Positions 1 to 64,000 of a stretch of DNA of 64,000 bases are shown piece after piece (the first letter of the stretch is position 1; each line of letters opens with the position of its first letter). Under the pieces are notes generated by a model. It was not told the origin of the DNA, made no database searches, and saw only the letters and a program-made list of their open reading frames with translations. The position numbers were made by a program, and so were the translations under genes. The DNA comes from an uncultured Paracoccaceae bacterium (GTDB lineage: Bacteria > Pseudomonadota > Alphaproteobacteria > Rhodobacterales > Rhodobacteraceae): contig CAJJAR010000001.1 of assembly GCA_905182105.1 (NCBI GenBank), positions 186,001-250,000 on the forward strand. Reading direction: 5' to 3'.

Positions 1-228
1 GGCATCGCAAACGCTTGTGGTCTCAAAGGCGTTGTCGCTCGCACACAAGACGAGCTGACAGCGGCCCTTGCCCAAGCGATCAAAGATCAAATGGAAAACG
101 GTATCACCACATTGATCGAAGCGATGATCAACCAAGAACTAGGTGACCCATTCCGTCGTGACGCAATGAAGAACCCTGTCGAAGTTGCAGGCATCAACAA
201 AGACGACATGAAACAGCAAGTGGTCTAA
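1..228 (+). CDS. xsc: Sulfoacetaldehyde acetyltransferase, C-terminal part
   Basis: The window opens inside this gene; about 75 C-terminal codons are present, ending TAA at 226-228. The residues (GIANACGLKGVVARTQDEL... to ...KDDMKQQVV) fit the C-terminus of Xsc, the thiamine-diphosphate enzyme that converts sulfoacetaldehyde plus phosphate to acetyl phosphate and sulfite. The following gene is a phosphotransacetylase that would take the acetyl phosphate, and the genes after that handle sulfite, which supports the call strongly. The catalytic domains lie outside the window, so identity rests on the tail sequence and context. Confidence 0.85.
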   Translation, partial: GIANACGLKGVVARTQDELTAALAQAIKDQMENGITTLIEAMINQELGDPFRRDAMKNPVEVAGINKDDMKQQVV

Positions 229-266
229 CTGATCGCTGTTTCTATCAATAAGGCTAGGAACCCGTC

Positions 267-1268
267 ATGAGTGTTTTGGACAGTTTACAAACACGCGCGG
301 CGGCCTCCCCTGCCCGTATCGTACTAAGCGAAGGCCACGATCCTAGGATCGTGGCTGCCGCCGTTTCTGCGGTTGCAGCAGGAATTGCGACGATCGTTCT
401 TGTTGGCCCAACCGACGAGATCACAAAACAATTGTCAAATGCAGGAAGCGCACCAAGCGATGCCATCCGCATTGAAGACCCCGCCACATCGCCTTTGACT
501 GCAGAAGTTGCCCAAACCTATTTTGAGTTACGCCAGCACAAAGGCGTCTCAATGGAAGTCGCCGAAAAGCAGGCCCTCGATCCGCTTGTGTTTGCAGCCA
601 TGTTGGTGCGCAACGATCACGCTGACGGAACCGTCGGCGGCGCAGTTGCCACTACATCAGATACTGTGCGCGCAGCACTGCAGGTCATCGGCAAAGCAAA
701 AGCCGCACCATTCGTGTCATCATTCTTTTTGATGGTTTTGCCAGAGGGGCACCCATCGGGGCGCGGCGGCATGATCTATTCTGACTGCGGATTAGTCATT
801 GATCCATCAGCCAAAGAACTCGCGGCAATCGCCCAGCAATCCGCAGCCTCCTGCGTAGCATTGATGAATGAGACACCAAAGGTTGCGATGCTTTCGTTCT
901 CTACCAGAGGCAGCGCCCGCCACCCAAACGTAGATAAAGTGACCCAAGCCGCCGCACTGGTAAAAGAACAAGCACCCGACCTTAACGTCGATGGCGAACT
1001 GCAATTTGATGCCGCCTTTGTCCCCTGCGTGGGCGACAGCAAGGCCGCTGGTTCATCTGTCGCAGGGCACGCTAATGTCATGATCTTTCCAAACCTTGAT
1101 GCTGGAAACATCGGCTACAAAATTACCCAACGCATTGGTGGCGCAACGGCTATCGGGCCAGTCCTTCAAGGTCTCGCCAAACCCGCAAACGACCTTTCCC
1201 GTGGCTGTGACGCAACCGACGTGTTGCACATGATCGCAGTTACCACTCTTCAGGCTGCACATGGTTGA
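267..1268 (+). CDS. pta: Phosphate acetyltransferase (short form)
   Basis: A 333-residue protein made only of the PTA/PTB catalytic domain, without the long N-terminal extension of enterobacterial Pta. It converts acetyl phosphate and CoA to acetyl-CoA in the cytoplasm. It starts 38 bases after xsc, and in sulfonate degraders this pairing channels the Xsc product into central metabolism. Segments such as GMIYSDCGLVIDP and the late PNLDAGNIGYKITQRIGGA are typical of the family. Its last codons overlap the next gene by 8 bases, so the two are probably translationally coupled. Confidence 0.93.
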   Translation: MSVLDSLQTRAAASPARIVLSEGHDPRIVAAAVSAVAAGIATIVLVGPTDEITKQLSNAGSAPSDAIRIEDPATSPLTAEVAQTYFELRQHKGVSMEVAEKQALDPLVFAAMLVRNDHADGTVGGAVATTSDTVRAALQVIGKAKAAPFVSSFFLMVLPEGHPSGRGGMIYSDCGLVIDPSAKELAAIAQQSAASCVALMNETPKVAMLSFSTRGSARHPNVDKVTQAAALVKEQAPDLNVDGELQFDAAFVPCVGDSKAAGSSVAGHANVMIFPNLDAGNIGYKITQRIGGATAIGPVLQGLAKPANDLSRGCDATDVLHMIAVTTLQAAHG

Positions 1269-2019
1269 TCTCTGGTCCAACCTTTTTCTATCCCCCCCTC
1301 AAGCAATCGCATTCGTGATAATCTGCTTTGCTGCGGGATTGGTACGAGGTTTTACTGGTTTTGCCTTATCTGCTTTTGGACTTGCGCTTGCTGTCCTTAT
1401 TATTCCACCGGTTGAGCTGATCCCTGTAATGTGGTGGCTAGAAATGGCAGCTTCCGTTGTAATGTTACGCCACGGATGGGGCGGAGCGGACATGAAGACC
1501 GCAGCCACTTTGGTCGTGGGATCAACCTTTGGGCTTATTATTGGCTTAAATATTACGACAAACGTGGATGCTGAACTTTCTCAGCGCGTAGCACTATGCC
1601 TACTAATCAGCCTTGCCGTGCTTCAACTTGCAAAAATCCGCATTCCCCACTTGGCCAGCCGACCTGGCACCATTGCAACGGGCGTCCTTGCAGGGATTGC
1701 CACAGGGCTTGCGGGCGTTGGTGGCATGGTCGTGGCCCTATACGTTCTCTCCCGCAACGATGAACCCGCGAAAATGCGTGCCACATTGGTTGCCTTCCTC
1801 TTTATCAGCTCTGCAACATCAATGCTGACCCACATTTGGTTTGGCACGATGAACACCACATCCACCTTGCGTGGCTTAGTCTTTATTCTACCCTGCGTCA
1901 TCGGCGTCCTTATCGGACAACGCCTTTTCACGCCCCGCCTTCAGCCCTATTATCGCCCAACCTGTTTGACCTTGCTGATCGGCCTCGGGGCCGTATCGCT
2001 GGGCCACAGCGTCCTTTGA
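1261..2019 (+). CDS. tauE: TauE/SafE family exporter, probable sulfite exporter
   Basis: A 252-residue integral membrane protein with about eight hydrophobic segments and the duplicated glycine-rich pattern of the TauE/SafE family (AAGLVRGFTGFALSAFG near the N-terminus, ATGLAGVGGMVVALYVLS in the middle). The start overlaps the end of pta by 8 bases. Family members export sulfite or related anions from the cytoplasm. Here, between Xsc/Pta and a sulfite dehydrogenase, disposal of sulfite released from sulfoacetaldehyde is the natural role. The substrate is inferred from context, not from the sequence. Confidence 0.85.
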   Translation: MVDLWSNLFLSPPQAIAFVIICFAAGLVRGFTGFALSAFGLALAVLIIPPVELIPVMWWLEMAASVVMLRHGWGGADMKTAATLVVGSTFGLIIGLNITTNVDAELSQRVALCLLISLAVLQLAKIRIPHLASRPGTIATGVLAGIATGLAGVGGMVVALYVLSRNDEPAKMRATLVAFLFISSATSMLTHIWFGTMNTTSTLRGLVFILPCVIGVLIGQRLFTPRLQPYYRPTCLTLLIGLGAVSLGHSVL

Positions 2020-2036
2020 AATTCAAGGAGCCGAAC

Positions 2037-4853
2037 ATGAACCAGCCAAAGATTGATCTCTCGCCCAAAGTTTCCGATGAGATCCGCAAAACCACCTGCT
2101 ACATGTGCGCCTGCCGCTGTGGGATCAACGTCCACATGAAGGAAGGCAAAGTTGCCTATATCGAGGGCAACCGCGATCACCCTGTGAACAAGGGTGTGCT
2201 GTGCGCAAAAGGGTCTGCTGGCATCATGCAGGTCAACGCACCTTCACGCCTAAACGCTCCAATGAAACGCGTTGGCCCACGTGGCTCTGGTGAGTTCGAA
2301 AAAATTAGCTGGGATGAAGCGCTTCAAATCGCGACTGATTGGCTTGAGCCGATCCGCAAAGAGAACCCAGAAAAGCTGGCGTTTTTTACGGGCCGCGACC
2401 AATCACAATCCTTCACATCTTACTGGGCACAGCACTTTGGCACGCCAAACTACGCAGCCCACGGCGGCTTCTGTTCCGTTAACATGGCCGCGGCTGGCAT
2501 CTACACGATGGGCGGCGCATTCTGGGAATTTGGACAACCCGATTGGGACCACACCAAACTCTTCATGCTGTTCGGCGTGGCCGAAGATCACGATTCCAAC
2601 CCGATCAAAATGGGCATTGGTAAGATCAAAGCACGCGGCGCGCGCGTCATCGGCGTGAACCCTATCCGCACCGGCTATAACGCTGTGGCTGATGATTGGG
2701 TCGGCATTACACCGGGCACCGATGGCTTGTTTATCCTCGCGATGATCCATTGCCTGATGAAGGCCGGTAAGATCGATCTGAACTATTTGGCACAATATAC
2801 CAACGCACCTGTGCTGGTAAACTCAGACGAAAAGTCGCCAGAATTCGGCCTATTGATGCGCGACAAAGATGGCAAAGAACTAGTTATCGACCGCGCCACT
2901 GGCAAACTCACTCCGTTCGACCAACCGGGCGTCAAGCCAGATCTATCCGCAACGCACCGCGTAGCGGGCATTACGCACCGCCCAGTATTCCACATGATGG
3001 CAGAGCGCTATCTTGAAGACGAATACGCACCAGAAGCTGTGGCCGAACGTTGTGGCATCCCAGCTAAACGCATCCGTGCCATCGCTGCCGAATTGGCCCG
3101 CGTCGCTTTTGAAGAAAGCTTTGAGCTAGATCAAGAGTGGACCGACTTCCGCGGGGAACATCACAAAACAATGACGGGCCGCCCAGTGTCCTTCCACGCG
3201 ATGCGCGGAATTTCGGCACATGCTAACGGTTTCCAAACTTGCCGCGCATTGCATGTGTTGCAAATCCTACTTGGCACCGTCGAAGTGCCGGGTGGCTTCC
3301 GCTTCAAACCGCCATATCCGAAACCAGCAACTGCACACCCAAAACCACACGTGGGCGTCACACCAGGCAAACCGCTTGATGGCCCACACCTTGGTTTCGT
3401 GCATGGCCCAGACGATCTTGCGCTAAAGGCAGACGGCACGGCAGCGCGCATCGACAAAGCCTTCACATGGGAAAACCCAATGTCCAGCCACGGGCTGATG
3501 CACATGGTAATTTCCAACGCGCACGCGGGAGATCCTTACAAGATCGACACGCTGTTCATGTACATGGCCAACATGTCGTGGAACTCTTCCATGAACACGC
3601 GCGGCGTGATCGAAATGCTGACGGATAAAAATGAGGAAACAGGTGAATACGTGATCCCACGGATCATCTATTCCGATGCCTACTCCTCTGAAATGGTGGC
3701 CTACGCCGATCTTATCTTCCCTGACGCCACATACCTTGAGCGTCACGATTGTATCTCCATGCTCGACCGCCCAATTTGCGAAGCAGACGCAGCCGCCGAT
3801 GCAATCCGCTGGCCTGTCATCGAACCTGACCGCGACGTGCGCGGCTTCCAATCCGTACTTTGCGAACTGGGTGCAAGACTGAACCTGCCAGGTTTCGTGA
3901 ATGAAGACGGCAGCCAAAAATACGCAGACTACGGCGACTACATCGTCAACCACATCCGCAAGCCGGGCATTGGCCCGCTTGCAGGTTTCCGTGGCGAAAA
4001 CGGCGACAAAGCAGGGCGGGGCGACGTAAACCCCAAACAACTCGATCAATACATCGAAAACGGTGGCTTTTTTGTTGAACACATCCAAGCCGGCGCGAAC
4101 TACTACAAACCGTGGAACAAAGCCTACCAAGATTGGGCAGTTGGCATGGGCCTTTTGGATTCACCGCAACCATACCTATTCAATCTATACGTCGAACCAA
4201 TGCGCAAATTCCAACTTGCCGCCGAAGGGCACGGGGATCGCCAACCGCCAGATCACCTGCGCGAACGGATCAAAGAAAAGATGGATCCACTGCCAATTTG
4301 GTACTCAAATGAGGACGAAAACAAAGGCGACGAATACCCAATCACAGCGCTGACACAGCGCCCAATGGCGATGTACCACTCATGGGGCAGCCAGAACGCA
4401 TGGCTACGCCAACTTCACGGCCACAACCCGCTGTATGTGCCAACCAAGCTGATGCAAACCAGCGGCCTGAAAGATGGTGATTGGGCCAAAGTGACATCGC
4501 CCCACGGAGAGATCACAGTGCCTGTTCTTGAAATGGCAGCCCTGAACGAAAACACGATCTGGACATGGAACGCCATCGGCAAACGCAAAGGCGCGTGGGC
4601 CTTGGAAGAAGACGCACCCGAGGTGACCAAAGGGTTCTTACTAAATCACCTGATCCACGAACTGCTGCCACCAAAAGGCGATGGGCTTCGCTGGGCCAAC
4701 TCCGACCCAATTACAGGTCAAGCAGCTTGGTTCGACCTCAAGGTCAAAATCGAAAAAGCGGACCCACCATCGGAATCACAACCGGTCCTCCCCGCAATCA
4801 AATCTCCTGTTGGCAAAGGTCCAAAAGACCTCGCTTGGAAGGTGGGCAAATGA
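2037..4853 (+). CDS. soeA: Sulfite dehydrogenase molybdopterin subunit SoeA
   Basis: A 938-residue molybdopterin oxidoreductase of the DMSO-reductase superfamily. The N-terminus has the 4Fe-4S ligands C21, C24, C28 and C56 (CYMCACRC ... GVLCAKG), followed by the long molybdopterin-binding region and a C-terminal dinucleotide-binding domain. There is no twin-arginine signal, in line with cytoplasmic SoeABC enzymes that oxidise sulfite to sulfate and pass electrons to the quinone pool. ATG at 2037 is preceded by AAGGAG at 2024-2029; the frame is open further upstream but that stretch lies inside tauE. SoeB and SoeC follow. Other polysulfide- or DMSO-reductase-like roles are possible but fit the context less well. 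Confidence 0.9.
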   Translation: MNQPKIDLSPKVSDEIRKTTCYMCACRCGINVHMKEGKVAYIEGNRDHPVNKGVLCAKGSAGIMQVNAPSRLNAPMKRVGPRGSGEFEKISWDEALQIATDWLEPIRKENPEKLAFFTGRDQSQSFTSYWAQHFGTPNYAAHGGFCSVNMAAAGIYTMGGAFWEFGQPDWDHTKLFMLFGVAEDHDSNPIKMGIGKIKARGARVIGVNPIRTGYNAVADDWVGITPGTDGLFILAMIHCLMKAGKIDLNYLAQYTNAPVLVNSDEKSPEFGLLMRDKDGKELVIDRATGKLTPFDQPGVKPDLSATHRVAGITHRPVFHMMAERYLEDEYAPEAVAERCGIPAKRIRAIAAELARVAFEESFELDQEWTDFRGEHHKTMTGRPVSFHAMRGISAHANGFQTCRALHVLQILLGTVEVPGGFRFKPPYPKPATAHPKPHVGVTPGKPLDGPHLGFVHGPDDLALKADGTAARIDKAFTWENPMSSHGLMHMVISNAHAGDPYKIDTLFMYMANMSWNSSMNTRGVIEMLTDKNEETGEYVIPRIIYSDAYSSEMVAYADLIFPDATYLERHDCISMLDRPICEADAAADAIRWPVIEPDRDVRGFQSVLCELGARLNLPGFVNEDGSQKYADYGDYIVNHIRKPGIGPLAGFRGENGDKAGRGDVNPKQLDQYIENGGFFVEHIQAGANYYKPWNKAYQDWAVGMGLLDSPQPYLFNLYVEPMRKFQLAAEGHGDRQPPDHLRERIKEKMDPLPIWYSNEDENKGDEYPITALTQRPMAMYHSWGSQNAWLRQLHGHNPLYVPTKLMQTSGLKDGDWAKVTSPHGEITVPVLEMAALNENTIWTWNAIGKRKGAWALEEDAPEVTKGFLLNHLIHELLPPKGDGLRWANSDPITGQAAWFDLKVKIEKADPPSESQPVLPAIKSPVGKGPKDLAWKVGK

Positions 4854-4935
4854 CCCACCCTTCATCTTACCAACTAAACTCCGGGGTCTGGGGCAGCGCC
4901 TCATTCGATACCAACAACAAGCGGAGCGCCAATAA

Positions 4936-5688
4936 ATGACCACGCTACCAAACCTCACCCAAAAGAAACTGGGCCTCGTCATTGACCTCGACACCTGCGT
5001 TGGCTGCCACGCTTGCGTGATCTCGTGCAAAGGCTGGAACACCGAAAACTACGGCGCGCCACTGTCAGATCAAAACGCCTATGGCGCGGACAACTCGGGC
5101 ACCTTCCTGAATCGTGTCCACAGTTTCGAAGTCCAACCAACAGGCGACGAAGCAGCCGCACAGCTGATCCACTTTCCCAAATCCTGCCTGCACTGCGAAG
5201 ACGCTCCTTGCGTCACCGTGTGCCCAACAGGCGCCAGCTACAAACGCGAAGAAGACGGCATTGTACTAGTCAATGAACAAGACTGCATCGGTTGCGGTCT
5301 TTGCGCATGGGCCTGTCCATACGGCGCACGCGAACTGGATCAAGCCGAAGGCGTGATGAAGAAATGCACACTCTGCGTGGACCGCATCTATAACGAAAAC
5401 CTCGAAGAAGTGGACCGCGTCCCAACATGTGTACGCACCTGCCCATCAGGCGCGCGTCACTTTGGTGATCTGGGTGACGAAAACTCTGACGTTTCCAAAC
5501 TGGTCGCTGAACGCGGTGGTATGGACCTGATGCCAGAACAAGGCACCAAGCCTGTGAACAAATACCTGCCACCACGCCCAAAGGATGAGCTGCCAGAATT
5601 CGACGTTCTAGCGCCCTTCCTTGAACCAGTAGCGCAAGAGGCCAAAGGCTTCCTTGGCTGGCTCGACAAAACACTGGAGAAACTCTGA
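4936..5688 (+). CDS. soeB: Sulfite dehydrogenase iron-sulfur subunit SoeB
   Basis: A 250-residue ferredoxin-like electron-transfer subunit with four cysteine clusters: CVGCHACVISC, CLHCEDAPCVTVCPTGA, CIGCGLCAWACPYGA, and the split CTLC ... CVRTCPSGA. This is the NrfC/DmsB pattern for four 4Fe-4S centres relaying electrons from the molybdenum subunit to the membrane anchor. It lies 82 bases after soeA, a short gap with no convincing gene, and its TGA overlaps the ATG of the next gene. Confidence 0.9.
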   Translation: MTTLPNLTQKKLGLVIDLDTCVGCHACVISCKGWNTENYGAPLSDQNAYGADNSGTFLNRVHSFEVQPTGDEAAAQLIHFPKSCLHCEDAPCVTVCPTGASYKREEDGIVLVNEQDCIGCGLCAWACPYGARELDQAEGVMKKCTLCVDRIYNENLEEVDRVPTCVRTCPSGARHFGDLGDENSDVSKLVAERGGMDLMPEQGTKPVNKYLPPRPKDELPEFDVLAPFLEPVAQEAKGFLGWLDKTLEKL

Positions 5689-6560
5689 TGCATCCCGCAC
5701 CATCCGTCATCATCTTCACCACATTCTCCGGCTTAGGCTTTGGCCTCCTGTTCTGGCTTGGGATCGACCCAACGCCACCAAAAGGTTGGGTCGCTTTCGT
5801 CTTCTGGCTGATCGCCTACGCAATGGCTGTGGGCGGCTTGCTGTCCTCGACCTTCCACCTTGGCCGTCCAGAACGCTTCCTTAAAGCGTTCAGCCAATGG
5901 CGCTCTAGCTGGCTCAGCCGCGAAGGTATCGCTGCTGTCGCCACGCTGGTTGCTATGGGCCTCTACGGCCTTGGCCTCGTGTTCTTTGGCACCGCTTGGC
6001 AACCCCTTGGATGGCTTGGCGCACTTGGCGCACTGGCGACCGTGTTCACCACCTCAATGATCTATACGCAGATGAAGACCATTCCACGTTGGAACATGAA
6101 CCTGACACCTGCAATGTTCATGTCATACGCGTTGGCTGGCGGTGCATTGCTAAAGGGTAACATCACAATGGCGATCGTCCTTTTGGCCATCGCTGGTGTG
6201 GTCCAAGTGCTCACTTGGATCACGGGCGACAAAGCCTTCGAAAACTCAGGCACCACAATGGCCACTGCAACCGGCCTTGGAAACATCGGCAGCGTGCGCG
6301 CCTTTGAACCACCGCACACAGGTACCAACTATCTGATGCGCGAATTCATCCACGTGGTAGGGCGCAAGCACAGCCAAAAGCTACGCATCATCGGTGTGGC
6401 ACTCGGAATCATTATTCCGGTCGTCTTGCTGCTCTTGCCAATCGGTCACTGGATCGCATTGATCGCTGTGGCCAGCCACATCGCAGGTGTCCTTGCCTCG
6501 CGCTGGTTGTTCTTTGCAGAAGCAGAACACGTTGTCGGCCTGTACTACGGCAAACGGTAA
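5688..6560 (+). CDS. soeC: Sulfite dehydrogenase membrane anchor SoeC (DmsC family)
   Basis: A 290-residue hydrophobic protein with about eight transmembrane helices, of the DmsC/NrfD type that anchors molybdopterin enzymes and exchanges electrons with quinone. It begins on the last base of the soeB stop codon (TGATG), so translation is coupled. Recognisable stretches include GGLLSSTFHLGRPERFLKAF near the start and TGLGNIGSVRAFEPPHTGTNY later. It completes the xsc-pta-tauE-soeABC unit, which ends at a strong hairpin. Confidence 0.88.
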   Translation: MHPAPSVIIFTTFSGLGFGLLFWLGIDPTPPKGWVAFVFWLIAYAMAVGGLLSSTFHLGRPERFLKAFSQWRSSWLSREGIAAVATLVAMGLYGLGLVFFGTAWQPLGWLGALGALATVFTTSMIYTQMKTIPRWNMNLTPAMFMSYALAGGALLKGNITMAIVLLAIAGVVQVLTWITGDKAFENSGTTMATATGLGNIGSVRAFEPPHTGTNYLMREFIHVVGRKHSQKLRIIGVALGIIIPVVLLLLPIGHWIALIAVASHIAGVLASRWLFFAEAEHVVGLYYGKR

Positions 6561-6565
6561 AAGAT

Positions 6566-6594
6566 CTGTGCGGTGCCTGCCGGGCACCGCACAG
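6566..6594. terminator. Hairpin terminator between soeC and a convergent gene
   Basis: A perfect 12-bp stem (CTGTGCGGTGCC pairing with GGCACCGCACAG) with a 5-base loop lies just after the soeC stop. On the minus strand the stem is followed after AGA by TCTTTT, so it could also end the convergent methyltransferase transcript. Confidence 0.8.
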
Positions 6595-6615
6595 CTTCGC
6601 TTTACTTCATAAGAC

Positions 6616-7230
6616 CTACAGTTTCTGCGCCACGATAAAGACCCGCGGCACCATCCCGCCTTGAACCAGATTTTCGGTAACCTTAAAGCCAGCGTTCTCG
6701 AGCAAGCCAATCAAACTTTCCTCGCTCAGGCTGCGCACAAACGGCGCTTTGCCAATGGTCCGCATCAACGGAATCACCAGCGGCAACAGCCATAGCCCAT
6801 CTTTCAACAAGCCCGTTTTTGAAATCAATAAACCGCCTGAAGGCAGGGCTTTGTAAATTTCGGCCAACGTGTTTTCCAAATCAGGCAAAAGATGCAAAAG
6901 GTTCAGCGCAAGGACCACATCATTGGATCCAGACGTCATCACGCCCGCATCTTGTACTGCAAAGCTTAGGTTCTGGGGCGATTGTTCAGTCAATTTGCCC
7001 TTTGCAATTTTAACCATTTTCGATGCGACATCTGTTCCAATATAGCGGTCCACACTGTCAGCCAACTCAAGCGCTGTTGACCCCGTCCCACACCCCAACT
7101 CAAGAACGCGGTGATGAGGCTGAAGGATTTCGCGCATCCGATCAAGCGTCTCTTCGTATGCCGGCATGTCACCAATCGCATCTTTTGCGTATTTTGGGGC
7201 TGCTTTGTTCCAGAATGCTGCGTTGGTCAT
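6616..7230 (-). CDS. Class I SAM-dependent methyltransferase
   Basis: A 204-residue protein with the SAM-binding motif I VLELGCGTGSTALELA at about residues 41-56, an acidic motif II (YIGTDVASKMVKIAK) and a later VVLALNLLHLL segment, typical of the Rossmann-fold Methyltransf_11/25 group. The methyl acceptor cannot be told from the sequence. The start has an AAGGAT ribosome site. It is transcribed away from a broken LysR regulator that may once have controlled it. Confidence 0.8.
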   Translation of the reverse strand: MTNAAFWNKAAPKYAKDAIGDMPAYEETLDRMREILQPHHRVLELGCGTGSTALELADSVDRYIGTDVASKMVKIAKGKLTEQSPQNLSFAVQDAGVMTSGSNDVVLALNLLHLLPDLENTLAEIYKALPSGGLLISKTGLLKDGLWLLPLVIPLMRTIGKAPFVRSLSEESLIGLLENAGFKVTENLVQGGMVPRVFIVAQKL

Positions 7231-7318
7231 GATCGATCCTTTTCATTTCCTAAACCCTAACATTTGTATGATACGCTAAGGAATTGCCAAAAATTGTCTG
7301 AGTGGTATGCATAGATGC

Positions 7319-7860
7319 ATGAAACAGATGCCCTCAAACTTCGACTGGAACCAAGCACGCGCCTTTTTGGCCACCGCTGAAACCGGCTCGTTTTCCGCTG
7401 CGGCCCGTGCGCTGAACCTGAACTAATCAGCCGCAAAGTCTGCGAAGCCAAAGGGCGCATTTACGCCAGCCAATCTTACCTTGAACGCCACGGCGAGATC
7501 AGAACCTTGGAAGACGTAAAATCTGCGCACTTCGTTGGCATTGGCGAAAACGATGAGTTGTTGGATTTCCTCAAAAACTGGGGGCTACCCATTACGCAAA
7601 CCAATCTGCGGGTTTTGGTCGACAGTGGTCTTGTGGGTTGGCAGATGGCCCGTCAGGGGCTTGGGATTTCGGCCATGACCGACGACATTGCACGCCACTT
7701 TCCCGAGATGAAATTGGTCCTGCCCGAAGTGGAGCCCATTCCGGTCCCCTATTGGCTGACCACGCACAAGGAACTTCATTCCTCAAAACGAATCCGGTTG
7801 GTATATGATCGAATTGCAGAAATCTTGTCCGCGAACAAATTGCCAGTGCGCGTGGGCTAA
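7319..7860 (+). pseudogene. LysR-type regulator with internal deletion
   Basis: The 5' part encodes a LysR helix-turn-helix beginning (NFDWNQARAFLATAETGSFS) that hits TAA at codon 36, right after ALNLN. Reading resumes in another frame with ISRKVCEAKGRIYASQSYLE and runs through a recognisable substrate-binding domain (LVGWQMARQGLGISAMTDDI) to TAA at 7858-7860. Compared with a normal protein of about 300 residues, roughly 120 residues are missing from the recognition helix to mid-effector domain. This is a deletion plus frame change, so no working regulator should be made. A 117-codon reading frame beginning at 7507 is only its C-terminal piece. Confidence 0.85.
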
Positions 7861-7930
7861 TCCCAATCGATCCGTCCACCGACCAAATACTGACGTTATA
7901 CCGACACAATACCGACGTTGGAAAACCAAC

Positions 7931-7960
7931 AAAAAGGCGGGGAATAGCCCCCACCCTTTG
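7931..7960 (-). terminator. Probable terminator of dapA
   Basis: On the minus strand a GC-rich imperfect stem (AAAGGGTGGGGG / CCCCGCCTTT) is followed by a T-run, just after the dapA stop and between it and the convergent LysR remnant. Confidence 0.6.
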
Positions 7961-7981
7961 TCGTATTAAGTGTTGCTTGGT

Positions 7982-8854
7982 TTACAGCAAACCAGCGTGC
8001 TTTAGTCCCGTATCAAGCAGTGCTTTTGTCTCGTCTGTCAGCTCTGTGAGGGGCAAACGCACCTCGTCGCTGCAAAGTCCTAGGCGCGACATTGCATACT
8101 TCGCGCCGACCAATCCTGGCTCTGTAAAGATGGCTTTGTGCAGTGGCATAACCTTGTCTTGGATCTCAAGCGCTGACGCGTAATCACCCGCCAAACATGC
8201 TGTTTGCATCTTGGATAAAAGCCCCGGTGCAACGTTCGCTGTGACAGAGATACAGCCAGTGCCGCCTTGGGCGTTAAAGCCGTGTGCGGTGGCGTCTTCG
8301 CCGGACAACTGGATAAAGTCGAAACCGCATGCAAGACGCTGATCACAGACCCGTGCCAAATCGCCAGTAGCGTCCTTAACACCCACTATACGTGGGAGTT
8401 TGGCCAGTTCAGCCATTGTCGCAGGTGTCATATCGACAACAGAGCGACCCGGGATATTGTAGATGATAATTGGGATGTCAGCGCAGTCATGCAATGCAGT
8501 GAAATGCGCGATCAAACCACGTTGTGTAGGCTTGTTGTAATACGGCGTCACGACCAATGCCGCGTCCGCACCAGCTTCGGCTGCGAACTGCACAAGGCGC
8601 ATCGCCTCAACGGTGTTGTTAGACCCGGCACCAGCCACCACAGGGATGCGGCCAGCAACGGCCTTCACAACTGTCGCGATGACTGTTTCGTGCTCTTCAT
8701 GGGTTAGGGTTGGGCTTTCACCAGTGGTGCCAACAGGGACGAGCCCGTGGCTTCCTTCTGAAATGTGCCATTCAACCAGTTTTTTCAGTGTATCCAGATC
8801 CAGCTCGCCGTTCTGAAACGGCGTGATGAGGGCAGGCATAGAACCTTTAAACAT
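7982..8854 (-). CDS. dapA: 4-hydroxy-tetrahydrodipicolinate synthase
   Basis: A 290-residue aldolase-family protein that condenses pyruvate with aspartate semialdehyde, the first committed step of lysine and diaminopimelate synthesis. Hallmarks are [10 protein letters not shown] at the start, [14 protein letters not shown], the Tyr-containing [13 protein letters not shown], and the Schiff-base lysine in [15 protein letters not shown]. The start MFKGSM was chosen because GGAGC lies at the right distance; the frame is open 26 codons further upstream. It is divergent from the lytic transglycosylase gene. Confidence 0.95.
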
Positions 8855-8978
8855 AGTCACGCTCCTTTTTTCATTGATGGCCGGCAAATGGCCTGTGAAC
8901 CGCCTATGCCCCGATCGTGAGTTGAAGATCAAAACTTAAGCGATATGTTGCAAGGCTCTAGCCTTTGACCGATAGGAA

Positions 8979-10943
8979 ATGCAAGTGAAGTCACGCTTTG
9001 CGCTCGCTATGACCCTGATATTTGCGCTTGCGGCCCCAGCTGTGGCCGAACGCCCACGCCCATTGGGCTGGGCAATGGACGCTGTGCGTGCTGGGAATTG
9101 GGGAAATGCAGCGAGACTAGTTTCTCGTGATGGTGACGTTGCGGCAGATATTGTGGAGTGGCATCGCCTGCGTGCTGGACTCGGAAATTACGATGATGTG
9201 GCTGCGTTTTTGAAACGTCGGCCTGATTGGCCTGGCGAAGCGCATCTGCGCCGGCAATCTGAAAAGGTTGTCATAAATACAGGCCCCACAAACATTGTGT
9301 CGTTCTTCATTCAAAACGCGCCACAAACGCCACGAGGTGTATTGGCATACGCTGACGCAAAGCGTTCACTGGGAAAACCGTTTGAGACCGATATCGTCCT
9401 TGGGTGGCGCACGATGCGCATGAACCAAACCGACTATGCGCTGTTCCTTTCCTCATACGCGGACCTGTTAAAACCGCATCATAAGGCCCGTCTATCTAAC
9501 ATGCTGTGGGATGGTCAGGCCGCCGACGCCCGTCGCATGCTAGAACTGGTAGATGAAGGGCAGCGGGCCTTAGCGGTTGCCCGTCTTTCGTTACAAAACT
9601 TAGATGACAACGTGAACCGCCTGATCAACAAAGTACCCCCAGCTTTGGGCGGTGATGCTGGCCTGCAATATGACCGGTTTGTTTGGCGTGCACGTAAAGG
9701 CAACCGCGCTGATGCCAAGGCGTTGCTGCGTGATCAATCAACAAGTGCGGCTGCCTTGGGCCAACCCCAAAAATGGTCCAACCGCCGCCGTTCACTTGCT
9801 CGCGATGAAATGCGTGATGGTGACCCAAAGCTGGCCTACCAATTGGCTTCGCGCCACTACCTCAAGGAAGGGTCCGCCTTTGCCGATCTTGAATGGTTGT
9901 CTGGTTACATTGCACTGAGAAAATTGAATGACCCTATCACCGCGCTGGGGCATTTCCTGCGCTTTGACAAAGCGATCCTTTCGCCGATTTCAAAGGGCCG
10001 CGCAGGATATTGGATTGGGCGCGCTTATGATGCACTCGATGATCCGGCCCAAGCGGATCAAGCGTATACAAACGCTGCACAACACCAAACTTCGTTTTAT
10101 GGATTGTTGGCCGCAGAACGTGCAGGATTGCCTTTTGACGTTGATTTAGGTGGCGGAAGCGCCATCCCTGATTGGCGCGGTTCAGCCCTTGAGCAAGAGC
10201 CATTGTTTCAAGCAGGCCTTCTGCTGCAAGCCTCTGGTGAATTGGACATTTCCGAACGTTTCTGGACCCATCTGGCCGAGCGCCTTGATCGTGATCAGGC
10301 AACACAGCTGGGTCAAGCTGCCATTGATGTGGGGCAACCACACTTGGCTGTGATGATAGGAAAGCGTGTAGCACAACGCGCGATCACTTTGACCGAACCT
10401 TACTATGCTTTGCATCCTGTGGCGCAACGTGACCTGCCCATGGCTACAGAGATGGTATTGGCCATTGCACGACGCGAAAGCGAATTTGACCCCAAGGTTC
10501 AAAGCGGCGTGGGTGCCCGCGGATTGATGCAGATAATGCCAGCCACCGCGCAAGAGGTTGCAGGAAAACTTGGCCGTAGCGATGAACATTCAACCGTACG
10601 ATTGACCCAAGACCCCGACTACAATTCCGATCTGGGTGCTGCATTTCTATCCATATTGGCGCATCGCTTTAATGGTAACATTGTAATAATGTCAGCCGCC
10701 TACAACGCAGGACCCAGCCGTCCAATCCGCTGGACAGAACAATATGGTGACCCGCGCGGCCGTACGGATGTTGTGGATTGGATCGAACATATACCGTTTC
10801 GTGAAACGCGCAACTACGTGATGCGCATCACCGAAAGCCTGCCAATTTATCGCGCCCGTTTGGGAAAAACAGCACTGCCAATCGGGTTCACGGAAGAACT
10901 GAAGGGATCAACTTTGCTGCCGTTCACGCCAAAAGGTGAATAA
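8979..10943 (+). CDS. Soluble lytic murein transglycosylase (Slt family)
   Basis: A 654-residue periplasmic protein: signal peptide (FALAMTLIFALAAPAVA), a long alpha-helical superhelix rich in short repeats, and a C-terminal goose-lysozyme-like SLT domain. The catalytic Glu is in AIARRESEFDPKVQSGVGA, followed by RGLMQIMPATAQEVA and SAAYNAGPSRPIRW. It cleaves peptidoglycan glycan strands to 1,6-anhydro ends. Its 3' end overlaps the convergent EamA gene by 36 bases. A GTG a few codons downstream is an alternative start. Confidence 0.92.
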   Translation: MQVKSRFALAMTLIFALAAPAVAERPRPLGWAMDAVRAGNWGNAARLVSRDGDVAADIVEWHRLRAGLGNYDDVAAFLKRRPDWPGEAHLRRQSEKVVINTGPTNIVSFFIQNAPQTPRGVLAYADAKRSLGKPFETDIVLGWRTMRMNQTDYALFLSSYADLLKPHHKARLSNMLWDGQAADARRMLELVDEGQRALAVARLSLQNLDDNVNRLINKVPPALGGDAGLQYDRFVWRARKGNRADAKALLRDQSTSAAALGQPQKWSNRRRSLARDEMRDGDPKLAYQLASRHYLKEGSAFADLEWLSGYIALRKLNDPITALGHFLRFDKAILSPISKGRAGYWIGRAYDALDDPAQADQAYTNAAQHQTSFYGLLAAERAGLPFDVDLGGGSAIPDWRGSALEQEPLFQAGLLLQASGELDISERFWTHLAERLDRDQATQLGQAAIDVGQPHLAVMIGKRVAQRAITLTEPYYALHPVAQRDLPMATEMVLAIARRESEFDPKVQSGVGARGLMQIMPATAQEVAGKLGRSDEHSTVRLTQDPDYNSDLGAAFLSILAHRFNGNIVIMSAAYNAGPSRPIRWTEQYGDPRGRTDVVDWIEHIPFRETRNYVMRITESLPIYRARLGKTALPIGFTEELKGSTLLPFTPKGE

Positions 10944-11768
10944 ACCTGCGCCGACAACAATGGCTGCACCAATACTGACGTTCAACGCGATCATCTCTCC
11001 AAAGACCGTCACGCCAATCATCGCACCAAACACAAGATGGAAATAGGCGAATGGCTGAACAGCGCTGACTTCTGCTGTCTCATAACACTTGATCAGCAAC
11101 CAGTGTCCAAACGCGCCGGTGACACATAATGCTGCCATCCAAATCCAATCAGATGAAATCAGCGACTCCCAAAACCAAATCCCAACACAGGTCATGAAAA
11201 CGCTGCCGACTGTACCGGTCCAGAAAAAGCTGGTGGCCGTACTGTCAAGGCGCGCAGCGTATCGTGTGAGCAATGCATACAGCGCAAACATGATCGCAGA
11301 GATAAGCGGCAAGATCGCCACAACATCAAAGACGCCAATACCTGGCTGAAGGATGATCAAGACCCCAACAAACCCAACTGCAATCGCCGCCCAGCGCCGC
11401 CACCCAACTTGCTCGCCCAAGACCGGCCCAGAAAGAGCAGCGACCATCAATGGATAGCAAATAAAGATTGCGAGTGTCTCCACCAACCCCAGATTGGTTA
11501 GCGCCAAAATCGCAACGCAGATTTCGGCAGCTAACAGAACAGCACGCCCTATCTGCAATAGCGGTTGTTTGGTATGGGCCGCCGCGCGCAGCCCGCCAGC
11601 GCCACGAGACGCAATTGTCATGACAAAAAGTGCAAAGAACCAATAGCGGATCATCACCACCATCAGCACATTGTATTCGCTGGCCAAGTGGCGTGAAATT
11701 CCATCTTGCACCGCAAACACAAATGTCGCTGCTACCATCAGCATAATGCCTGCGCGGGGGTTATTCAT
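10908..11768 (-). CDS. EamA/DMT family transporter
   Basis: A 286-residue membrane protein with about ten helices and two EamA repeats, of the drug/metabolite transporter superfamily. Its ATG overlaps the stop of mnmD by 4 bases, so it is the second gene of that operon. Substrate cannot be predicted; members export amino acids or metabolites. The last codons lie over the 3' end of the convergent transglycosylase gene. Confidence 0.85.
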   Translation of the reverse strand: MNNPRAGIMLMVAATFVFAVQDGISRHLASEYNVLMVVMIRYWFFALFVMTIASRGAGGLRAAAHTKQPLLQIGRAVLLAAEICVAILALTNLGLVETLAIFICYPLMVAALSGPVLGEQVGWRRWAAIAVGFVGVLIILQPGIGVFDVVAILPLISAIMFALYALLTRYAARLDSTATSFFWTGTVGSVFMTCVGIWFWESLISSDWIWMAALCVTGAFGHWLLIKCYETAEVSAVQPFAYFHLVFGAMIGVTVFGEMIALNVSIGAAIVVGAGLFTFWRERQQS

Positions 11769-12451
11769 GATGCTAGAACTCCAAATTTCGCAACAGTCAT
11801 ATGCCGTTTACGCCCATAGCCTTTAATCCGCTGTACGTGGAAACCAGCGTCTGACAATCCCCTGCGTACAAATCCCGCCGCCGTATAAGTGGCCGCGGTC
11901 CCGTTTGCAGTCGTATGATCCCCAACCGCCTGCATCAATTCTGGGGTCCACAGTTCGGGGTTCTTGGCAGGCGAAAAGCCATCTAAAAACCATGCGTCCA
12001 CTTTGCCATGCCATTGGGGCAAGGTTTCGCGTGCATCGCCCATGATTACGTTCAGCGTGATATTTGACGCGTATTGGATAGGTTGCAATTTCGCCCCCCA
12101 ATGGCGCACCAGAGGGACCGATAACTCTGCCAGTTCTGGGAAAACGGACAACGCACGTTCCATTTCCAGATCTGTCATGGGGAACGCTTCAAAACTAGTG
12201 AAGTGCAGATGCCCTTCAGTTCCAGACGCCAGCCAGGCCTGAACCGCAGTTAAGAACCCCAGCCCCGACCCAAAGCCTAGTTCCCCAATATGAAAACCAT
12301 CGCAAAAGCGCGTGGGCAATTCATTGCCAGTCAAAAAAACATGCCGCGTTTCCTCCAATCCATTATCCAAGCTGAAATAGGGGTCATCAAACTGGTTGGA
12401 GACAGGAACGCCGCTGTCGCGCCATTCTAGATCTGCTTGCTGGTCCTGCAT
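11765..12451 (-). CDS. mnmD: tRNA 5-methylaminomethyl-2-thiouridine methyltransferase MnmD
   Basis: A 228-residue protein matching the N-terminal methyltransferase half of E. coli MnmC. It has the family phrase DDPYFSLDNGLEETRHVFL, the SAM region IGELGFGSGLGFLTAVQAW, and DAWFLDGFSPAKNPELWTPEL. It methylates nm5s2U34 to mnm5s2U34 in the tRNA wobble position. The oxidase half is a separate divergent gene starting about 70 bases away, so the two MnmC functions are split here. Confidence 0.9.
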   Translation of the reverse strand: MQDQQADLEWRDSGVPVSNQFDDPYFSLDNGLEETRHVFLTGNELPTRFCDGFHIGELGFGSGLGFLTAVQAWLASGTEGHLHFTSFEAFPMTDLEMERALSVFPELAELSVPLVRHWGAKLQPIQYASNITLNVIMGDARETLPQWHGKVDAWFLDGFSPAKNPELWTPELMQAVGDHTTANGTAATYTAAGFVRRGLSDAGFHVQRIKGYGRKRHMTVAKFGVLAS

Positions 12452-12520
12452 TGGCTTGCCCTATATGTATCCCATAAGCGGGACTTCGATTTTGGGCGAC
12501 TGTGAAGAAAGGCGATCACT

Positions 12521-13567
12521 TTGACAACGGCTGACATTACCATTCGAGGCGCGGGTATCTTGGGGTTATCCATCGCATGGGCTTGCACCTTGCGCGGTGT
12601 AAAGGTGTGTTTGATCGATCCCAATGGGCCTGCCTTTGGCAGCAGTGGCAGTATCGTTGGTGCCCTATCCCCCCACGTCCCCGAAAGGTGGGAACCTAAA
12701 AAACAGTTTCAATTGGAAAGCCTTTTAATGGCTCAAGACTTTTGGGACAGGGTGACAGAACACGGCGGCCTTAGAACCGGCTACATGCGCACCGGACGTC
12801 TTCAGCCAATCGCTACCGAAAATGTGTTAAAGCTGTCCCAAACGCGATCTGAGGCCGCAAAAACGCTTTGGCAAGGCCATGCGCAGTGGTCCGTCATTCC
12901 ATCCGATCCAGCGAACCCTTGGGAACCACGCAGTCCCACCAGCATGTTGATCTATGACAACCTAAGCGCCCACATGCATCCACGCATGGCTTGCGCCGCA
13001 TTGGTTGCCGCGCTTCAGTCCAAAGGTGTCGAGGTGGTGACCGACGCGCCTGACGTTGGCAAAACAATTTGGGCAACTGGTGCGCAAGGGTTGGCAGATC
13101 TAAGCGAAGAATATCAGCACGAGGTGGGTGCAGGCGAAAAAGGGCAAGCCGCGTTGCTAAAGTTTGATATGCCCAATGCCCCACAATTATATGCCGATTA
13201 CCTACATGTGATCCCCCATGAAAACGGTACCGTTGGCGTTGGATCCACATCAGAGCGATATTTTGACAATCCAAAATCAACCGATAGGCAGCTTGAAGAT
13301 ATCATAGACCGCATCCGCATTGCGCTACCCGTTTTGGCAGATGCACCCGTGATTGAACGATGGGCCGGTTTGCGGCCACGTTCGCGCACACGCGCACCAA
13401 TGCTGGGTGCGTTGCCAGATCGCCCTGATCATTTCGTCGCAAACGGCGGCTTCAAAATTGCCTTTGGGTTGGCACCAAAAATCGCAGAGGTTATGGTCGA
13501 TCTCGTTTTAGAGGATCGTAACAACATTCCAGATATTTTTGATATTCACGCTTCACTAAAGCCTTAG
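12521..13567 (+). CDS. FAD-dependent oxidase, MnmC C-terminal-domain type
   Basis: A 348-residue DAO-family flavoprotein: a GAGILGLSIAWACTLRG dinucleotide-binding motif near residue 10, GSSGSIVGALSPHVPERW, and a C-terminal RWAGLRPRSRTRAPMLGALP and FVANGGFKIAFGLAPKIAE. Divergent adjacency to mnmD suggests it removes the carboxymethyl group from cmnm5s2U34, the MnmC oxidase step, though a glycine/D-amino-acid oxidase role cannot be excluded. The start codon is TTG with GAAGAAAGG upstream. Confidence 0.8.
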   Translation: MTTADITIRGAGILGLSIAWACTLRGVKVCLIDPNGPAFGSSGSIVGALSPHVPERWEPKKQFQLESLLMAQDFWDRVTEHGGLRTGYMRTGRLQPIATENVLKLSQTRSEAAKTLWQGHAQWSVIPSDPANPWEPRSPTSMLIYDNLSAHMHPRMACAALVAALQSKGVEVVTDAPDVGKTIWATGAQGLADLSEEYQHEVGAGEKGQAALLKFDMPNAPQLYADYLHVIPHENGTVGVGSTSERYFDNPKSTDRQLEDIIDRIRIALPVLADAPVIERWAGLRPRSRTRAPMLGALPDRPDHFVANGGFKIAFGLAPKIAEVMVDLVLEDRNNIPDIFDIHASLKP

Positions 13568-14361
13568 GCGGTCGCTGTCATACAAAGGCGACCATCAGGC
13601 CCGCGCACCCACAACTTGCGGCCCTTCCGGCACAGCGTTGCTGTTTCATAATGCATCAATGGGGACGTGGCGCGGAAGGAGAACTCCTTTAGCTCTCCTA
13701 AAGAACTCTGTGCCATAAACATTAGGTGCTGTGCTAAAAGTGGGCCGTGTACAACTAGACCATCATACCCCTCAACATCCTTCGCATAGTCCAAATCATA
13801 ATGAATACGATGCCCATTGAAGGTAAGCGCGGAATAACGAAACAGCATCGTAGGATCGAAGCTGACTTCAATCTGCTCTTCTTCATCTATATCTGCGGCC
13901 ACGGCAGCTGGGCGGGGTGCAGATAAATCGGGGTCTTCACGGTAAACCAAATCTTGCCACTCAGTCAGGCACAGCGCATTATCCTGCCAAACCTCATGGC
14001 GCAAAGTCACAAATGCCAAGGGGCCCGTACGCCCTTCTTTGTGCAACGCCTTTTCACAACGTGACGTTCGGATCGCGGGAAGGCCCGTCAAGATAGGCGT
14101 GTCAAACTTGAGCCGCCCACCGGCCCACATACGTCGCGGCAGCCCCATATCAGGAACAAGCCCGCCCACTTTTGGGTGCCCATCACGGCCCAGCGCTGTT
14201 GGCGGTTGGGGATCCCAAAAGTACAGTTGGTGAAAAAATGGCAGCAACGGATCACCAACACCAATTGAGGGCGGTAATCCTAAAGACGTTTGCATCGCGT
14301 TTGCGCGTGCACCATCCATAACATCGCTTTGACTTGTTGTTCTGCTTGGATCAAAATTCAT
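13564..14361 (-). CDS. MaoC/FAS1-like hydratase (mesaconyl-CoA hydratase-like)
   Basis: About 265 residues, similar to the double-hotdog hydratases acting on mesaconyl-C4-CoA or other acyl-CoAs: LPRRMWAGGRLKFDTPI, KEGRTGPLAFVTLRHEVW, and the C-terminal hydratase region FRYSALTFNGHRIHYDLDYA and VVHGPLLAQHLM. Hydration of an unsaturated acyl-CoA is inferred. An ATG 24 bases further upstream, almost touching the divergent VOC gene, is possible, but its AGGTGG would be too close; the MNFDPSR start is preferred. It overlaps the end of the oxidase gene by 4 bases, tail to tail. Confidence 0.75.
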   Translation of the reverse strand: MNFDPSRTTSQSDVMDGARANAMQTSLGLPPSIGVGDPLLPFFHQLYFWDPQPPTALGRDGHPKVGGLVPDMGLPRRMWAGGRLKFDTPILTGLPAIRTSRCEKALHKEGRTGPLAFVTLRHEVWQDNALCLTEWQDLVYREDPDLSAPRPAAVAADIDEEEQIEVSFDPTMLFRYSALTFNGHRIHYDLDYAKDVEGYDGLVVHGPLLAQHLMFMAQSSLGELKEFSFRATSPLMHYETATLCRKGRKLWVRGPDGRLCMTATA

Positions 14362-14387
14362 TTTAAATTGATAAGGACATTCCACCT

Positions 14388-14837
14388 ATGGAGCAATCCC
14401 CACGCGTAGATGCAATCGATCATTTGGTTTTGACCGTCGCCAACATTTCTTCAACCTGCAGGTTTTATCAAAACGTCCTTGGGATGCAGGCAGAAGCATT
14501 TACTGTTGCAGATGGTATGCGGCGGTGGGCGCTGAAATTCGGACAACAAAAGATCAATCTGCATGAGGTTGGATCGGAGTTTGACCCGAAGTCCGCCCAT
14601 CCAACGGCGGGCAGTGCGGATTTATGTTTCTTAACCTCAACACCGCTCAAAGATTGGATTAAACATTTTTCGGTTCACGATATAGCCATCCTGCAAGGAC
14701 CTATCGCACGTACAGGTGCCACCGGCCCTATTCATTCGATTTACATCCGTGATCCTGATGAAAACTTAATCGAAGTAAGCATTAAAGAACCTAATCTGAA
14801 ACAAAAAAGGCCCCGAATAATCGGAGCCTTTAAATAA
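14388..14837 (+). CDS. VOC family (glyoxalase/bleomycin-resistance fold) protein
   Basis: A 149-residue protein with the VOC metal-binding pattern: IDHLVLTVANISSTCRFYQNVLGM at the start, a central KINLHEVG, and IYIRDPDENLIEVSI at the end, giving His, His and Glu ligands. Family members are small metalloenzymes or binding proteins (glyoxalases, dioxygenases, resistance proteins); substrate is unknown. It is divergent from the hydratase gene with an intergenic space of only a few bases up to about 26, depending on the hydratase start. Confidence 0.8.
   Translation: MEQSPRVDAIDHLVLTVANISSTCRFYQNVLGMQAEAFTVADGMRRWALKFGQQKINLHEVGSEFDPKSAHPTAGSADLCFLTSTPLKDWIKHFSVHDIAILQGPIARTGATGPIHSIYIRDPDENLIEVSIKEPNLKQKRPRIIGAFK
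14806..14831. terminator. Bidirectional terminator overlapping the VOC gene end
   Basis: AAAGGCCCCG and CGGAGCCTTT pair around an AATAAT loop (one internal mismatch), with A-rich sequence before and T-rich after. It sits inside the last codons of the VOC gene and serves both it and the convergent OmpA gene. Confidence 0.75.
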
Positions 14838-14855
14838 CTTTGTATTTGCAGCCTA

Positions 14856-15527
14856 TTAAGCATCAGGCAAAATCACAATTTCAACACGACGGTTTTGTGA
14901 TTTACCCACTGGGCCAAGGTTGCTTGCCAGAGGTTGGCTTTCACCACGACCAAATGTTTGGATACGCGCAAACGGAATCCCCGCATCCAGCAATACATCT
15001 GCCACAGCATTGGCGCGGCGTTCACTAAGCTGTTGGTTATACGCCGCATCACCATCACTGTCAGTATGACCTACAATTTGAATTGTTGAATTCGGGTATG
15101 CCTGCAAGTTGCTGGCGACTGTGTTCAAGTCACGCGTCAAATCACTGCGCACTGCAAAACTGTCTTTTGCGAACAAAATGTCCTGCGGCAGTGTCACGAT
15201 CAAACGATCGCCTGTGTTCTGGATGGAAACGTTGGCGTTGCCCAAATCACGGCGCAAGTCTGCTTCTTGTTGGTCAAGACCATAGCCAACACCAGCACCA
15301 ACTGCGCCACCAACCAAAGCACCTGCGAGCGCACGATCGCCGCGCTTACCATCTTTGCTAACCAACGCGCCAAGCAACGCACCGCTAGCCGCACCCAAAA
15401 GGGCACCTTGTTTTGTGTTACGGTTAGGATCACCTGGATTGTTACCCAAGAGAGATGGATCCGTACAAGCGCCCAACGCAAAGGTACTGCACATCGCTAG
15501 GATAATCGGAGTTTTCAAAAGTTTCAT
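14856..15527 (-). CDS. OmpA-family lipoprotein with glycine-zipper segment
   Basis: A 223-residue envelope protein. The signal peptide ends in a lipobox (FALGAC), giving a lipidated Cys at about residue 20. Next comes a glycine-zipper-like hydrophobic stretch (LLGAASGALLGALVSK, AGALVGGAVGAGVGYGLD), then an OmpA peptidoglycan-binding domain (NSTIQIVGHTDSDGDAAYNQ, LSERRANAVADVL, GRGESQPLASN, KSQNRRVEIVI). It probably tethers the outer membrane to peptidoglycan. Architecture resembles YiaD. Confidence 0.88.
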   Translation of the reverse strand: MKLLKTPIILAMCSTFALGACTDPSLLGNNPGDPNRNTKQGALLGAASGALLGALVSKDGKRGDRALAGALVGGAVGAGVGYGLDQQEADLRRDLGNANVSIQNTGDRLIVTLPQDILFAKDSFAVRSDLTRDLNTVASNLQAYPNSTIQIVGHTDSDGDAAYNQQLSERRANAVADVLLDAGIPFARIQTFGRGESQPLASNLGPVGKSQNRRVEIVILPDA

Positions 15528-15645
15528 TTCATACTGCCTTCAAAGTTGCGGCCCCGTTCGGGCAGGACGTCATTGTGTGGCTAGCATATAGGCCAGAATA
15601 AGCACATCAAATAAGGGGAAAGAAATTTCGGCGGCATCTCGCTGA

Positions 15646-16500
15646 TTATGCCTCAGCCCGTGCCGCTTCGTATGCCAGCATCGCCCGTTTCATCGGCAAC
15701 CCCCAGTGATATCCACCCATAGCGCCAGATTTACGAAGTGCGCGGTGACATGGAATCAACCAACTGACGGGATTACGGCCAATCGCGGTTCCCACCGCAC
15801 GAACGGCTTTTGGATTTCCAACGGCCTGCGCTATTTCTGAATAAGTTGTAACCTGACCCGATGGCACATTCAGCAATGCTTCCCATACTTTCACTTGAAA
15901 AGGCGCACCTATCAAAAGGAGCGGGGTCTGATCTGAGGTTAATCCCGCAGCACAAAAAGCCGTCTGAACCCACGTATCTAACCGATTTGGTGCCTCTATG
16001 AAGGAGCCGTCCGGCCAACGACCCCGAAGATCATCAAATGCTATCTGTTCGCCCAATTCCGCCGCAAAACCCAAGCCACAGATCCCTCGATCTGTCCCCA
16101 TAACAATTGCGCGACCAAAAGCAGTATCGAACCATCCCCAATAGATTGTCAGTCCCGCACCACGTTTGGCATATTCACCCGGACTCATAGCCTCCCACTT
16201 TAAAAATAAATCATGCAACCTGCCACTTTCCGAAAGGCCACTGGCATGCGCTGCCTCCACCGTTGAAAATTTATTATGCAGTAGCGTTTTCGCATGACGC
16301 AGAGTTAAGTATTGCTGGTAACGTTTAGGCGAAACACCAACCCAACGACTGAATATTCGCTGAAAATGTGCGGGACTCATGCCCATCTGCACTGCCATTT
16401 CCTCAAGCGATAAATTGTCTTCAGCGGAATCGATCAACGCAATCGCATGTCGCATGACGTTGTAGTGGTAACCGCTATGTTCTTCGTCATTGTGTATCAT
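15646..16500 (-). CDS. Ada-like AraC regulator fused to O6-methylguanine-DNA methyltransferase
   Basis: About 284 residues: an AraC helix-turn-helix domain (LSLEEMAVQMGMSPAHFQRI) followed by a 6-O-methylguanine methyltransferase with the acceptor Cys in NPVSWLIPCHRALRK. The Zn-binding N-terminal Ada domain that accepts methyl from phosphotriesters is absent, so the usual Ada sensing Cys is missing. It would repair alkylated guanine and may regulate repair genes by another cue. Start MIHNDEEH was preferred; the frame is open another 24 codons toward nth. Confidence 0.87.
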   Translation of the reverse strand: MIHNDEEHSGYHYNVMRHAIALIDSAEDNLSLEEMAVQMGMSPAHFQRIFSRWVGVSPKRYQQYLTLRHAKTLLHNKFSTVEAAHASGLSESGRLHDLFLKWEAMSPGEYAKRGAGLTIYWGWFDTAFGRAIVMGTDRGICGLGFAAELGEQIAFDDLRGRWPDGSFIEAPNRLDTWVQTAFCAAGLTSDQTPLLLIGAPFQVKVWEALLNVPSGQVTTYSEIAQAVGNPKAVRAVGTAIGRNPVSWLIPCHRALRKSGAMGGYHWGLPMKRAMLAYEAARAEA

Positions 16501-16589
16501 GGCCAATACATAACCTGTACACGGCACCCGATCGACCCGTTTTTTGCGCAAAGGTTGCAGCAGCCCAGACAAACAGGCATAGGAACACT

Positions 16590-17234
16590 ATGGCAAAACA
16601 GCTCGACTATCATACCATCCGCGAAATATTCACGCGCTTTCAAGATATTGCTCCAGAGCCCGAAGGGGAGTTGGAGCACGTCAACGTTTACACATTGGTT
16701 GTCGCCGTTGCCTTGTCTGCTCAAGCAACAGATGTGGGCGTCAACAAAGCCACCAGCGCACTGTTCCAGGTCGCAGATACCCCACAGAAGATGCTGGACC
16801 TTGGTATTGAGGGTTTGACAGAATACATCAAAACAATCGGTCTATTTCGCCAAAAGGCGAAAAACGTGATCAAGCTGAGCCAGATCTTAGTCGACGACTA
16901 CAATGGCGAAGTCCCCAATTCGCGCGCTGCACTACAATCTTTGCCCGGTGTTGGACGCAAGACTGCCAATGTCGTCTTGAACATGTGGTGGCATCAACCG
17001 GCCCAAGCCGTAGACACACACATTTTCCGCGTCGGAAACCGCACCGGTATTGCCCCTGGGAAAACCGTCGATACCGTAGAACGCGCAGTTGAAGATAATA
17101 TCCCCGCTGACTTCCAACTTCACGCCCATCATTGGTTGATCCTACATGGGCGTTATCACTGCAAAGCCCGCAAACCATTGTGCGGAACATGCCTTATCCG
17201 CGATCTCTGCCCCTTTGAGGAAAAAAACCTATGA
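16590..17234 (+). CDS. nth: Endonuclease III
   Basis: A 214-residue base-excision repair glycosylase/AP lyase. It shows the helix-hairpin-helix LPGVGRKTANVVLNMW with the catalytic Lys, the catalytic Asp in AVDTHIFRVGNRTG, and a C-terminal 4Fe-4S loop CKARKPLCGTCLIRDLCPF (Cys spacing 6-2-5). It removes oxidised pyrimidines. The stop overlaps the ATG of the kinase gene by 4 bases, and the alkylation repair gene lies divergent upstream. Confidence 0.95.
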   Translation: MAKQLDYHTIREIFTRFQDIAPEPEGELEHVNVYTLVVAVALSAQATDVGVNKATSALFQVADTPQKMLDLGIEGLTEYIKTIGLFRQKAKNVIKLSQILVDDYNGEVPNSRAALQSLPGVGRKTANVVLNMWWHQPAQAVDTHIFRVGNRTGIAPGKTVDTVERAVEDNIPADFQLHAHHWLILHGRYHCKARKPLCGTCLIRDLCPFEEKNL

Positions 17235-18223
17235 CCAACTATCAAGTTGTCGGAATCGGCAACGCTGTTGTTGACGTTATTACACAATCAACCGACGCCT
17301 TCTTAAATGAAATGAACATCGACAAAGGCATCATGCAATTGGTCGACCAAGACCGCAGCGAAGCCTTGTTCAGCAAAATTGGCAAAAGTGTTCAGACCTC
17401 TGGCGGTTCGGTTGCGAACACTGTTGCGGGTGTTGGTTCTTTAGGTTTGAAAACTGCATTCATCGGGCGCGTTCGTGACGACGCATTGGGTAATTTTTAC
17501 GCCAAATCCATGATCAACGAAGGCACTGACTTTGTGAACGCCCCAGCAACGGACGAAGATTTGCCAACATCGCGTTGTATGATTTTCGTCACGCCGGACG
17601 GTGAGCGTTCTATGAACACCTACCTTGGCATCTCAACCAACCTTGGCCCAAAAGATGTGTCAGAGGATGTAGCGGGCAATGCCGCCATCATGTTCCTTGA
17701 GGGCTATCTGTTCGACAAAGACGCGGGCAAAGAAGCGTTTCTACAAGCTTCCCGCCTAACCCGTGCCGCTGGTGGCAAAGCAGGTATCGCGATTTCTGAT
17801 CCGTTCTGCGTCAACCGACATCGCGCTGATTTCTTGCGCATGATTGGAGATGAACTTGATTTTGTCATGGGCAATGAAGCTGAAGTAAAATCCCTGTTCG
17901 AAACTAACGACCTAGAAGAGGCACTTACTAAAACAGCAGCGCTTTGTCCTCTGGTTGTATGCACACGTTCGGGTGACGGCGTGACAATCATTCGCGGCGA
18001 TGAGCGCGTGGATGTACCTGTAAAAACAGTCGTTCCTGTTGATGCGACTGGCGCAGGCGATCAATTCGCTGCTGGCTTTATCTATGGCATGGCCACGGAT
18101 CGTGATTTGGAGACTTGTGGACGCATGGGGAACATCTGCGCAGCCGAAGTTATCAGCCATATCGGCCCGCGCCCTGAGCAAGACATCTTGGCGCTGTTCA
18201 AAACCGAAGGTTTGGTCGACTGA
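17231..18223 (+). CDS. PfkB-family sugar/nucleoside kinase (adenosine kinase-like)
   Basis: A 330-residue ribokinase-family kinase. It has the N-terminal GIGNAVVDVITQ, the GGSVANTVAGVGSLGLKTAFIG sugar-binding region and the C-terminal signature VDATGAGDQFAAGFIYG with the catalytic Asp. Such roseobacter proteins are usually annotated adenosine kinase, but the sequence alone does not fix the substrate. It is second in a nth-kinase-acetyltransferase operon joined by overlapping codons. Confidence 0.85.
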   Translation: MTNYQVVGIGNAVVDVITQSTDAFLNEMNIDKGIMQLVDQDRSEALFSKIGKSVQTSGGSVANTVAGVGSLGLKTAFIGRVRDDALGNFYAKSMINEGTDFVNAPATDEDLPTSRCMIFVTPDGERSMNTYLGISTNLGPKDVSEDVAGNAAIMFLEGYLFDKDAGKEAFLQASRLTRAAGGKAGIAISDPFCVNRHRADFLRMIGDELDFVMGNEAEVKSLFETNDLEEALTKTAALCPLVVCTRSGDGVTIIRGDERVDVPVKTVVPVDATGAGDQFAAGFIYGMATDRDLETCGRMGNICAAEVISHIGPRPEQDILALFKTEGLVD

Positions 18224-18819
18224 TGCTTACCAATGGGTTTCATGAAGTGCCCACAGGCAAGCTGGCAATGGTTGTCACCCACCTAGAAATGCGTACACGG
18301 GCGGATACCCACCCTCTGCTAAACCCTGATGGGATTGAACTTCATCCCATCAATAACATCACCGTTAATGAATATCGCGATCTTTACCGTCGCGTTGGGG
18401 AGGACTGGCTTTGGTTCTCACGCCTCAATATGAGCGAAATAGAGTTATCCAAGATCATCCATGACCCCAAAGTCATTTTTTTCACACTGATGAAAAACGG
18501 CGTAAAGCACGCGCTGCTTGAACTAGATTTCCGCACCACAGGTGAGTGTGAACTGGCATTCTTTGGCCTAACCAAAGAACTGTTCGGCTCAGGTGCAGGT
18601 CGTTATCTGATGAACCACGCGATTGATGTTGCTTGGAACCAAGACATCACAAGGTTTCATGTACACACGTGTACAATTGACAGCCCCGCAGCACTGAACT
18701 TCTACATCAGAAGTGGCTTCACTGCGATCAGTCGCCAGGTAGAAGTTGCCGATGACCCGCGCGTAAGCAACGGGTGGGACACCAGCATTGCCCCACACAT
18801 TCCGATCATTCAGCCTTAA
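18223..18819 (+). CDS. GNAT family N-acetyltransferase
   Basis: A 198-residue protein with a GNAT fold: central ALLELDFRTTGECELAFFGL, acetyl-CoA loop GSGAGRYLMNHAIDVAW, and HVHTCTIDSPAALNFYIRSGF. Substrate unknown. The ATG shares a base with the kinase stop (TGATG); a second ATG (MVVTHLEMR) 45 bases on is an alternative start. Confidence 0.8.
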   Translation: MLTNGFHEVPTGKLAMVVTHLEMRTRADTHPLLNPDGIELHPINNITVNEYRDLYRRVGEDWLWFSRLNMSEIELSKIIHDPKVIFFTLMKNGVKHALLELDFRTTGECELAFFGLTKELFGSGAGRYLMNHAIDVAWNQDITRFHVHTCTIDSPAALNFYIRSGFTAISRQVEVADDPRVSNGWDTSIAPHIPIIQP

Positions 18820-18856
18820 TCACATCTGACAAGCATCACAGACAATCAAGCATGCA

Positions 18857-19339
18857 TTATAAATGCTGTTTGAATTCTTCGATGACCTTCACGTAAACAT
18901 CCTGCTTGAACGGTACGATATTATCTACAAGTTCATCAGTTTTGAGCCAGCGCCACTTGGAGAACTCAGGATGCTCTGTCTGGATGTTCACCTGACTATC
19001 AGGGCCGTGGAAGCGCAACAAAAACCACTTTTGCTCTTGGCCACGGTAGCGACCTTTCCATAGCTTCGGCACAAGGTGGTGTGGCAGGTCGTAGGGAATC
19101 CAGCCGTCACTCACGGCGACCACAGTCACCAAATCAGGTGTAATCCCCGTTTCTTCCTCAAGTTCACGTAATGCAGCGACTTGTGCATCTTCGCCGTCAT
19201 CAATGCCGCCTTGGGGCATTTGCCATGCAGCAACATTGTTGTCTTTACGCTGTCCAACGAACACATCACTGGCTTCGTTCAGCACCATCAGACCTACGTT
19301 CTGGCGGTAGGGCAGCTTTTCAATCTCTTGAGGCGTCAT
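18857..19339 (-). CDS. rppH: RNA pyrophosphohydrolase
   Basis: A 160-residue Nudix hydrolase that removes pyrophosphate from 5' triphosphate RNA and starts mRNA decay. The Nudix box [23 protein letters not shown] is complete, and the N-terminal [13 protein letters not shown] and WQMPQGG are typical of RppH/NudH. Start MTPQEI is set by a GGAG 6 bases upstream. Confidence 0.93.
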
Positions 19340-19406
19340 TGTGATCTCCTTTTGCAACGACTTACCCTGCGTTGCGCTATTTCACAAACACGATGACGCC
19401 GCGTAG

Positions 19407-21497
<2,091 letters not shown>

Positions 21498-21518
21498 TAC
21501 GAAACCTCCATAAAAATA

Positions 21519-21551
21519 TGGTTCACATCGCTCTCTAAACAATGTGAACCA
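21519..21551. repeat. Perfect 10-bp inverted repeat downstream of fadH
   Basis: TGGTTCACAT at 21519-21528 and ATGTGAACCA at 21542-21551 are exact inverses around a 13-base spacer. No T-run follows, so it could be a weak terminator or mRNA-stabilising hairpin for fadH, or an operator in front of the damaged LysR gene 165 bases on. A second smaller dyad (GAAACAG...CTGTTTC) lies just after it. Confidence 0.55.
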
Positions 21552-21716
21552 CTGATCAATCGAAACAGAAACAGACTGTTCCGCTGTTTCCATGCCATGA
21601 ACGATCCACTCAATTACCTCTTTATTATCCCACCAGTGCCCTGTTCTTGCCCAGATTGGGGTCGATAGATGTTCTCAACAAACGAGCAATAGAACAAATA
21701 TTGAAGAGATCGTCCC

Positions 21717-22648
21717 ATGGGCCATCTGACAGAAATGGAAGCTTTCGCCACGGTCGTAGACCAAGGCGATTTTACCGATGCTGCCAAGAAAACGGGCATC
21801 TCCAAGTCTGCTGTATCCAAACACGTTTCAAGCCTTGAGGCACGTCTTGGTGTACGCCTTTTGAATCGCAGAACACGCCGTGTTTTACCAACTGAAATTG
21901 GCCTCACCTATTACAATCGTGCCCGCCGCGTTTTGAATGATGCAGGTGAAGCTGATGCTTTGGTAACGTCTATGCAATCCGCGCCATCAGGGCTTTTGCG
22001 CATCTCAGTTGCTACCGACTTTGGTATCAATCATCTATCACCCACGCTGTCTGAGTTCCTTGAAGACTTTCCTGACATCCCGGTGAACATGGTTCTGAAC
22101 AACCGTTATGTTGAGTTGATTTCAGAAGGCTTTGATATGGCAATTCGTATTGGTGAGCTGGAATACAGCAGCTTGCGTGCTCGTAAATTGACCGAAACAA
22201 CCCAACGTATGATCGCATCCCCCAGCTATTTCGAGAAATATGGCCATCCGGAAAAGATTGACGATCTCAATGATCACAAACTGCTCCATTATTCCAATCA
22301 AAGCAGTAGCAACATGTGGAAACTAACCGCCCCGTCTGGCGAAAAGCGTCAAGTTCGCACCGCTGGTTGGCTGTCCAGCAACGATGGTCAATTTTTTTGA
22401 ACACCGTAATCTCAGGCCTTGGCATCGCATATTTCCCCAGCTTTCTTTACGCTGATGCGATGCGCCAAGGACTGATTGAGGACGCCATTCCTGATCTTCC
22501 AGTAGACACCCAAGGTATCTACGCCGTGTACCCACCCAGCCGTTTTACTCAGCCCAAAGTACGTGCCATCATCGACTTCCTAGCCCACGCCTTTGCCGAC
22601 AAAGGCCCTGCCGACTTGCAAATTTTTCCAACTTCCCTCAGAAAATAG
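21717..22648 (+). pseudogene. LysR-family regulator with one frameshift at a T7 run
   Basis: Reads as a LysR protein of about 310 residues in two frames. The first, to TGA at 22398-22400, has the winged-helix start (MGHLTEMEAFATVVDQGDFT, SKSAVSKHVSSLEARLGVRL) and most of the effector domain. The rest (LNTVISGLGIAYFPSFLYAD and on to TAG at 22646-22648) is in another frame. Adding one T to the seven-T run at 22392-22398 gives continuous GQFFLNTVISG, the right length for this family. It is a recent lesion, a sequencing error, or slippage-prone expression. Other residues look intact. Confidence 0.85.
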
Positions 22649-22672
22649 GCACGTTTTGGGTCCACCAATGGG

Positions 22673-23623
22673 CTAGCGAAGCGGCAAGATTATAGCCTCG
22701 ACCCGACGGTTCGCTTTGCGACCCTCGGCATCTAGGTTCGAGCGAAGTGGCCCTAAAAAGCCATTGCCCTCGGCCGAAATACGGGCAGCATCCAACCCGT
22801 ATTCATCAAGCAATCGTTTACGAACAGACGCCGCGCGACGTTTAGACAATTCAATATTGAAGTCCAAGGCCCCATCGCTGTCCGTGTGCCCCACCAAAAC
22901 AATCCGAATATCATCCCGGCTTTTATAGAAAGCTACCAACTCATCTAGAACTGGGAAAGGTCCTTGCCCCAAATCTGAAGTTCCAGATGCAAAGATCAGG
23001 TCATTCAGCACAACCGACCCTGTGCGCAACAGGTTGCTTTTCAAATCGACGCCTGTCGGCAACCCGATAGGAGTTGAGGTCGGAACAGTACCACTCACCG
23101 TAACGGCAACCTTTTGACCACTCTTTGATCCCGCTTGAATAATCTGAACAAATGCCGCCGTCCCCGATGTACTGACAAGCAGGCTTACCACTTCTGAGGG
23201 GGATGCACCGTTTGGTTTGGCAGCAGTCAAAAAGCGAAAGGCCCGAATATTCACATACATATCCGGCGCTGGCAGCACCTCTGTACCGAACCGAAAATCA
23301 AAGCCACCACAGGTGTTTTGGTCACAGTCCAGAACAACGTCATACCCAGCTTCAATGAGCTGGTCACGCAAGGGGGCAAGAACCTGCAAGGTCGTCACAC
23401 CAGTAGACCCCACGCGCCATGAGGACCGTTCAACCTTACCCTCAATTAGTTTGGTTTTCATCGTTCCATCTTTAAATGGCCCAATGGGGACGATGTAACT
23501 ATCGAGGCTGCTGTTCGTTTGTTGCATTTCTTGAGCATTGGCAGGCAAATTCAACCCCAACCCAAGGGCTGGATGAGCAAACAAAATTGCAGCACTCAAT
23601 ATGCTAAACGATAAACGATTCAT
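22673..23623 (-). CDS. OmpA-family outer membrane/periplasmic protein
   Basis: A 316-residue protein with an N-terminal signal peptide (SFSILSAAILFAHPALG), a central region of unknown fold with one Cys pair (LDCDQNTCGGFDF), and a C-terminal OmpA peptidoglycan-binding domain (DIRIVLVGHTDSDGALDFN, LSKRRAASVRKRLLDEYGLD, GRKANRRVEAIILP). It is last in a four-gene minus-strand operon joined by 4-base ATGA overlaps. Confidence 0.87.
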   Translation of the reverse strand: MNRLSFSILSAAILFAHPALGLGLNLPANAQEMQQTNSSLDSYIVPIGPFKDGTMKTKLIEGKVERSSWRVGSTGVTTLQVLAPLRDQLIEAGYDVVLDCDQNTCGGFDFRFGTEVLPAPDMYVNIRAFRFLTAAKPNGASPSEVVSLLVSTSGTAAFVQIIQAGSKSGQKVAVTVSGTVPTSTPIGLPTGVDLKSNLLRTGSVVLNDLIFASGTSDLGQGPFPVLDELVAFYKSRDDIRIVLVGHTDSDGALDFNIELSKRRAASVRKRLLDEYGLDAARISAEGNGFLGPLRSNLDAEGRKANRRVEAIILPLR

Positions 23624-24186
23624 CTGTGTTGGCTATGGTATTCGTCATTCGGACGCATATCGATGCCACTCGCGATACGATTGGTCATGTTGAAGAACCC
23701 TGTAACGGATGCGATATCAAAGATGTCCGCGTCGCTGAAGCCAACCTCACGCAATGCCTCACGATCTGCTTCAGACGTCTTAGCACTGGCGAGGGACAAA
23801 TTCTCGGCAAATAACAACATCGCAAAAGTTCGGGTGTCCAAATCAGCAGCGCGCCAGTTCATGACCATCAATTCGCCCAACATCGGATCGCCAGATAATT
23901 GACGTACGGCAGCACCATGCGCCGTCAAACAATAGAAGCATTTGTTGATAGAACTAACGACAACAGCAATCATTTCACGTTCTAACTTCGTTAACCCGCT
24001 GTCAGCCAACATGATGTCGTTGTACATCGCAGTGAAAGTATTGAGCTTAGAAACGTCAAACGCATAAGACTGCAAAACATTCGGCACCATGCCCAATTTT
24101 TCCTGACATATATCAAAATATTTCTGTGTCGCCTCAGGCAATGGATCAGCCATTGGGAGGTCTAGGGCATTTGGGTGCTTGATCAT
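23620..24186 (-). CDS. Carboxymuconolactone decarboxylase/AhpD-like peroxidase-related protein
   Basis: A 188-residue helical protein with the AhpD-type redox motif NKCFYCLTAHGAAVRQL (CxxC followed by His) and KLEREMIAVVVSS before it. These proteins reduce hydroperoxides or act as thiol oxidoreductases. Overlaps its neighbours on both sides by 4 bases. Confidence 0.87.
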   Translation of the reverse strand: MIKHPNALDLPMADPLPEATQKYFDICQEKLGMVPNVLQSYAFDVSKLNTFTAMYNDIMLADSGLTKLEREMIAVVVSSINKCFYCLTAHGAAVRQLSGDPMLGELMVMNWRAADLDTRTFAMLLFAENLSLASAKTSEADREALREVGFSDADIFDIASVTGFFNMTNRIASGIDMRPNDEYHSQHR

Positions 24187-24911
24187 GACGTTTCCTTTTG
24201 TATCTGGCGGTAATGGTAGTGGCCCTTTGCAGAGAAGCCGAGCGATTTATACAATCCGTTCGCAGCAATATTGGCAGTCGTACATAAAACCGCTAATTCT
24301 TGTACACCTTGTTCAGCCGCCCAAAATGCAGCTTGGCGCATCATCCAAACACCAACACCCTGTCTGCGTTGGTGTTCCAAAATCTCAACAGCATGAACCA
24401 TGCAAATACCATCACTGATTGCAGCAAATGCTGCACCAGCGGGCTGCTCATTCCAACGTGACAAAATTCCCGTCTTATTGATTGCACGTGCCATCACATC
24501 CAGCCGCGCAGGACCTATCCCACCTTCGGCCCATATCTCCGCCATAATCGCCAAAGGTTCCCAAACACAAAACGTTGTCACAAGCGGGATCTCAATCTCC
24601 GTTAGCGCATTAACCGGTATTGAGTACATCACAACCGGATCAACCACCTTGTAACCATGAGATTCTAGCAACTGATCCAATGCCTCATCGCCGTCACGGA
24701 TCATGAATAATGGCGTCTGGCCCATATCCTGCATGCCAACCTCAGCCGTACGAATATCCATCTTTTGCACTGAACCCTCAGCAGTCGCAGCCGAAACACG
24801 TTTGCCGCCGCCTTTGCCATCACGCAACGTCCACGGTCCCAGCCGCTTGGTTACAGCGGCGGGCCAAGTACCATCACAGATCTCATAGAGCTGTTGTGCA
24901 GTAGCACTCAT
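24183..24911 (-). CDS. GNAT family N-acetyltransferase
   Basis: A 242-residue protein whose C-terminal half carries the GNAT acetyl-CoA region (VEILEHQRRQGVGVWMMRQA) and ELAVLCTTANIAANGLYKSLGF. The N-terminal half is a degenerate GNAT-like domain, as often seen in alphaproteobacteria. Target unknown. Confidence 0.8.
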   Translation of the reverse strand: MSATAQQLYEICDGTWPAAVTKRLGPWTLRDGKGGGKRVSAATAEGSVQKMDIRTAEVGMQDMGQTPLFMIRDGDEALDQLLESHGYKVVDPVVMYSIPVNALTEIEIPLVTTFCVWEPLAIMAEIWAEGGIGPARLDVMARAINKTGILSRWNEQPAGAAFAAISDGICMVHAVEILEHQRRQGVGVWMMRQAAFWAAEQGVQELAVLCTTANIAANGLYKSLGFSAKGHYHYRQIQKETS

Positions 24912-25630
24912 TCGGGAAACGCTATGGCAAGTTTAGACCGCGCCGCTTCCACTTCAACGCTGTCCACACCGCGTATCACAATGTTCGATCCAAACTTACC
25001 GTCTTTCTGAAAAGGGTAGCTCCCAATGCTGAGCGCAGGAAATCCCTTAGCCAAATCGCCCAGTGGCCCCGCGATATCACCTTCGCCACGATTGATCGTA
25101 TATGTGCTACTCAACAGCGGTGCGCCGCCCGTTAGGGTTGGCAGAATCGTCGCCACCATCGCCTGAAACACCCCAGGGACACCCGCCATAACGTGAACGT
25201 TTTCCATGGTGAAACCCGGTGCAATCGAAACGGGATTGTCGATCAAAGTCGCCCCATCCGGAATGCGGGCCATGCGCAACCGCGCCTCATTTAGTTCAGT
25301 ACCTTTGCTGTCGTAATGGGCCTGCAACAACGCACGCGCATCATCGCGTACATCGATCTCCACACCGAATGCAGCTGCGATACAATCCGCAGTGATATCG
25401 TCATGCGTAGGACCAATCCCACCAGAAGTCACAACTGTATCATAATCCGCCGACAGTGCCCTTACCGCTGCAACGATGGCATCGGCGTCATCGCTAACCA
25501 CCCGCACTTCACGCAGGTCTATCCCAGCAGCCGTTAACTCACCCGAAAGGTGATACATATTTGCGTCTCGTGTTCGACCCGAAAGGATTTCATCACCGAT
25601 GACCAGCATCGCAGCAGTTGGGTTGGGCAT
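24908..25630 (-). CDS. MoaB/CinA-type molybdopterin-binding domain protein
   Basis: A 240-residue protein with the MoCF-biosynthesis fold: MLVIGDEILSGRTRDANMYHL, VVTSGGIGPTHDDITADCIAA and AGVPGVFQAMV. It matches the N-terminal (COG1058) part of CinA without the nicotinamide deamidase domain. Metabolite-repair or pyrophosphatase roles have been reported for the family. First gene of the operon running down to the OmpA protein. Confidence 0.85.
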   Translation of the reverse strand: MPNPTAAMLVIGDEILSGRTRDANMYHLSGELTAAGIDLREVRVVSDDADAIVAAVRALSADYDTVVTSGGIGPTHDDITADCIAAAFGVEIDVRDDARALLQAHYDSKGTELNEARLRMARIPDGATLIDNPVSIAPGFTMENVHVMAGVPGVFQAMVATILPTLTGGAPLLSSTYTINRGEGDIAGPLGDLAKGFPALSIGSYPFQKDGKFGSNIVIRGVDSVEVEAARSKLAIAFPE

Positions 25631-25676
25631 ATCAGCCTCCTTGAGGGTCCGTTAAGACAAGTATAGTCATGCATAC

Positions 25677-26381
25677 ATGCGCTTTCAAACTGATCTTATC
25701 CCCGCCCGCCTAATTCGTCGCTACAAACGTTTCCTTGCAGACTGCATTTTGGAAGACGGGCGCGAAATAACGGCCCATTGCGCCAACCCCGGCTCGATGA
25801 TGGGTTTGGCAGATGAGGGTATGAAAGTGTGGTTGGAACCCAATGATGATCCAAAGCGAAAGCTGAATTTTGGCTGGCGTTTAATCGAACATGAGAATGG
25901 GCACTTTACAGGCGTCGACACCTCAGTCCCCAACCGCGCCTTGCGCGAAACGCTTGAACAGCAGCGAATTCCTGAACTTGCAGCCTATGAAACTGTACGC
26001 CCAGAAGTAAAATACGGTGAAAAATCACGCATAGACTTTCTGCTGACCCAAGATAGATTACCAGATTGCTATGTCGAAGTGAAATCAGTCACCCTGAGCC
26101 GCACCGTAGGGCAAGCAGAGTTTCCAGATAGCGTCACCAAAAGGGGCGCAAAACACTTGCTAGAACTGTCAAATATGGTGGCGCAAGGGCATCGTGCTGT
26201 GATGCTTTATTTGGTTCAACGCACAGACTGTACCTCGTTCACATTGGCATCTGACATCGATCAAGTTTACCATGCAGCGTATCTAGCTGCGCGCGACGCG
26301 GGGGTTGAAACCCTATGCATTGGTACCAAAATAACCGCACAGGAAATCCTGATCGAGGCACCAATCACAATCCAGATATAG
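25677..26381 (+). CDS. sfsA: DNA/RNA nuclease SfsA (sugar fermentation stimulation protein)
   Basis: A 234-residue protein with family hallmarks FLADCILEDGREITAHCANPGSM, YGEKSRIDFLL, CYVEVKSVTLSR and FPDSVTKRGAKHLLEL, and a C-terminal nuclease-like fold. Reported as a DNA-binding regulator or nuclease; the cellular role is unclear. Divergent from the MoaB-like gene. Confidence 0.92.
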   Translation: MRFQTDLIPARLIRRYKRFLADCILEDGREITAHCANPGSMMGLADEGMKVWLEPNDDPKRKLNFGWRLIEHENGHFTGVDTSVPNRALRETLEQQRIPELAAYETVRPEVKYGEKSRIDFLLTQDRLPDCYVEVKSVTLSRTVGQAEFPDSVTKRGAKHLLELSNMVAQGHRAVMLYLVQRTDCTSFTLASDIDQVYHAAYLAARDAGVETLCIGTKITAQEILIEAPITIQI

Positions 26382-26449
26382 CCCTCTGGTCACCACGCCT
26401 TGCACGGGGTAAATACGGTTAAAACCAATCCAATTATGGAGTGTTACCT

Positions 26450-27259
26450 TTGAACAGCACTGATCGCGGCCGGCAAACCAAAGACGGCATTCGCATTTAT
26501 GATCCTTCTGACGCTGCTGGCATGATGGCCGCAGGCGCATTGGCATCCAAAATTTTGGACGACATTGCGGAACATGTTTTCCCCGGACAAACCACTGCGG
26601 CGATTGATAAGTTGATCAACGATATGGTTGACGCTGCTGGCGCGAAATCTGCAACGATTGGGTATCGTGGTTATCAACATGCGTCCTGCATTTCAGTTAA
26701 CCACGTGGTTTGCCACGGCATTCCAGGTGACAAAAAACTCAAGGTCGGCGACATCGTAAATATCGACGTAACTGTCATTGTTGACGGTTGGTTTGGCGAT
26801 ACGTCACGGATGTATGTGGCCGGAAAACTTTCCCGCAAGGCAGAACGACTTATCAAAATCACCCATGACTCTCTTATGCTGGGGGTCGAAGCGGTTAAAC
26901 CTGGCAATACCTTTGGTGACATCGGCCACGCCATTCAGTCCTATGTGGAAAGCCATCGTATGTCGGTTGTGCGCGACTTTTGTGGCCACGGCTTGGGACG
27001 CGTATTCCACGCTCCACCAAACGTTGTTCACTACGGGAAACCGGGGACTGGCCCAACACTTGAGCCAGGTATGTTCTTTACGATTGAACCGATGGTGAAC
27101 CTTGGCCGTCCTGAAACAAAGACACTGGCCGATGACTGGACCGCTGTCACACGCGACAAATCTTTGTCCGCCCAATTTGAACATTCAATCGGTGTGACCG
27201 AAGATGGATTCGAAATTTTTACGCTGTCAGCAGCGGGAAAGTTTCACCCAACCTATTAA
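26450..27259 (+). CDS. map: Methionine aminopeptidase, type I
   Basis: About 270 residues removing initiator Met from nascent proteins. Metal ligands are visible in VNIDVTVIVDGWFGDTSRMY (two Asp), FCGHGLGRVFHAPPNV (His), FFTIEPMVNLG (Glu) and SAQFEHSIGVTEDG (Glu). TTG at 26450 is the preferred start because GGAG at 26438-26441 lies 8 bases before it; the in-frame GTG at 26441 overlaps that ribosome site. Confidence 0.93.
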   Translation: MNSTDRGRQTKDGIRIYDPSDAAGMMAAGALASKILDDIAEHVFPGQTTAAIDKLINDMVDAAGAKSATIGYRGYQHASCISVNHVVCHGIPGDKKLKVGDIVNIDVTVIVDGWFGDTSRMYVAGKLSRKAERLIKITHDSLMLGVEAVKPGNTFGDIGHAIQSYVESHRMSVVRDFCGHGLGRVFHAPPNVVHYGKPGTGPTLEPGMFFTIEPMVNLGRPETKTLADDWTAVTRDKSLSAQFEHSIGVTEDGFEIFTLSAAGKFHPTY

Positions 27260-27270
27260 GAAATTAGGCG

Positions 27271-27828
27271 TCACCCACCAGTGTACTCTAACAAGGTAAC
27301 GTGGGTATCGCCGTACTTGCGTTGGTCTTCCATCTCAAAACCAATGAGCGGCATCATCGGTACTGCCTCCTCCCAAACGATCATAGCGCCTTGCGCCAAC
27401 CACCCGCCAGCGGCAGCAGACCTCAATGCCTTTTGGCCTTTATCGCGACCATAGGGCGGATCAAGGAACACCAAATCGAATGGCGCTTCAGACCATACTG
27501 GTAACTTCGTCGCGTCTTGTTTGAATACACGTGTTTCATCAATGGCGCGTAACTTTGCGATGTTTTCAGCAATCAGCTTTTGCCCGACACGACCGTTTTC
27601 CACTAATAGAGCGTAATCCGAGCCACGCGACAACGCCTCGAAGGCAAGCGCACCCGTTCCAGCGAACAGGTCCAAGACACGTGCACCGTCAATCACGCCA
27701 TGATGATTAAGCATGGAGAACAGGCTTTCACGGACACGATCCGATGTTGGACGCAGTTGCGCGCCCGCATCGCCCTTGCCCACAGCCGCGAGCGCAGTAC
27801 TGCGCCATTTTCCTGCAATTATTCTCAT
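27271..27828 (-). CDS. rsmD: 16S rRNA (guanine966-N2)-methyltransferase
   Basis: A 185-residue methyltransferase: MRIIAGKWRS start, LRPTSDRVRESLFSMLNH, SAM motif VLDLFAGTGALAFEALSRG, and catalytic FDLVFLDPPYGRDKG. Methylates 16S rRNA in the 30S subunit. Start overlaps the stop of the upstream ferredoxin reductase by 4 bases. Confidence 0.93.
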   Translation of the reverse strand: MRIIAGKWRSTALAAVGKGDAGAQLRPTSDRVRESLFSMLNHHGVIDGARVLDLFAGTGALAFEALSRGSDYALLVENGRVGQKLIAENIAKLRAIDETRVFKQDATKLPVWSEAPFDLVFLDPPYGRDKGQKALRSAAAGGWLAQGAMIVWEEAVPMMPLIGFEMEDQRKYGDTHVTLLEYTGG

Positions 27829-29030
27829 GCTTTGAGTAGCGCCTTCATATTCGTCTCTGGATCAGAGATCACCTCAGGCGATGGTGATTTACCTGCCTCA
27901 ATAAGACGCTTACCAATCATATACCCACGCGGATCATTCGCAGCATCAACGGCCAATAGGGTCGCGCCTGAATAGTACCAAAATGAAACAGCATCACCGG
28001 TGCGGCGGGTCACGACACGATCATAACCCGTGTTCAGGCCAGCAATCTGTAATTTCACGTCATATTGATCCGACCAAAACCACGGTTTAGCAACATAATC
28101 TTTTGCAGCGCCCATGATGTTTTCAGCAACTACTTCGGCCTGATCAATCGCGTTTGGTACGCTTTCAAGACGAATACGCGTGTCGCGATATGGAAAAGAC
28201 GCACAATCACCCGCAGCCCAAATATGCAGATCAGATGTACGGCAATGTGCATCAACTTTGATCCCGTTTTCGATGATCAACTCAGCAGCCGCGGCAAGGC
28301 CAGAAGCAGGAGCAATACCAACGCCAACAATTACAAAATCGACGTCTATTTTGGTGCCGTCAGTCAAACGCGCACCTTCGACAGCATTTTCACCCCGCAG
28401 ACGATCAAGCCCAATACCTTCGCGCAGATCAACACCATGACTGCTGTGCAGTTCGCGAAAGTAGTCACTGGTTTCTGTGGCCGCAACGCGTTGCAAAATA
28501 CGTTCAGCCATCTCAACCAACGTAACCTGCAAGCCAAGCTTGGAGGCAACAGATGCCGCCTCTAATCCTATATAGCCACCACCAACAATCAGTACTTTGG
28601 CACCCTTAACGAAACGCGAAGCCATTGCATCCACATCCGCCAAATCACGGGCGACAAAAACACCATCAAGTGCTCCACCAATACTGGCAGGCAACCGGTT
28701 CGGCACCGAACCAGTCGTCAGGACCAAGTCGTCATAGTGCAGCGTTTCATCGCCAATCAAGATGTTTTGTTCACTGGCATTGATCGCATCCACACGTGTA
28801 GACATGCGAAGCTCAATATTATTTTCAGAATAAAACGTTTCAGGACGCAGAAACATACGTTCAAGCGCCATATCACCCAACAGGTAAGCCTTTGATAAAG
28901 GCGGGCGTTGATAAGGAGGAACCGGTTCTTCGCCAATCAATGTAATTTGACCTTCGAACCCAGAATTACGTAATTTGGCGACACAAGACGAACCAGCCTG
29001 CCCGGCCCCCACAACAACTACATGTCCCAT
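27825..29030 (-). CDS. NAD(P)/FAD-dependent ferredoxin reductase
   Basis: A 401-residue pyridine-nucleotide disulfide-oxidoreductase-fold flavoprotein with VVVGAGQAGSSCVAKLR (FAD), KVLIVGGGYIGLEAASVAS (NAD) and WAAGDCASFPY, plus the C-terminal reductase domain (PWFWSDQYDVKLQIAGL). This is the class that delivers electrons from NAD(P)H to a 2Fe-2S ferredoxin for a P450 or dioxygenase. No partner is in the window. Confidence 0.87.
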   Translation of the reverse strand: MGHVVVVGAGQAGSSCVAKLRNSGFEGQITLIGEEPVPPYQRPPLSKAYLLGDMALERMFLRPETFYSENNIELRMSTRVDAINASEQNILIGDETLHYDDLVLTTGSVPNRLPASIGGALDGVFVARDLADVDAMASRFVKGAKVLIVGGGYIGLEAASVASKLGLQVTLVEMAERILQRVAATETSDYFRELHSSHGVDLREGIGLDRLRGENAVEGARLTDGTKIDVDFVIVGVGIAPASGLAAAAELIIENGIKVDAHCRTSDLHIWAAGDCASFPYRDTRIRLESVPNAIDQAEVVAENIMGAAKDYVAKPWFWSDQYDVKLQIAGLNTGYDRVVTRRTGDAVSFWYYSGATLLAVDAANDPRGYMIGKRLIEAGKSPSPEVISDPETNMKALLKA

Positions 29031-29124
29031 TCCAACACTCCCTTGGCGATTTCACTGGCTTCACCTAATACAAAACCTATATCCAAAATTGAAACAGACG
29101 CAATTCCCCAGAGAGGTTCAACCA

Positions 29125-29610
29125 ATGGCAATTAAACAAGGCGATACACTCCCAGACGCAATTTTCACCAAAATCGCGGCAGAAGGCCCAGAAATTGTTG
29201 ATCTGGCTAATAAAACAGCTGGTCGCAAAGTCGTCATTTTTGCGGTACCTGGTGCTTTCACGCCAACATGCAATTCAGCACACGTTCCCAGCTTTATCCG
29301 AACCAAAGACCAGTTCGATGCCAAAGGTGTTGACGAGATTATCTGCATCTCAGTCAACGACCCCCATGTGATGAAAACATGGGGTGAAACAACTGGCGCA
29401 ACTGAAGCTGGAATCACAATGTTGGCCGACGCGCAGAGCCTGTTCACAACAGGTATTGGAATGGAATTCAGCGCACCACCAGTTGGCTTTTTTGCGCGTT
29501 CAAAGCGCTATGCTATGCTAGTTAATGATGGCGTGGTAACGATATTACAAGAAGATGCCCCGGGTGCATGCGACGTTTCAGCTGGCGAAGGTCTGCTTGC
29601 ATCTATGTGA
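29125..29610 (+). CDS. Peroxiredoxin, Prx5/glutaredoxin-dependent type
   Basis: A 161-residue thiol peroxidase with the peroxidatic Cys in VPGAFTPTCNSAHVPSF and the Prx5 phrase EIICISVNDPHVMKTWGE. Reduces hydroperoxides in the cytoplasm. Start MAIKQGD chosen because GAGAGG lies about 9 bases upstream; longer upstream codons overlap the divergent reductase gene. Ends at a clear terminator, which also marks the left limit of the AT-rich block. Confidence 0.92.
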   Translation: MAIKQGDTLPDAIFTKIAAEGPEIVDLANKTAGRKVVIFAVPGAFTPTCNSAHVPSFIRTKDQFDAKGVDEIICISVNDPHVMKTWGETTGATEAGITMLADAQSLFTTGIGMEFSAPPVGFFARSKRYAMLVNDGVVTILQEDAPGACDVSAGEGLLASM

Positions 29611-29644
29611 TTTCAAAACTCAAAAATACATTTTAATTGCTTTT

Positions 29645-29671
29645 AAGGCTCCCAATTTGGGGGCCTTTTTA
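29645..29671 (+). terminator. Rho-independent terminator after the peroxiredoxin gene
   Basis: AAGGCTCCC and GGGGGCCTT form a stem with an AATTT loop, followed by TTTTTA. A classic intrinsic terminator. Confidence 0.85.
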
Positions 29672-30250
29672 TTACCATTGATACTATATGATATTTTATT
29701 GTCGTTCAAAGGTCATTATATCTTGTTAAACTTCAACTTCACTACAACATTCTTCAAGTGAGGTTCTGCAATCTTCAATCGCCATTCAAAGGTATTTTTT
29801 AGAGAGACGAAGATGATAGTAATATCACATTGAATTGCAGTTGAGATTTTTCACATTAAAGATGAATAACCTGTCTATGACAAAAGCTGATAGCTTTGAG
29901 CGAGCCAAAATATCAAAAAAGGATTAGTCAAAATAAATAACTGTCGTAACTGACAGCTCCCATTTTATATTTTAAAATAAAAAATTAGACTAGAAAATCA
30001 TTCTCAAAAAACAGTTGAAGCTACTATAATCACATTAAGTAGATGAATTCATTTATAAAAAATTGCAGCTCTGAGATGAACCTACAGATCGGCTGGGGGA
30101 ATCTTGGCACTAAGCACCAAATAGAAACAAGAAAGTTACTCTACGTAACATTAAATTAATATATAGACAAATCGCAGCAACTTGTTAAAATTTAAGCATT
30201 AATCCGCTTATGAAGGCTAGTATGTTTCGTATTCGGAATAACTCAAGCGC
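29672..30250. other. AT-rich non-coding leader region upstream of proteorhodopsin
   Basis: About 580 bases with no supported gene on either strand. It is clearly more AT-rich than the peroxiredoxin gene to its left, with many stops in all frames. No transposase, integrase or recognisable RNA gene could be found. It probably holds the proteorhodopsin promoter, but no consensus -35/-10 pair stands out enough to name. Confidence 0.6.
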
Positions 30251-30275
30251 TATGCTCAATCGGTAGAGCGTTACG
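30251..30275 (+). other. tRNA D-arm-like element just before proteorhodopsin
   Basis: GCTCAATCGGTAGAGC at 30255-30270 has the D-stem and D-loop pattern of bacterial tRNAs (4-bp GCTC/GAGC stem, GG and TA in the loop), and the next GTTACG resembles the start of an anticodon arm. No acceptor, anticodon or T-arm follows, so this is not a working tRNA. It may be a relic of a tRNA insertion site or a chance hairpin in the leader, 26 bases before the ATG. Confidence 0.4.
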
Positions 30276-30296
30276 AATGAATCCTAGGAGAACAAA

Positions 30297-31082
30297 ATGA
30301 AGACGATTTATGGTAGAATAAAACTTATGGGAGCAAGCGCTGCGTTAATTGCAGCACCAAACTTTGCTCAAGCAGCCTCAAATCTAGAGTCAGATGATTT
30401 TGTCGGTATTTCCTTTTGGCTAATATCGATGGCCTTAGTTGCCGCAACCGCTTTCTTCTTCATGGAGACCCAGCGCGTTGAGGGAAAATGGAAGACTTCA
30501 CTGACGGTTTCCGGTCTTGTAACCTTGGTCGCCGCTGTGCATTATTTTTATATGCGGGATGTTTGGATCGAAACTGGATCGACGCCACTAGTGTATCGCT
30601 ACATTGACTGGTTAATCACTGTACCACTTCTGATGGTAGAATTTTACCTTATTTTACGTGCCATCACAAAAGTATCTGGCGGAGTATTCTGGCGTCTCAT
30701 GATTGGCACCATGGTGATGCTCGCTGCGGGTTACATGGGCGAAGCAGGTTACATCAGCGCATGGCTTGGGTTTATCGTAGGCATGGTAGGCTGGGCATAC
30801 ATTTTGTATGAGATTTTTCTTGGCGAAGCAGGTCAAGTTGCTGCCAACGAAGCTCCAGAATCTGTCAAGTCAGCATTCTCAACAATGCGTTGGATTGTTA
30901 CAATCGGTTGGGCAATTTATCCAATAGGTTATTTTATGGGTTACTTTACTGGGGCAGGACCGGAAGAAGCCTCTAGCATGCTTAACATCATATATAACCT
31001 TGCAGACGTGGTAAATAAAATTGCGTTTGGTGTAATCATCTGGAACGTAGCCGTTACAGAATCTGACAAAGCCAAAGCATAA
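30297..31082 (+). CDS. Proteorhodopsin, light-driven proton pump
   Basis: A 261-residue type I rhodopsin with an N-terminal signal-like segment and seven helices. Key residues: H82, R101, proton acceptor D104, T108 and donor E115 (RYIDWLITVPLLMVEFYLIL, the DTE pattern of proton pumps), helix-G Asp at D237, and retinal lysine K241 in NLADVVNKIAFG. The position matching 105 of SAR86 proteorhodopsin is Leu (L112), which in known variants gives green absorption. A GGAG ribosome site lies 6 bases before ATG. It would pump protons outward in light. Retinal-synthesis genes follow directly. Composition is more AT-rich than flanking housekeeping genes. Confidence 0.96.
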   Translation: MKTIYGRIKLMGASAALIAAPNFAQAASNLESDDFVGISFWLISMALVAATAFFFMETQRVEGKWKTSLTVSGLVTLVAAVHYFYMRDVWIETGSTPLVYRYIDWLITVPLLMVEFYLILRAITKVSGGVFWRLMIGTMVMLAAGYMGEAGYISAWLGFIVGMVGWAYILYEIFLGEAGQVAANEAPESVKSAFSTMRWIVTIGWAIYPIGYFMGYFTGAGPEEASSMLNIIYNLADVVNKIAFGVIIWNVAVTESDKAKA

Positions 31083-31087
31083 AATTA

Positions 31088-31115
31088 AATGAGGCAGGTC
31101 AAGACCTGCCTCATT
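31088..31115 (+). terminator. Perfect 13-bp hairpin between proteorhodopsin and crtE
   Basis: AATGAGGCAGGTC and GACCTGCCTCATT are exact inverses around AA, starting 5 bases after the proteorhodopsin stop. No T-run follows (ACTAAC), so it may be a partial terminator or a 3'-end stabiliser that keeps pump mRNA high while letting some transcription continue into crtE. Confidence 0.7.
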
Positions 31116-31153
31116 ACTAACTGAACTATACTGGTAGAGAGGTGTCAATTTCT

Positions 31154-32167
31154 ATGTCAAACTCCCAGGAAATAGCCCAAAAAGGCCCAGAATTACCTCT
31201 ATTGTTTGAAGATGATGTCATTAAAAAAATACATCATCTTATCAACATTCGCTTACCTAATGGAGAGACGACACTGAGCTCCGCAGCCAAATATCACTTT
31301 GCGCAACCTGGCAAAATGTTAAGAGGTAAAATGGCAGTGCATTCTGCGGAACTGCTAAAAGTAAATGATACAGCTTCACTATACTGGGCAGCGGCAATTG
31401 AAACTCTTCATAACGCATCACTAATTCACGATGACATTTGTGATAATGATCTAATTCGCCGTGATCAGCCTTCTATTTGGTCAAAATATGGAAAAAATGT
31501 AGCTTTAACTCTTGGAGATTGGTTAATAGCACTTGCATTTGAATTAGCGGCTGAGGCCAGCCAAAGAGCACAAACACCAACACTTGTGAAAATTTTAGCA
31601 CAACACATGGCCACAACCACATCAGGAGAGGCCTCTGAATTTTCCTTAAATAAAGTTCCTGACTGGAGCCAATATGTACAAATGGCCTCTGACAAAACGG
31701 CGCCGTTGCTCACAGCCCCCTTTGAAGGAGTTGCAGCGATGGCCCTATATGGGGAGGCATCCTCATCAATTAGTGTATACTTTAGAAGCCTTGGTGCGGC
31801 ATATCAAATAGCTAATGACCTCATGAATTTCCGCGCCTTAGATGGCGCAGTCAGTAAAGGTTCTGATCTTGCCCGACGAGCCCCAAACGCAGTAGTTGTG
31901 ACCTATCGTGAGACCTTATCTCCAGATAAATTATATTTATTTGATTCATGGTACAGCTCAGGGTCTAACTCAGATTTTAAAAGCTGGCGTTTCGAAATCC
32001 TGTCATCCCGCGCAATGTTTATCGCAGCAGAACGCATGCAAGATAATCTTAGCCAATCTTCACATTTAGTTGAAGAGATGCCTTTAGCACTTGCTGGAGC
32101 TGTTTTACCTGTTCAAGAACTACTGCAAAAGGTGTGCATGAAGGCAACTTCACTCACAGAAACTTAG
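31154..32167 (+). CDS. crtE: Geranylgeranyl diphosphate synthase
   Basis: About 337 residues of the trans-isoprenyl diphosphate synthase family, making the C20 precursor of phytoene. The first aspartate-rich motif is intact (HDDICDNDLIRR, D93-D97). The second, normally DDxxD, reads NDLMN at about residues 221-225, so one metal-binding Asp is Asn and the last is also replaced. The ATG at 31154 has GAGAGG about 11 bases upstream; an in-frame GTG at 31142 overlaps that site. First pigment gene after the hairpin. Confidence 0.85.
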   Translation: MSNSQEIAQKGPELPLLFEDDVIKKIHHLINIRLPNGETTLSSAAKYHFAQPGKMLRGKMAVHSAELLKVNDTASLYWAAAIETLHNASLIHDDICDNDLIRRDQPSIWSKYGKNVALTLGDWLIALAFELAAEASQRAQTPTLVKILAQHMATTTSGEASEFSLNKVPDWSQYVQMASDKTAPLLTAPFEGVAAMALYGEASSSISVYFRSLGAAYQIANDLMNFRALDGAVSKGSDLARRAPNAVVVTYRETLSPDKLYLFDSWYSSGSNSDFKSWRFEILSSRAMFIAAERMQDNLSQSSHLVEEMPLALAGAVLPVQELLQKVCMKATSLTET

Positions 32168-32181
32168 GCTGAGGTGCAAAA

Positions 32182-33702
32182 ATGAATGCAAACTCTTCTG
32201 AAAATGCGAGCCGTGAGTTGGGGACAATACTCGTTATAGGTGCTGGCTTTGGAGGAATTGCGGCGGCTCTACGAATGCGTGCCAAAGGTTTTCAAGTTAC
32301 TTTAGTTGACCGCCTCAGTGCGATTGGTGGTCGGGCACAAGTGTATGAACGAGGAGGGTTTCGTCATGATGCTGGCCCCACTGTCATTACAGCACCATTC
32401 CTGTTTGACGAATTATTTGAACTATTCAATGAAACTCGGAGTGACCACGTCGAATTTCGTGCTTTAGATCTTTGGTACAGATTTTATTTTCATTGCGGCC
32501 GACAGTTTGATTATTGTCGTTCTATGGATGAAACGAATGAGCAAATAAGGAAATTTGAGCCCAAAGATGTTGACGGTTACCAACATCTTTTGACAAAATC
32601 TAAAGCTATATATGAAGTCGGATTTGATAAACTAGCCAATCGTCCCTTTCATAAAGTCAAAACAATGTTACTACAAATTCCTCACCTTTTGAGGTTAAAG
32701 AGCTATTATTCCGTTACAACCATCGTAAATCAGCACCTGAAACATCCATTACTTAGACAGGCATTCTCAATTCATCCACTATTAGTTGGAGGAAATCCAT
32801 TTAGTACGACATCAATTTACGCTTTAATACATTATCTCGAACGCAAGTGGGGGGTGTATTTTTGTATGGGTGGCACTGGCAAGTTGGTCCAAGCACTTCA
32901 CGGATTACTTTTGCGTGCTGGCGTTACCGTAGAGCTCAATGTTGATATAGAGGAAATAACACTGTCAAGGGGCCTTGCTAACGGAGCAATCGCCAAATGT
33001 GGTAAAATATTCAAAGCGGATAGAGTCATCTGCAATGGTGATCCTCCTACCGTATACGCACAGATGTTGCCTGCCGATGGACAAAAACGAAGACGATTAG
33101 CATCTGAAAAACTCACTCATTATTCCATGGGGCTTTATGTTTTGTTCTTTGGGACAAAACGACAATACCCTGATGTCGCACATCATACAATTTGGATGGG
33201 ACCTCGGTACAAAGAATTATTAAAAGATATTTTTGAAAAAAAAATCTTATCTGATGATTTTTCATTATATCTACATCGCCCCACAGCCACCGACCCGAGC
33301 TTCGCCCCCGATGGGTGCGACAGTTTTTATGTACTATGCCCTGTGCCCAATTTAAGAGGTAAGATTAATTGGAACGAAGAGGGTCCAAAGTTAAAAAATC
33401 GCATAATTAAGGCTTTATCAAATACTATATTGCCAGATCTTGAATCTGAAATTACCGAAGCTTTTGCAATGACGCCAGAAGATTTTAAATCAGACTATCG
33501 TTCCATGCACGGCGCAGGCTTCTCCTTAGCGCCAATTTTCACCCAATCAGCTTGGTTTCGATATCATAATCGTGATCCTCACATTCCAAACCTCTACTTT
33601 TCTGCTGCAGGAGCGCATCCTGGTGCAGGGATGCCAGGAGTTCTGTGCTCCGCGAAGGTAGTGGAGACACTTATTGATGAAGAGTTGGCGGCTTCCAAAT
33701 AG
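32182..33702 (+). CDS. crtI: Phytoene desaturase
   Basis: A 506-residue FAD-dependent desaturase that converts phytoene to lycopene. N-terminal dinucleotide motif VIGAGFGGIAAALRMRAKGF and GGRAQVYERGGFRHDAGPTV; C-terminal CrtI signature YFSAAGAHPGAGMPGVLCSA. Lies 14 bases after crtE. Length is usual for the family. Confidence 0.94.
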   Translation: MNANSSENASRELGTILVIGAGFGGIAAALRMRAKGFQVTLVDRLSAIGGRAQVYERGGFRHDAGPTVITAPFLFDELFELFNETRSDHVEFRALDLWYRFYFHCGRQFDYCRSMDETNEQIRKFEPKDVDGYQHLLTKSKAIYEVGFDKLANRPFHKVKTMLLQIPHLLRLKSYYSVTTIVNQHLKHPLLRQAFSIHPLLVGGNPFSTTSIYALIHYLERKWGVYFCMGGTGKLVQALHGLLLRAGVTVELNVDIEEITLSRGLANGAIAKCGKIFKADRVICNGDPPTVYAQMLPADGQKRRRLASEKLTHYSMGLYVLFFGTKRQYPDVAHHTIWMGPRYKELLKDIFEKKILSDDFSLYLHRPTATDPSFAPDGCDSFYVLCPVPNLRGKINWNEEGPKLKNRIIKALSNTILPDLESEITEAFAMTPEDFKSDYRSMHGAGFSLAPIFTQSAWFRYHNRDPHIPNLYFSAAGAHPGAGMPGVLCSAKVVETLIDEELAASK

Positions 33703-33724
33703 TGCAAGAGTGGGAAAATCGGCT

Positions 33725-34639
33725 ATGCAAACGAACGAGGAACTAACACCAGAGCTATCTTTAGCCAAAAATGGTAAAAGTTTTGATTGGGCCGGTCGTT
33801 TACTCAACAATGAAACTGGACGAGATGCAGCACAACTTTATAGTTTTTGCCGTATTTTAGATGATATGGCAGATGGCGATATCCCCAATGGGCCACAACG
33901 CTTACTTGCTGTACGCTTTGGCTTATCAAACAGATCGACATCTGAGGATTTGATCTTGATGGAGTTAACCGATTTTATTGTCAGAAAAAAAATACCATTT
34001 GAGATTATCATCGCAATGATCGATGGCCTCCTACAAGATCAAAACATTGTTGATGTAAAAGATGAAGATGAACTTTTACAATATTGTTACAGAGTTGCAG
34101 GAACTGTTGGCCTAATGATGAGCCAAATACTCGGCTGCACAAAGAAAAATGCTCTTTTACACGCGATTGATTTAGGCATTGCCATGCAACTGACTAACAT
34201 TGCACGCGATGTATTAGAAGATGCCCATATGGGCCGGCGATACCTACCTGCGTCTTGGGTGGGTGACATATCACCTGATAAAATTTTATCTGTATCGGGA
34301 AGTGGCGCATGTCAGGAACAAGAAAAAATATCCACAGCAGTCAAACAGCTCATAGATTTATCTGAAATTTATTATAAAAGTGGCTTGGTGGGATTGATTT
34401 ATTTGCGCCCTAGGGACCACTTGGCAATTGCAGTAGCCGCAAAAATTTATCGACAGATTGGAATACAGATAAAAAGTAATGGATATAAATGGTATGAGGG
34501 TCGTGAGATAACCACGAAACGGTCAAAGTTTGCCTGCTCAATACGATCCACAAGAAACCTAGCCAGTCGCTTATTTCAAATACCCCAACACCAAAAATCG
34601 CTCCATGTAGCACTTGCTGGTTTACCATATGTTGATTAA
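33725..34639 (+). CDS. crtB: Phytoene synthase
   Basis: About 304 residues joining two geranylgeranyl diphosphates into phytoene. Both squalene/phytoene-synthase metal motifs are present: YSFCRILDDMADGD (residues about 40-51) and TNIARDVLEDAHMGRRYLP (about 158-175). An in-frame ATG at 33674, inside crtI, would add 17 residues; the start at 33725 gives a more usual N-terminus. Confidence 0.93.
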   Translation: MQTNEELTPELSLAKNGKSFDWAGRLLNNETGRDAAQLYSFCRILDDMADGDIPNGPQRLLAVRFGLSNRSTSEDLILMELTDFIVRKKIPFEIIIAMIDGLLQDQNIVDVKDEDELLQYCYRVAGTVGLMMSQILGCTKKNALLHAIDLGIAMQLTNIARDVLEDAHMGRRYLPASWVGDISPDKILSVSGSGACQEQEKISTAVKQLIDLSEIYYKSGLVGLIYLRPRDHLAIAVAAKIYRQIGIQIKSNGYKWYEGREITTKRSKFACSIRSTRNLASRLFQIPQHQKSLHVALAGLPYVD

Positions 34640-35735
34640 AAAATTAGACATTAGGGCAAAAACTCCCATCGCAATTATCGGTGATGGATGCTCTGCACTC
34701 TCTCTTGCTTCAAAAGCGGCATCGTTACCAAACCATTCAATAAATATATTCTCTTCTCAAAACAATGAAATCAAAAACGATCATGTTTGGGGGTATTGGG
34801 ACATGCATTGGATGAACGCAGTTGCTCCACTTACCATTAAAACTTGGCATAAATGGATTATTCAAACCTCAAACTCAAAAACAGTAATGCACTCTAGGCA
34901 TCATCCATATAAGGCTGTGAAACGAAAAAATTGGATGGCTCACTGCAAGGCTATTGCGCAAAAACACGATGTGACATTCCACACCAGTCTAACCAAGATT
35001 GACAAATTAAAGTGTGCGCAAATATTTGATAGCCGCCCCCCCAAATTCCGGCCTGGCATGATGGTCCAGCATTTCATTGGATGGGAAGTGCAGGCACCTC
35101 CTGGTAGCTTTAACCAAGAAACTGCTATATTAATGGATTTTCGTTGTGACCAATCAAGGGGAGTCCATTTTATATATTGCTTGCCGTTTTCTGATAGCAA
35201 AGCACTGATAGAATCTACAGTTTTTTCCACTACAATTGAACCCAACTCGTTTTATGAGGCTGCTATCACAAACTGGTTATCAGATTGTGCTGGAATTCAA
35301 AATTTTAAAGTTATCAAAACTGAACAAGGAGCTATTCCGCTTGGCTTTATGGAACGACACGATCTGAAGTTTAATGGAATTGGTAGTAACTGTGGTGCAA
35401 TACGGCCATCTAGTGGTTATGCGTTTAGCTTCATACAAAAACAAATATCGAACGCGATTCTTCAATCTAGTTCAACAAAAAAAAGACTTATCTTTGTCAA
35501 TCCTCATAAGAAAATTGACCTTTTAATGGATAGAATTTTTTTATCTGTCTTACGAAACCAACCAAAAATGGCTCCAAAAATATTTGGATGTTTAGCAAAT
35601 TGCTTAACAGGTGACGAATTTGCAAATTTTCTCAGTGGAGAGGCTGGGATCAAACTTCGACTAAAAATTATTGCCGCAATGCCATTGTGGCCATTCGTTC
35701 AAGCGCTTTTTAAATTGGAGGAAATTCCAAAATGA
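34629..35735 (+). CDS. crtY: Lycopene beta-cyclase, CrtY type
   Basis: About 368 residues. Converts lycopene to beta-carotene. A variant dinucleotide motif opens the protein (IAIIGDGCSALSLASKAAS). CrtY-type phrases follow: MVQHFIGWEVQAPPG, AILMDFRCDQ, FIYCLPFSDSKALIEST, and a late IRPSSGYAFSFIQKQ. The ATG lies within the last codons of crtB; a TTG 15 bases upstream is also in frame. Quite AT-rich. Confidence 0.88.
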   Translation: MLIKKLDIRAKTPIAIIGDGCSALSLASKAASLPNHSINIFSSQNNEIKNDHVWGYWDMHWMNAVAPLTIKTWHKWIIQTSNSKTVMHSRHHPYKAVKRKNWMAHCKAIAQKHDVTFHTSLTKIDKLKCAQIFDSRPPKFRPGMMVQHFIGWEVQAPPGSFNQETAILMDFRCDQSRGVHFIYCLPFSDSKALIESTVFSTTIEPNSFYEAAITNWLSDCAGIQNFKVIKTEQGAIPLGFMERHDLKFNGIGSNCGAIRPSSGYAFSFIQKQISNAILQSSSTKKRLIFVNPHKKIDLLMDRIFLSVLRNQPKMAPKIFGCLANCLTGDEFANFLSGEAGIKLRLKIIAAMPLWPFVQALFKLEEIPK

Positions 35736-36568
35736 TAGAGCTTATGCAGTTACTTGGCATACAGATGAGTTTAGCGAGTATAGTTTCCCTTGCTGCAATT
35801 GTATTTTTTGGGCTACCTCACGGCGCTTTTGATGGTGCAGTCGCTCTTTCATTAGGTTTTGGAAAAACACCACTATTGATGCTGGCATTTGTGCTTTTAT
35901 ATCTAGCAATAGCTGTATCAGTGGTATTTTTTTGGTTAAGTTTTCCCGAAATATCCTTAATCTCATTTTTAATTTTTAGCGCATTTCATTTTGGAATGGG
36001 TGATAGCCAAGCTTTAGATAAAACAAACCGTGCAAAACAGATTCTTACGCACGGCGGACTAGTCGTCGTTGGAATAAGTGTATTTCATCATGATGAGACG
36101 AACGTGATTTTTTCCTATCTTACTGACGGTCAAACTTTTTTAGTATGGCAATTTATTGAAATCTGTAAATTTATCTTATTTCCTGTAATTCTATTATATC
36201 TGATCGAATCTTTTCGTCGTCCAGTGCTGAGAATAAGATTCTTTGAGCTTATTCTCTTAGGTGTAATTTTTTATTTCTTACCCCCATTAGTCGGTTTTTC
36301 GATTTATTTCTGTGGTATACATTCAATACGTCACATTAATTACACGTGGCTTAAACTGCGCTCAAAAAAATACACAATTCAGACAATCATTTATTTGGCC
36401 ATCACGTTCACTATCACAAGCTGGCTTTTAGGCGTTTTGTTATTCTGGCAATTACCAACAGCTGATTTTGCCGATGCCGCTCTTTTGAAAACTGTTTTTA
36501 TTGGGTTAGCAGCCTTAACAGTCCCCCACATGCTATTAGTCGACGGTATTTTTCGTCAATCTGATTGA
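35732..36568 (+). CDS. blh: Beta-carotene 15,15'-dioxygenase Blh
   Basis: A 278-residue membrane protein of the Brp/Blh family that cleaves beta-carotene to two retinals, the chromophore of the rhodopsin. Conserved histidines lie in FFGLPHGAFDGA (H30), SAFHFGMGD (H86), GIHSIRHINY (H197, H201) and LTVPHMLLVDG (H266). ATG overlaps the crtY stop by 4 bases. Last gene of the cassette; no isopentenyl isomerase gene follows, unlike many proteorhodopsin clusters. Confidence 0.92.
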   Translation: MIELMQLLGIQMSLASIVSLAAIVFFGLPHGAFDGAVALSLGFGKTPLLMLAFVLLYLAIAVSVVFFWLSFPEISLISFLIFSAFHFGMGDSQALDKTNRAKQILTHGGLVVVGISVFHHDETNVIFSYLTDGQTFLVWQFIEICKFILFPVILLYLIESFRRPVLRIRFFELILLGVIFYFLPPLVGFSIYFCGIHSIRHINYTWLKLRSKKYTIQTIIYLAITFTITSWLLGVLLFWQLPTADFADAALLKTVFIGLAALTVPHMLLVDGIFRQSD

Positions 36569-36657
36569 AACTGGTCATTTTTTAGACATCACTTAAAAAG
36601 CGATCATCACAGGTTTAAGGTTTAAGCTTCCCATAGAGCACTAGGAATTCTGAGGCG

Positions 36658-36957
36658 TTAAGTTGTAAATAGTGAATCCATTTTGCACGCCAGGTTAAGA
36701 TCCAGATCACTCAGACCATCGACATCATGGGTTGTAAGCGTCACGTTCACGCACGAATAAGCATGCGACCATTCAGGATGGTGGTTCCACTTCTCTGCCC
36801 AAATTGCCACACGTGTCATCCAGCCAAACGCATCAATGAAATTTTTAAACTTGAATTCTTTAACCAAAGCATCCCGTTCTGAATGTAGAACCCAACCGTT
36901 TGTTATCAGTGGGGCAAGCAATGCATGACGCTCATCAATAGGCAGCTTTTCTATCAT
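36658..36957 (-). CDS. phhB: Pterin-4a-carbinolamine dehydratase
   Basis: A 99-residue protein with the family core (WMTRVAIWAEKWNHHPEW, VNVTLTTHDVDGLSDLD). Recycles tetrahydropterin used by phenylalanine hydroxylase; no hydroxylase is in the window. Last gene of the minus-strand operon, overlapping its neighbour by 4 bases. It marks the right limit of the AT-rich block. Confidence 0.92.
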   Translation of the reverse strand: MIEKLPIDERHALLAPLITNGWVLHSERDALVKEFKFKNFIDAFGWMTRVAIWAEKWNHHPEWSHAYSCVNVTLTTHDVDGLSDLDLNLACKMDSLFTT

Positions 36958-38141
36958 TCTTGCTCCTCTGCTATAGCACGCTTAAAGGGACCATATTGAG
37001 TCAGAATTTCGATGTCTTCTCCAACGGCTTCACGCTCTGCTTTTAGATACGACCCAATCGCCTTGGAAAACCCTGTATCCCGGACCCAGTGTAAACTATG
37101 CGTTTGGGTCGGCAAATACCCACGCGCCAATTTATGCTGACCTTGTGCGCCCGCCTCGACCCGCTTCAAGCCATCCCTGATCGCAATATCGATCGCCTGA
37201 TAATAGCACAGTTCGAAATGCAGGCAGGCATGGTGTTCAACACAACCCCAATAGCGACCATACAGCGTCTCGCGGCCCACAAAATTCAATGCCCCTGCGA
37301 TCCATTCTCCATCTCGGCGCGCTAAGACCAGCGCCATATCATCACGTAACGTCTCATGCGCAATCTCGAAAAACTGGCGGGTAAGATATGGCGTACCCCA
37401 CTTGCGCTCACCAGTATCTTGGTAAAACTCCCAGAAAGCATCCCAGTGTTCAGGCTCTATCTGGTCCCCCCGCAAGGTTACGATGTCGCCACCAAAACCT
37501 TGAGCCTGCGCCCGTTCTTTGCGGATGTTCTTGCGCTTACGCGAACTCAGATCAGCTAAGAAACCATCGAAGTCCTTATATCGATTATTCAACCAATGAA
37601 ATTGTTGGGTGGCCCGTGACATCAATCCCAGCTGCGCACCCAACTCAGCCTCAGCTTCAGTGCAGAAGGTGGCATGAACACTGGACACTTGATTGTCCGC
37701 AGCCAATTGAATGGCACCCTGAACCAAAGCGGAAAAACCCGTTTCTGCAAAATCCGGGTGTACCAAAAAGCGACGACCCGTTGCAGGCGTATGCGGCACT
37801 GCGATTTGAATCTTCGGGTAGTAGCGACCACCTGCTTGTTCATAGGCTTGGGCCCAATTGTGATCAAATATGTACTCACCCTGTGAATGCGATTTCACAT
37901 AAAGCGGCGCAACGGCGATCACCTGTTCATCGACGCGCGCAACCAAGTATTGTGGCTGCCAACCTGTACCAGAGCCAACAGATCCGCTGTCTTCTAACGC
38001 CCTTAAAAAACGGTAAGTTGTGAAGGGATCATTAGGGCGACCACCATCAGAAACCTCTGGGCAGGCACAGCTGTCCCAAACAAGTTGTCCAATCTCTGCG
38101 ATCTTAGGAATGACGCTGATTTCAACTTGATGCTGCTTCAT
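36954..38141 (-). CDS. FemAB/GNAT-like 'peptidogalycan biosynthesis' family protein
   Basis: A 395-residue soluble protein of the GNAT-related family annotated as peptidogalycan biosynthesis/recognition. Recognisable segments are DHNWAQAYEQAGGRYYPK, QFHWLNNRYKDFDGFLADL, SSRKRKNIRKERAQAQ, and YGRYWGCVEHHACLHFELCY. Enzymatic function is not established. Shares the RidA-GDPD-PhhB operon. Confidence 0.82.
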   Translation of the reverse strand: MKQHQVEISVIPKIAEIGQLVWDSCACPEVSDGGRPNDPFTTYRFLRALEDSGSVGSGTGWQPQYLVARVDEQVIAVAPLYVKSHSQGEYIFDHNWAQAYEQAGGRYYPKIQIAVPHTPATGRRFLVHPDFAETGFSALVQGAIQLAADNQVSSVHATFCTEAEAELGAQLGLMSRATQQFHWLNNRYKDFDGFLADLSSRKRKNIRKERAQAQGFGGDIVTLRGDQIEPEHWDAFWEFYQDTGERKWGTPYLTRQFFEIAHETLRDDMALVLARRDGEWIAGALNFVGRETLYGRYWGCVEHHACLHFELCYYQAIDIAIRDGLKRVEAGAQGQHKLARGYLPTQTHSLHWVRDTGFSKAIGSYLKAEREAVGEDIEILTQYGPFKRAIAEEQE

Positions 38142-38194
38142 CGCGTGCTCCCCCGACTATTGCAGCTTACAAGCTGTAGCTGCCCATACATGTT

Positions 38195-38950
38195 TCAAGC
38201 CCAATATTGCTCGAAAGTTATATTTTCTGCGACCATACGTGCCTGTACTTCTTGTTCGGCAGACTTAACCGTCCAGCACAGTACATTCGCACCACTTGCC
38301 TTCAGTTCAGCAACGTGCGCGCGGTCCAGATCAGCCAGCTCATGACTGATAAAACTAGCGCCCACGCGATCATAATCAGGGATATCACGCAAATAATCAC
38401 AAACGACCTGGCTCAACGGCCAGTCATCAGGCGTGTAGGCACTTGTTACAATACCACGTGCAACGTCGGGCAAAAACTCAGCCAAACATGCAACACTGTT
38501 GGGGTTGAAAGACATCACTCCAACAGGCCCGCTATATTTAGAAAGCAGATCAGCGGCCGCTTTTTCAAGTGGGCCAACATTCGTCCCCATCGCGCCATCT
38601 TGGTCTTTAAACTCGATCAACAAGGGTGCTTTGCCAGCGACCAAACCCAGAATTTCAGCCAAATCTGGAATACCTTCATTGCCGCCAGCCAATTGAATCG
38701 CACCCAATTGATTGGCACTCAGTTGCGCAACTGCCCCGGCTGCGGCCGTAAGGCGATGTAGTCCATAATCGTGGAACACCATAGGAGTCTGATCAGCACT
38801 TAGCTGCAAGTCAATCTCAATCCCGTAACCCATTTCGATAGCAGCACGAATAGCGGCACGACTGTTTTCAGGTCGCCCCTCTGACACATCGTGTAGTCCA
38901 CGGTGTGTCAGAGGTTTTGTTAAAAAGTCTGGGTGCAAACGAGGTATCAT
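38195..38950 (-). CDS. Glycerophosphodiester phosphodiesterase family protein
   Basis: A 251-residue GDPD-fold protein: LTHRGLHDVSEGRPENSRAA (catalytic His and Glu), GIEIDLQLSADQTPMVFHDY (metal Asp and His) and PLLIEFKD. Hydrolyses glycerophosphodiesters from phospholipid turnover. Overlaps the RidA stop by 4 bases. Confidence 0.87.
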   Translation of the reverse strand: MIPRLHPDFLTKPLTHRGLHDVSEGRPENSRAAIRAAIEMGYGIEIDLQLSADQTPMVFHDYGLHRLTAAAGAVAQLSANQLGAIQLAGGNEGIPDLAEILGLVAGKAPLLIEFKDQDGAMGTNVGPLEKAAADLLSKYSGPVGVMSFNPNSVACLAEFLPDVARGIVTSAYTPDDWPLSQVVCDYLRDIPDYDRVGASFISHELADLDRAHVAELKASGANVLCWTVKSAEQEVQARMVAENITFEQYWA

Positions 38951-39405
38951 TTAATTTGGAATGTGCCTTCGATCTCAACCGCGACGCCCAACGGCAACGA
39001 TGGTGAGGAAACAGCAGCGCGCGAATGACGGCCAGCATCACCAAATACAGCAACCATCAAATCGGACGCACCATTGATGACTTTGGGCTGATCGGTGAAT
39101 CTGTCTGTTGAATTCACAAACCCGACCAGCTTCACAACACGCACCAAGCGGCTAAGGTCACCACCACAGGCCGCCTTCAATTGCGCAATTAAGTGCAAAC
39201 CACACAATTGCGCAGCAGCTGCACCTGCCTCAACGTCCATGTTGTCACCGAGTTTACCCAGAACCAAACCATCAGGACCATTCGAAATCTGACCTGAGAT
39301 GTAGACCATGTCACCGGCCTGAACGAAGGGCACGTAGTTACCGGCAGGCGCAGTCGCTGCAGGTAAAGTAAGGCCAAGGGAATTTAGACGGTCTTCAAAG
39401 TTCAT
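38947..39405 (-). CDS. RidA/YjgF family deaminase-like protein
   Basis: About 152 residues of the RidA (YER057c/UK114) family: NYVPFVQAGDMVYISGQI, LVRVVKLVGFVNSTDRF and HSRAAVSSPSLPLGVAVEIE. Likely hydrolyses reactive enamine/imine intermediates, although this longer subfamily is less studied. Start MNFEDR has AAGGA upstream. First gene of a four-gene operon ending in phhB. Confidence 0.87.
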   Translation of the reverse strand: MNFEDRLNSLGLTLPAATAPAGNYVPFVQAGDMVYISGQISNGPDGLVLGKLGDNMDVEAGAAAAQLCGLHLIAQLKAACGGDLSRLVRVVKLVGFVNSTDRFTDQPKVINGASDLMVAVFGDAGRHSRAAVSSPSLPLGVAVEIEGTFQIK

Positions 39406-39717
39406 TTCAGCGATCCTTGTCACAAGATTGAATTCCACTGAACGCTACCCTTGTCGAAACAAAACGGAAAGGGAGATTAAGCCTGTGGATAACCTCCAGA
39501 ACAATTTTGACTGCTTGCTCGGTTTAACCTTTATAAGGTTCCAGCGAACAATCAGCAGCTTTTGCCTGAAGAATCAGAATATTTTACAAAGATCACAAAA
39601 ATGTAAGAAAAATCGTGTAGTTTAGCTGCCACAGAAGTACTTTTATATTAAGTTCAAGCTATGAAATAGAATTTAAAGTATTACTGAGAGACATATACTT
39701 TTTTGTGAGGTTTTTAA
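39406..39717. other. Intergenic region with no recognised gene
   Basis: About 310 AT-rich bases between divergent ridA and mlaA. No supported gene or structured RNA. It presumably holds both promoters. Confidence 0.6.
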
Positions 39718-40494
39718 GTGTCCTTATCTTCGTCGATTAAGCTTTTTACGAAAAATGTTGTACTACTGTCCTGTACGATTATTGTAGCAGGCTGCGCGGC
39801 GAACAGCGGCGGCTCCAGTGACGCCATCTACGATCCAAATGAAGACAGAAATCGCAAGGTTCATGCTTTCAATGTAAGCCTAGACAAAAAATTTGTCCGA
39901 CCCGTTGCAACAGAGTACTCATCTATTCTGCCGGATGTGGTAGAAGATTCAATCAGTAATTTTGCTAGTAACCTTGGCCAACCAAGCATACTGGTCAACT
40001 CAGTTTTGCAAGGTGATTTACACGGTGCAAGCTTGTCAGCAACTCGCTTCCTGACTAACTCAATCCTGGGTGTTGGAGGCCTCTTTAACACAGCAGAAAA
40101 ACTCAGGCTAAAAGAACACGATACTGACTTTGGTGAAACGTTATACAAATGGGGCGCTGATGAAGGCGAATATGTCGAACTCCCACTTCTAGGGCCCGCA
40201 ACAGTCCGTTCGACAACCGGGATAATCGTAGATTTATTTACTAACCCACTAAGCTATATGGTGAACAGTCCTGAGAGATATTATGGCACTTTAGCAAGTA
40301 CCTCTGCGGGCTTATCTACTCGCGGTCGCTACACAAGCACCATTGACTCAATCTTGTATGAAAGTGCCGACAGCTATGCACAAGCCCGCATAATTTATTT
40401 GCAAAATCGTCGGTTTAAGCTCGGAGACAAAGGCACAGCCTTTTCAGCTGATGATCCATACTCTGACCCTTACGAGGACCCCTATGCTCAATAA
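39718..40494 (+). CDS. mlaA: MlaA (VacJ) outer-membrane lipoprotein
   Basis: A 258-residue lipoprotein with signal peptide and lipobox (TIIVAGCAAN), then the MlaA core: YDPNEDRNRKVHAFN, LVNSVLQGDLHGASLSATRF, LGVGGLFNTAEKL and TDFGETLYKWG. It removes mislocalised phospholipids from the outer leaflet and passes them to MlaC. Start codon is GTG with GTGAGG upstream. The last codons overlap mlaC. Confidence 0.92.
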   Translation: MSLSSSIKLFTKNVVLLSCTIIVAGCAANSGGSSDAIYDPNEDRNRKVHAFNVSLDKKFVRPVATEYSSILPDVVEDSISNFASNLGQPSILVNSVLQGDLHGASLSATRFLTNSILGVGGLFNTAEKLRLKEHDTDFGETLYKWGADEGEYVELPLLGPATVRSTTGIIVDLFTNPLSYMVNSPERYYGTLASTSAGLSTRGRYTSTIDSILYESADSYAQARIIYLQNRRFKLGDKGTAFSADDPYSDPYEDPYAQ

Positions 40495-41083
40495 CATCAC
40501 ACGTCGGACGTTTGTCGCACTGGCCTCGTCCTCAATAGCAATAGCGGCGACACCATCGTGGGCCTTGACCCAAGATGAAGCTCGTAAGTTGGTCGATAGC
40601 CTTGTCGCAAAAATCAATAGCGTCATTGGGTCTGGCAAATCTGAAGCTGCCATGATTAAAGAATTCCAAGGTATTTTCCGTCGCTATGCAGACGTGCCAA
40701 TCATGGCGCAGTACGCATTGGGTGTAGATGGGCGCCGCGCGTCGGCCAGCCAAAAGCGTGCCTTTGGTAAAGCATTCGAAATCTACATTGCCAGTAAATA
40801 CGGTAAGCGTTTCCGCGAATTTGTAGGCAGCAAAGTCGAAGTTAAATCGTCTCGTAAAATCAACGCTGGCTACGAAGTAAAGACCAAAGCATCCTTGCGC
40901 GGCTCAGCCCCATTTGAAGTCACATTCTTGGTCTCTTCGAAATCAGGCAAAGACCTATTCTTTAATATGTTCATTGAAGGCGTGAATTTGCTTTTGACTG
41001 AACGCACAGAGATTGGTGCCTTGCTCGATCGCAATGGCGGCAACTTTGACAAGATGATCGCTGATCTCAAAAAAGCTGGTTGA
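40484..41083 (+). CDS. mlaC: MlaC-family periplasmic phospholipid-binding protein
   Basis: About 199 residues: Tat/Sec-like signal (ITRRTFVALASSSIAIAATP) and the Ttg2D/MlaC fold (FRRYADVPIMAQYALG, FVGSKVEVKSSRKI, FNMFIEGVNLLLTERTEIG). Shuttles phospholipid between MlaA and the inner-membrane MlaFEDB transporter, which is not in the window. ATG has GAGGA 5-6 bases before it and overlaps the mlaA end by 11 bases. Confidence 0.88.
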   Translation: MLNNITRRTFVALASSSIAIAATPSWALTQDEARKLVDSLVAKINSVIGSGKSEAAMIKEFQGIFRRYADVPIMAQYALGVDGRRASASQKRAFGKAFEIYIASKYGKRFREFVGSKVEVKSSRKINAGYEVKTKASLRGSAPFEVTFLVSSKSGKDLFFNMFIEGVNLLLTERTEIGALLDRNGGNFDKMIADLKKAG

Positions 41084-41149
41084 TGCCAAAGCAGTAAAGC
41101 GGAATATAAACACCCACCTTACTCCGTATCGACGCTTTAGTTGTTAATT

Positions 41150-43300
41150 CTATCGGTCATTGCCACCCAACAGATTGAACAAAAGGTTCTCGATAATATT
41201 CCTGTTATTAGCATTGCTGACCGGTACCACCTCAGTGGGTTGGGCGACTTGTTGAGGTTGCCTAGGTTCCTGCGTTGGCAAAGGTTTGATTGGCACACCT
41301 TCGTGAACACGCTGCATGGTTTCGCGCCAGATGTCGGCGGGTAGCCCGCCCCCTGTCACGCCCTTTAGCTTCGTATTGTCATCGTATCCCATCCAAACAC
41401 CAGCAACGTAATCGCCTGTGAAACCGATGAACCATGCATCTTTTGCACCCTGTGTCGTTCCTGTCTTACCAGCAATTTCGCGACCGCCAAATTGGGCGCG
41501 CTTACCAGTGCCTTGGCGTACAACCTTCTCCATCATCCAAATCAGCTGCCTCGCGGAACTCTCTTGGATGACCCGTTCTTCGATGCCACCACCAATGCCC
41601 ATCAACGGTTCATCATCACCCAATAGACTAAGCTCAAGCAAACCAAACGGCGTCACAGCAGACCCACCATTCAGGATGCCAGCATACGCACCCGTCATCT
41701 CCAACAAAGTGCTTTCAGACGCGCCCAAGGCCAAAGCAGGACCATCAGCTAATTCACTTTTGATCCCGAAATCAGACGCGACACTACGCACTAAATCACG
41801 GCCAACGCTTTCTGAAATTTTCACTGCAGGAATATTCAAAGACGCTTCAAGCGCACGTGTCATCGTTACGGGGCCCTCAAATTTCTTGGTATAATTGTTT
41901 GGACACCATTCACCTGATCCTGGAATATTCAAACAGTAGGCTGCATCATTGATCAAATCGAGAGGCGAATACCCAAGGTCGAGAGCAGTTGCATAAACGA
42001 ACGGCTTAAACGCAGACCCCGTCTGACGCATAGCTTGGGTCGCGCGGTTAAACGCTCCCGTCACCTTAGTCGCACGACCGCCAACCATGGCGCGCACAGC
42101 ACCATCAGCGTCCATCACAACAATTGCAGCCTGCGCCTTCGAACCAACAGACACCTTATTGTCAAACACCCACTGCAAACCTTCTTCAGCCGCTTTTTGC
42201 AGACGTTGATCCAGTGTGGTGCGGATAATCACGTCTTCAGTCGTGTTGCGTGTGAAAAATTCGGGTCCCGATGACATAACCCAATCAGCATAGTATCCGC
42301 CGACTTGTTGCTTTGCAGCCTTTGACAGAACTGCAGGGTTAGCCTGTGCTACAGCTTCTTCTTCGGGTGATACATATCCCTGTTCACGCATCATCCGCAC
42401 AACAGTGGCAGCACGATTTTGGGAGCGCTCCAAGTTCTGGGTAGGAGATAAGGCAGATGGTGCGGTCAACAAACCCGCAAGCATAGCTCCCTCAGGAATA
42501 CTGATACGCGAGGCACTCTTACCAAAGTAACGGTTTGATGCCGCTTCAGCACCATACGCACCACCACCCATGTAGGCGCGATTCAAATAGATTGAAAGAA
42601 TGTCATCCTTTGAGTACTTAGCTTCCATCGCGAGCGCAAAAATTGCTTCTTGGACTTTGCGACTTAGTGAACCTCGACGACAATCACGAACATAGTCACC
42701 TTCGCTTTTCCACTCGTTCGCATCGTAGGGCTTACCAAGGCAAAGCAACTTAGCAACTTGTTGTGTGATGGTTGAACCACCGTGCCCTGAAAGCGGGCCA
42801 CGACCTTCGCTAAGGTTTATGCGCACCGCACTGGCAACGCCGCGCGGACTGATGCCCAGATGACGGTAAAAGCGTTTATCTTCGGTTGCGACCACAGCAT
42901 TGCGCAAATGCGGGGAAACAGTATCGGCACGCACCGCGCCACCAAATTGATCACCGCGCCATGCGAATACATCACCCTCACGGTCAAGCAACGTAACAGA
43001 GCCACGGGCCCGACCATCCAATAACTCTGAAAGTTTCGGTAATGTTGTGAACACATAACCCACAGACAGCAACAGTATTAACAAAACGACAGCACTTGAT
43101 CGCCAAATCACATTCCAGATCAGACGGAAAATCCAACGAAAGATCGTAAGGATAAATCCAATAATTCCGCTGCGCACAGGCCGCTTGGCCTTGCGCCGTT
43201 TTTGCGGTGCTTTCTTTGACGGCTTAGGTTTTGCCGCTAATTTAGAATAGCGTTTGTCAGCGACCAAGGGACGCCGACCTTTAGAAGTGTTACGCATCAC
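41150..43300 (-). CDS. Class A penicillin-binding protein (1A type)
   Basis: A 716-residue bifunctional peptidoglycan synthase: basic cytoplasmic tail, one membrane helix (about residues 65-90), glycosyltransferase domain (ATEDKRFYRHLGISPRG, GGSTITQQVAKLL) and transpeptidase domain with the Ser in RQTGSAFKPFVYATAL, SLN in LEASLNIPAVK, and KTGT in IAGKTGTTQGAKDAW. Polymerises and crosslinks murein. Monocistronic, facing away from glnB. Confidence 0.93.
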   Translation of the reverse strand: MMRNTSKGRRPLVADKRYSKLAAKPKPSKKAPQKRRKAKRPVRSGIIGFILTIFRWIFRLIWNVIWRSSAVVLLILLLSVGYVFTTLPKLSELLDGRARGSVTLLDREGDVFAWRGDQFGGAVRADTVSPHLRNAVVATEDKRFYRHLGISPRGVASAVRINLSEGRGPLSGHGGSTITQQVAKLLCLGKPYDANEWKSEGDYVRDCRRGSLSRKVQEAIFALAMEAKYSKDDILSIYLNRAYMGGGAYGAEAASNRYFGKSASRISIPEGAMLAGLLTAPSALSPTQNLERSQNRAATVVRMMREQGYVSPEEEAVAQANPAVLSKAAKQQVGGYYADWVMSSGPEFFTRNTTEDVIIRTTLDQRLQKAAEEGLQWVFDNKVSVGSKAQAAIVVMDADGAVRAMVGGRATKVTGAFNRATQAMRQTGSAFKPFVYATALDLGYSPLDLINDAAYCLNIPGSGEWCPNNYTKKFEGPVTMTRALEASLNIPAVKISESVGRDLVRSVASDFGIKSELADGPALALGASESTLLEMTGAYAGILNGGSAVTPFGLLELSLLGDDEPLMGIGGGIEERVIQESSARQLIWMMEKVVRQGTGKRAQFGGREIAGKTGTTQGAKDAWFIGFTGDYVAGVWMGYDDNTKLKGVTGGGLPADIWRETMQRVHEGVPIKPLPTQEPRQPQQVAQPTEVVPVSNANNRNIIENLLFNLLGGNDR

Positions 43301-43554
43301 AGCCCTGCCCGGCCTTATTTGTTTTGCCCATCATAGCGAAGCAAGTTTGAATGAACAGGGCCATCATTTCGCCCATTTCGGTTTAGCTTTAGCACAAGAA
43401 TTAATCAAAATTGCACCATCGCACAAATTTTGAGCGTACATTTTGATATTTTTCCACATTTATACGACCGGTCATTCCCGACTCCAGCAAAAACATCACC
43501 TGATAAAACCATCAAATCGCAGGGCAAACCTGTCAGATCAAAAGGGGACATCGA

Positions 43555-43893
43555 ATGAAACTAATCATTGCGACGATCAAACCGTTCAAGCTGGAAGAGG
43601 TGCGTGAGGCACTTACGGACGCTGGCATACGCGGCATGATGGTAACAGAAATCAAAGGCTTTGGCTCACAATCTGGTCACACTGAAATCTACCGCGGCGC
43701 GGAATACGCGGTGAACTTTGTGCCAAAAATCAAACTCGAGATCGTGGTCAGCGCCGATATGGCCGACGCGATTGTCGAAACAATCATCAAGACAGCACAG
43801 ACCGGCAAAATCGGCGACGGCAAAGTATTTGTGCTGGACGTAGATCAAGCCGTACGTGTGCGCACCGGTGAAACAAACGACGACGCTCTTTAA
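43555..43893 (+). CDS. glnK: P-II nitrogen regulatory protein
   Basis: A 112-residue P-II protein with the T-loop uridylylation Tyr at position 51 (HTEIYRGAEYAVNFVPK) and C-terminal GKIGDGKVFVLDVD. Senses ATP/ADP and 2-oxoglutarate and gates the ammonium transporter encoded 23 bases downstream; the pairing points to GlnK rather than GlnB. The roughly 250-base region upstream holds TGCACCA, an NtrC-like half site, but no full site. Confidence 0.93.
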   Translation: MKLIIATIKPFKLEEVREALTDAGIRGMMVTEIKGFGSQSGHTEIYRGAEYAVNFVPKIKLEIVVSADMADAIVETIIKTAQTGKIGDGKVFVLDVDQAVRVRTGETNDDAL

Positions 43894-43916
43894 TCGCGAC
43901 GAACGGAGAAACGAAA

Positions 43917-45248
43917 ATGAAACTTATGAAATCTTTTGTTGGTGGCGCGGTTCTCGCGGCCTTGCCGACACTCACACTGGCACAGGACGCACCCGTAAAT
44001 GTCGCGGCTTCGACTGACACGGTGTTCATCCTAAACTCATTGCTCTTCTTGATGGCCGGCTTTTTGGTCTTCTGGATGGCTGCTGGCTTTTCAATGTTGG
44101 AAGCGGGCCTTGTGCGCGGCAAAAACGTTGCAATGCAATTGACCAAAAACATGGGCCTCTTCTCACTGGCCGCCATCTTCTACTACCTAATCGGCTACAA
44201 CCTTATGTACCCACTTGGCACTTGGAGCATCGAAGGTGTTCTATCTGGCGTTTGGGGCGTTGGCGTTCTTGAAGCAGTTGGCGTTACCGCTGATGCAGCA
44301 GACGACTACGGCTACGCAGCAACTGGTTCTGACTTTTTCTTCCAGTTAATGTTTTGTGCAGCAACCGCATCCATCGTGTCTGGTGCTTTGGCTGAACGTA
44401 TAAAACTATGGCCTTTCCTCGTGTTCACTATCATCCTGACATCCATCATCTACCCTCTCCAAGCATCTTGGAAATGGGGCGGTGGTTTCTTGGACGCAAT
44501 GGGCTTCTTGGACTTTGCTGGCTCAACTGTTGTTCACTCTGTAGGCGGCTGGGCTGCTTTGGTTGGCGCGCTGATCCTTGGCCCACGCATCGGTAAATAC
44601 AAGAACGGCAAAACAATCCCAATGCCAGGTTCTAACCTGACACTTGCGACACTGGGTACATTCATTCTGTGGATGGGTTGGTTCGGATTTAACGGTGGTT
44701 CGCAATTGGCGATGGGTACGATTGGCGATGTAGCAGACATCTCTCGCATCTTCTCAAACACCAATACAGCGGCTGCTGGTGGTTCTTTGGCAGCATTGTT
44801 CCTAACACAACTGCTGTACAAAAAGCCTGACCTTACAATGGTTCTGAACGGCGCGTTGGCAGGTCTTGTTGCCATCACTGCTGAACCTTTGACACCTACA
44901 TTGTTAGAGGCAACACTGATCGGTGCTGTTGGCGGCGTGATCGTAGTCTTCGCTGTACCATTGCTCGACAAACTGAAAATCGACGATGTTGTTGGCGCAA
45001 TCCCAGTTCACTTGTTCGCTGGTATCTGGGGCACAATCGCAGTTGTCTTCACTAACTCTGACGCATCATTGGGCACACAATTGTACTCAATCATCGTGGT
45101 TGGTTTGTTCACAGCTGTCGCATCTGCGGTGGTTTGGTTCATCCTGAAGTACACTGTAGGCATCCGCGTATCGGAAGAAGCTGAGATCATGGGCTTGGAT
45201 AAATCCGAGCTGGGTATGGAAGCATATCCTGAGTTCTCAAAAGGCTAA
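43917..45248 (+). CDS. amt: Ammonium transporter
   Basis: A 443-residue Amt family channel with signal peptide and 11 expected helices. Phrases include FWMAAGFSMLEAGLVRGKNV, GDFVVHSVGG-like STVVHSVGGWAALVGALILG and WMGWFGFNGGSQLAMG. Takes up ammonium under P-II control. Followed by a strong terminator. Confidence 0.94.
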   Translation: MKLMKSFVGGAVLAALPTLTLAQDAPVNVAASTDTVFILNSLLFLMAGFLVFWMAAGFSMLEAGLVRGKNVAMQLTKNMGLFSLAAIFYYLIGYNLMYPLGTWSIEGVLSGVWGVGVLEAVGVTADAADDYGYAATGSDFFFQLMFCAATASIVSGALAERIKLWPFLVFTIILTSIIYPLQASWKWGGGFLDAMGFLDFAGSTVVHSVGGWAALVGALILGPRIGKYKNGKTIPMPGSNLTLATLGTFILWMGWFGFNGGSQLAMGTIGDVADISRIFSNTNTAAAGGSLAALFLTQLLYKKPDLTMVLNGALAGLVAITAEPLTPTLLEATLIGAVGGVIVVFAVPLLDKLKIDDVVGAIPVHLFAGIWGTIAVVFTNSDASLGTQLYSIIVVGLFTAVASAVVWFILKYTVGIRVSEEAEIMGLDKSELGMEAYPEFSKG

Positions 45249-45280
45249 TTCGCACCGCAAATATAGGCTATAAATTACCG

Positions 45281-45310
45281 AAACCGGGCACCTTTGGTGT
45301 CCGGTTTTTT
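45281..45310 (+). terminator. Rho-independent terminator after amt
   Basis: AAACCGG-G-CACC and GGTG-T-CCGGTTT form a long stem with a TTT loop and a six-T tail. Confidence 0.9.
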
Positions 45311-45402
45311 CGTGTCTAACGCGGCGTTCGCTGCATTAATGGGGGTTGGGAGCGGTGCGGGGCACACAAAAAATCGCGCTCCTTTGTACTATTTAGGTCC
45401 CA

Positions 45403-45489
45403 AACTGTACATTTTCCACCCCCCCCAAACCATGGGTTTTGTGGGTGATTTCACCAAACTGCACAATTCCCCGCCTGAACTGTACAGTT
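45403..45489. repeat. Three AACTGYACA motifs, the last a perfect palindrome
   Basis: AACTGTACA occurs at 45403-45411 and 45478-45486, and AACTGCACA at 45457-45465. The last extends to the 12-bp palindrome AACTGTACAGTT (45478-45489). Such clustering suggests binding sites for a dimeric regulator, but no intact gene starts nearby; the neighbours are the 3' ends of amt and of a flavoenzyme stub. Confidence 0.45.
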
Positions 45490-45494
45490 AGGGG

Positions 45495-45761
45495 TCAACG
45501 GGTTCCAAAAATGGTTAATTTCAGATTTCCACCCAACATTTGTGCATCGTTAACGGAATGTGATGTCGGCTGCACCTCGCCAAAAATCGACACAGCCAAC
45601 CCACCTTCGGCCCAGCACTGATAAAGCCTGTTTTGCTGCGCTGTCGGGTGGCCAATGCCATCACCGAGTGAATCAGACATTGCCGATTTGGCGATGCGGT
45701 TTTTCAGAACCACCCCACAGGGCAATTCTAGGGGCTGGAATAAAGCCTCTTTTTGTTTCAT
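45495..45761 (-). pseudogene. N-terminal stub of an NADH:flavin oxidoreductase
   Basis: About 88 codons. The first 60 match the start of an old-yellow-enzyme barrel (LFQPLELPCGVVLKNRIAKS, AMSDSLGDGIGHPTAQQNRL, WAEGGLAVSIFGEVQ). The remainder is unrelated-looking and stops, where a real enzyme would have over 350 residues. Most of the gene has been deleted. It lies downstream of the aminotransferase on the same strand; the rest of the 45.3-45.9 kb gap has no gene. Confidence 0.8.
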
Positions 45762-45922
45762 CCGAACGGCCTCACCTAAATTGCGTTTCTCCAAACACAC
45801 CTATCAAATCCGACGCTGCGGCAACACATTGTGGAAATGGGGCGAAAAGCAAACAGCGCCCGATCAATTAAGATCAGGAGCTGCTTTGGTTTTGCATTGG
45901 CGGGGTGAACCTCGACCTACGT

Positions 45923-47107
45923 TTAGATGCCAGCGTCGATAATGGCTTTGGCCAAGATCGGGATGGTTTTTGCATTTAGGCCTGCGATGTTCATGCGGCT
46001 GTCGCCAACCATGTAAATGCCTGCATCAACGCGCAGTTTTTCCACCATCTCAGGTGTGGTGCCAAGGCGTGAGAACATGCCGCGGTGCTGTGCAAGGAAG
46101 CCAAAACGATCAGAGCCGGACAGGCGCTGAAGCTCAGCAGCCAAGTCGCTGCGCAGACCCAACATTGAAGTGCGGATATCTTCGAGTTCAGTCATCCAAT
46201 CAGCGCGCATTGCGTCATCGTTCAAGATCATCGTTACGATGCGTGCACCGTGATCTGGCGGAAAGCTAAAGTTCTGACGGTTAAGGAACGCCAAGGTCGC
46301 TTGGTTCAAGCCTTTGGCAGATGTGTCTTGGGACACAACCATCAACATGCCTGTACGTTCGCGGTAGATGCCAAAGTTCTTAGAACAGCTGGCTGCGATG
46401 ATTGTCTCTGGCATTGCAGCGGTCACCGCGCGTGTTGCTGCAGCATCTTCTTCCAAACCGTCACCGAAACCTTGGTATGCGATATCGATCATCGGAGTTG
46501 CGCCCGTTGATTTCAGAACCGCAATCACTTCTTCCCACTGCGCCACGTTCAGGTTTGCACCTGTTGGGTTGTGGCAGCAGCCATGAAGCAGAACAACGTC
46601 GCCCACTTTGGCTATTTTCAGATCAGCAATCATGCCGTCGAAATCAACGCCGCGTGTTTCGTCATCGAAATAGCGATATGGGATCATGTCCATCTCAAGG
46701 TATTTCAGGATGGACAGGTGGTTTGGCCATGTTGGGTTAGACACAAAAACGCGCGCATCTGGGCGTGCCATTTGGATCAATTCAAACGCCTGGCGCACAG
46801 CACCTGTTCCGCCTGGTGTTGCCGCTGCAGAAATCGTGTCGCGTGCAACGCTATCGCCCAAAACCAACTTGATCATCGCATCGCCAAACACAGGATCGCC
46901 TGCAAGGCCAACATAGGCTTTGCTGTCTTGGTCTTCCCACAGTTTGTGTTCTGCCGTTTTGATCGCACGCATTACAGGCGTCAGACCCGTTGCATCCTTA
47001 TAGACGCCAACGCCAAGATCAATTTTGGTCTCACGTGGGTCTGCGCGATACTGCGCCATAAGCGCTAGAATTTTATCAGCAGGTTGTGGTTTCAGTGTTT
47101 CGAACAT
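45923..47107 (-). CDS. tyrB: Aromatic-amino-acid/aspartate aminotransferase (class I)
   Basis: About 394 residues of the fold-type I aspartate/tyrosine aminotransferase group: KIDLGVGVYKDATGLTPVM, LLHGCCHNPTGANLNVAQW, and the PLP Lys in TIIAASCSKNFGIYRERTG. Transfers amino groups between aspartate or aromatic amino acids and 2-oxoglutarate. Start MFETLKPQ shares a base with the sulfurtransferase stop, so the pair is translationally coupled. Exact substrate preference is not certain. Confidence 0.88.
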   Translation of the reverse strand: MFETLKPQPADKILALMAQYRADPRETKIDLGVGVYKDATGLTPVMRAIKTAEHKLWEDQDSKAYVGLAGDPVFGDAMIKLVLGDSVARDTISAAATPGGTGAVRQAFELIQMARPDARVFVSNPTWPNHLSILKYLEMDMIPYRYFDDETRGVDFDGMIADLKIAKVGDVVLLHGCCHNPTGANLNVAQWEEVIAVLKSTGATPMIDIAYQGFGDGLEEDAAATRAVTAAMPETIIAASCSKNFGIYRERTGMLMVVSQDTSAKGLNQATLAFLNRQNFSFPPDHGARIVTMILNDDAMRADWMTELEDIRTSMLGLRSDLAAELQRLSGSDRFGFLAQHRGMFSRLGTTPEMVEKLRVDAGIYMVGDSRMNIAGLNAKTIPILAKAIIDAGI

Positions 47108-47961
47108 CAGGCTTCTCCAGTTGCCACGGGCACGGTGGGAAACATCCCCCACTCGGTCCAAGATCCATCATATAGAGACCACATATCGTGGCCAATACGT
47201 TCCAGTGCCAATCCCAATACGGCGGCGGTAACGCCGGACCCGCAGGTGGTGATGATTGGCTTTTTCAGATCAACACCAGCGCTTTCAAAGATTGCACGGG
47301 TTTGATCCGGAGTTTTCATTGTTTTGTCATCGTTCAGCAGGTCAGTGAACGGCACGTTGCGTGAATTGGGGATATGCCCCAAGCGCAGCCCTTCACGTGG
47401 TTCTGGCTCTTCGCCGCGGAACCGTGCAGCGGCGCGGGCGTCTACGATCTGGGAGGTGCCCAATTTGGAGGCTGAGGACACTTGTGTCACATCACGTACC
47501 ATTTGGTTTTGGAAACGCACGGTCATGTGGCGGTCACGAATGACAGGGGCCAAGTCTTCGACCTCGCGTCCCTCTGCGATCCACTTTGGTAATCCACCAT
47601 CAAGCACCGCAATGTTGTTTTGCCCCATAAGGCGGAACAACCACCACACACGTGCAGCAGAAAACAGGCCAGACCCATCATAGACAACAATCTGGTGTCC
47701 GTCGCCAACGCCCATCGCGCGCACGCGGGACATGAATTTCTCAATTGGGGGTACCATATGCGGAAGATCGGAGCGGCCATCGCTAACGTCATCGATGTCA
47801 AAGAAGCGGGCACCTGAGATGTGAACCGTGTCATATTCTGTGCGACCATCGCGGTCGACACCTGGCAAATAAGTCGACGCATCCAAGATCCGTAAATCCG
47901 GATCTTTCATGTGCTCGGCAAGCCAGTCAGTTGAAACTAGTGTTTTGGGATCATCAGCCAT
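47107..47961 (-). CDS. sseA: 3-mercaptopyruvate/thiosulfate sulfurtransferase
   Basis: About 284 residues with two rhodanese domains; the C-terminal active-site loop is PIITTCGSGVTAAVLGLAL. The CGSGVT loop is characteristic of mercaptopyruvate sulfurtransferases. Coupling to an aminotransferase fits: transamination of cysteine would give 3-mercaptopyruvate. Start MADDPKT preferred. Confidence 0.9.
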   Translation of the reverse strand: MADDPKTLVSTDWLAEHMKDPDLRILDASTYLPGVDRDGRTEYDTVHISGARFFDIDDVSDGRSDLPHMVPPIEKFMSRVRAMGVGDGHQIVVYDGSGLFSAARVWWLFRLMGQNNIAVLDGGLPKWIAEGREVEDLAPVIRDRHMTVRFQNQMVRDVTQVSSASKLGTSQIVDARAAARFRGEEPEPREGLRLGHIPNSRNVPFTDLLNDDKTMKTPDQTRAIFESAGVDLKKPIITTCGSGVTAAVLGLALERIGHDMWSLYDGSWTEWGMFPTVPVATGEA

Positions 47962-48078
47962 CAAATTCTCTTCCCTGCGTGAATGCGTCACTGCCTAACG
48001 CTATGGGAAGTATGTGGCAAGTCTGTGTGTCCAGATTGGACTACGAGGCGGTGCCCAACCTGTCCTTAAGTGTAAAGC

Positions 48079-48369
48079 TTATTTACCGATCATGTTGCGA
48101 ACAACGCCGACGAGGGCAAGCACTGCGCCACCACCAACACCGCCGCCAACAACCTGACCAATGATCGCGCCGAAGTCCAAGCCAGCAGCGCCGCCAGCGG
48201 CCCCCGCCAAATCAGGAGCACCAATTGCGCTAAGGATCGTGCCACCTAGGCCACCACCAACAACGCCAACAATAGAATTGATCAATGTGCCTTGGTTTAA
48301 GCTTCCGTGCACTTTACCCGCAGCGTTACCACCAGCGGCACCAAACAAAAGTCCAATAATAAGTTCCAT
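48079..48369 (-). CDS. Small glycine-rich membrane protein
   Basis: A 96-residue protein, almost entirely hydrophobic and glycine/alanine rich (LIIGLLFGAAGGNAAGKVHG, IVGVVGGGLGGTILSAIGAP, IIGQVVGGGVGGGAVLALVG). It has a strong GGAGGG ribosome site, which supports expression. Glycine-zipper helices suggest a pore or membrane oligomer. No function known. Confidence 0.75.
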   Translation of the reverse strand: MELIIGLLFGAAGGNAAGKVHGSLNQGTLINSIVGVVGGGLGGTILSAIGAPDLAGAAGGAAGLDFGAIIGQVVGGGVGGGAVLALVGVVRNMIGK

Positions 48370-48537
48370 AATATATCCCTCCAGCGTGGGGCTATAATTA
48401 TTGAATACTCTCAACTCCCCTCAAAGCTAAGTAGCAGTGGGACTTTACGCAGATCACCAAAAGGCAGTCATGGGGAATTTATATCTAAAACAACTCATTT
48501 ATAGGCGTTTTACTGCAAAAAATGACGCTGAACAGGG

Positions 48538-49017
48538 TCAGCCGTGATCTTTCATAAGGCGTGCTTTTTGACGGGACCAATCGCGTTTTGCTTCGGTCGC
48601 ACGCTTGTCGTGGTTCTGCTTACCTTTGGCGACGCCAAGTTTAATCTTCGCGAACCCTTTGTGATTAAAGTACATCACGATTGGCACTAAGGTCATACCT
48701 TTGCGCTGGGTCGCATTCCACAAATTCGATAATTCTTTTTTAGACACCAGCAACTTACGACGGCGGCGTACTTCGTGTTTGAAGGTTTTAGCCCCTTCAT
48801 ATGGCGCGATATAAGAGTTCACCAACCACAGCTCGTTGTTTTCAACCGCGGCATAGCTTTCAGCGATATTTGTGCCACCGATGCGCATGGATTTCACTTC
48901 GGACCCCTCAAGGATCACACCACACTCGATGTCATCGTCGATTGCATAATCAAAGCGTGCGCGCCGATTCTCAGCGATTACTTTGTAATTAGGATCTGAT
49001 TTCTTATTCTGTACCAT
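48538..49017 (-). CDS. smpB: SsrA-binding protein SmpB
   Basis: A 159-residue tmRNA-binding protein for rescue of stalled ribosomes. Core: [52 protein letters not shown], the [16 protein letters not shown] tail region and [11 protein letters not shown]. Start MVQNKKSD was chosen by family length. No tmRNA gene is in the window. Confidence 0.94.
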
Positions 49018-49136
49018 CAAAAGGGATGTAGGGCTTACAGCGCAAGGGTGCAAGAGAAGGCAAGCTATCGAAGCTTGTTCCACTGCGCAGACTGTGGAAA
49101 TATTGGGTAACATTTTAAAAAATTATAATTTCCTTC

Positions 49137-49529
49137 ATGACCTATTTTTTCAAAGTCCTCGTACTTGCCATTTGTATGGCCGGCTCAACCGCTACAGCTC
49201 AAAGCGGCACACGCATCCTTGCTATGGGGGATTCATTTTTTGCCACCAATGGTGTCCAAAACAAAGCTATCCCGAATGTCTTGGCCCAAATCCTCAGAGA
49301 ACCGGTTCACAATCGCGCTGTTGCCGGTGCTCGGATCATTTACCGGTTGCCCATTTCAGGAAGCCTAGGATTCAAAATAGAGCAACAATACAAACCGAGA
49401 ACCTGGGATTGGATTGTTATAAATGGTGGCGGTAATGATCTGATGCTGGGCTGTGGGTGCAACAAGTGTGGTGCCCGCATGAACAAAATGATTTCGCATA
49501 ATGGCACCAAAGGCAAACCCCACGATTGA
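49137..49529 (+). pseudogene. SGNH/GDSL hydrolase, truncated
   Basis: Signal peptide (LVLAICMAGSTATAQ) then block I with the nucleophile (RILAMGDSFFATNG) and block III (DWIVINGGGNDLM). The frame ends at 49529 after about 130 residues, and the C-terminal block with catalytic Asp/His is missing. Sequence beyond about 49530 belongs to a different gene, so a deletion has joined the two. Confidence 0.8.
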
Positions 49530-50983
49530 TCGCAAAGCTGCGCAAAACAAGTCAGCATTGGCTGAAAACGCTAACGTCACATATGCCCCCAAACGCATTC
49601 GATGCGGTTGGGGTGATTTGTCCTTGGTCGAAGCCACGCTTTATGCCGTTGAATTCGCAGTCAAAGCATTTCCACGTGCAACGCATTTTATATGTTATCA
49701 GGCGATTGCATACCGATTAAGTCGGCTGAATACATCCACAGCTTTCTTGATGATAACGACGCAGACTTTATCGAGAGCTTTGATTATTTCGAAAGCGTAG
49801 GATCAAGACAGGCATGAAAGAAGAGCGGCTGATCTATCGCCATTTCTTTAACGAGCGCATCCAACAATGGCTTTTCAACACCAGCTTTCGCCTTCAACAG
49901 CGTTTTGGCCTGACCCACAAAATTTTCCACGACATTCAAATTCAAATTGGCAGTCAGTGGTGGTGTCTGCGCAGACGTACAGTTGAATGGGTTCTAGATT
50001 TCACCCGTCAGCGCAAAGACGTCATGCGGTTTTTCCGAACCACGTGGATTCTGGACGAGACATTCTTCCAAACCATTGTACGCCATGTTGTGCCAGAAAA
50101 CGAAATTCGCACGCGGACGCTGACGTTCTTGCTGTTCTCAGATTACGGAATGCCCATAACGCTTCATGACGATCAATATGATCTGCTATTGTCTCAAGAT
50201 TTCATCTTTGCGCGCAAAATCAGCCCAGACGCCGACATCCTGAAACGTCGCCTTGGCCTGTTGCACCCCGCAGAAGGTGTACGGTTTGATATTTCGAACG
50301 AAGGCTGGGGACTGTTCAAATTTCTATCGGGACATGGCCGCATTGGTTGACGGTTCTCGACCCGCTTTTGGGAAACCGAAAGTACATTGGGGCGCGAATG
50401 CGAACTGCTTATATTGGTGTGCAAAAAATGGCACGTGGCCAAGCGGGTTCTTGAACGCGTCCACCAAGTGACCAATGTGCCCGCCATCGAATATCTGTTC
50501 AGCGAAGAAAGTACGCAACTTCCAAACTTAGGCGGCATTCAAAAGACTTTAGGCAAACGCCACCGTCACCGCCGCGCTTTGATGCGGATACTGTTCGATT
50601 ATTACGAAACCGATCGCTTGGTCGTCTGCATGGACCCTGGTGATTTGGATCTGTTGCAGGACTTTGAAAGCGACCGCTCAAATACGCGCGTGCTGGAAAT
50701 CCATTGCGAGTTTTCCAAAGAATATATGATTGGCCACGCAATGCGGGTCGGATTAGCAGGGGATCATACGTCAAACGAAACGTTAGCACGTTTATTGCCT
50801 ACAATTCGCAACGATATGAATTTCGAAAGTGATGCCCTACGCGACACAGGATTTGAAAATCTGCATCGCATGCATAAATCATCCAGTATTGAAGAGAACA
50901 CCGCTGAGTTGGCGGATTTCTTGTCTATTTCAGAAGACGATGCACGTAAAATTCTCGAAGCAGATTACATCTTCTCCGACTAA
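49530..50983 (+). pseudogene. Core-2/I-branching-type glycosyltransferase remnant
   Basis: Matches the Rhodobacteraceae beta-1,6-N-acetylglucosaminyltransferase-like proteins with a DUF5928 tail, but the N-terminus is lost and three lesions follow. RIRCGWGDLSLVEATLYAVE is in one frame. After a missing T near 49687 come MLSGDCIPIKSAEYIHSF and FIESFDYFES in a second frame. After another missing base near 49806 come MKEERLIYRHFFNER and IGSQWWCLRRRTVEWVLDF in the third. An in-frame TGA at 50348-50350 splits GRIG from RFSTRFWETESTLGRE; the tail runs to 50983 (LFDYYETDRLVVCMDPGDLD). Not functional as read. Confidence 0.85.
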
Positions 50984-50990
50984 TGTTTGC

Positions 50991-51641
50991 CTACTTAGCG
51001 CGCCATGAATTCAGCCATTGTTTTAGACGGCCATGGCCGCCCTCAACCGCGTCACCCGCCGCATCCCAGTTGTCTTGAATTTCCTCAAGCGTCGGATCAA
51101 TGCGCGCCATGCGGAAACGACGCCAGCGTATAAAGATGAAATAGCTGACAGCAGCGAACAACGTCAAAATCAGGATGTTCAGGATCGGCCAGCCCTTGGA
51201 CGCATCCGGCCCATCAACCACCTCTACAGAAATCGCATTTGGGAAGATCGACAGAAACTCATTACGCCAGCCATAGTGTTTGATCATCGCATACTGCGGT
51301 GCCTCAGCCACTGACTTCAGATCGCTGGCTTCGGCCTGCAGGTTCGTTGTGTCGAACTTGAAATACGGCGGCCAGCCCCAACCGGTATCCTCATTGCGGT
51401 ACACCATCACTTCACCGCTATTGGCCAACTTGGTTTGGATAAAGAAGATGTCGCGGTTCACAGCGCTGCCCACATTGCCCGTATCGGCAGAGGCCCAGAA
51501 GATCGAATTCTCACCGAAATCAATCCGCTTCTCATAGGTATCGGTAATCCGCACGATGTCCTTTTGGGGCAGCGTGTAATGAAAGAACGCAGCAACAAAC
51601 GTCCAGGACGTGATGATCAGGAACCACTTGATATAGGTCAT
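50991..51641 (-). CDS. DUF1523 family membrane-associated protein
   Basis: A 216-residue protein with an N-terminal anchor (FLIITSWTFVAAFFHYTL), a periplasmic region with the DUF1523 phrase VRITDTYEKRIDFGENSIFW, and a second membrane helix (ILILTLFAAVSYFIFIRWRR). Function unknown. It follows a small membrane protein on the same strand, and the upstream genes of that operon are decayed. Confidence 0.8.
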   Translation of the reverse strand: MTYIKWFLIITSWTFVAAFFHYTLPQKDIVRITDTYEKRIDFGENSIFWASADTGNVGSAVNRDIFFIQTKLANSGEVMVYRNEDTGWGWPPYFKFDTTNLQAEASDLKSVAEAPQYAMIKHYGWRNEFLSIFPNAISVEVVDGPDASKGWPILNILILTLFAAVSYFIFIRWRRFRMARIDPTLEEIQDNWDAAGDAVEGGHGRLKQWLNSWRAK

Positions 51642-51654
51642 GTCTGTGCTCCCC

Positions 51655-51936
51655 TTAGGCAAAATTCGTAAGATAAATAATGACGGCAACCAGCACCGTC
51701 GGAATGATATAAACGCCCAAGATCAGTTTACGACGCACAGAGCCATCGTATTCTTCCAGGCCCTTCTGAATGTAGTCATCACGATCACCATCCTTTGTGG
51801 CATCGTCCATCTGCTCAAGGTTCCACTGCGCCTTCAGCTTACCACGGCGCACAGCGCGGGAATAGAACGACAAACACACATATACGATCATCAGTACGAT
51901 AAAGCCCATAACCAACAGGCGTGCGAGTGCAAACAT
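51655..51936 (-). CDS. Small two-helix membrane protein
   Basis: A 93-residue protein with an N-terminal helix (LLVMGFIVLMIVYVCLSFY), an acidic middle (MDDATKDGDRDDYIQKGLEE) and a C-terminal helix (LILGVYIIPTVLVAVIIYL). Lies 13 bases upstream of the DUF1523 gene, so they are co-transcribed. Unknown function. Confidence 0.7.
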   Translation of the reverse strand: MFALARLLVMGFIVLMIVYVCLSFYSRAVRRGKLKAQWNLEQMDDATKDGDRDDYIQKGLEEYDGSVRRKLILGVYIIPTVLVAVIIYLTNFA

Positions 51937-52062
51937 CTAACGTCTCCTAACAGCGCTCCAAGGGCCAAAATGTGCGATCAAATCATCCTTCGCTTGATCG
52001 GTGTCCATTTCCATACTGGCCTCATGGCCAAACAGTGCAGCACGCGCACCTGCCTTGTCTAC

Positions 52063-52545
52063 TTAGTACTCGCGCTCAAGGAAACGCACAACATAGTCTT
52101 TCTTTACCTCAGGCCAGCCTGCATAAATGGTGTAAAACAGTTTCTTGTAGCATATGAACAGCTGGCGAATGTCGGCCATGCACAACTGCGCCAGCAACAT
52201 ATTCACCAATCTGCTGTCACCATGTTCCGCCGCACGCAGCGTATACAAATACGCGGGATGATCGGACGTGATCGTGGGCCACGCGCCCCCATGGTTTTGC
52301 CCATGCCACCAACTTGCTCAGGGCGGTATAACTCTATAGCAAAAGATGCGCGTTTTCACGGGCCGATCGGCGCATATCACAGCGGCTGGTTTGGCTAAGG
52401 TCGATACCCTGATCGGCAATGGTATCGATCAAAATGAATTCCATCTTTTGACGCAGGATCGCAGTGCCATCGACACCCCGCGCCTTGATGATCGGTTCAA
52501 CCAGATCGTTGTATTCTAGGAACTTGGCGATGCCACTTGGTTCTG
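52063..52545 (-). pseudogene. Unrecognised gene remnant with a frameshift
   Basis: Two frames join well if one T is added to the T4 run near 52345. First KFLEYNDLVEPIIKARGVDG, KMEFILIDTIADQGIDLSQT, RCDMRRSARENAHL; then FAIELYRPEQVGGMGKTMGA, YLYTLRAAEHGDSRLVNMLL and WPEVKKDYVVRFLEREY, ending at 52063. No start codon is visible, and the 5' end runs into the coiled-coil pseudogene in another frame. Family not recognised. Confidence 0.6.
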
Positions 52546-53271
52546 CAATGAATCAATCCACGTTTTGCCCTTTTCGATGTAGCGTTCTAGCGTTTGAGAG
52601 TTGGCCAGCTTAACCTGTTTGTCCTGAATCATCGAGTTGTAATCAGAGTTTAGGACGGCCAATTTAGTCTCTAACTTAGTCCGTTTCGCGGCGTCTTGCT
52701 CTGACGCGATCTTGTTCTCTACGCTGATGATTTTTGGATCCATCGCCTGAATGTTTGCCTGCAATATGATCAGTTCTTACACCACGGCTTCGCGTTCATC
52801 CAGCGTAGATGTCAGGTTGCTTTCAACCTTCACCTTTTGATCCTCCAACATCGCCAACTGCCCTGTGAGCAATTGAACAATCACGTCAGATTTGGAAATT
52901 AGGTCCTGTAATTTGTCGTCGATCGAGGCAGAGCGTACACGCTCTTGACCCATGCTGTCTGATTTCGCGCCAGCAAAGATATCGTCAAAAATTTCCCACC
53001 CCGTCTTGTTGCGCATCTCGTCAAAGTCTTTGGAGAAGCCAGATGTCACATCATCAAGGCCCATAATCAGCACAGCGATATTTGCGTTCATCACATCCGT
53101 GTGCGCGTGCACATCCTCAAGGGATGCGTTTTCGATATCGATCATGGCATCATCGCCGACCTTCAATTTTTCGCTGGCGGTTTTGATCCAGCCCGTCAGT
53201 TCAGCGATTTTGGATTGAGCCTCAGCCACTTATGGTTGCGATTCCCGCACCTGCACGTCAAAATTTGCCAT
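52516..53271 (-). pseudogene. Coiled-coil protein gene with two in-frame TAA codons
   Basis: ATG at 53271 has a GGAG site and encodes MANFDVQVRESQP, then TAA at 53230-53232. The same frame continues VAEAQSKIAELTGWIKTASE ... TSTLDEREAVV, then TAA at 52777-52779, and goes on in frame with ELIILQANIQAMDPKIISVE, AKRTKLETKLAVLNSDYNSM, LERYIEKGKTWIDSLQNQV to TAG at 52516. It is long, charged and heptad-rich, so a coiled coil. Both ochres could be single substitutions of CAA or GAA. A GTG right after the first TAA could allow restart. Confidence 0.75.
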
Positions 53272-53395
53272 TAAATTCTCCAATCATTGAAAAGCTTGCA
53301 AACAATGTAGGCAATGTAATGCCCATTTATATTGCCCAACCCTAGATTTCATTCACACTGTTGTAAAATCAATGTGGCATTGAAAGGGCTGTGAC

Positions 53396-54184
53396 TTATT
53401 CCGCTGTCAGAACTGACAAAATGTCACCTTCTGGATCAGCCAACGCATCAATCACATCAAAATGGTGCTTGCCCTGCGCCACAACCTGATCGCATTGCCA
53501 AGCTTCCGCCAACCACATTGCCTGATCAAGGAAAGCAGGTCGCTCATCGCTGCCAACCCAAACCGTTACTTTGGTTTGAGGGGCTGGTTGCAACATCGGG
53601 CTTTCTGCCCGTGCCATACCTGCGTCCATTTGAAAGTCTGCATTGATGTCCGTTTGGCACAGCGGCTCCAAATCACTGAGGGGCGAAATAGGCACCACAT
53701 GCCGCACCCGATCCATCACAGCATCGGGTAACATTCCCGGTGCCACCATCCGCGCCACCAGATGCCCACCAGCGGAATGCCCCACTAAACTAATCGGCCC
53801 ATGTGTGCATCCCGCAATATGCTGAACCGCCTGCGCAATTTGTTGGGTGATCATTGCGATCCCAACTTGTGGACACAAATCATATGATGGCATCGCTACC
53901 GCCCACCCCCGCGCCAGCGCGCCCTTGGCAAGGAACGACCAACTGTCGCGATTAAACATCCGCCAATAGCCACCATGCACAAAGATCAGCGTTCCCTTAG
54001 CGGGCTGATCCGGTTGGAAAAAATCATAGGCCTGACGTGGTGAGGGGCCGTAGGAAACACCCAGTTCGGCGCGTCCCCCTAGCGCCTCTCGAAGTACCTT
54101 GGACGCGCCATCCCAGCGTGGTGGGTACAGCGCAGCCCCTTCGATATATGCACCGTTCGCGTATGCGTCACTTAGATCAGTCAT
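53396..54184 (-). CDS. Alpha/beta hydrolase, kynurenine-formamidase-like
   Basis: About 262 residues with an HGGYW oxyanion motif (TLIFVHGGYWRMFNRDSW) and nucleophile elbow ISLVGHSAGGHLVARMV; late Asp and His are in VWVGSDERPAF and QGKHHFDVIDAL. This layout fits arylformamidase/esterase-like hydrolases. Substrate not proven; no other kynurenine-pathway genes are nearby. Start MTDLSDAY preferred over one 36 codons upstream that overlaps the next gene. Confidence 0.82.
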   Translation of the reverse strand: MTDLSDAYANGAYIEGAALYPPRWDGASKVLREALGGRAELGVSYGPSPRQAYDFFQPDQPAKGTLIFVHGGYWRMFNRDSWSFLAKGALARGWAVAMPSYDLCPQVGIAMITQQIAQAVQHIAGCTHGPISLVGHSAGGHLVARMVAPGMLPDAVMDRVRHVVPISPLSDLEPLCQTDINADFQMDAGMARAESPMLQPAPQTKVTVWVGSDERPAFLDQAMWLAEAWQCDQVVAQGKHHFDVIDALADPEGDILSVLTAE

Positions 54185-54261
54185 AGCACCCTCATCAATT
54201 CGTCTGGACAAGTGCCACATTAGTTGCTTTCCCTGTTCACGCAATCTCTGGAGAACATGAA

Positions 54262-55737
54262 ATGCTGGAAACAACAACGAACCTGACGACAATGCTGAGC
54301 GATCCTACCCTGCTTGAGACCCGCGCTTATGTAGGTGGCGAGTGGATTGATGGAGATAAAGGTACGTTTGACGTAACCAATCCAGCACGTGGTGACGTGG
54401 TTGCCCAAGTTTCTGACCTAAGCCGCGAACAAGTTGGCGTTGCCATTGCCAAAGCAGAAGTCGCACAAAAGGAATGGGCCAAATGGTCCGCGAAGGAACG
54501 CAGCGCAGTTATGCGCGAGTGGTTCAATCTGATGATGGAAAATCAAGATGACCTTGGCATTATCCTGACTGCAGAGATGGGTAAGCCATTGGCAGAGGCC
54601 AAAGGCGAAATCGCATACGGCGCATCGTTTATTGAGTTTTTTGCCGAAGAAGCAAAACGCATTTACGGCGAAACCATCCCGGGCCACCAGCGCGACAAAC
54701 GCATTACAGTTTTGAAGCAACCCATTGGTGTTGCTGCATCCATAACACCGTGGAATTTCCCAAATGCAATGATCACGCGCAAGGCTGCCCCAGCACTTGC
54801 CGCGGGTTGCGCATTCATTGCGCGCCCTGCCGAGTTAACACCGCTCTCTGCCACCGCGATTGCGGTGCTTGCAGAGCGTGCTGGCATACCTGCCGGTGTG
54901 TTCCAAGTGGTCACAACGTCTGATGCGCCAAGCACAGGACAAGAATTCTGCGAAAATCCGATTGTACGCAAATTGACCTTTACAGGGTCTACTGGAGTAG
55001 GCCGCATCCTTTTGGCCCAAGCCTCACAACAGGTAATGAAATGTTCAATGGAATTGGGCGGTAACGCACCTTTCATCGTATTTGATGACGCGGATCTAGA
55101 CGCTGCAGTTGAGGGCGCGATGTTGTGCAAATTCCGCAACGCCGGGCAGACCTGCGTCTGCGCAAATCGCATCTATGTTCAGTCTGGCGTTTACGACGCA
55201 TTCGCTGCAAAACTGAAAGTCGCGGTTGAGGCCTTGAACGTGGGCGATGGCTTTGACGCGGGCGTCACGACTGGCCCGATGATCACCACAAATGCAGTGT
55301 CAAAGGTGCAAGAACACCTTGATGATATTCTTGCCAATGGCGGCGCAATTTTGACCGGTGGTGCAGCCCATGAATACGGCGGCAGCTTCTATCAGCCAAC
55401 TGTTGTGACTGGCGTTACCCAAGACATGAAGGTCGCCCAAGAAGAAACATTCGGGCCCCTCGCGCCGTTGTTCAAATTCGACGATGTGGATGATGTCATC
55501 GCGATGGCCAACGACACGATTTTTGGCCTGGCCGCGTATTTCTACGCTTCTGATCTAAGCCGCGTTTACAAGGTAGCAGAAGAATTAGAATACGGCATTG
55601 TTGGTGTGAACACTGGCATCATCTCAACCGAAGTGGCGCCATTTGGTGGGATCAAGCAATCTGGTTTGGGCCGCGAAGGCAGCCATCACGGCATCGAAGA
55701 ATTCATGGAAATGAAATACATCTGCATGTCAGTGTAA
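54262..55737 (+). CDS. gabD: NAD(P)-dependent succinate-semialdehyde dehydrogenase
   Basis: A 491-residue aldehyde dehydrogenase: PWNFPNAMITRKAAPALAAG, general base Glu in MELGGNAPFIVFDDADLDAA, catalytic Cys in NAGQTCVCANRIYVQ, and ETFGPLAPLFKF. The CVCANR region is typical of the GabD group. Oxidises succinate semialdehyde to succinate. No gabT is adjacent. Followed by a strong bidirectional terminator. Confidence 0.9.
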   Translation: MLETTTNLTTMLSDPTLLETRAYVGGEWIDGDKGTFDVTNPARGDVVAQVSDLSREQVGVAIAKAEVAQKEWAKWSAKERSAVMREWFNLMMENQDDLGIILTAEMGKPLAEAKGEIAYGASFIEFFAEEAKRIYGETIPGHQRDKRITVLKQPIGVAASITPWNFPNAMITRKAAPALAAGCAFIARPAELTPLSATAIAVLAERAGIPAGVFQVVTTSDAPSTGQEFCENPIVRKLTFTGSTGVGRILLAQASQQVMKCSMELGGNAPFIVFDDADLDAAVEGAMLCKFRNAGQTCVCANRIYVQSGVYDAFAAKLKVAVEALNVGDGFDAGVTTGPMITTNAVSKVQEHLDDILANGGAILTGGAAHEYGGSFYQPTVVTGVTQDMKVAQEETFGPLAPLFKFDDVDDVIAMANDTIFGLAAYFYASDLSRVYKVAEELEYGIVGVNTGIISTEVAPFGGIKQSGLGREGSHHGIEEFMEMKYICMSV

Positions 55738-55762
55738 CGTATTTTCCAACAGCAAAACGTAA

Positions 55763-55790
55763 AAAGGCCCGCTGGTTTCAGCGGGCCTTT
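55763..55790. terminator. Terminator between gabD and the Hsp20 remnant
   Basis: AAAGGCCCGCTG and CAGCGGGCCTTT form a perfect 12-bp stem with a GTTT loop, T-rich on both strands; likely bidirectional. Confidence 0.9.
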
Positions 55791-55797
55791 CGTTTGA

Positions 55798-56220
55798 TCA
55801 GTTGACGGTTTTGGCGTCGACCACATCCGTTGCAATCACATTCTGGCTGGCGATTTGAATGCGCCGTGGTTTCAGCGCCTCGGGCACTTCACGCGTCAGG
55901 TCAATATGCAACATTACATCGGTGTGGCTGGCCCCCGTGACCCAAACATGATCGGCCAAATGGAACCGCCGTTCAAACGCACGTGTGGCAATACCACGAT
56001 GGAGGTATTTCTTATCCTTACTTTCGTCAGCTTTTTTGGCCGTAACGATCAGGGAATTTTCCCGCACTTCAACATTCAAATCCGGCTCTGAGAACCCAGC
56101 CACCGCAATATATACGATACGCGTCGTCATCCGTTTTTCCGATGTTATAGGATGGGTAACTGTTTTGGGGTGCATCGTTCGTCCGCATGCGATCCATCAT
56201 ATCAGCGATTTGGTCAAAGC
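55798..56220 (-). pseudogene. Hsp20 small heat-shock protein, truncated and frameshifted
   Basis: Reading from 56220 down: GFDQIADMMDRMRTNDAPQ, YPSYNIGKTDDDAYRIY, then a frame change in a TATATATT stretch near 56110, then AVAGFSEPDLNVEV, LHRGIATRAFERRFHLADHV and PRRIQIA to the TGA at 55798. Two bases appear lost from the TA repeat. The first dozen or so codons with the start are missing, replaced by a protease fragment. An intact IbpA-type chaperone would be about 150 residues. Confidence 0.82.
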
Positions 56221-56366
56221 CAAATCTGGGGCAATCAATATGCCCAACAAAAGCCACTGTTAGCGATGTCGAGACGACCAACAGCTTGCCAACCACGCGC
56301 CTCATTTTGGGTTTCTAATTTCTTTAGATTGGTGCTGTCTGCCTGTGCAAACCTGCGCTTAGACAT
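56212..56366 (-). pseudogene. Stub of a second trypsin-like protease
   Basis: Encodes LKKLETQNEARGWQAVGRLD then IANSGFC, closely matching LRRLNTGDDGRAWQAVGRLD in the intact neighbour, so it is a tandem paralogue. One base is missing after GFC; restoring it gives GILIAPDLALT, matching GALIAPNLVLT. The stub then runs into Hsp20 sequence within TTTGGCTTTGACC, which fits both genes. Confidence 0.78.
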
Positions 56367-56391
56367 AGCAAATATGTAATCAAAAATTTCT

Positions 56392-57183
56392 TCACGGCTT
56401 AATAAATTTCGCACCAGTATCGCGGCGCGTCCCATTTACTAGAACTATTTCTCCATCTTTCTGGGCAACCAATTCCGCACGCAATCGTGCAAGTGGTGCA
56501 CCAAGGGCTGTGCCCAATGAAACCTTTTCACCGTCCACCTCAGCCTTGGCTGAAACTACAGAAACGATATGCGCCTTTCCATCTTTAAAAGTGAAAATGG
56601 GTGCGCCTGATGATCCAAAATCAACCAAACAAGACGTTACAAGAATGCCTTCCTGGCGCGCCAAGACAATACAGACCTCTTGAAGTGAGGGGGCTTCAGC
56701 GCGGTCTTTTGCATAGCTGACAACGCCAACTTGATCACCTTTACGCGGATGTGCCGCGGTGCCAAACGGTTTTACAGCATTGTTGCGAATGGGCTGGTCC
56801 AGCTCAAGTAATGCTAAGTCATAGTGCACCCGCTTGGACGAAACATCACCACTAAATTCATAGTCTGGATGCACAACGGCACGGCGAATATCGCGATAGG
56901 CCGACGCGCGACCGTTTCGCCAACCAGCCATAAATTCAACGGTTTTGTGATCAATGCGTTCGTTCGTCGACTTATCAAACAGGCAGTGCGCAGCTGTCAA
57001 AACCAGATTCGGGGCAATTAATGCACCCGTACAAAACCCAGTGCCACCAATGTCCAATCGCCCCACCGCTTGCCACGCGCGACCATCATCGCCCGTGTTT
57101 AAACGACGCAGCCGTTCATCCTGCGCAAAAGCGGCAGAGGCCACAACCAAGGCCATAATTGATAAAGACATCCAACGACGCAC
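56392..57183 (-). CDS. Trypsin-like serine peptidase (V8/S1B-like)
   Basis: A 263-residue secreted protease: signal peptide (LSIMALVVASAAFA), catalytic His in LVLTAAHCLF, Asp in HYDLALLELDQPI, and Ser in LVDFGSSGAPIF (GSSGAP instead of the usual GDSGGP). Cysteine pairs fit disulfides. Probably periplasmic or secreted; substrate unknown. A truncated paralogue lies just downstream. Confidence 0.87.
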   Translation of the reverse strand: MRRWMSLSIMALVVASAAFAQDERLRRLNTGDDGRAWQAVGRLDIGGTGFCTGALIAPNLVLTAAHCLFDKSTNERIDHKTVEFMAGWRNGRASAYRDIRRAVVHPDYEFSGDVSSKRVHYDLALLELDQPIRNNAVKPFGTAAHPRKGDQVGVVSYAKDRAEAPSLQEVCIVLARQEGILVTSCLVDFGSSGAPIFTFKDGKAHIVSVVSAKAEVDGEKVSLGTALGAPLARLRAELVAQKDGEIVLVNGTRRDTGAKFIKP

Positions 57184-57254
57184 AGCAACGATCCTAATAG
57201 TTATCCTGACCGGATATCAGTCAGTTGCGGTAGAATTAGGGCATCTAAACAGAT

Positions 57255-58577
57255 TCAACGTAAGATTGGAACCTGCGGCTCAGCGGCTTCAGAACGATCC
57301 AGCGCTGGCGGACGTGGTCCACCAGTCGCCCAATCCAACAGCTCGACTGTGTGCACAATCGGAATGTCACTGGCGGACCCAATTTGCATCATGCAACCGA
57401 TGTTGCCTGCGGCGATAATATCAGGTTTTTTCGCCTCGATACTGCGTACTTTTCGATCTCTCAATTGCTTCGAAATCTCAGGTTGCATCAAATTGTAGGT
57501 CCCTGCAGAGCCACAACACAGGTGTGGGTCGCTTGGTTCAACAACTTTGAACCCTGCTTTCTTCAGCAGATCCTTGGGAAAGGTTTTGATCTGTTGACCA
57601 TGCTGCAACGAACAGGCTGCGTGATAGGCGATTGTCAGCTCTTGGTCTGCACCAGCTGGCAAATCTAGGTCCATTAGAACTTCGCTCACATCCTTAGCAA
57701 TTCCTGCCACGCGCGCGGCGTCTGCCGCTAATGGATCATTGCGGAACATGTGACCGTAATCTTTGACCGTAGTGCCACAACCTGATGTGTTGATCACAAT
57801 CGCGTCCAATCCGTCACCATCCATTTCGGAGGCCCAAGCGCGAATATTCTTGCCCGCAGCCCCATGGCTTTCCGCCGTCTTACCCATGTGGTGGGTTAAG
57901 GCCCCACAGCACCCTGCACCCTCAGCCACAACAACTTCACAGCCCAGACGTGTCAGCAACCGTATGGTCGCATCATTGATATCTGTGTTCAGCGCTTTTT
58001 GCGCGCAGCCCGTCATCAAAGCGACCCGTTTCTTGCGTGCCACTTTGGGCGCAAAGGTTTGCGGATCGTCATTGCGGCTGACAGGTGGGATAATTTGGGG
58101 GGTCATTTCCAGCATCGCACGCAACCGCGCATCTGGCATCAACCGTGCGAAAGGGCGCCCAATTTTCGCACCAAGAAGCGCAATCCGGAACCGCATTGGA
58201 TAGGGCAAAATACGTGACAGAACCCAACGCAAAAGGCGATCAGACATGGGCCGTTTATATTTTTGTTCGATATAGCCACGCGCATGATCGACAAGGTGCA
58301 TGTAGTGCACGCCAGACGGACAGGTGGACATACAGGCCAAGCAACTTAGGCAACGATCAATGTGCTTTACTGTCTTTTCGTCAGGCACGCGCTCGTTCTC
58401 AAGCATGTCCTTGATCAGGTAAATGCGGCCACGCGGGCTGTCTAATTCATCACCCAATATTTGATAGGTTGGACAAGTAGCGGTACAAAATCCGCAGTGG
58501 ACGCAATTGCGCAAAATCTGGTTGGACCGCTCAATCGCAGGATCCTTAAGTTGCTCTGGTGTAAACATCGTTTGCAT
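57255..58577 (-). CDS. glcF: Glycolate oxidase iron-sulfur subunit
   Basis: A 440-residue protein with two 4Fe-4S ferredoxin motifs (CVHCGFCTATCPTYQ, CLSCLACMSTCPSG) and two CCG-type domains (GAGCCGALTHHMGK, HLCCGSAGTYNL). With GlcD and GlcE it oxidises glycolate to glyoxylate at the membrane. The start MQTMFTP or the inner MFTPEQ are both possible. It ends about 70 bases upstream of the protease gene. Confidence 0.93.
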   Translation of the reverse strand: MQTMFTPEQLKDPAIERSNQILRNCVHCGFCTATCPTYQILGDELDSPRGRIYLIKDMLENERVPDEKTVKHIDRCLSCLACMSTCPSGVHYMHLVDHARGYIEQKYKRPMSDRLLRWVLSRILPYPMRFRIALLGAKIGRPFARLMPDARLRAMLEMTPQIIPPVSRNDDPQTFAPKVARKKRVALMTGCAQKALNTDINDATIRLLTRLGCEVVVAEGAGCCGALTHHMGKTAESHGAAGKNIRAWASEMDGDGLDAIVINTSGCGTTVKDYGHMFRNDPLAADAARVAGIAKDVSEVLMDLDLPAGADQELTIAYHAACSLQHGQQIKTFPKDLLKKAGFKVVEPSDPHLCCGSAGTYNLMQPEISKQLRDRKVRSIEAKKPDIIAAGNIGCMMQIGSASDIPIVHTVELLDWATGGPRPPALDRSEAAEPQVPILR

Positions 58578-58589
58578 CTGTCGAAATCC

Positions 58590-58977
58590 TTAAAAAATCA
58601 TCATCCGGGCTGAAACCAGCCCGAACCACGGAACCGTTGTTGCCAACGCTCCAATTATTGCCGTCCAGCGGCGCATTAGGGGGCGGTTATCAAGTTGGCA
58701 AAATCGTTGCACCAAGAAAACAATCACCGCGATCCACGCCACCCAAATGCATCCACTCCCTGCCAAGGTGTAAAAGGCGTTCTGCCAAGGTGCAAAAGGC
58801 GTCCTGCCCCCACCCACCTGACAGGTAACGCAAAGAGGCGCTCATTCCTGTCGAGCCAACGACCAAACAAACCAATCCAATGGACCGACGTTTTGATGGA
58901 GCCAGCCGCAAAAACAGCAGAAAGGCCAATGGCCCCACGACGAACACCGCCACGAATATGATCACCAAAGGTGTCAT
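58590..58977 (-). pseudogene. Small membrane protein gene broken by a 22-bp duplication
   Basis: Begins on the last base of the glcE stop (TAATG) with MTPLVIIFVAVFVVGPLAFL. It shifts frame at a tandem duplication and ends early. With one 22-bp copy removed, the frame reads GGWGQDAFYTLAGSGCIWVA and on through WIAVIVFLVQRFCQLDNRPL to a natural stop at 58590, giving about 121 residues with about four helices. Unknown function, placed between glcE and glcF. Confidence 0.8.
58761..58804. repeat. Two tandem copies of a 22-bp unit
   Basis: Copies at 58761-58782 and 58783-58804 both begin TGCCAAGGTG and differ at two positions (unit positions 11 and 21, T versus C). Because 22 is not a multiple of three, the extra copy causes the frameshift in the membrane-protein gene. 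Confidence 0.9.
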
Positions 58978-60077
58978 TACGCGGTCATCAATCCTGCGTT
59001 CAAAATGCCCCGCGGATCAAACTGCTGACGCATTCCTGCGGACAATGCAGCAACGCCTGCAGTTTCCGGTTGAAAACGTGGTTGCCCTGTCCCACGCACC
59101 AAGGTGGCATGGCCCGAGATGCCTGACAATTTGGCACGCACATCAGTTCCTTGTTCAGTACGCACCCAGACCAATCCACCTGCCCAATCAAATTGGACCT
59201 CCAGCGGATCAATTGCTGCTAAAACGGCTGGACCATCTGAGGGTTTTACCGAAATGCGCCAAACATCCCCGTCTTTGCCATGGAAATTTTTAACATCGCG
59301 CACAGTAGCCCATGCAGCATCGACATTTTCTATAACCGTGATCTCGCCGCCAAACTTTGCCAGTGTTTCACGCAATTGCGCAGTGCGATAGCTGACAGAG
59401 TCTGTGAACCCCTCAACGCGGATCATCGTCACGCCTGTGTCGTCATTGGGCAAATGCGCAGCTCCGCTGACATCGTACGGAGACCCAAGCGCTGCAGCCA
59501 TCGCGCCAACCGCATCAATCACGCCCAATCCGTGCACGCATAATGTCGCTTCGGCTTCGGGCATCGGCAGCACCTTTAGGGACACTTCACTTAGAACGCC
59601 CAGTGTTCCCCAACTGCCCGACAACAGTTTGACCAAATCATAACCGGTCACGTTCTTCATCACGCGCCCACCATTTTTCACGATGGTACCCTGCCCGTCT
59701 ACAAACCGAACACCCAAGGTGAAATCACGCGCGGCACCCACTTGGATACGACGAGGGCCGCTGATGTTACCCGCAACAATACCACCGATTGTCGGTTCGC
59801 CCTTTAGACCCAGCAGACCGCGGTAATCCATCGGCTCAAACGCCAAACGCTGACGTTCACCTGCCAATGTGGTTTTGATTGCAGACAGCGCCGTTCCCGC
59901 CTTAGCCACAACCGTCAATGCGCCCGGTTCATACAGATCAATCCCAGTCAGACCGCCTGTATTCAGCACATCACCATCAACGCCAACACCGCGTGTTCCG
60001 CCACCTTTGATCACTAAGGGGCCTTTGGCTTGGGACACGTATTCGGACAGTTCTTGTTCACTTGTCGGGGTCATCAT
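58977..60077 (-). CDS. glcE: Glycolate oxidase FAD-binding subunit GlcE
   Basis: About 366 residues, a short FAD-binding type 4 oxidoreductase: GPLVIKGGGTRGVGVDG, LLGLKGEPTIGGIVAGNISG, and VVKNGGRVMKNVTGYDLVKL. Partner of GlcD. MMTPTSEQ is preferred; longer codons would overlap glcD spacing. Stop overlaps the next ATG (TAATG). Confidence 0.92.
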   Translation of the reverse strand: MMTPTSEQELSEYVSQAKGPLVIKGGGTRGVGVDGDVLNTGGLTGIDLYEPGALTVVAKAGTALSAIKTTLAGERQRLAFEPMDYRGLLGLKGEPTIGGIVAGNISGPRRIQVGAARDFTLGVRFVDGQGTIVKNGGRVMKNVTGYDLVKLLSGSWGTLGVLSEVSLKVLPMPEAEATLCVHGLGVIDAVGAMAAALGSPYDVSGAAHLPNDDTGVTMIRVEGFTDSVSYRTAQLRETLAKFGGEITVIENVDAAWATVRDVKNFHGKDGDVWRISVKPSDGPAVLAAIDPLEVQFDWAGGLVWVRTEQGTDVRAKLSGISGHATLVRGTGQPRFQPETAGVAALSAGMRQQFDPRGILNAGLMTA

Positions 60078-60126
60078 CAATCTTCCATCGATTGTATTGC
60101 GAGGGGCGTTTTTATTCAGCAGCAAA

Positions 60127-61560
60127 TTATTCGGCCCGGCGATCGTGTGAGACCGCCAGCGGAAACACCTTGGCCGCGTTCAACAACCAATGCGGATCAA
60201 ACACGTCTTTGACCGCCAACTGCGCTTCAAGATCGGCAGGAGCATATTGATAAGTCATCAAATCCCGTTTCTCAATTCCAACGCCATGTTCGCCCGTCAA
60301 ACACCCACCTGCATCTACGCAAAGTTTGAGGATTTCCGCACCCATCTCTTCACACAGTTCCAGATCACCAGGCTTGTTTGCATCGAACAAAATCAATGGG
60401 TGCATGTTGCCATCCCCAGCGTGAAAAACATTCCCTACCGGCAGACCAAACTGGTCGGACAATTCACCGATACGGCGCAACACCATTGGCAATTCAGAAA
60501 CGGGGATCGTCCCGTCCAGACACATATAATCGCTGATCTGACCCATCGCGCCAAAGGCGCTTTTGCGACCCAACCAAATTGCAGCACTTTCTTCGGCTGA
60601 TTTGCTTTCGCGCACTTCAACTGGATTATGCTGGTTCGCAATTTTTACAATGCGCGCCAACTGGTCGTCGATTTCGGCCTCTGATCCCTCAACCTCAATG
60701 ATCAACAAAGCCTGACAATCTGGGTATCCCGCTTGGGCAAATTCTTCACAGGTTTTGATGCACAGCGCGTCCATGAATTCGATCGCAACAGGCAGAACGC
60801 CTGCCTTAATAATATCTGACACACATGCGCCTGCGACCTCATTGTCGTCGAACCCCACCAATACAGGGCGTGCGCCCTCTGGCTTGTGCAAGATCCGCAA
60901 TGTCGCTTCAGTCACGACACCAAGCTGTCCTTCAGACCCACAAATCAGGCCAAGCAGATCCAGATTGCCAGCATCCAGATGGGCACCGCCAATTTCGACG
61001 ATTTCACCCGTCATCAACACCATCGTGACGCCCATCAGATTGTTCGTCGTCACACCGTACTTAAGACAGTGCGCCCCACCTGAGTTCATCGCGATATTGC
61101 CCGCAATCGCACAGGCCAATTGGCTGCTGGGATCGGGCGCGTAGAAGAACCCATCTTCTTCAACCGCGCCTGTGACGCTTAGATTGGTACGCCCAGTTTG
61201 GACCCGAATATAGCGATCTGGATAATTTGTTTCGATCACGTCATTCATACGCGCCACGCCCAAGATTACGCAATCCGCAGTCGGCAACGCGCCACCAGCG
61301 AGCGATGTACCAGAGCCGCGTGGCACAACAGGCACGCCTTCTTCATGGCAAATACGCAAGACGCCAGAGACCTCTTTGGTTGTGGTGGGCAACACTGCCG
61401 CCATGGGCGGACAACGATAGGCCGTCAGCGCGTCACATTCATACGCACGCGTTTCCATTTCATCGTGGATCACAGCGTCCATAGGCAAAACACCTTGCAG
61501 CCGTTCGACCACACGGGATTTGCGCGCTAGAACCGATTGTGAAGGGACAGGCATTTCCAT
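60127..61560 (-). CDS. glcD: Glycolate oxidase catalytic subunit GlcD
   Basis: About 477 residues of the FAD-linked oxidase family: VVPRGSGTSLAGGALPTADC, NIAMNSGGAHCLKYGVTTNN, and the C-terminal VGNVFHAGDGNMHPLILFD and CLTGEHGVGIEKRD. Oxidises glycolate (a phytoplankton exudate) or D-lactate. Start MEMPVPSQ has AAGGA upstream. First gene of the glcDE-[membrane protein]-glcF operon; a palindromic operator lies 25 bases upstream. Confidence 0.93.
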   Translation of the reverse strand: MEMPVPSQSVLARKSRVVERLQGVLPMDAVIHDEMETRAYECDALTAYRCPPMAAVLPTTTKEVSGVLRICHEEGVPVVPRGSGTSLAGGALPTADCVILGVARMNDVIETNYPDRYIRVQTGRTNLSVTGAVEEDGFFYAPDPSSQLACAIAGNIAMNSGGAHCLKYGVTTNNLMGVTMVLMTGEIVEIGGAHLDAGNLDLLGLICGSEGQLGVVTEATLRILHKPEGARPVLVGFDDNEVAGACVSDIIKAGVLPVAIEFMDALCIKTCEEFAQAGYPDCQALLIIEVEGSEAEIDDQLARIVKIANQHNPVEVRESKSAEESAAIWLGRKSAFGAMGQISDYMCLDGTIPVSELPMVLRRIGELSDQFGLPVGNVFHAGDGNMHPLILFDANKPGDLELCEEMGAEILKLCVDAGGCLTGEHGVGIEKRDLMTYQYAPADLEAQLAVKDVFDPHWLLNAAKVFPLAVSHDRRAE

Positions 61561-61584
61561 AGCAGAATCCTTAGCGTGACTAAT

Positions 61585-61605
61585 TTGGTAAAATAATATT
61601 ACCAA
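61585..61605. promoter_or_regulatory. Palindromic operator upstream of glcD
   Basis: TTGGTAA-AATAATA-TTACCAA is a perfect 7-7-7 inverted repeat, 24 bases from the glcD start. TTGGT...ACCAA half sites are typical of FadR/PdhR/GlcC-type GntR regulators, although their usual spacer is shorter. A glycolate-responsive GntR regulator is inferred; no such gene is in the window. Confidence 0.55.
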
Positions 61606-61650
61606 TTTATCAGTATGGCAAGTTTCTTCGGCAACAGCTAACGTTAAAAC

Positions 61651-62349
61651 ATGACATGGACAGATCGTTTTACACTTTTTTCATCACTTGATTTTGCCGC
61701 TCTCGCTTTTGTTATCATCAGCTGGGCCATCGTTGGTTGGGTCATTGAAAACCCACCCACGCACCGACCCTCCGTGTCGATGTTGATGGGGCAGTACCGC
61801 CGTGAATGGATGGTCCAGATGACCACCCGGCAGCCGCGTATTTTTGATGCACAGATCATCGGCAGCTTGCGCCAAGGCACCGCGTTCTTTGCCTCCACTT
61901 CGATGTTGGCAATTGGGGGCACGCTGGCGATGGTTGGTAATGGGGAGGAGTTGAGCGGCTTTGCCAATGACCTAACCCTTGGCACTGACCCCGCATTTGT
62001 TTGGGAAGTAAAGCTGATGACGGTCGCGCTGTTCTTGACCAACGCATTCCTAAAGTTCGTTTGGTCCAACCGCCTGTTCGGCTACACAGCCGTTTTGGTG
62101 GCCGCTACCCCAAACGACATCACCGACCCACGCTGTTTACCGCGCTCACGCCAAGCCGCAGAGATCGGGATAACTGCGGCACGAGGTTTTAACCGTGGTT
62201 TGCGCAGCTTGTATTTTGCTTTGGCCGCCGCCGCATGGATAATTGGCGCGATCCCACTAATTGCCGCGACCTTTTTCACAATTGGTGTCCTTTATCGCCG
62301 CGAATTTGCTTCCGCATCCCGCAAGATATTGATGGACCCACCATCGTAA
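61651..62349 (+). CDS. DUF599 family membrane protein
   Basis: A 232-residue protein with about four helices and the DUF599 pattern (SVSMLMGQYRREWMVQM, DAQIIGSLRQGTAFFASTS, EVKLMTVALFLTNAFLKFVW). Function unknown. Divergent from glcD. Confidence 0.85.
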   Translation: MTWTDRFTLFSSLDFAALAFVIISWAIVGWVIENPPTHRPSVSMLMGQYRREWMVQMTTRQPRIFDAQIIGSLRQGTAFFASTSMLAIGGTLAMVGNGEELSGFANDLTLGTDPAFVWEVKLMTVALFLTNAFLKFVWSNRLFGYTAVLVAATPNDITDPRCLPRSRQAAEIGITAARGFNRGLRSLYFALAAAAWIIGAIPLIAATFFTIGVLYRREFASASRKILMDPPS

Positions 62350-62382
62350 TTAAAAAATTTTAAGGCCTATTTAAGCATCGAT

Positions 62383-62810
62383 ATGGTCTCACTTCCAATT
62401 ACATCATTACTTTCCAGCGCACTTGCCATTTGGCTTTTGTTGCTCAGCTGGGCAGTGATCAAAGGACGCCGTCCCCTTAATCTCTCGTTAGGGGATGGGG
62501 TGATGACATGATGCAAAGACGTGTGCGCGCCCAAGGGAACCTTGTGGAATATGCGCCCATTTTTGTGATCATGATCGCATTGGCAAAACTGCAAGGCGGC
62601 AACACAATCATCGTTTCAATCTTGGCTGCCGCGTTCTTGGCAGGGCGACTGGCACACGGATATGCTTTTGCCTTTACCAAAAAGAATATGAAATTGCGCA
62701 AACTTGGCATGATCGCAACACTGTGCGGGATTGCCGCAACACAGTTTTCAACTTGGTCTTGCTGGCCACCTGAAGACAGCACGACCTGCTCAAACCCTGT
62801 GGTAGGGTGA
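62383..62810 (+). pseudogene. MAPEG-family membrane protein with a one-base frameshift
   Basis: The first frame reads LPITSLLSSALAIWLLLLSW ... LNLSLGDG, then VMT and stop. The rest, MMQRRVRAQGNLVEYAPIFV to ATQFSTWSCWPPE, is one frame over, ending at 62810. Adding one G to the G4 run at 62497-62500 gives the usual LGDGGDDMMQRR of YecN-like MAPEG proteins and a product of about 140 residues. An internal ATG at 62508 could yield only the C-terminal part. Confidence 0.82.
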
Positions 62811-63260
62811 GCCTGCAAGAATAGATGCTGCGCGATACAATTGTTCGCTCAGCATCACACGCACCATCATGTGCGGCCACACCATTGCACCAAATGACAA
62901 CAAGTGATCGGCATCTGCGCGCAGGGATGGATCAATGCCATCCGCGCCACCAATAACAAACGCAACATCACCGCGCCCTGCATCACGCCAATTGCCCAAA
63001 CGTTTGGCAAAAGCAGGAGAGGTTTCGACTTTGCCCCGTTCATCAAGACAGCAAATCACACAGCCCTTGGGTAAAGCACGGCGCAGCAATTCAGCTTCTG
63101 CGCCCATTCCTGCATTTTTGCGATCTTCAACCTCAACGACTTTAACTGGGCCAAGGCCCAGTGCCCGCCCAGTGCGGTCAAATCGTGTGGTGTAATCTGA
63201 AATAAGATCGGCTTCAGGGCCAGCCCGCAGCCGGCCCACAGCGCAAATATGTACACGCAT
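62790..63260 (-). CDS. rlmH: 23S rRNA (pseudouridine1915-N3)-methyltransferase
   Basis: A 156-residue SPOUT methyltransferase: [51 protein letters not shown] and the C-terminal [16 protein letters not shown]. Methylates helix 69 of 23S rRNA in assembled ribosomes. Follows rsfS by 12 bases and overlaps the convergent MAPEG remnant end by 21 bases. Confidence 0.95.
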
Positions 63261-63272
63261 CTAAATGCGCAA

Positions 63273-63647
63273 TCAGATGGACTGTTCTGACTCGATGTCA
63301 GCAGGTGACAACTGCCACATTTTTTCCAACTGATAGAACTCACGCACTTCAGGACGGAAAACATGAACGATGATATCGCCCGTATCAACCAAAACCCAGT
63401 CGCCTGTGTTCTTGCCTTCGATACGTGAGAAGTGACCGAATTCAGTCTTCAAACGCTCAACCAACTTTTCAGAGATTGCAGAAACTTGACGCGAGGAACG
63501 ACCCGAGCAAACCACCATGTGGTCGCCAATAGCCGTTTTGCCACGCAGATCGATCTGCACAACTTCTTCAGCTTTGTCATCATCAAGGGATGAAAGGACG
63601 GCGGCCAACAGCGTGTCGCTTGTCGCTTTAGAGTAAGCAGATGCCAT
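63273..63647 (-). CDS. rsfS: Ribosomal silencing factor RsfS
   Basis: A 124-residue protein of the RsfS/YbeB family: VVQIDLRGKTAIGDHMVVCS, GRSSRQVSAISEKLVERLK, GDWVLVDTGDIIVHVF and REFYQLEKMW. Binds L14 on the 50S subunit and blocks subunit joining in starvation. Start MASAYSKA preferred. Operon with rlmH. Confidence 0.94.
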   Translation of the reverse strand: MASAYSKATSDTLLAAVLSSLDDDKAEEVVQIDLRGKTAIGDHMVVCSGRSSRQVSAISEKLVERLKTEFGHFSRIEGKNTGDWVLVDTGDIIVHVFRPEVREFYQLEKMWQLSPADIESEQSI

Positions 63648-63831
63648 TAGCGGTGCTCCGTCTTGCGTGGCGCCGGCCACGTCTGGTTGGATTGACAGGA
63701 CATTGTCCTCCTAGAATCGCGCCATAGACCTACGGCGCTGGGAAATCGTCTCTTACCGACACTTACCCGACAATTCAACAACAGTTCAAGCTTTTGGAAA
63801 TCATGCCGCAGTGCAACGTTGCGATTAAGGC

Positions 63832-64000
63832 TCAATCGCCGCCTTCCTCAAGTATCCGCACTTCGCGCTGGGGGAAGGGAATTGAGATATTATTAGCTTT
63901 GAACGCATCCCGAAGCGCTAGATAAACCCCACCACGAATGTTTGTGAGGCCACCTGTGGGGTCTTTGATCCAGAACCGCAGGATATAATCCACCGAACTG
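63832..64000 (-). CDS. MscS-family mechanosensitive channel, C-terminal part
   Basis: The window ends inside this gene; 56 codons plus stop are seen (VDYILRFWIKDPTGGLTNIR, VYLALRDAFKANNISIPFPQ, REVRILEEGGD). FWIKDP and IPFPQREV are typical of the cytoplasmic end of MscS-type channels. N-terminal helices lie beyond the window, so this is a family-level call. Confidence 0.8.
   Translation of the reverse strand, partial: SSVDYILRFWIKDPTGGLTNIRGGVYLALRDAFKANNISIPFPQREVRILEEGGD

Follow-up and report, generated by a model that had tools for sequence, protein, structure and literature searches.

The window, a stretch of 64,000 nucleotides (positions 186001-250000 of contig C1) from a marine bacterium among the roseobacters, holds a complete proteorhodopsin (PR) photosystem that was most likely gained laterally, from an RCA-type donor or one closely related to that type, together with an intercistronic hairpin that may favour the opsin over the enzymes. 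We put the probability of this reading at roughly 0.9. By profile matches, PR, crtE, crtI, crtB, crtY and blh are all open and all on the plus strand (Table 1), as originally predicted; the five enzyme genes adjoin PR, and the cassette is accordingly predicted to be self-sufficient. The limits first given to the block (29612-36657) need trimming, as the coding part covers 30297-36568; counted from 29612, the block also includes the prx terminator and a leader some 625 bp long, itself devoid of any ORF of 80 aa.

Table 1. Features of the cassette and its surroundings (positions within the window)
Feature	Positions	Strand	Basis and remarks
prx, peroxiredoxin (Redoxin family), left neighbour	29122..29610	+	PF08534, E 6.3e-29; start set at internal ATG
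prx terminator-like hairpin	29645..29667	+	common to empty sites
Inserted segment, about 7.0 kb	29672..36657	+	comparison with empty sites L121, L122 and L124; junctions good to some bases
AT-rich leader 5' of PR, presumed promoter region	29672..30296	+	
Proteorhodopsin (PR), 261 aa, predicted green-tuned type by Leu112	30297..31082	+	PF01036, E 1.2e-46
Intercistronic hairpin	31088..31115	+	perfect 12-bp stem, 4-nt loop, without a U-run behind
crtE, geranylgeranyl diphosphate synthase	31154..32167	+	PF00348, E 1.6e-42; ATG by comparison with L010 (ORF finder: GTG 31142)
crtI, phytoene desaturase	32182..33702	+	TIGR02734, E 1.6e-163
crtB, phytoene synthase	33725..34639	+	PF00494, E 6.1e-51; start by comparison with L010 (ORF finder: 33674)
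crtY, lycopene cyclase	34629..35735	+	PF05834, E 2.1e-37; start uncertain (ORF finder: 34614)
blh, beta-carotene 15,15'-dioxygenase	35732..36568	+	PF15461, E 7.9e-53; TIGR03753, E 1.7e-62
phhB, pterin-4a-carbinolamine dehydratase, right neighbour	36658..36957	-	PF01329, E 4.6e-28
FemAB-like gene, flank marker	36954..38141	-	PF04339

By their families, CrtE, CrtI, CrtB and CrtY should yield beta-carotene, and Blh retinal. Residues Asp104, Thr108, Leu112, Glu115, His82 and Lys241 of the window PR align with Asp97, Thr101, Leu105, Glu108, His75 and Lys231 of green proteorhodopsin, which we take to include the Asp/Thr/Glu pump motif, the Schiff-base lysine and, at 105, the leucine of green tuning. 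Leu105 is also given in the available part of PMC3380642, and green proteorhodopsin supplies the best solved relatives (8cqc, 2l6x). With a Bac_rhodopsin fold match, the pump motif, the Schiff-base Lys and Leu at position 105 all in place, the window PR is predicted to be a green-tuned outward proton pump; pumping, colour and pathway are read here from the protein families. A search for the reaction-centre family PF00124 gave no match in the window's own genome (88.5% complete), in a test that matched one of 14 control genomes, Synechococcus.

The prx–phhB gap is empty in close relatives. In the nearest members of the genus (L121 in G295 and L122 in G301, whose FemAB proteins are 96% and 95% identical to the window's) it measures 82 nt between aligned ends with nothing between, and it measures 90 nt in L124. 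Because the prx terminator is common to the empty sites, the left junction lies directly behind it; the right junction falls at the phhB stop or just before. Cassette matches were absent from all 18 femAB regions compared (7 from the genus, 11 from the family), with gaps of 55-252 nt in seven family regions. The synteny comparison suggested as a check thus finds the interval empty in near relatives and the cassette not vertically placed.

In four of the regions (L125, L128, L132 and L138) prx and phhB are separated by 0.9-2.0 kb of different sequence, so in some relatives too the gap has accepted other DNA. L123 is without a phhB match, L136 lacks both prx and phhB, and L126 and L127 have no prx within the fetched stretch.

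The trees of flank and cassette disagree. A quick tree of six joined flank proteins placed the window within its own genus (starred value 100), and a clade of the window with RCA was rejected for these proteins (p-AU 3.9e-42). In the PR tree, made from the 50 best rows of 70% coverage or more and therefore lacking L186, the window shares a single starred set (98) with G380 and six RCA rows. Trees of the other five genes, each from the best 24 rows with at least 50% coverage, gave starred sets with RCA rows for crtE (99), crtI (95), crtB (98) and crtY (97), and no starred set for blh. A position of the window within RCA is required by starred branches for just three genes, crtE, crtI and crtY; the PR and crtB trees also allow it to be the sister of RCA. 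For five of the six genes, the gene trees asked for by the original prediction are therefore not vertical ones, and its claim of horizontal gain is borne out by the empty sites in close relatives, the own-genus flanks and the RCA grouping of five of the six cassette genes, the marks by which a horizontal island is recognized.

The base composition was also as predicted, with 40.2% GC in the insert versus 51.3% elsewhere in the window, and is thus not uniform. Codon use shifts as well (codon-score z of -1.7 for PR and -2.3 to -3.9 for the other five genes). GC3 of the cassette genes ranges from 0.305 to 0.424, compared with a mean of 0.523 (sd 0.055, minimum 0.415) for 51 other window ORFs of at least 150 aa, which were taken by greedy ORF choice and are not curated genes; five of the six cassette genes fall under that minimum, and PR, at 0.424, lies above it.

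PR matches were found in eight of 20 genomes of the RCA genus of G330 (locus L011), six of them nearly full length and 84-91% identical to the window PR; that of G334 is in two pieces on two contigs, and that of G345 in three pieces with stops. Seven of these eight genomes have a FemAB 64-69% identical to the window's, G332 being without a match. The loci in named genomes are those most like the window PR, because of 587 confirmed stretches only the 80 best were kept. Judged by sequence, then, the donor is RCA-like. It is not among the compared genomes, because the window cassette, at 40% GC, is more AT-rich than five RCA cassettes (43.8-47.1%) and its blh is only 48-57% identical to that of RCA. 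That no compared cassette matches this 40% GC also leaves room for a proximate donor in another low-GC roseobacter cluster, of the TCR or COR-6F type, and the PRs of TCR, RCA and COR-6-F are described as rather closely related in the available part of PMC12661815. RCA, on the other hand, is closest for all six genes among the cassettes tested, a set without TCR or COR-6F, and we rate a donor from those clusters as possible, on the lesser side of even.

As we picture the gain from an RCA (Planktomarina)-type donor or near relative, the donor would have given the six genes as a unit, and this unit would have landed where prx and phhB converge, between the terminator of the former and the end of the latter. 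CrtE, CrtI, CrtB and CrtY would convert host isoprenoid precursors to beta-carotene, Blh would cleave this to retinal, and with retinal bound to Lys241 the opsin would pump protons outward, tuned to green light. The hairpin within a shared PR–crtE transcript would, by analogy, favour opsin over enzymes, a step less certain than the others.

As predicted, neither integrase nor IS is present in the insert, whose other ORFs of at least 80 aa are all overlapping or antisense. Clear end repeats of the insert are likewise absent, the repeats seen there looking like chance, so that the insert carries neither the enzymes nor the ends of a mobile element. No tRNA gene occurs within the 64-kb window. 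As for routes of entry, transposon ends were not seen at the insert borders, and plasmid carriage was set aside, as the PR relatives in eight plasmid records are all below 60% identity. A 16-mer resembling a tRNA D-arm (30254-30269), 27 nt 5' of the PR start, was considered and rejected as a tRNA scar. It occurs once in the window's own genome at up to one mismatch, 0.02 occurrences are expected in the window at two mismatches, and no copy was apparent in the L010 and L011 leaders.

The leader DNA had no match in 12 other genomes, and no conserved 5' leader common with the window was apparent among 21 loci viewed by eye. A promoter scan returned 18 sigma-70-like sites versus 19.5 in shuffles, not above chance, and Rfam gave no match within the window.

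The hairpin between PR and crtE had been missed in the first inspection of the sequence. The segment 31080-31153 folds with a z of -4.22, none of 200 dinucleotide shuffles being as stable. Within the 73 nt behind the stop, 83 of 90 PR loci have a hairpin at least as stable as -12 kcal/mol, in a survey that left out matches with less than 50% coverage or with fewer than 73 nt after the stop. The same rule was passed at 22/56 crtE, 17/62 crtI, 33/59 crtB, 16/58 crtY and 9/56 blh ends, and the median hairpin z (15 plain shuffles each) was -4.6 behind PR versus -0.1 to -0.7 behind the other cassette genes. The single-hairpin rule of the survey missed L011 despite an 11-bp stem there. When the rule for stems was made stricter, 51 of the 69 PR operons still passed and 18 failed.

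Gene ends in the same stretches served as controls. A strong stem stands at 48 of 62 PR ends versus 38 of 276 co-directional control ends (Fisher p 2.6e-22), and a stem without a U-run at 21 of 62 versus 24 of 276 (p 2e-6), p values that overstate the case because the loci were picked for their likeness in PR and some are closely related. Convergent gene ends had a strong stem in 53 of 177 cases. Across nine sequences (the window, seven RCA and G380, with the structure taken from the window), eight of the 12 stem pairs change on both sides, a number that none of 500 shuffles reached; half of these pairs depend on the stem of the window itself, and at the two outermost positions pairing is kept in three and four of the nine rows. 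A conserved stem between a structural gene and its partners, as expected of a puf-like element, is thus found here.

By analogy with the Rhodobacter puf operon, we infer that the hairpin may be an expression divider favouring opsin over enzymes. The available part of PMC6238624 describes, for puf, a hairpin/processing region in a phototrophy operon, in which segmental mRNA stability sets protein ratios; the puf genes are unrelated to those of the PR operon, and the effect is experimental in puf, whereas for the window it is inferred. The main rival is that the hairpin is a leaky terminator (or the end of the PR transcript, crtE having its own promoter) and not an mRNA-stability element. Other lineages fit this well. 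At least five T follow within 8 nt in 18 of the 51 strict-stem operons (four T in nine more), stems with a U-run are commoner behind PR (20/62 ends versus 9/276 controls), and behind six RCA stems 3-6 of the 8 nt are T. The window stem fits least: it has two T among the 8 nt behind it, and the 38 nt from the stem end to the likely crtE ATG leave little room for a promoter. Three T or fewer follow in 24 of the 51 operons. We consider the terminator plausible, though short of probable. A broader reading, for which we see about even chances, is that PR operons of many lineages keep a hairpin device, either a leaky terminator or, as in the window, an mRNA-stability barrier, which would travel with the cassette and give more opsin than enzymes. 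No earlier description of the PR–crtE hairpin was found in the literature searched, which stopped short of the early subscription-journal papers on PR operons, and the available parts of PMC3587595 and PMC3380642 do not describe one.

Rhodopsins are scattered among the relatives. They occur, with the window's own genome counted in each case, in 8 of 295 family-sample genomes at E 1e-3 and in 5 of 394 at 1e-40. The presence of PR in several roseobacter lineages, in our own search and in the available part of PMC12661815, might suggest an ancestral roseobacter with the cassette at this site, followed by vertical inheritance and many losses. The conflict between flank and cassette trees refutes this. 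Moreover, rhodopsins of any kind occur in just two of the 12 genomes of the genus, the window's and G301, and that of G301 is a 32% match within a different kind of cassette (L140). In addition, the prx–phhB gap is 17-63 nt and cassette-free in all seven femAB regions of RCA (Planktomarina-group) genomes, those with PR carrying their cassette elsewhere, between flanks that are partly alike among themselves and in no case like the window's. Vertical descent thus seems highly improbable. No better placed is an assembly or binning artefact that brought in the cassette from another organism, for despite the draft state of the source (49 contigs, 88.5% complete) and the differing composition, synteny with the genus holds on either side of the insert, which is internal to its contig, so that two joins would be required.

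The original prediction stood in its horizontal gain and was weaker in its implied rarity of PR among roseobacters. PR has been published for the NAC11-7 and RCA lineages (available part of PMC10675870) and for Ascidiaceihabitans, Yoonia and Roseovarius species (PMC12661815, in part); lateral gain was published for the RCA cluster in 2023 (PMC10675870), and further roseobacter genera with PR in 2025 (PMC12661815). As far as the accessible text of PMC10675870 goes, the RCA operon is like the window's in its six genes, their order, green tuning, lateral gain and GC mismatch. RCA cassettes are the closest sequences among those compared; the window's differs in genus, insertion site and higher AT content. 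That paper also reports mobile elements near PR, whereas none were seen in the window insert.

The PR and xanthorhodopsin genes of Ascidiaceihabitans, Yoonia and Roseovarius are, in the sections available of PMC12661815, scattered and outside the pelagic clusters, like the window's, and one genus there has both rhodopsin types, as does the window's genus (G000, G301). This combination would suit Ascidiaceihabitans as that paper describes it, though to assign the window there is no more than a guess. The Vibrio campbellii cluster, as covered by the available part of PMC3380642, has the same PR-crtEIBY-blh content and is described as acquired; unlike the window's, it is transposase-flanked and belongs to another class.

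The window is one more case of lateral PR gain, at a new site and of a kind already known. With its nearly exact empty site, it is a clear case in which a whole light-energy system passed as one unit between distant roseobacters. If the hairpin works as proposed, it would explain how a small, regulator-less mobile operon makes much opsin and little enzyme in a new host, an idea that is testable in cultured carriers.

The proteorhodopsin (PR) gene also occurred away from carotenoid genes. In the complete genome G380 (locus L172), a PR gene whose product was 85% identical to that of the window adjoined an amidase gene, with no crt genes nearby. Despite their absence, it was followed on its 3′ side by the same hairpin as in the window, without a U-run. 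In an RCA (Planktomarina group) genome, the PR gene was interrupted by stops and split into three pieces, and the 18 kb examined around it gave no match to crt or blh; either decay or an assembly error would account for its state.

Positions of the features discussed
Locus	Positions	Feature
Window	30254-30269	tRNA D-arm-like 16-mer
L172 (G380)	9014-9799	PR
L184 (G345:C15)	8159-8940	broken PR
L140 (G301:C41)	3204-9115	other rhodopsin cassette

Shortly 5′ of the PR start in the window lay a 16-mer resembling a tRNA D-arm, GCTCAATCGGTAGAGC, which was single-copy in its own genome (searched at ≤1 mismatch) and was not seen in the PR upstream regions of the two loci compared, L010 and L011. It is either a chance resemblance or a scar. 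Immediately 5′ of PR, the leaders of L020, L021 and L025 had in common a segment that includes a palindrome centred near GTTCTAGAAC, possibly a regulatory site.

Three PR loci among the best 80 of 587 (L028, L040 and L035) came from drafts labelled Bordetella parapertussis and Klebsiella pneumoniae, which look like mislabelled environmental bins.

In relatives of the window (L125, L128, L132, L138 and L176), the prx–phhB gap held 0.9–2.0 kb of other sequence; this gap is perhaps a tolerated insertion site.

A genome of the window's own genus carried another rhodopsin cassette (L140), whose rhodopsin was 30–32% identical to the PR of the window and, at a guess, is xanthorhodopsin-like. Since this cassette is of a different type in the same genus, at least two rhodopsin gains must have taken place there.
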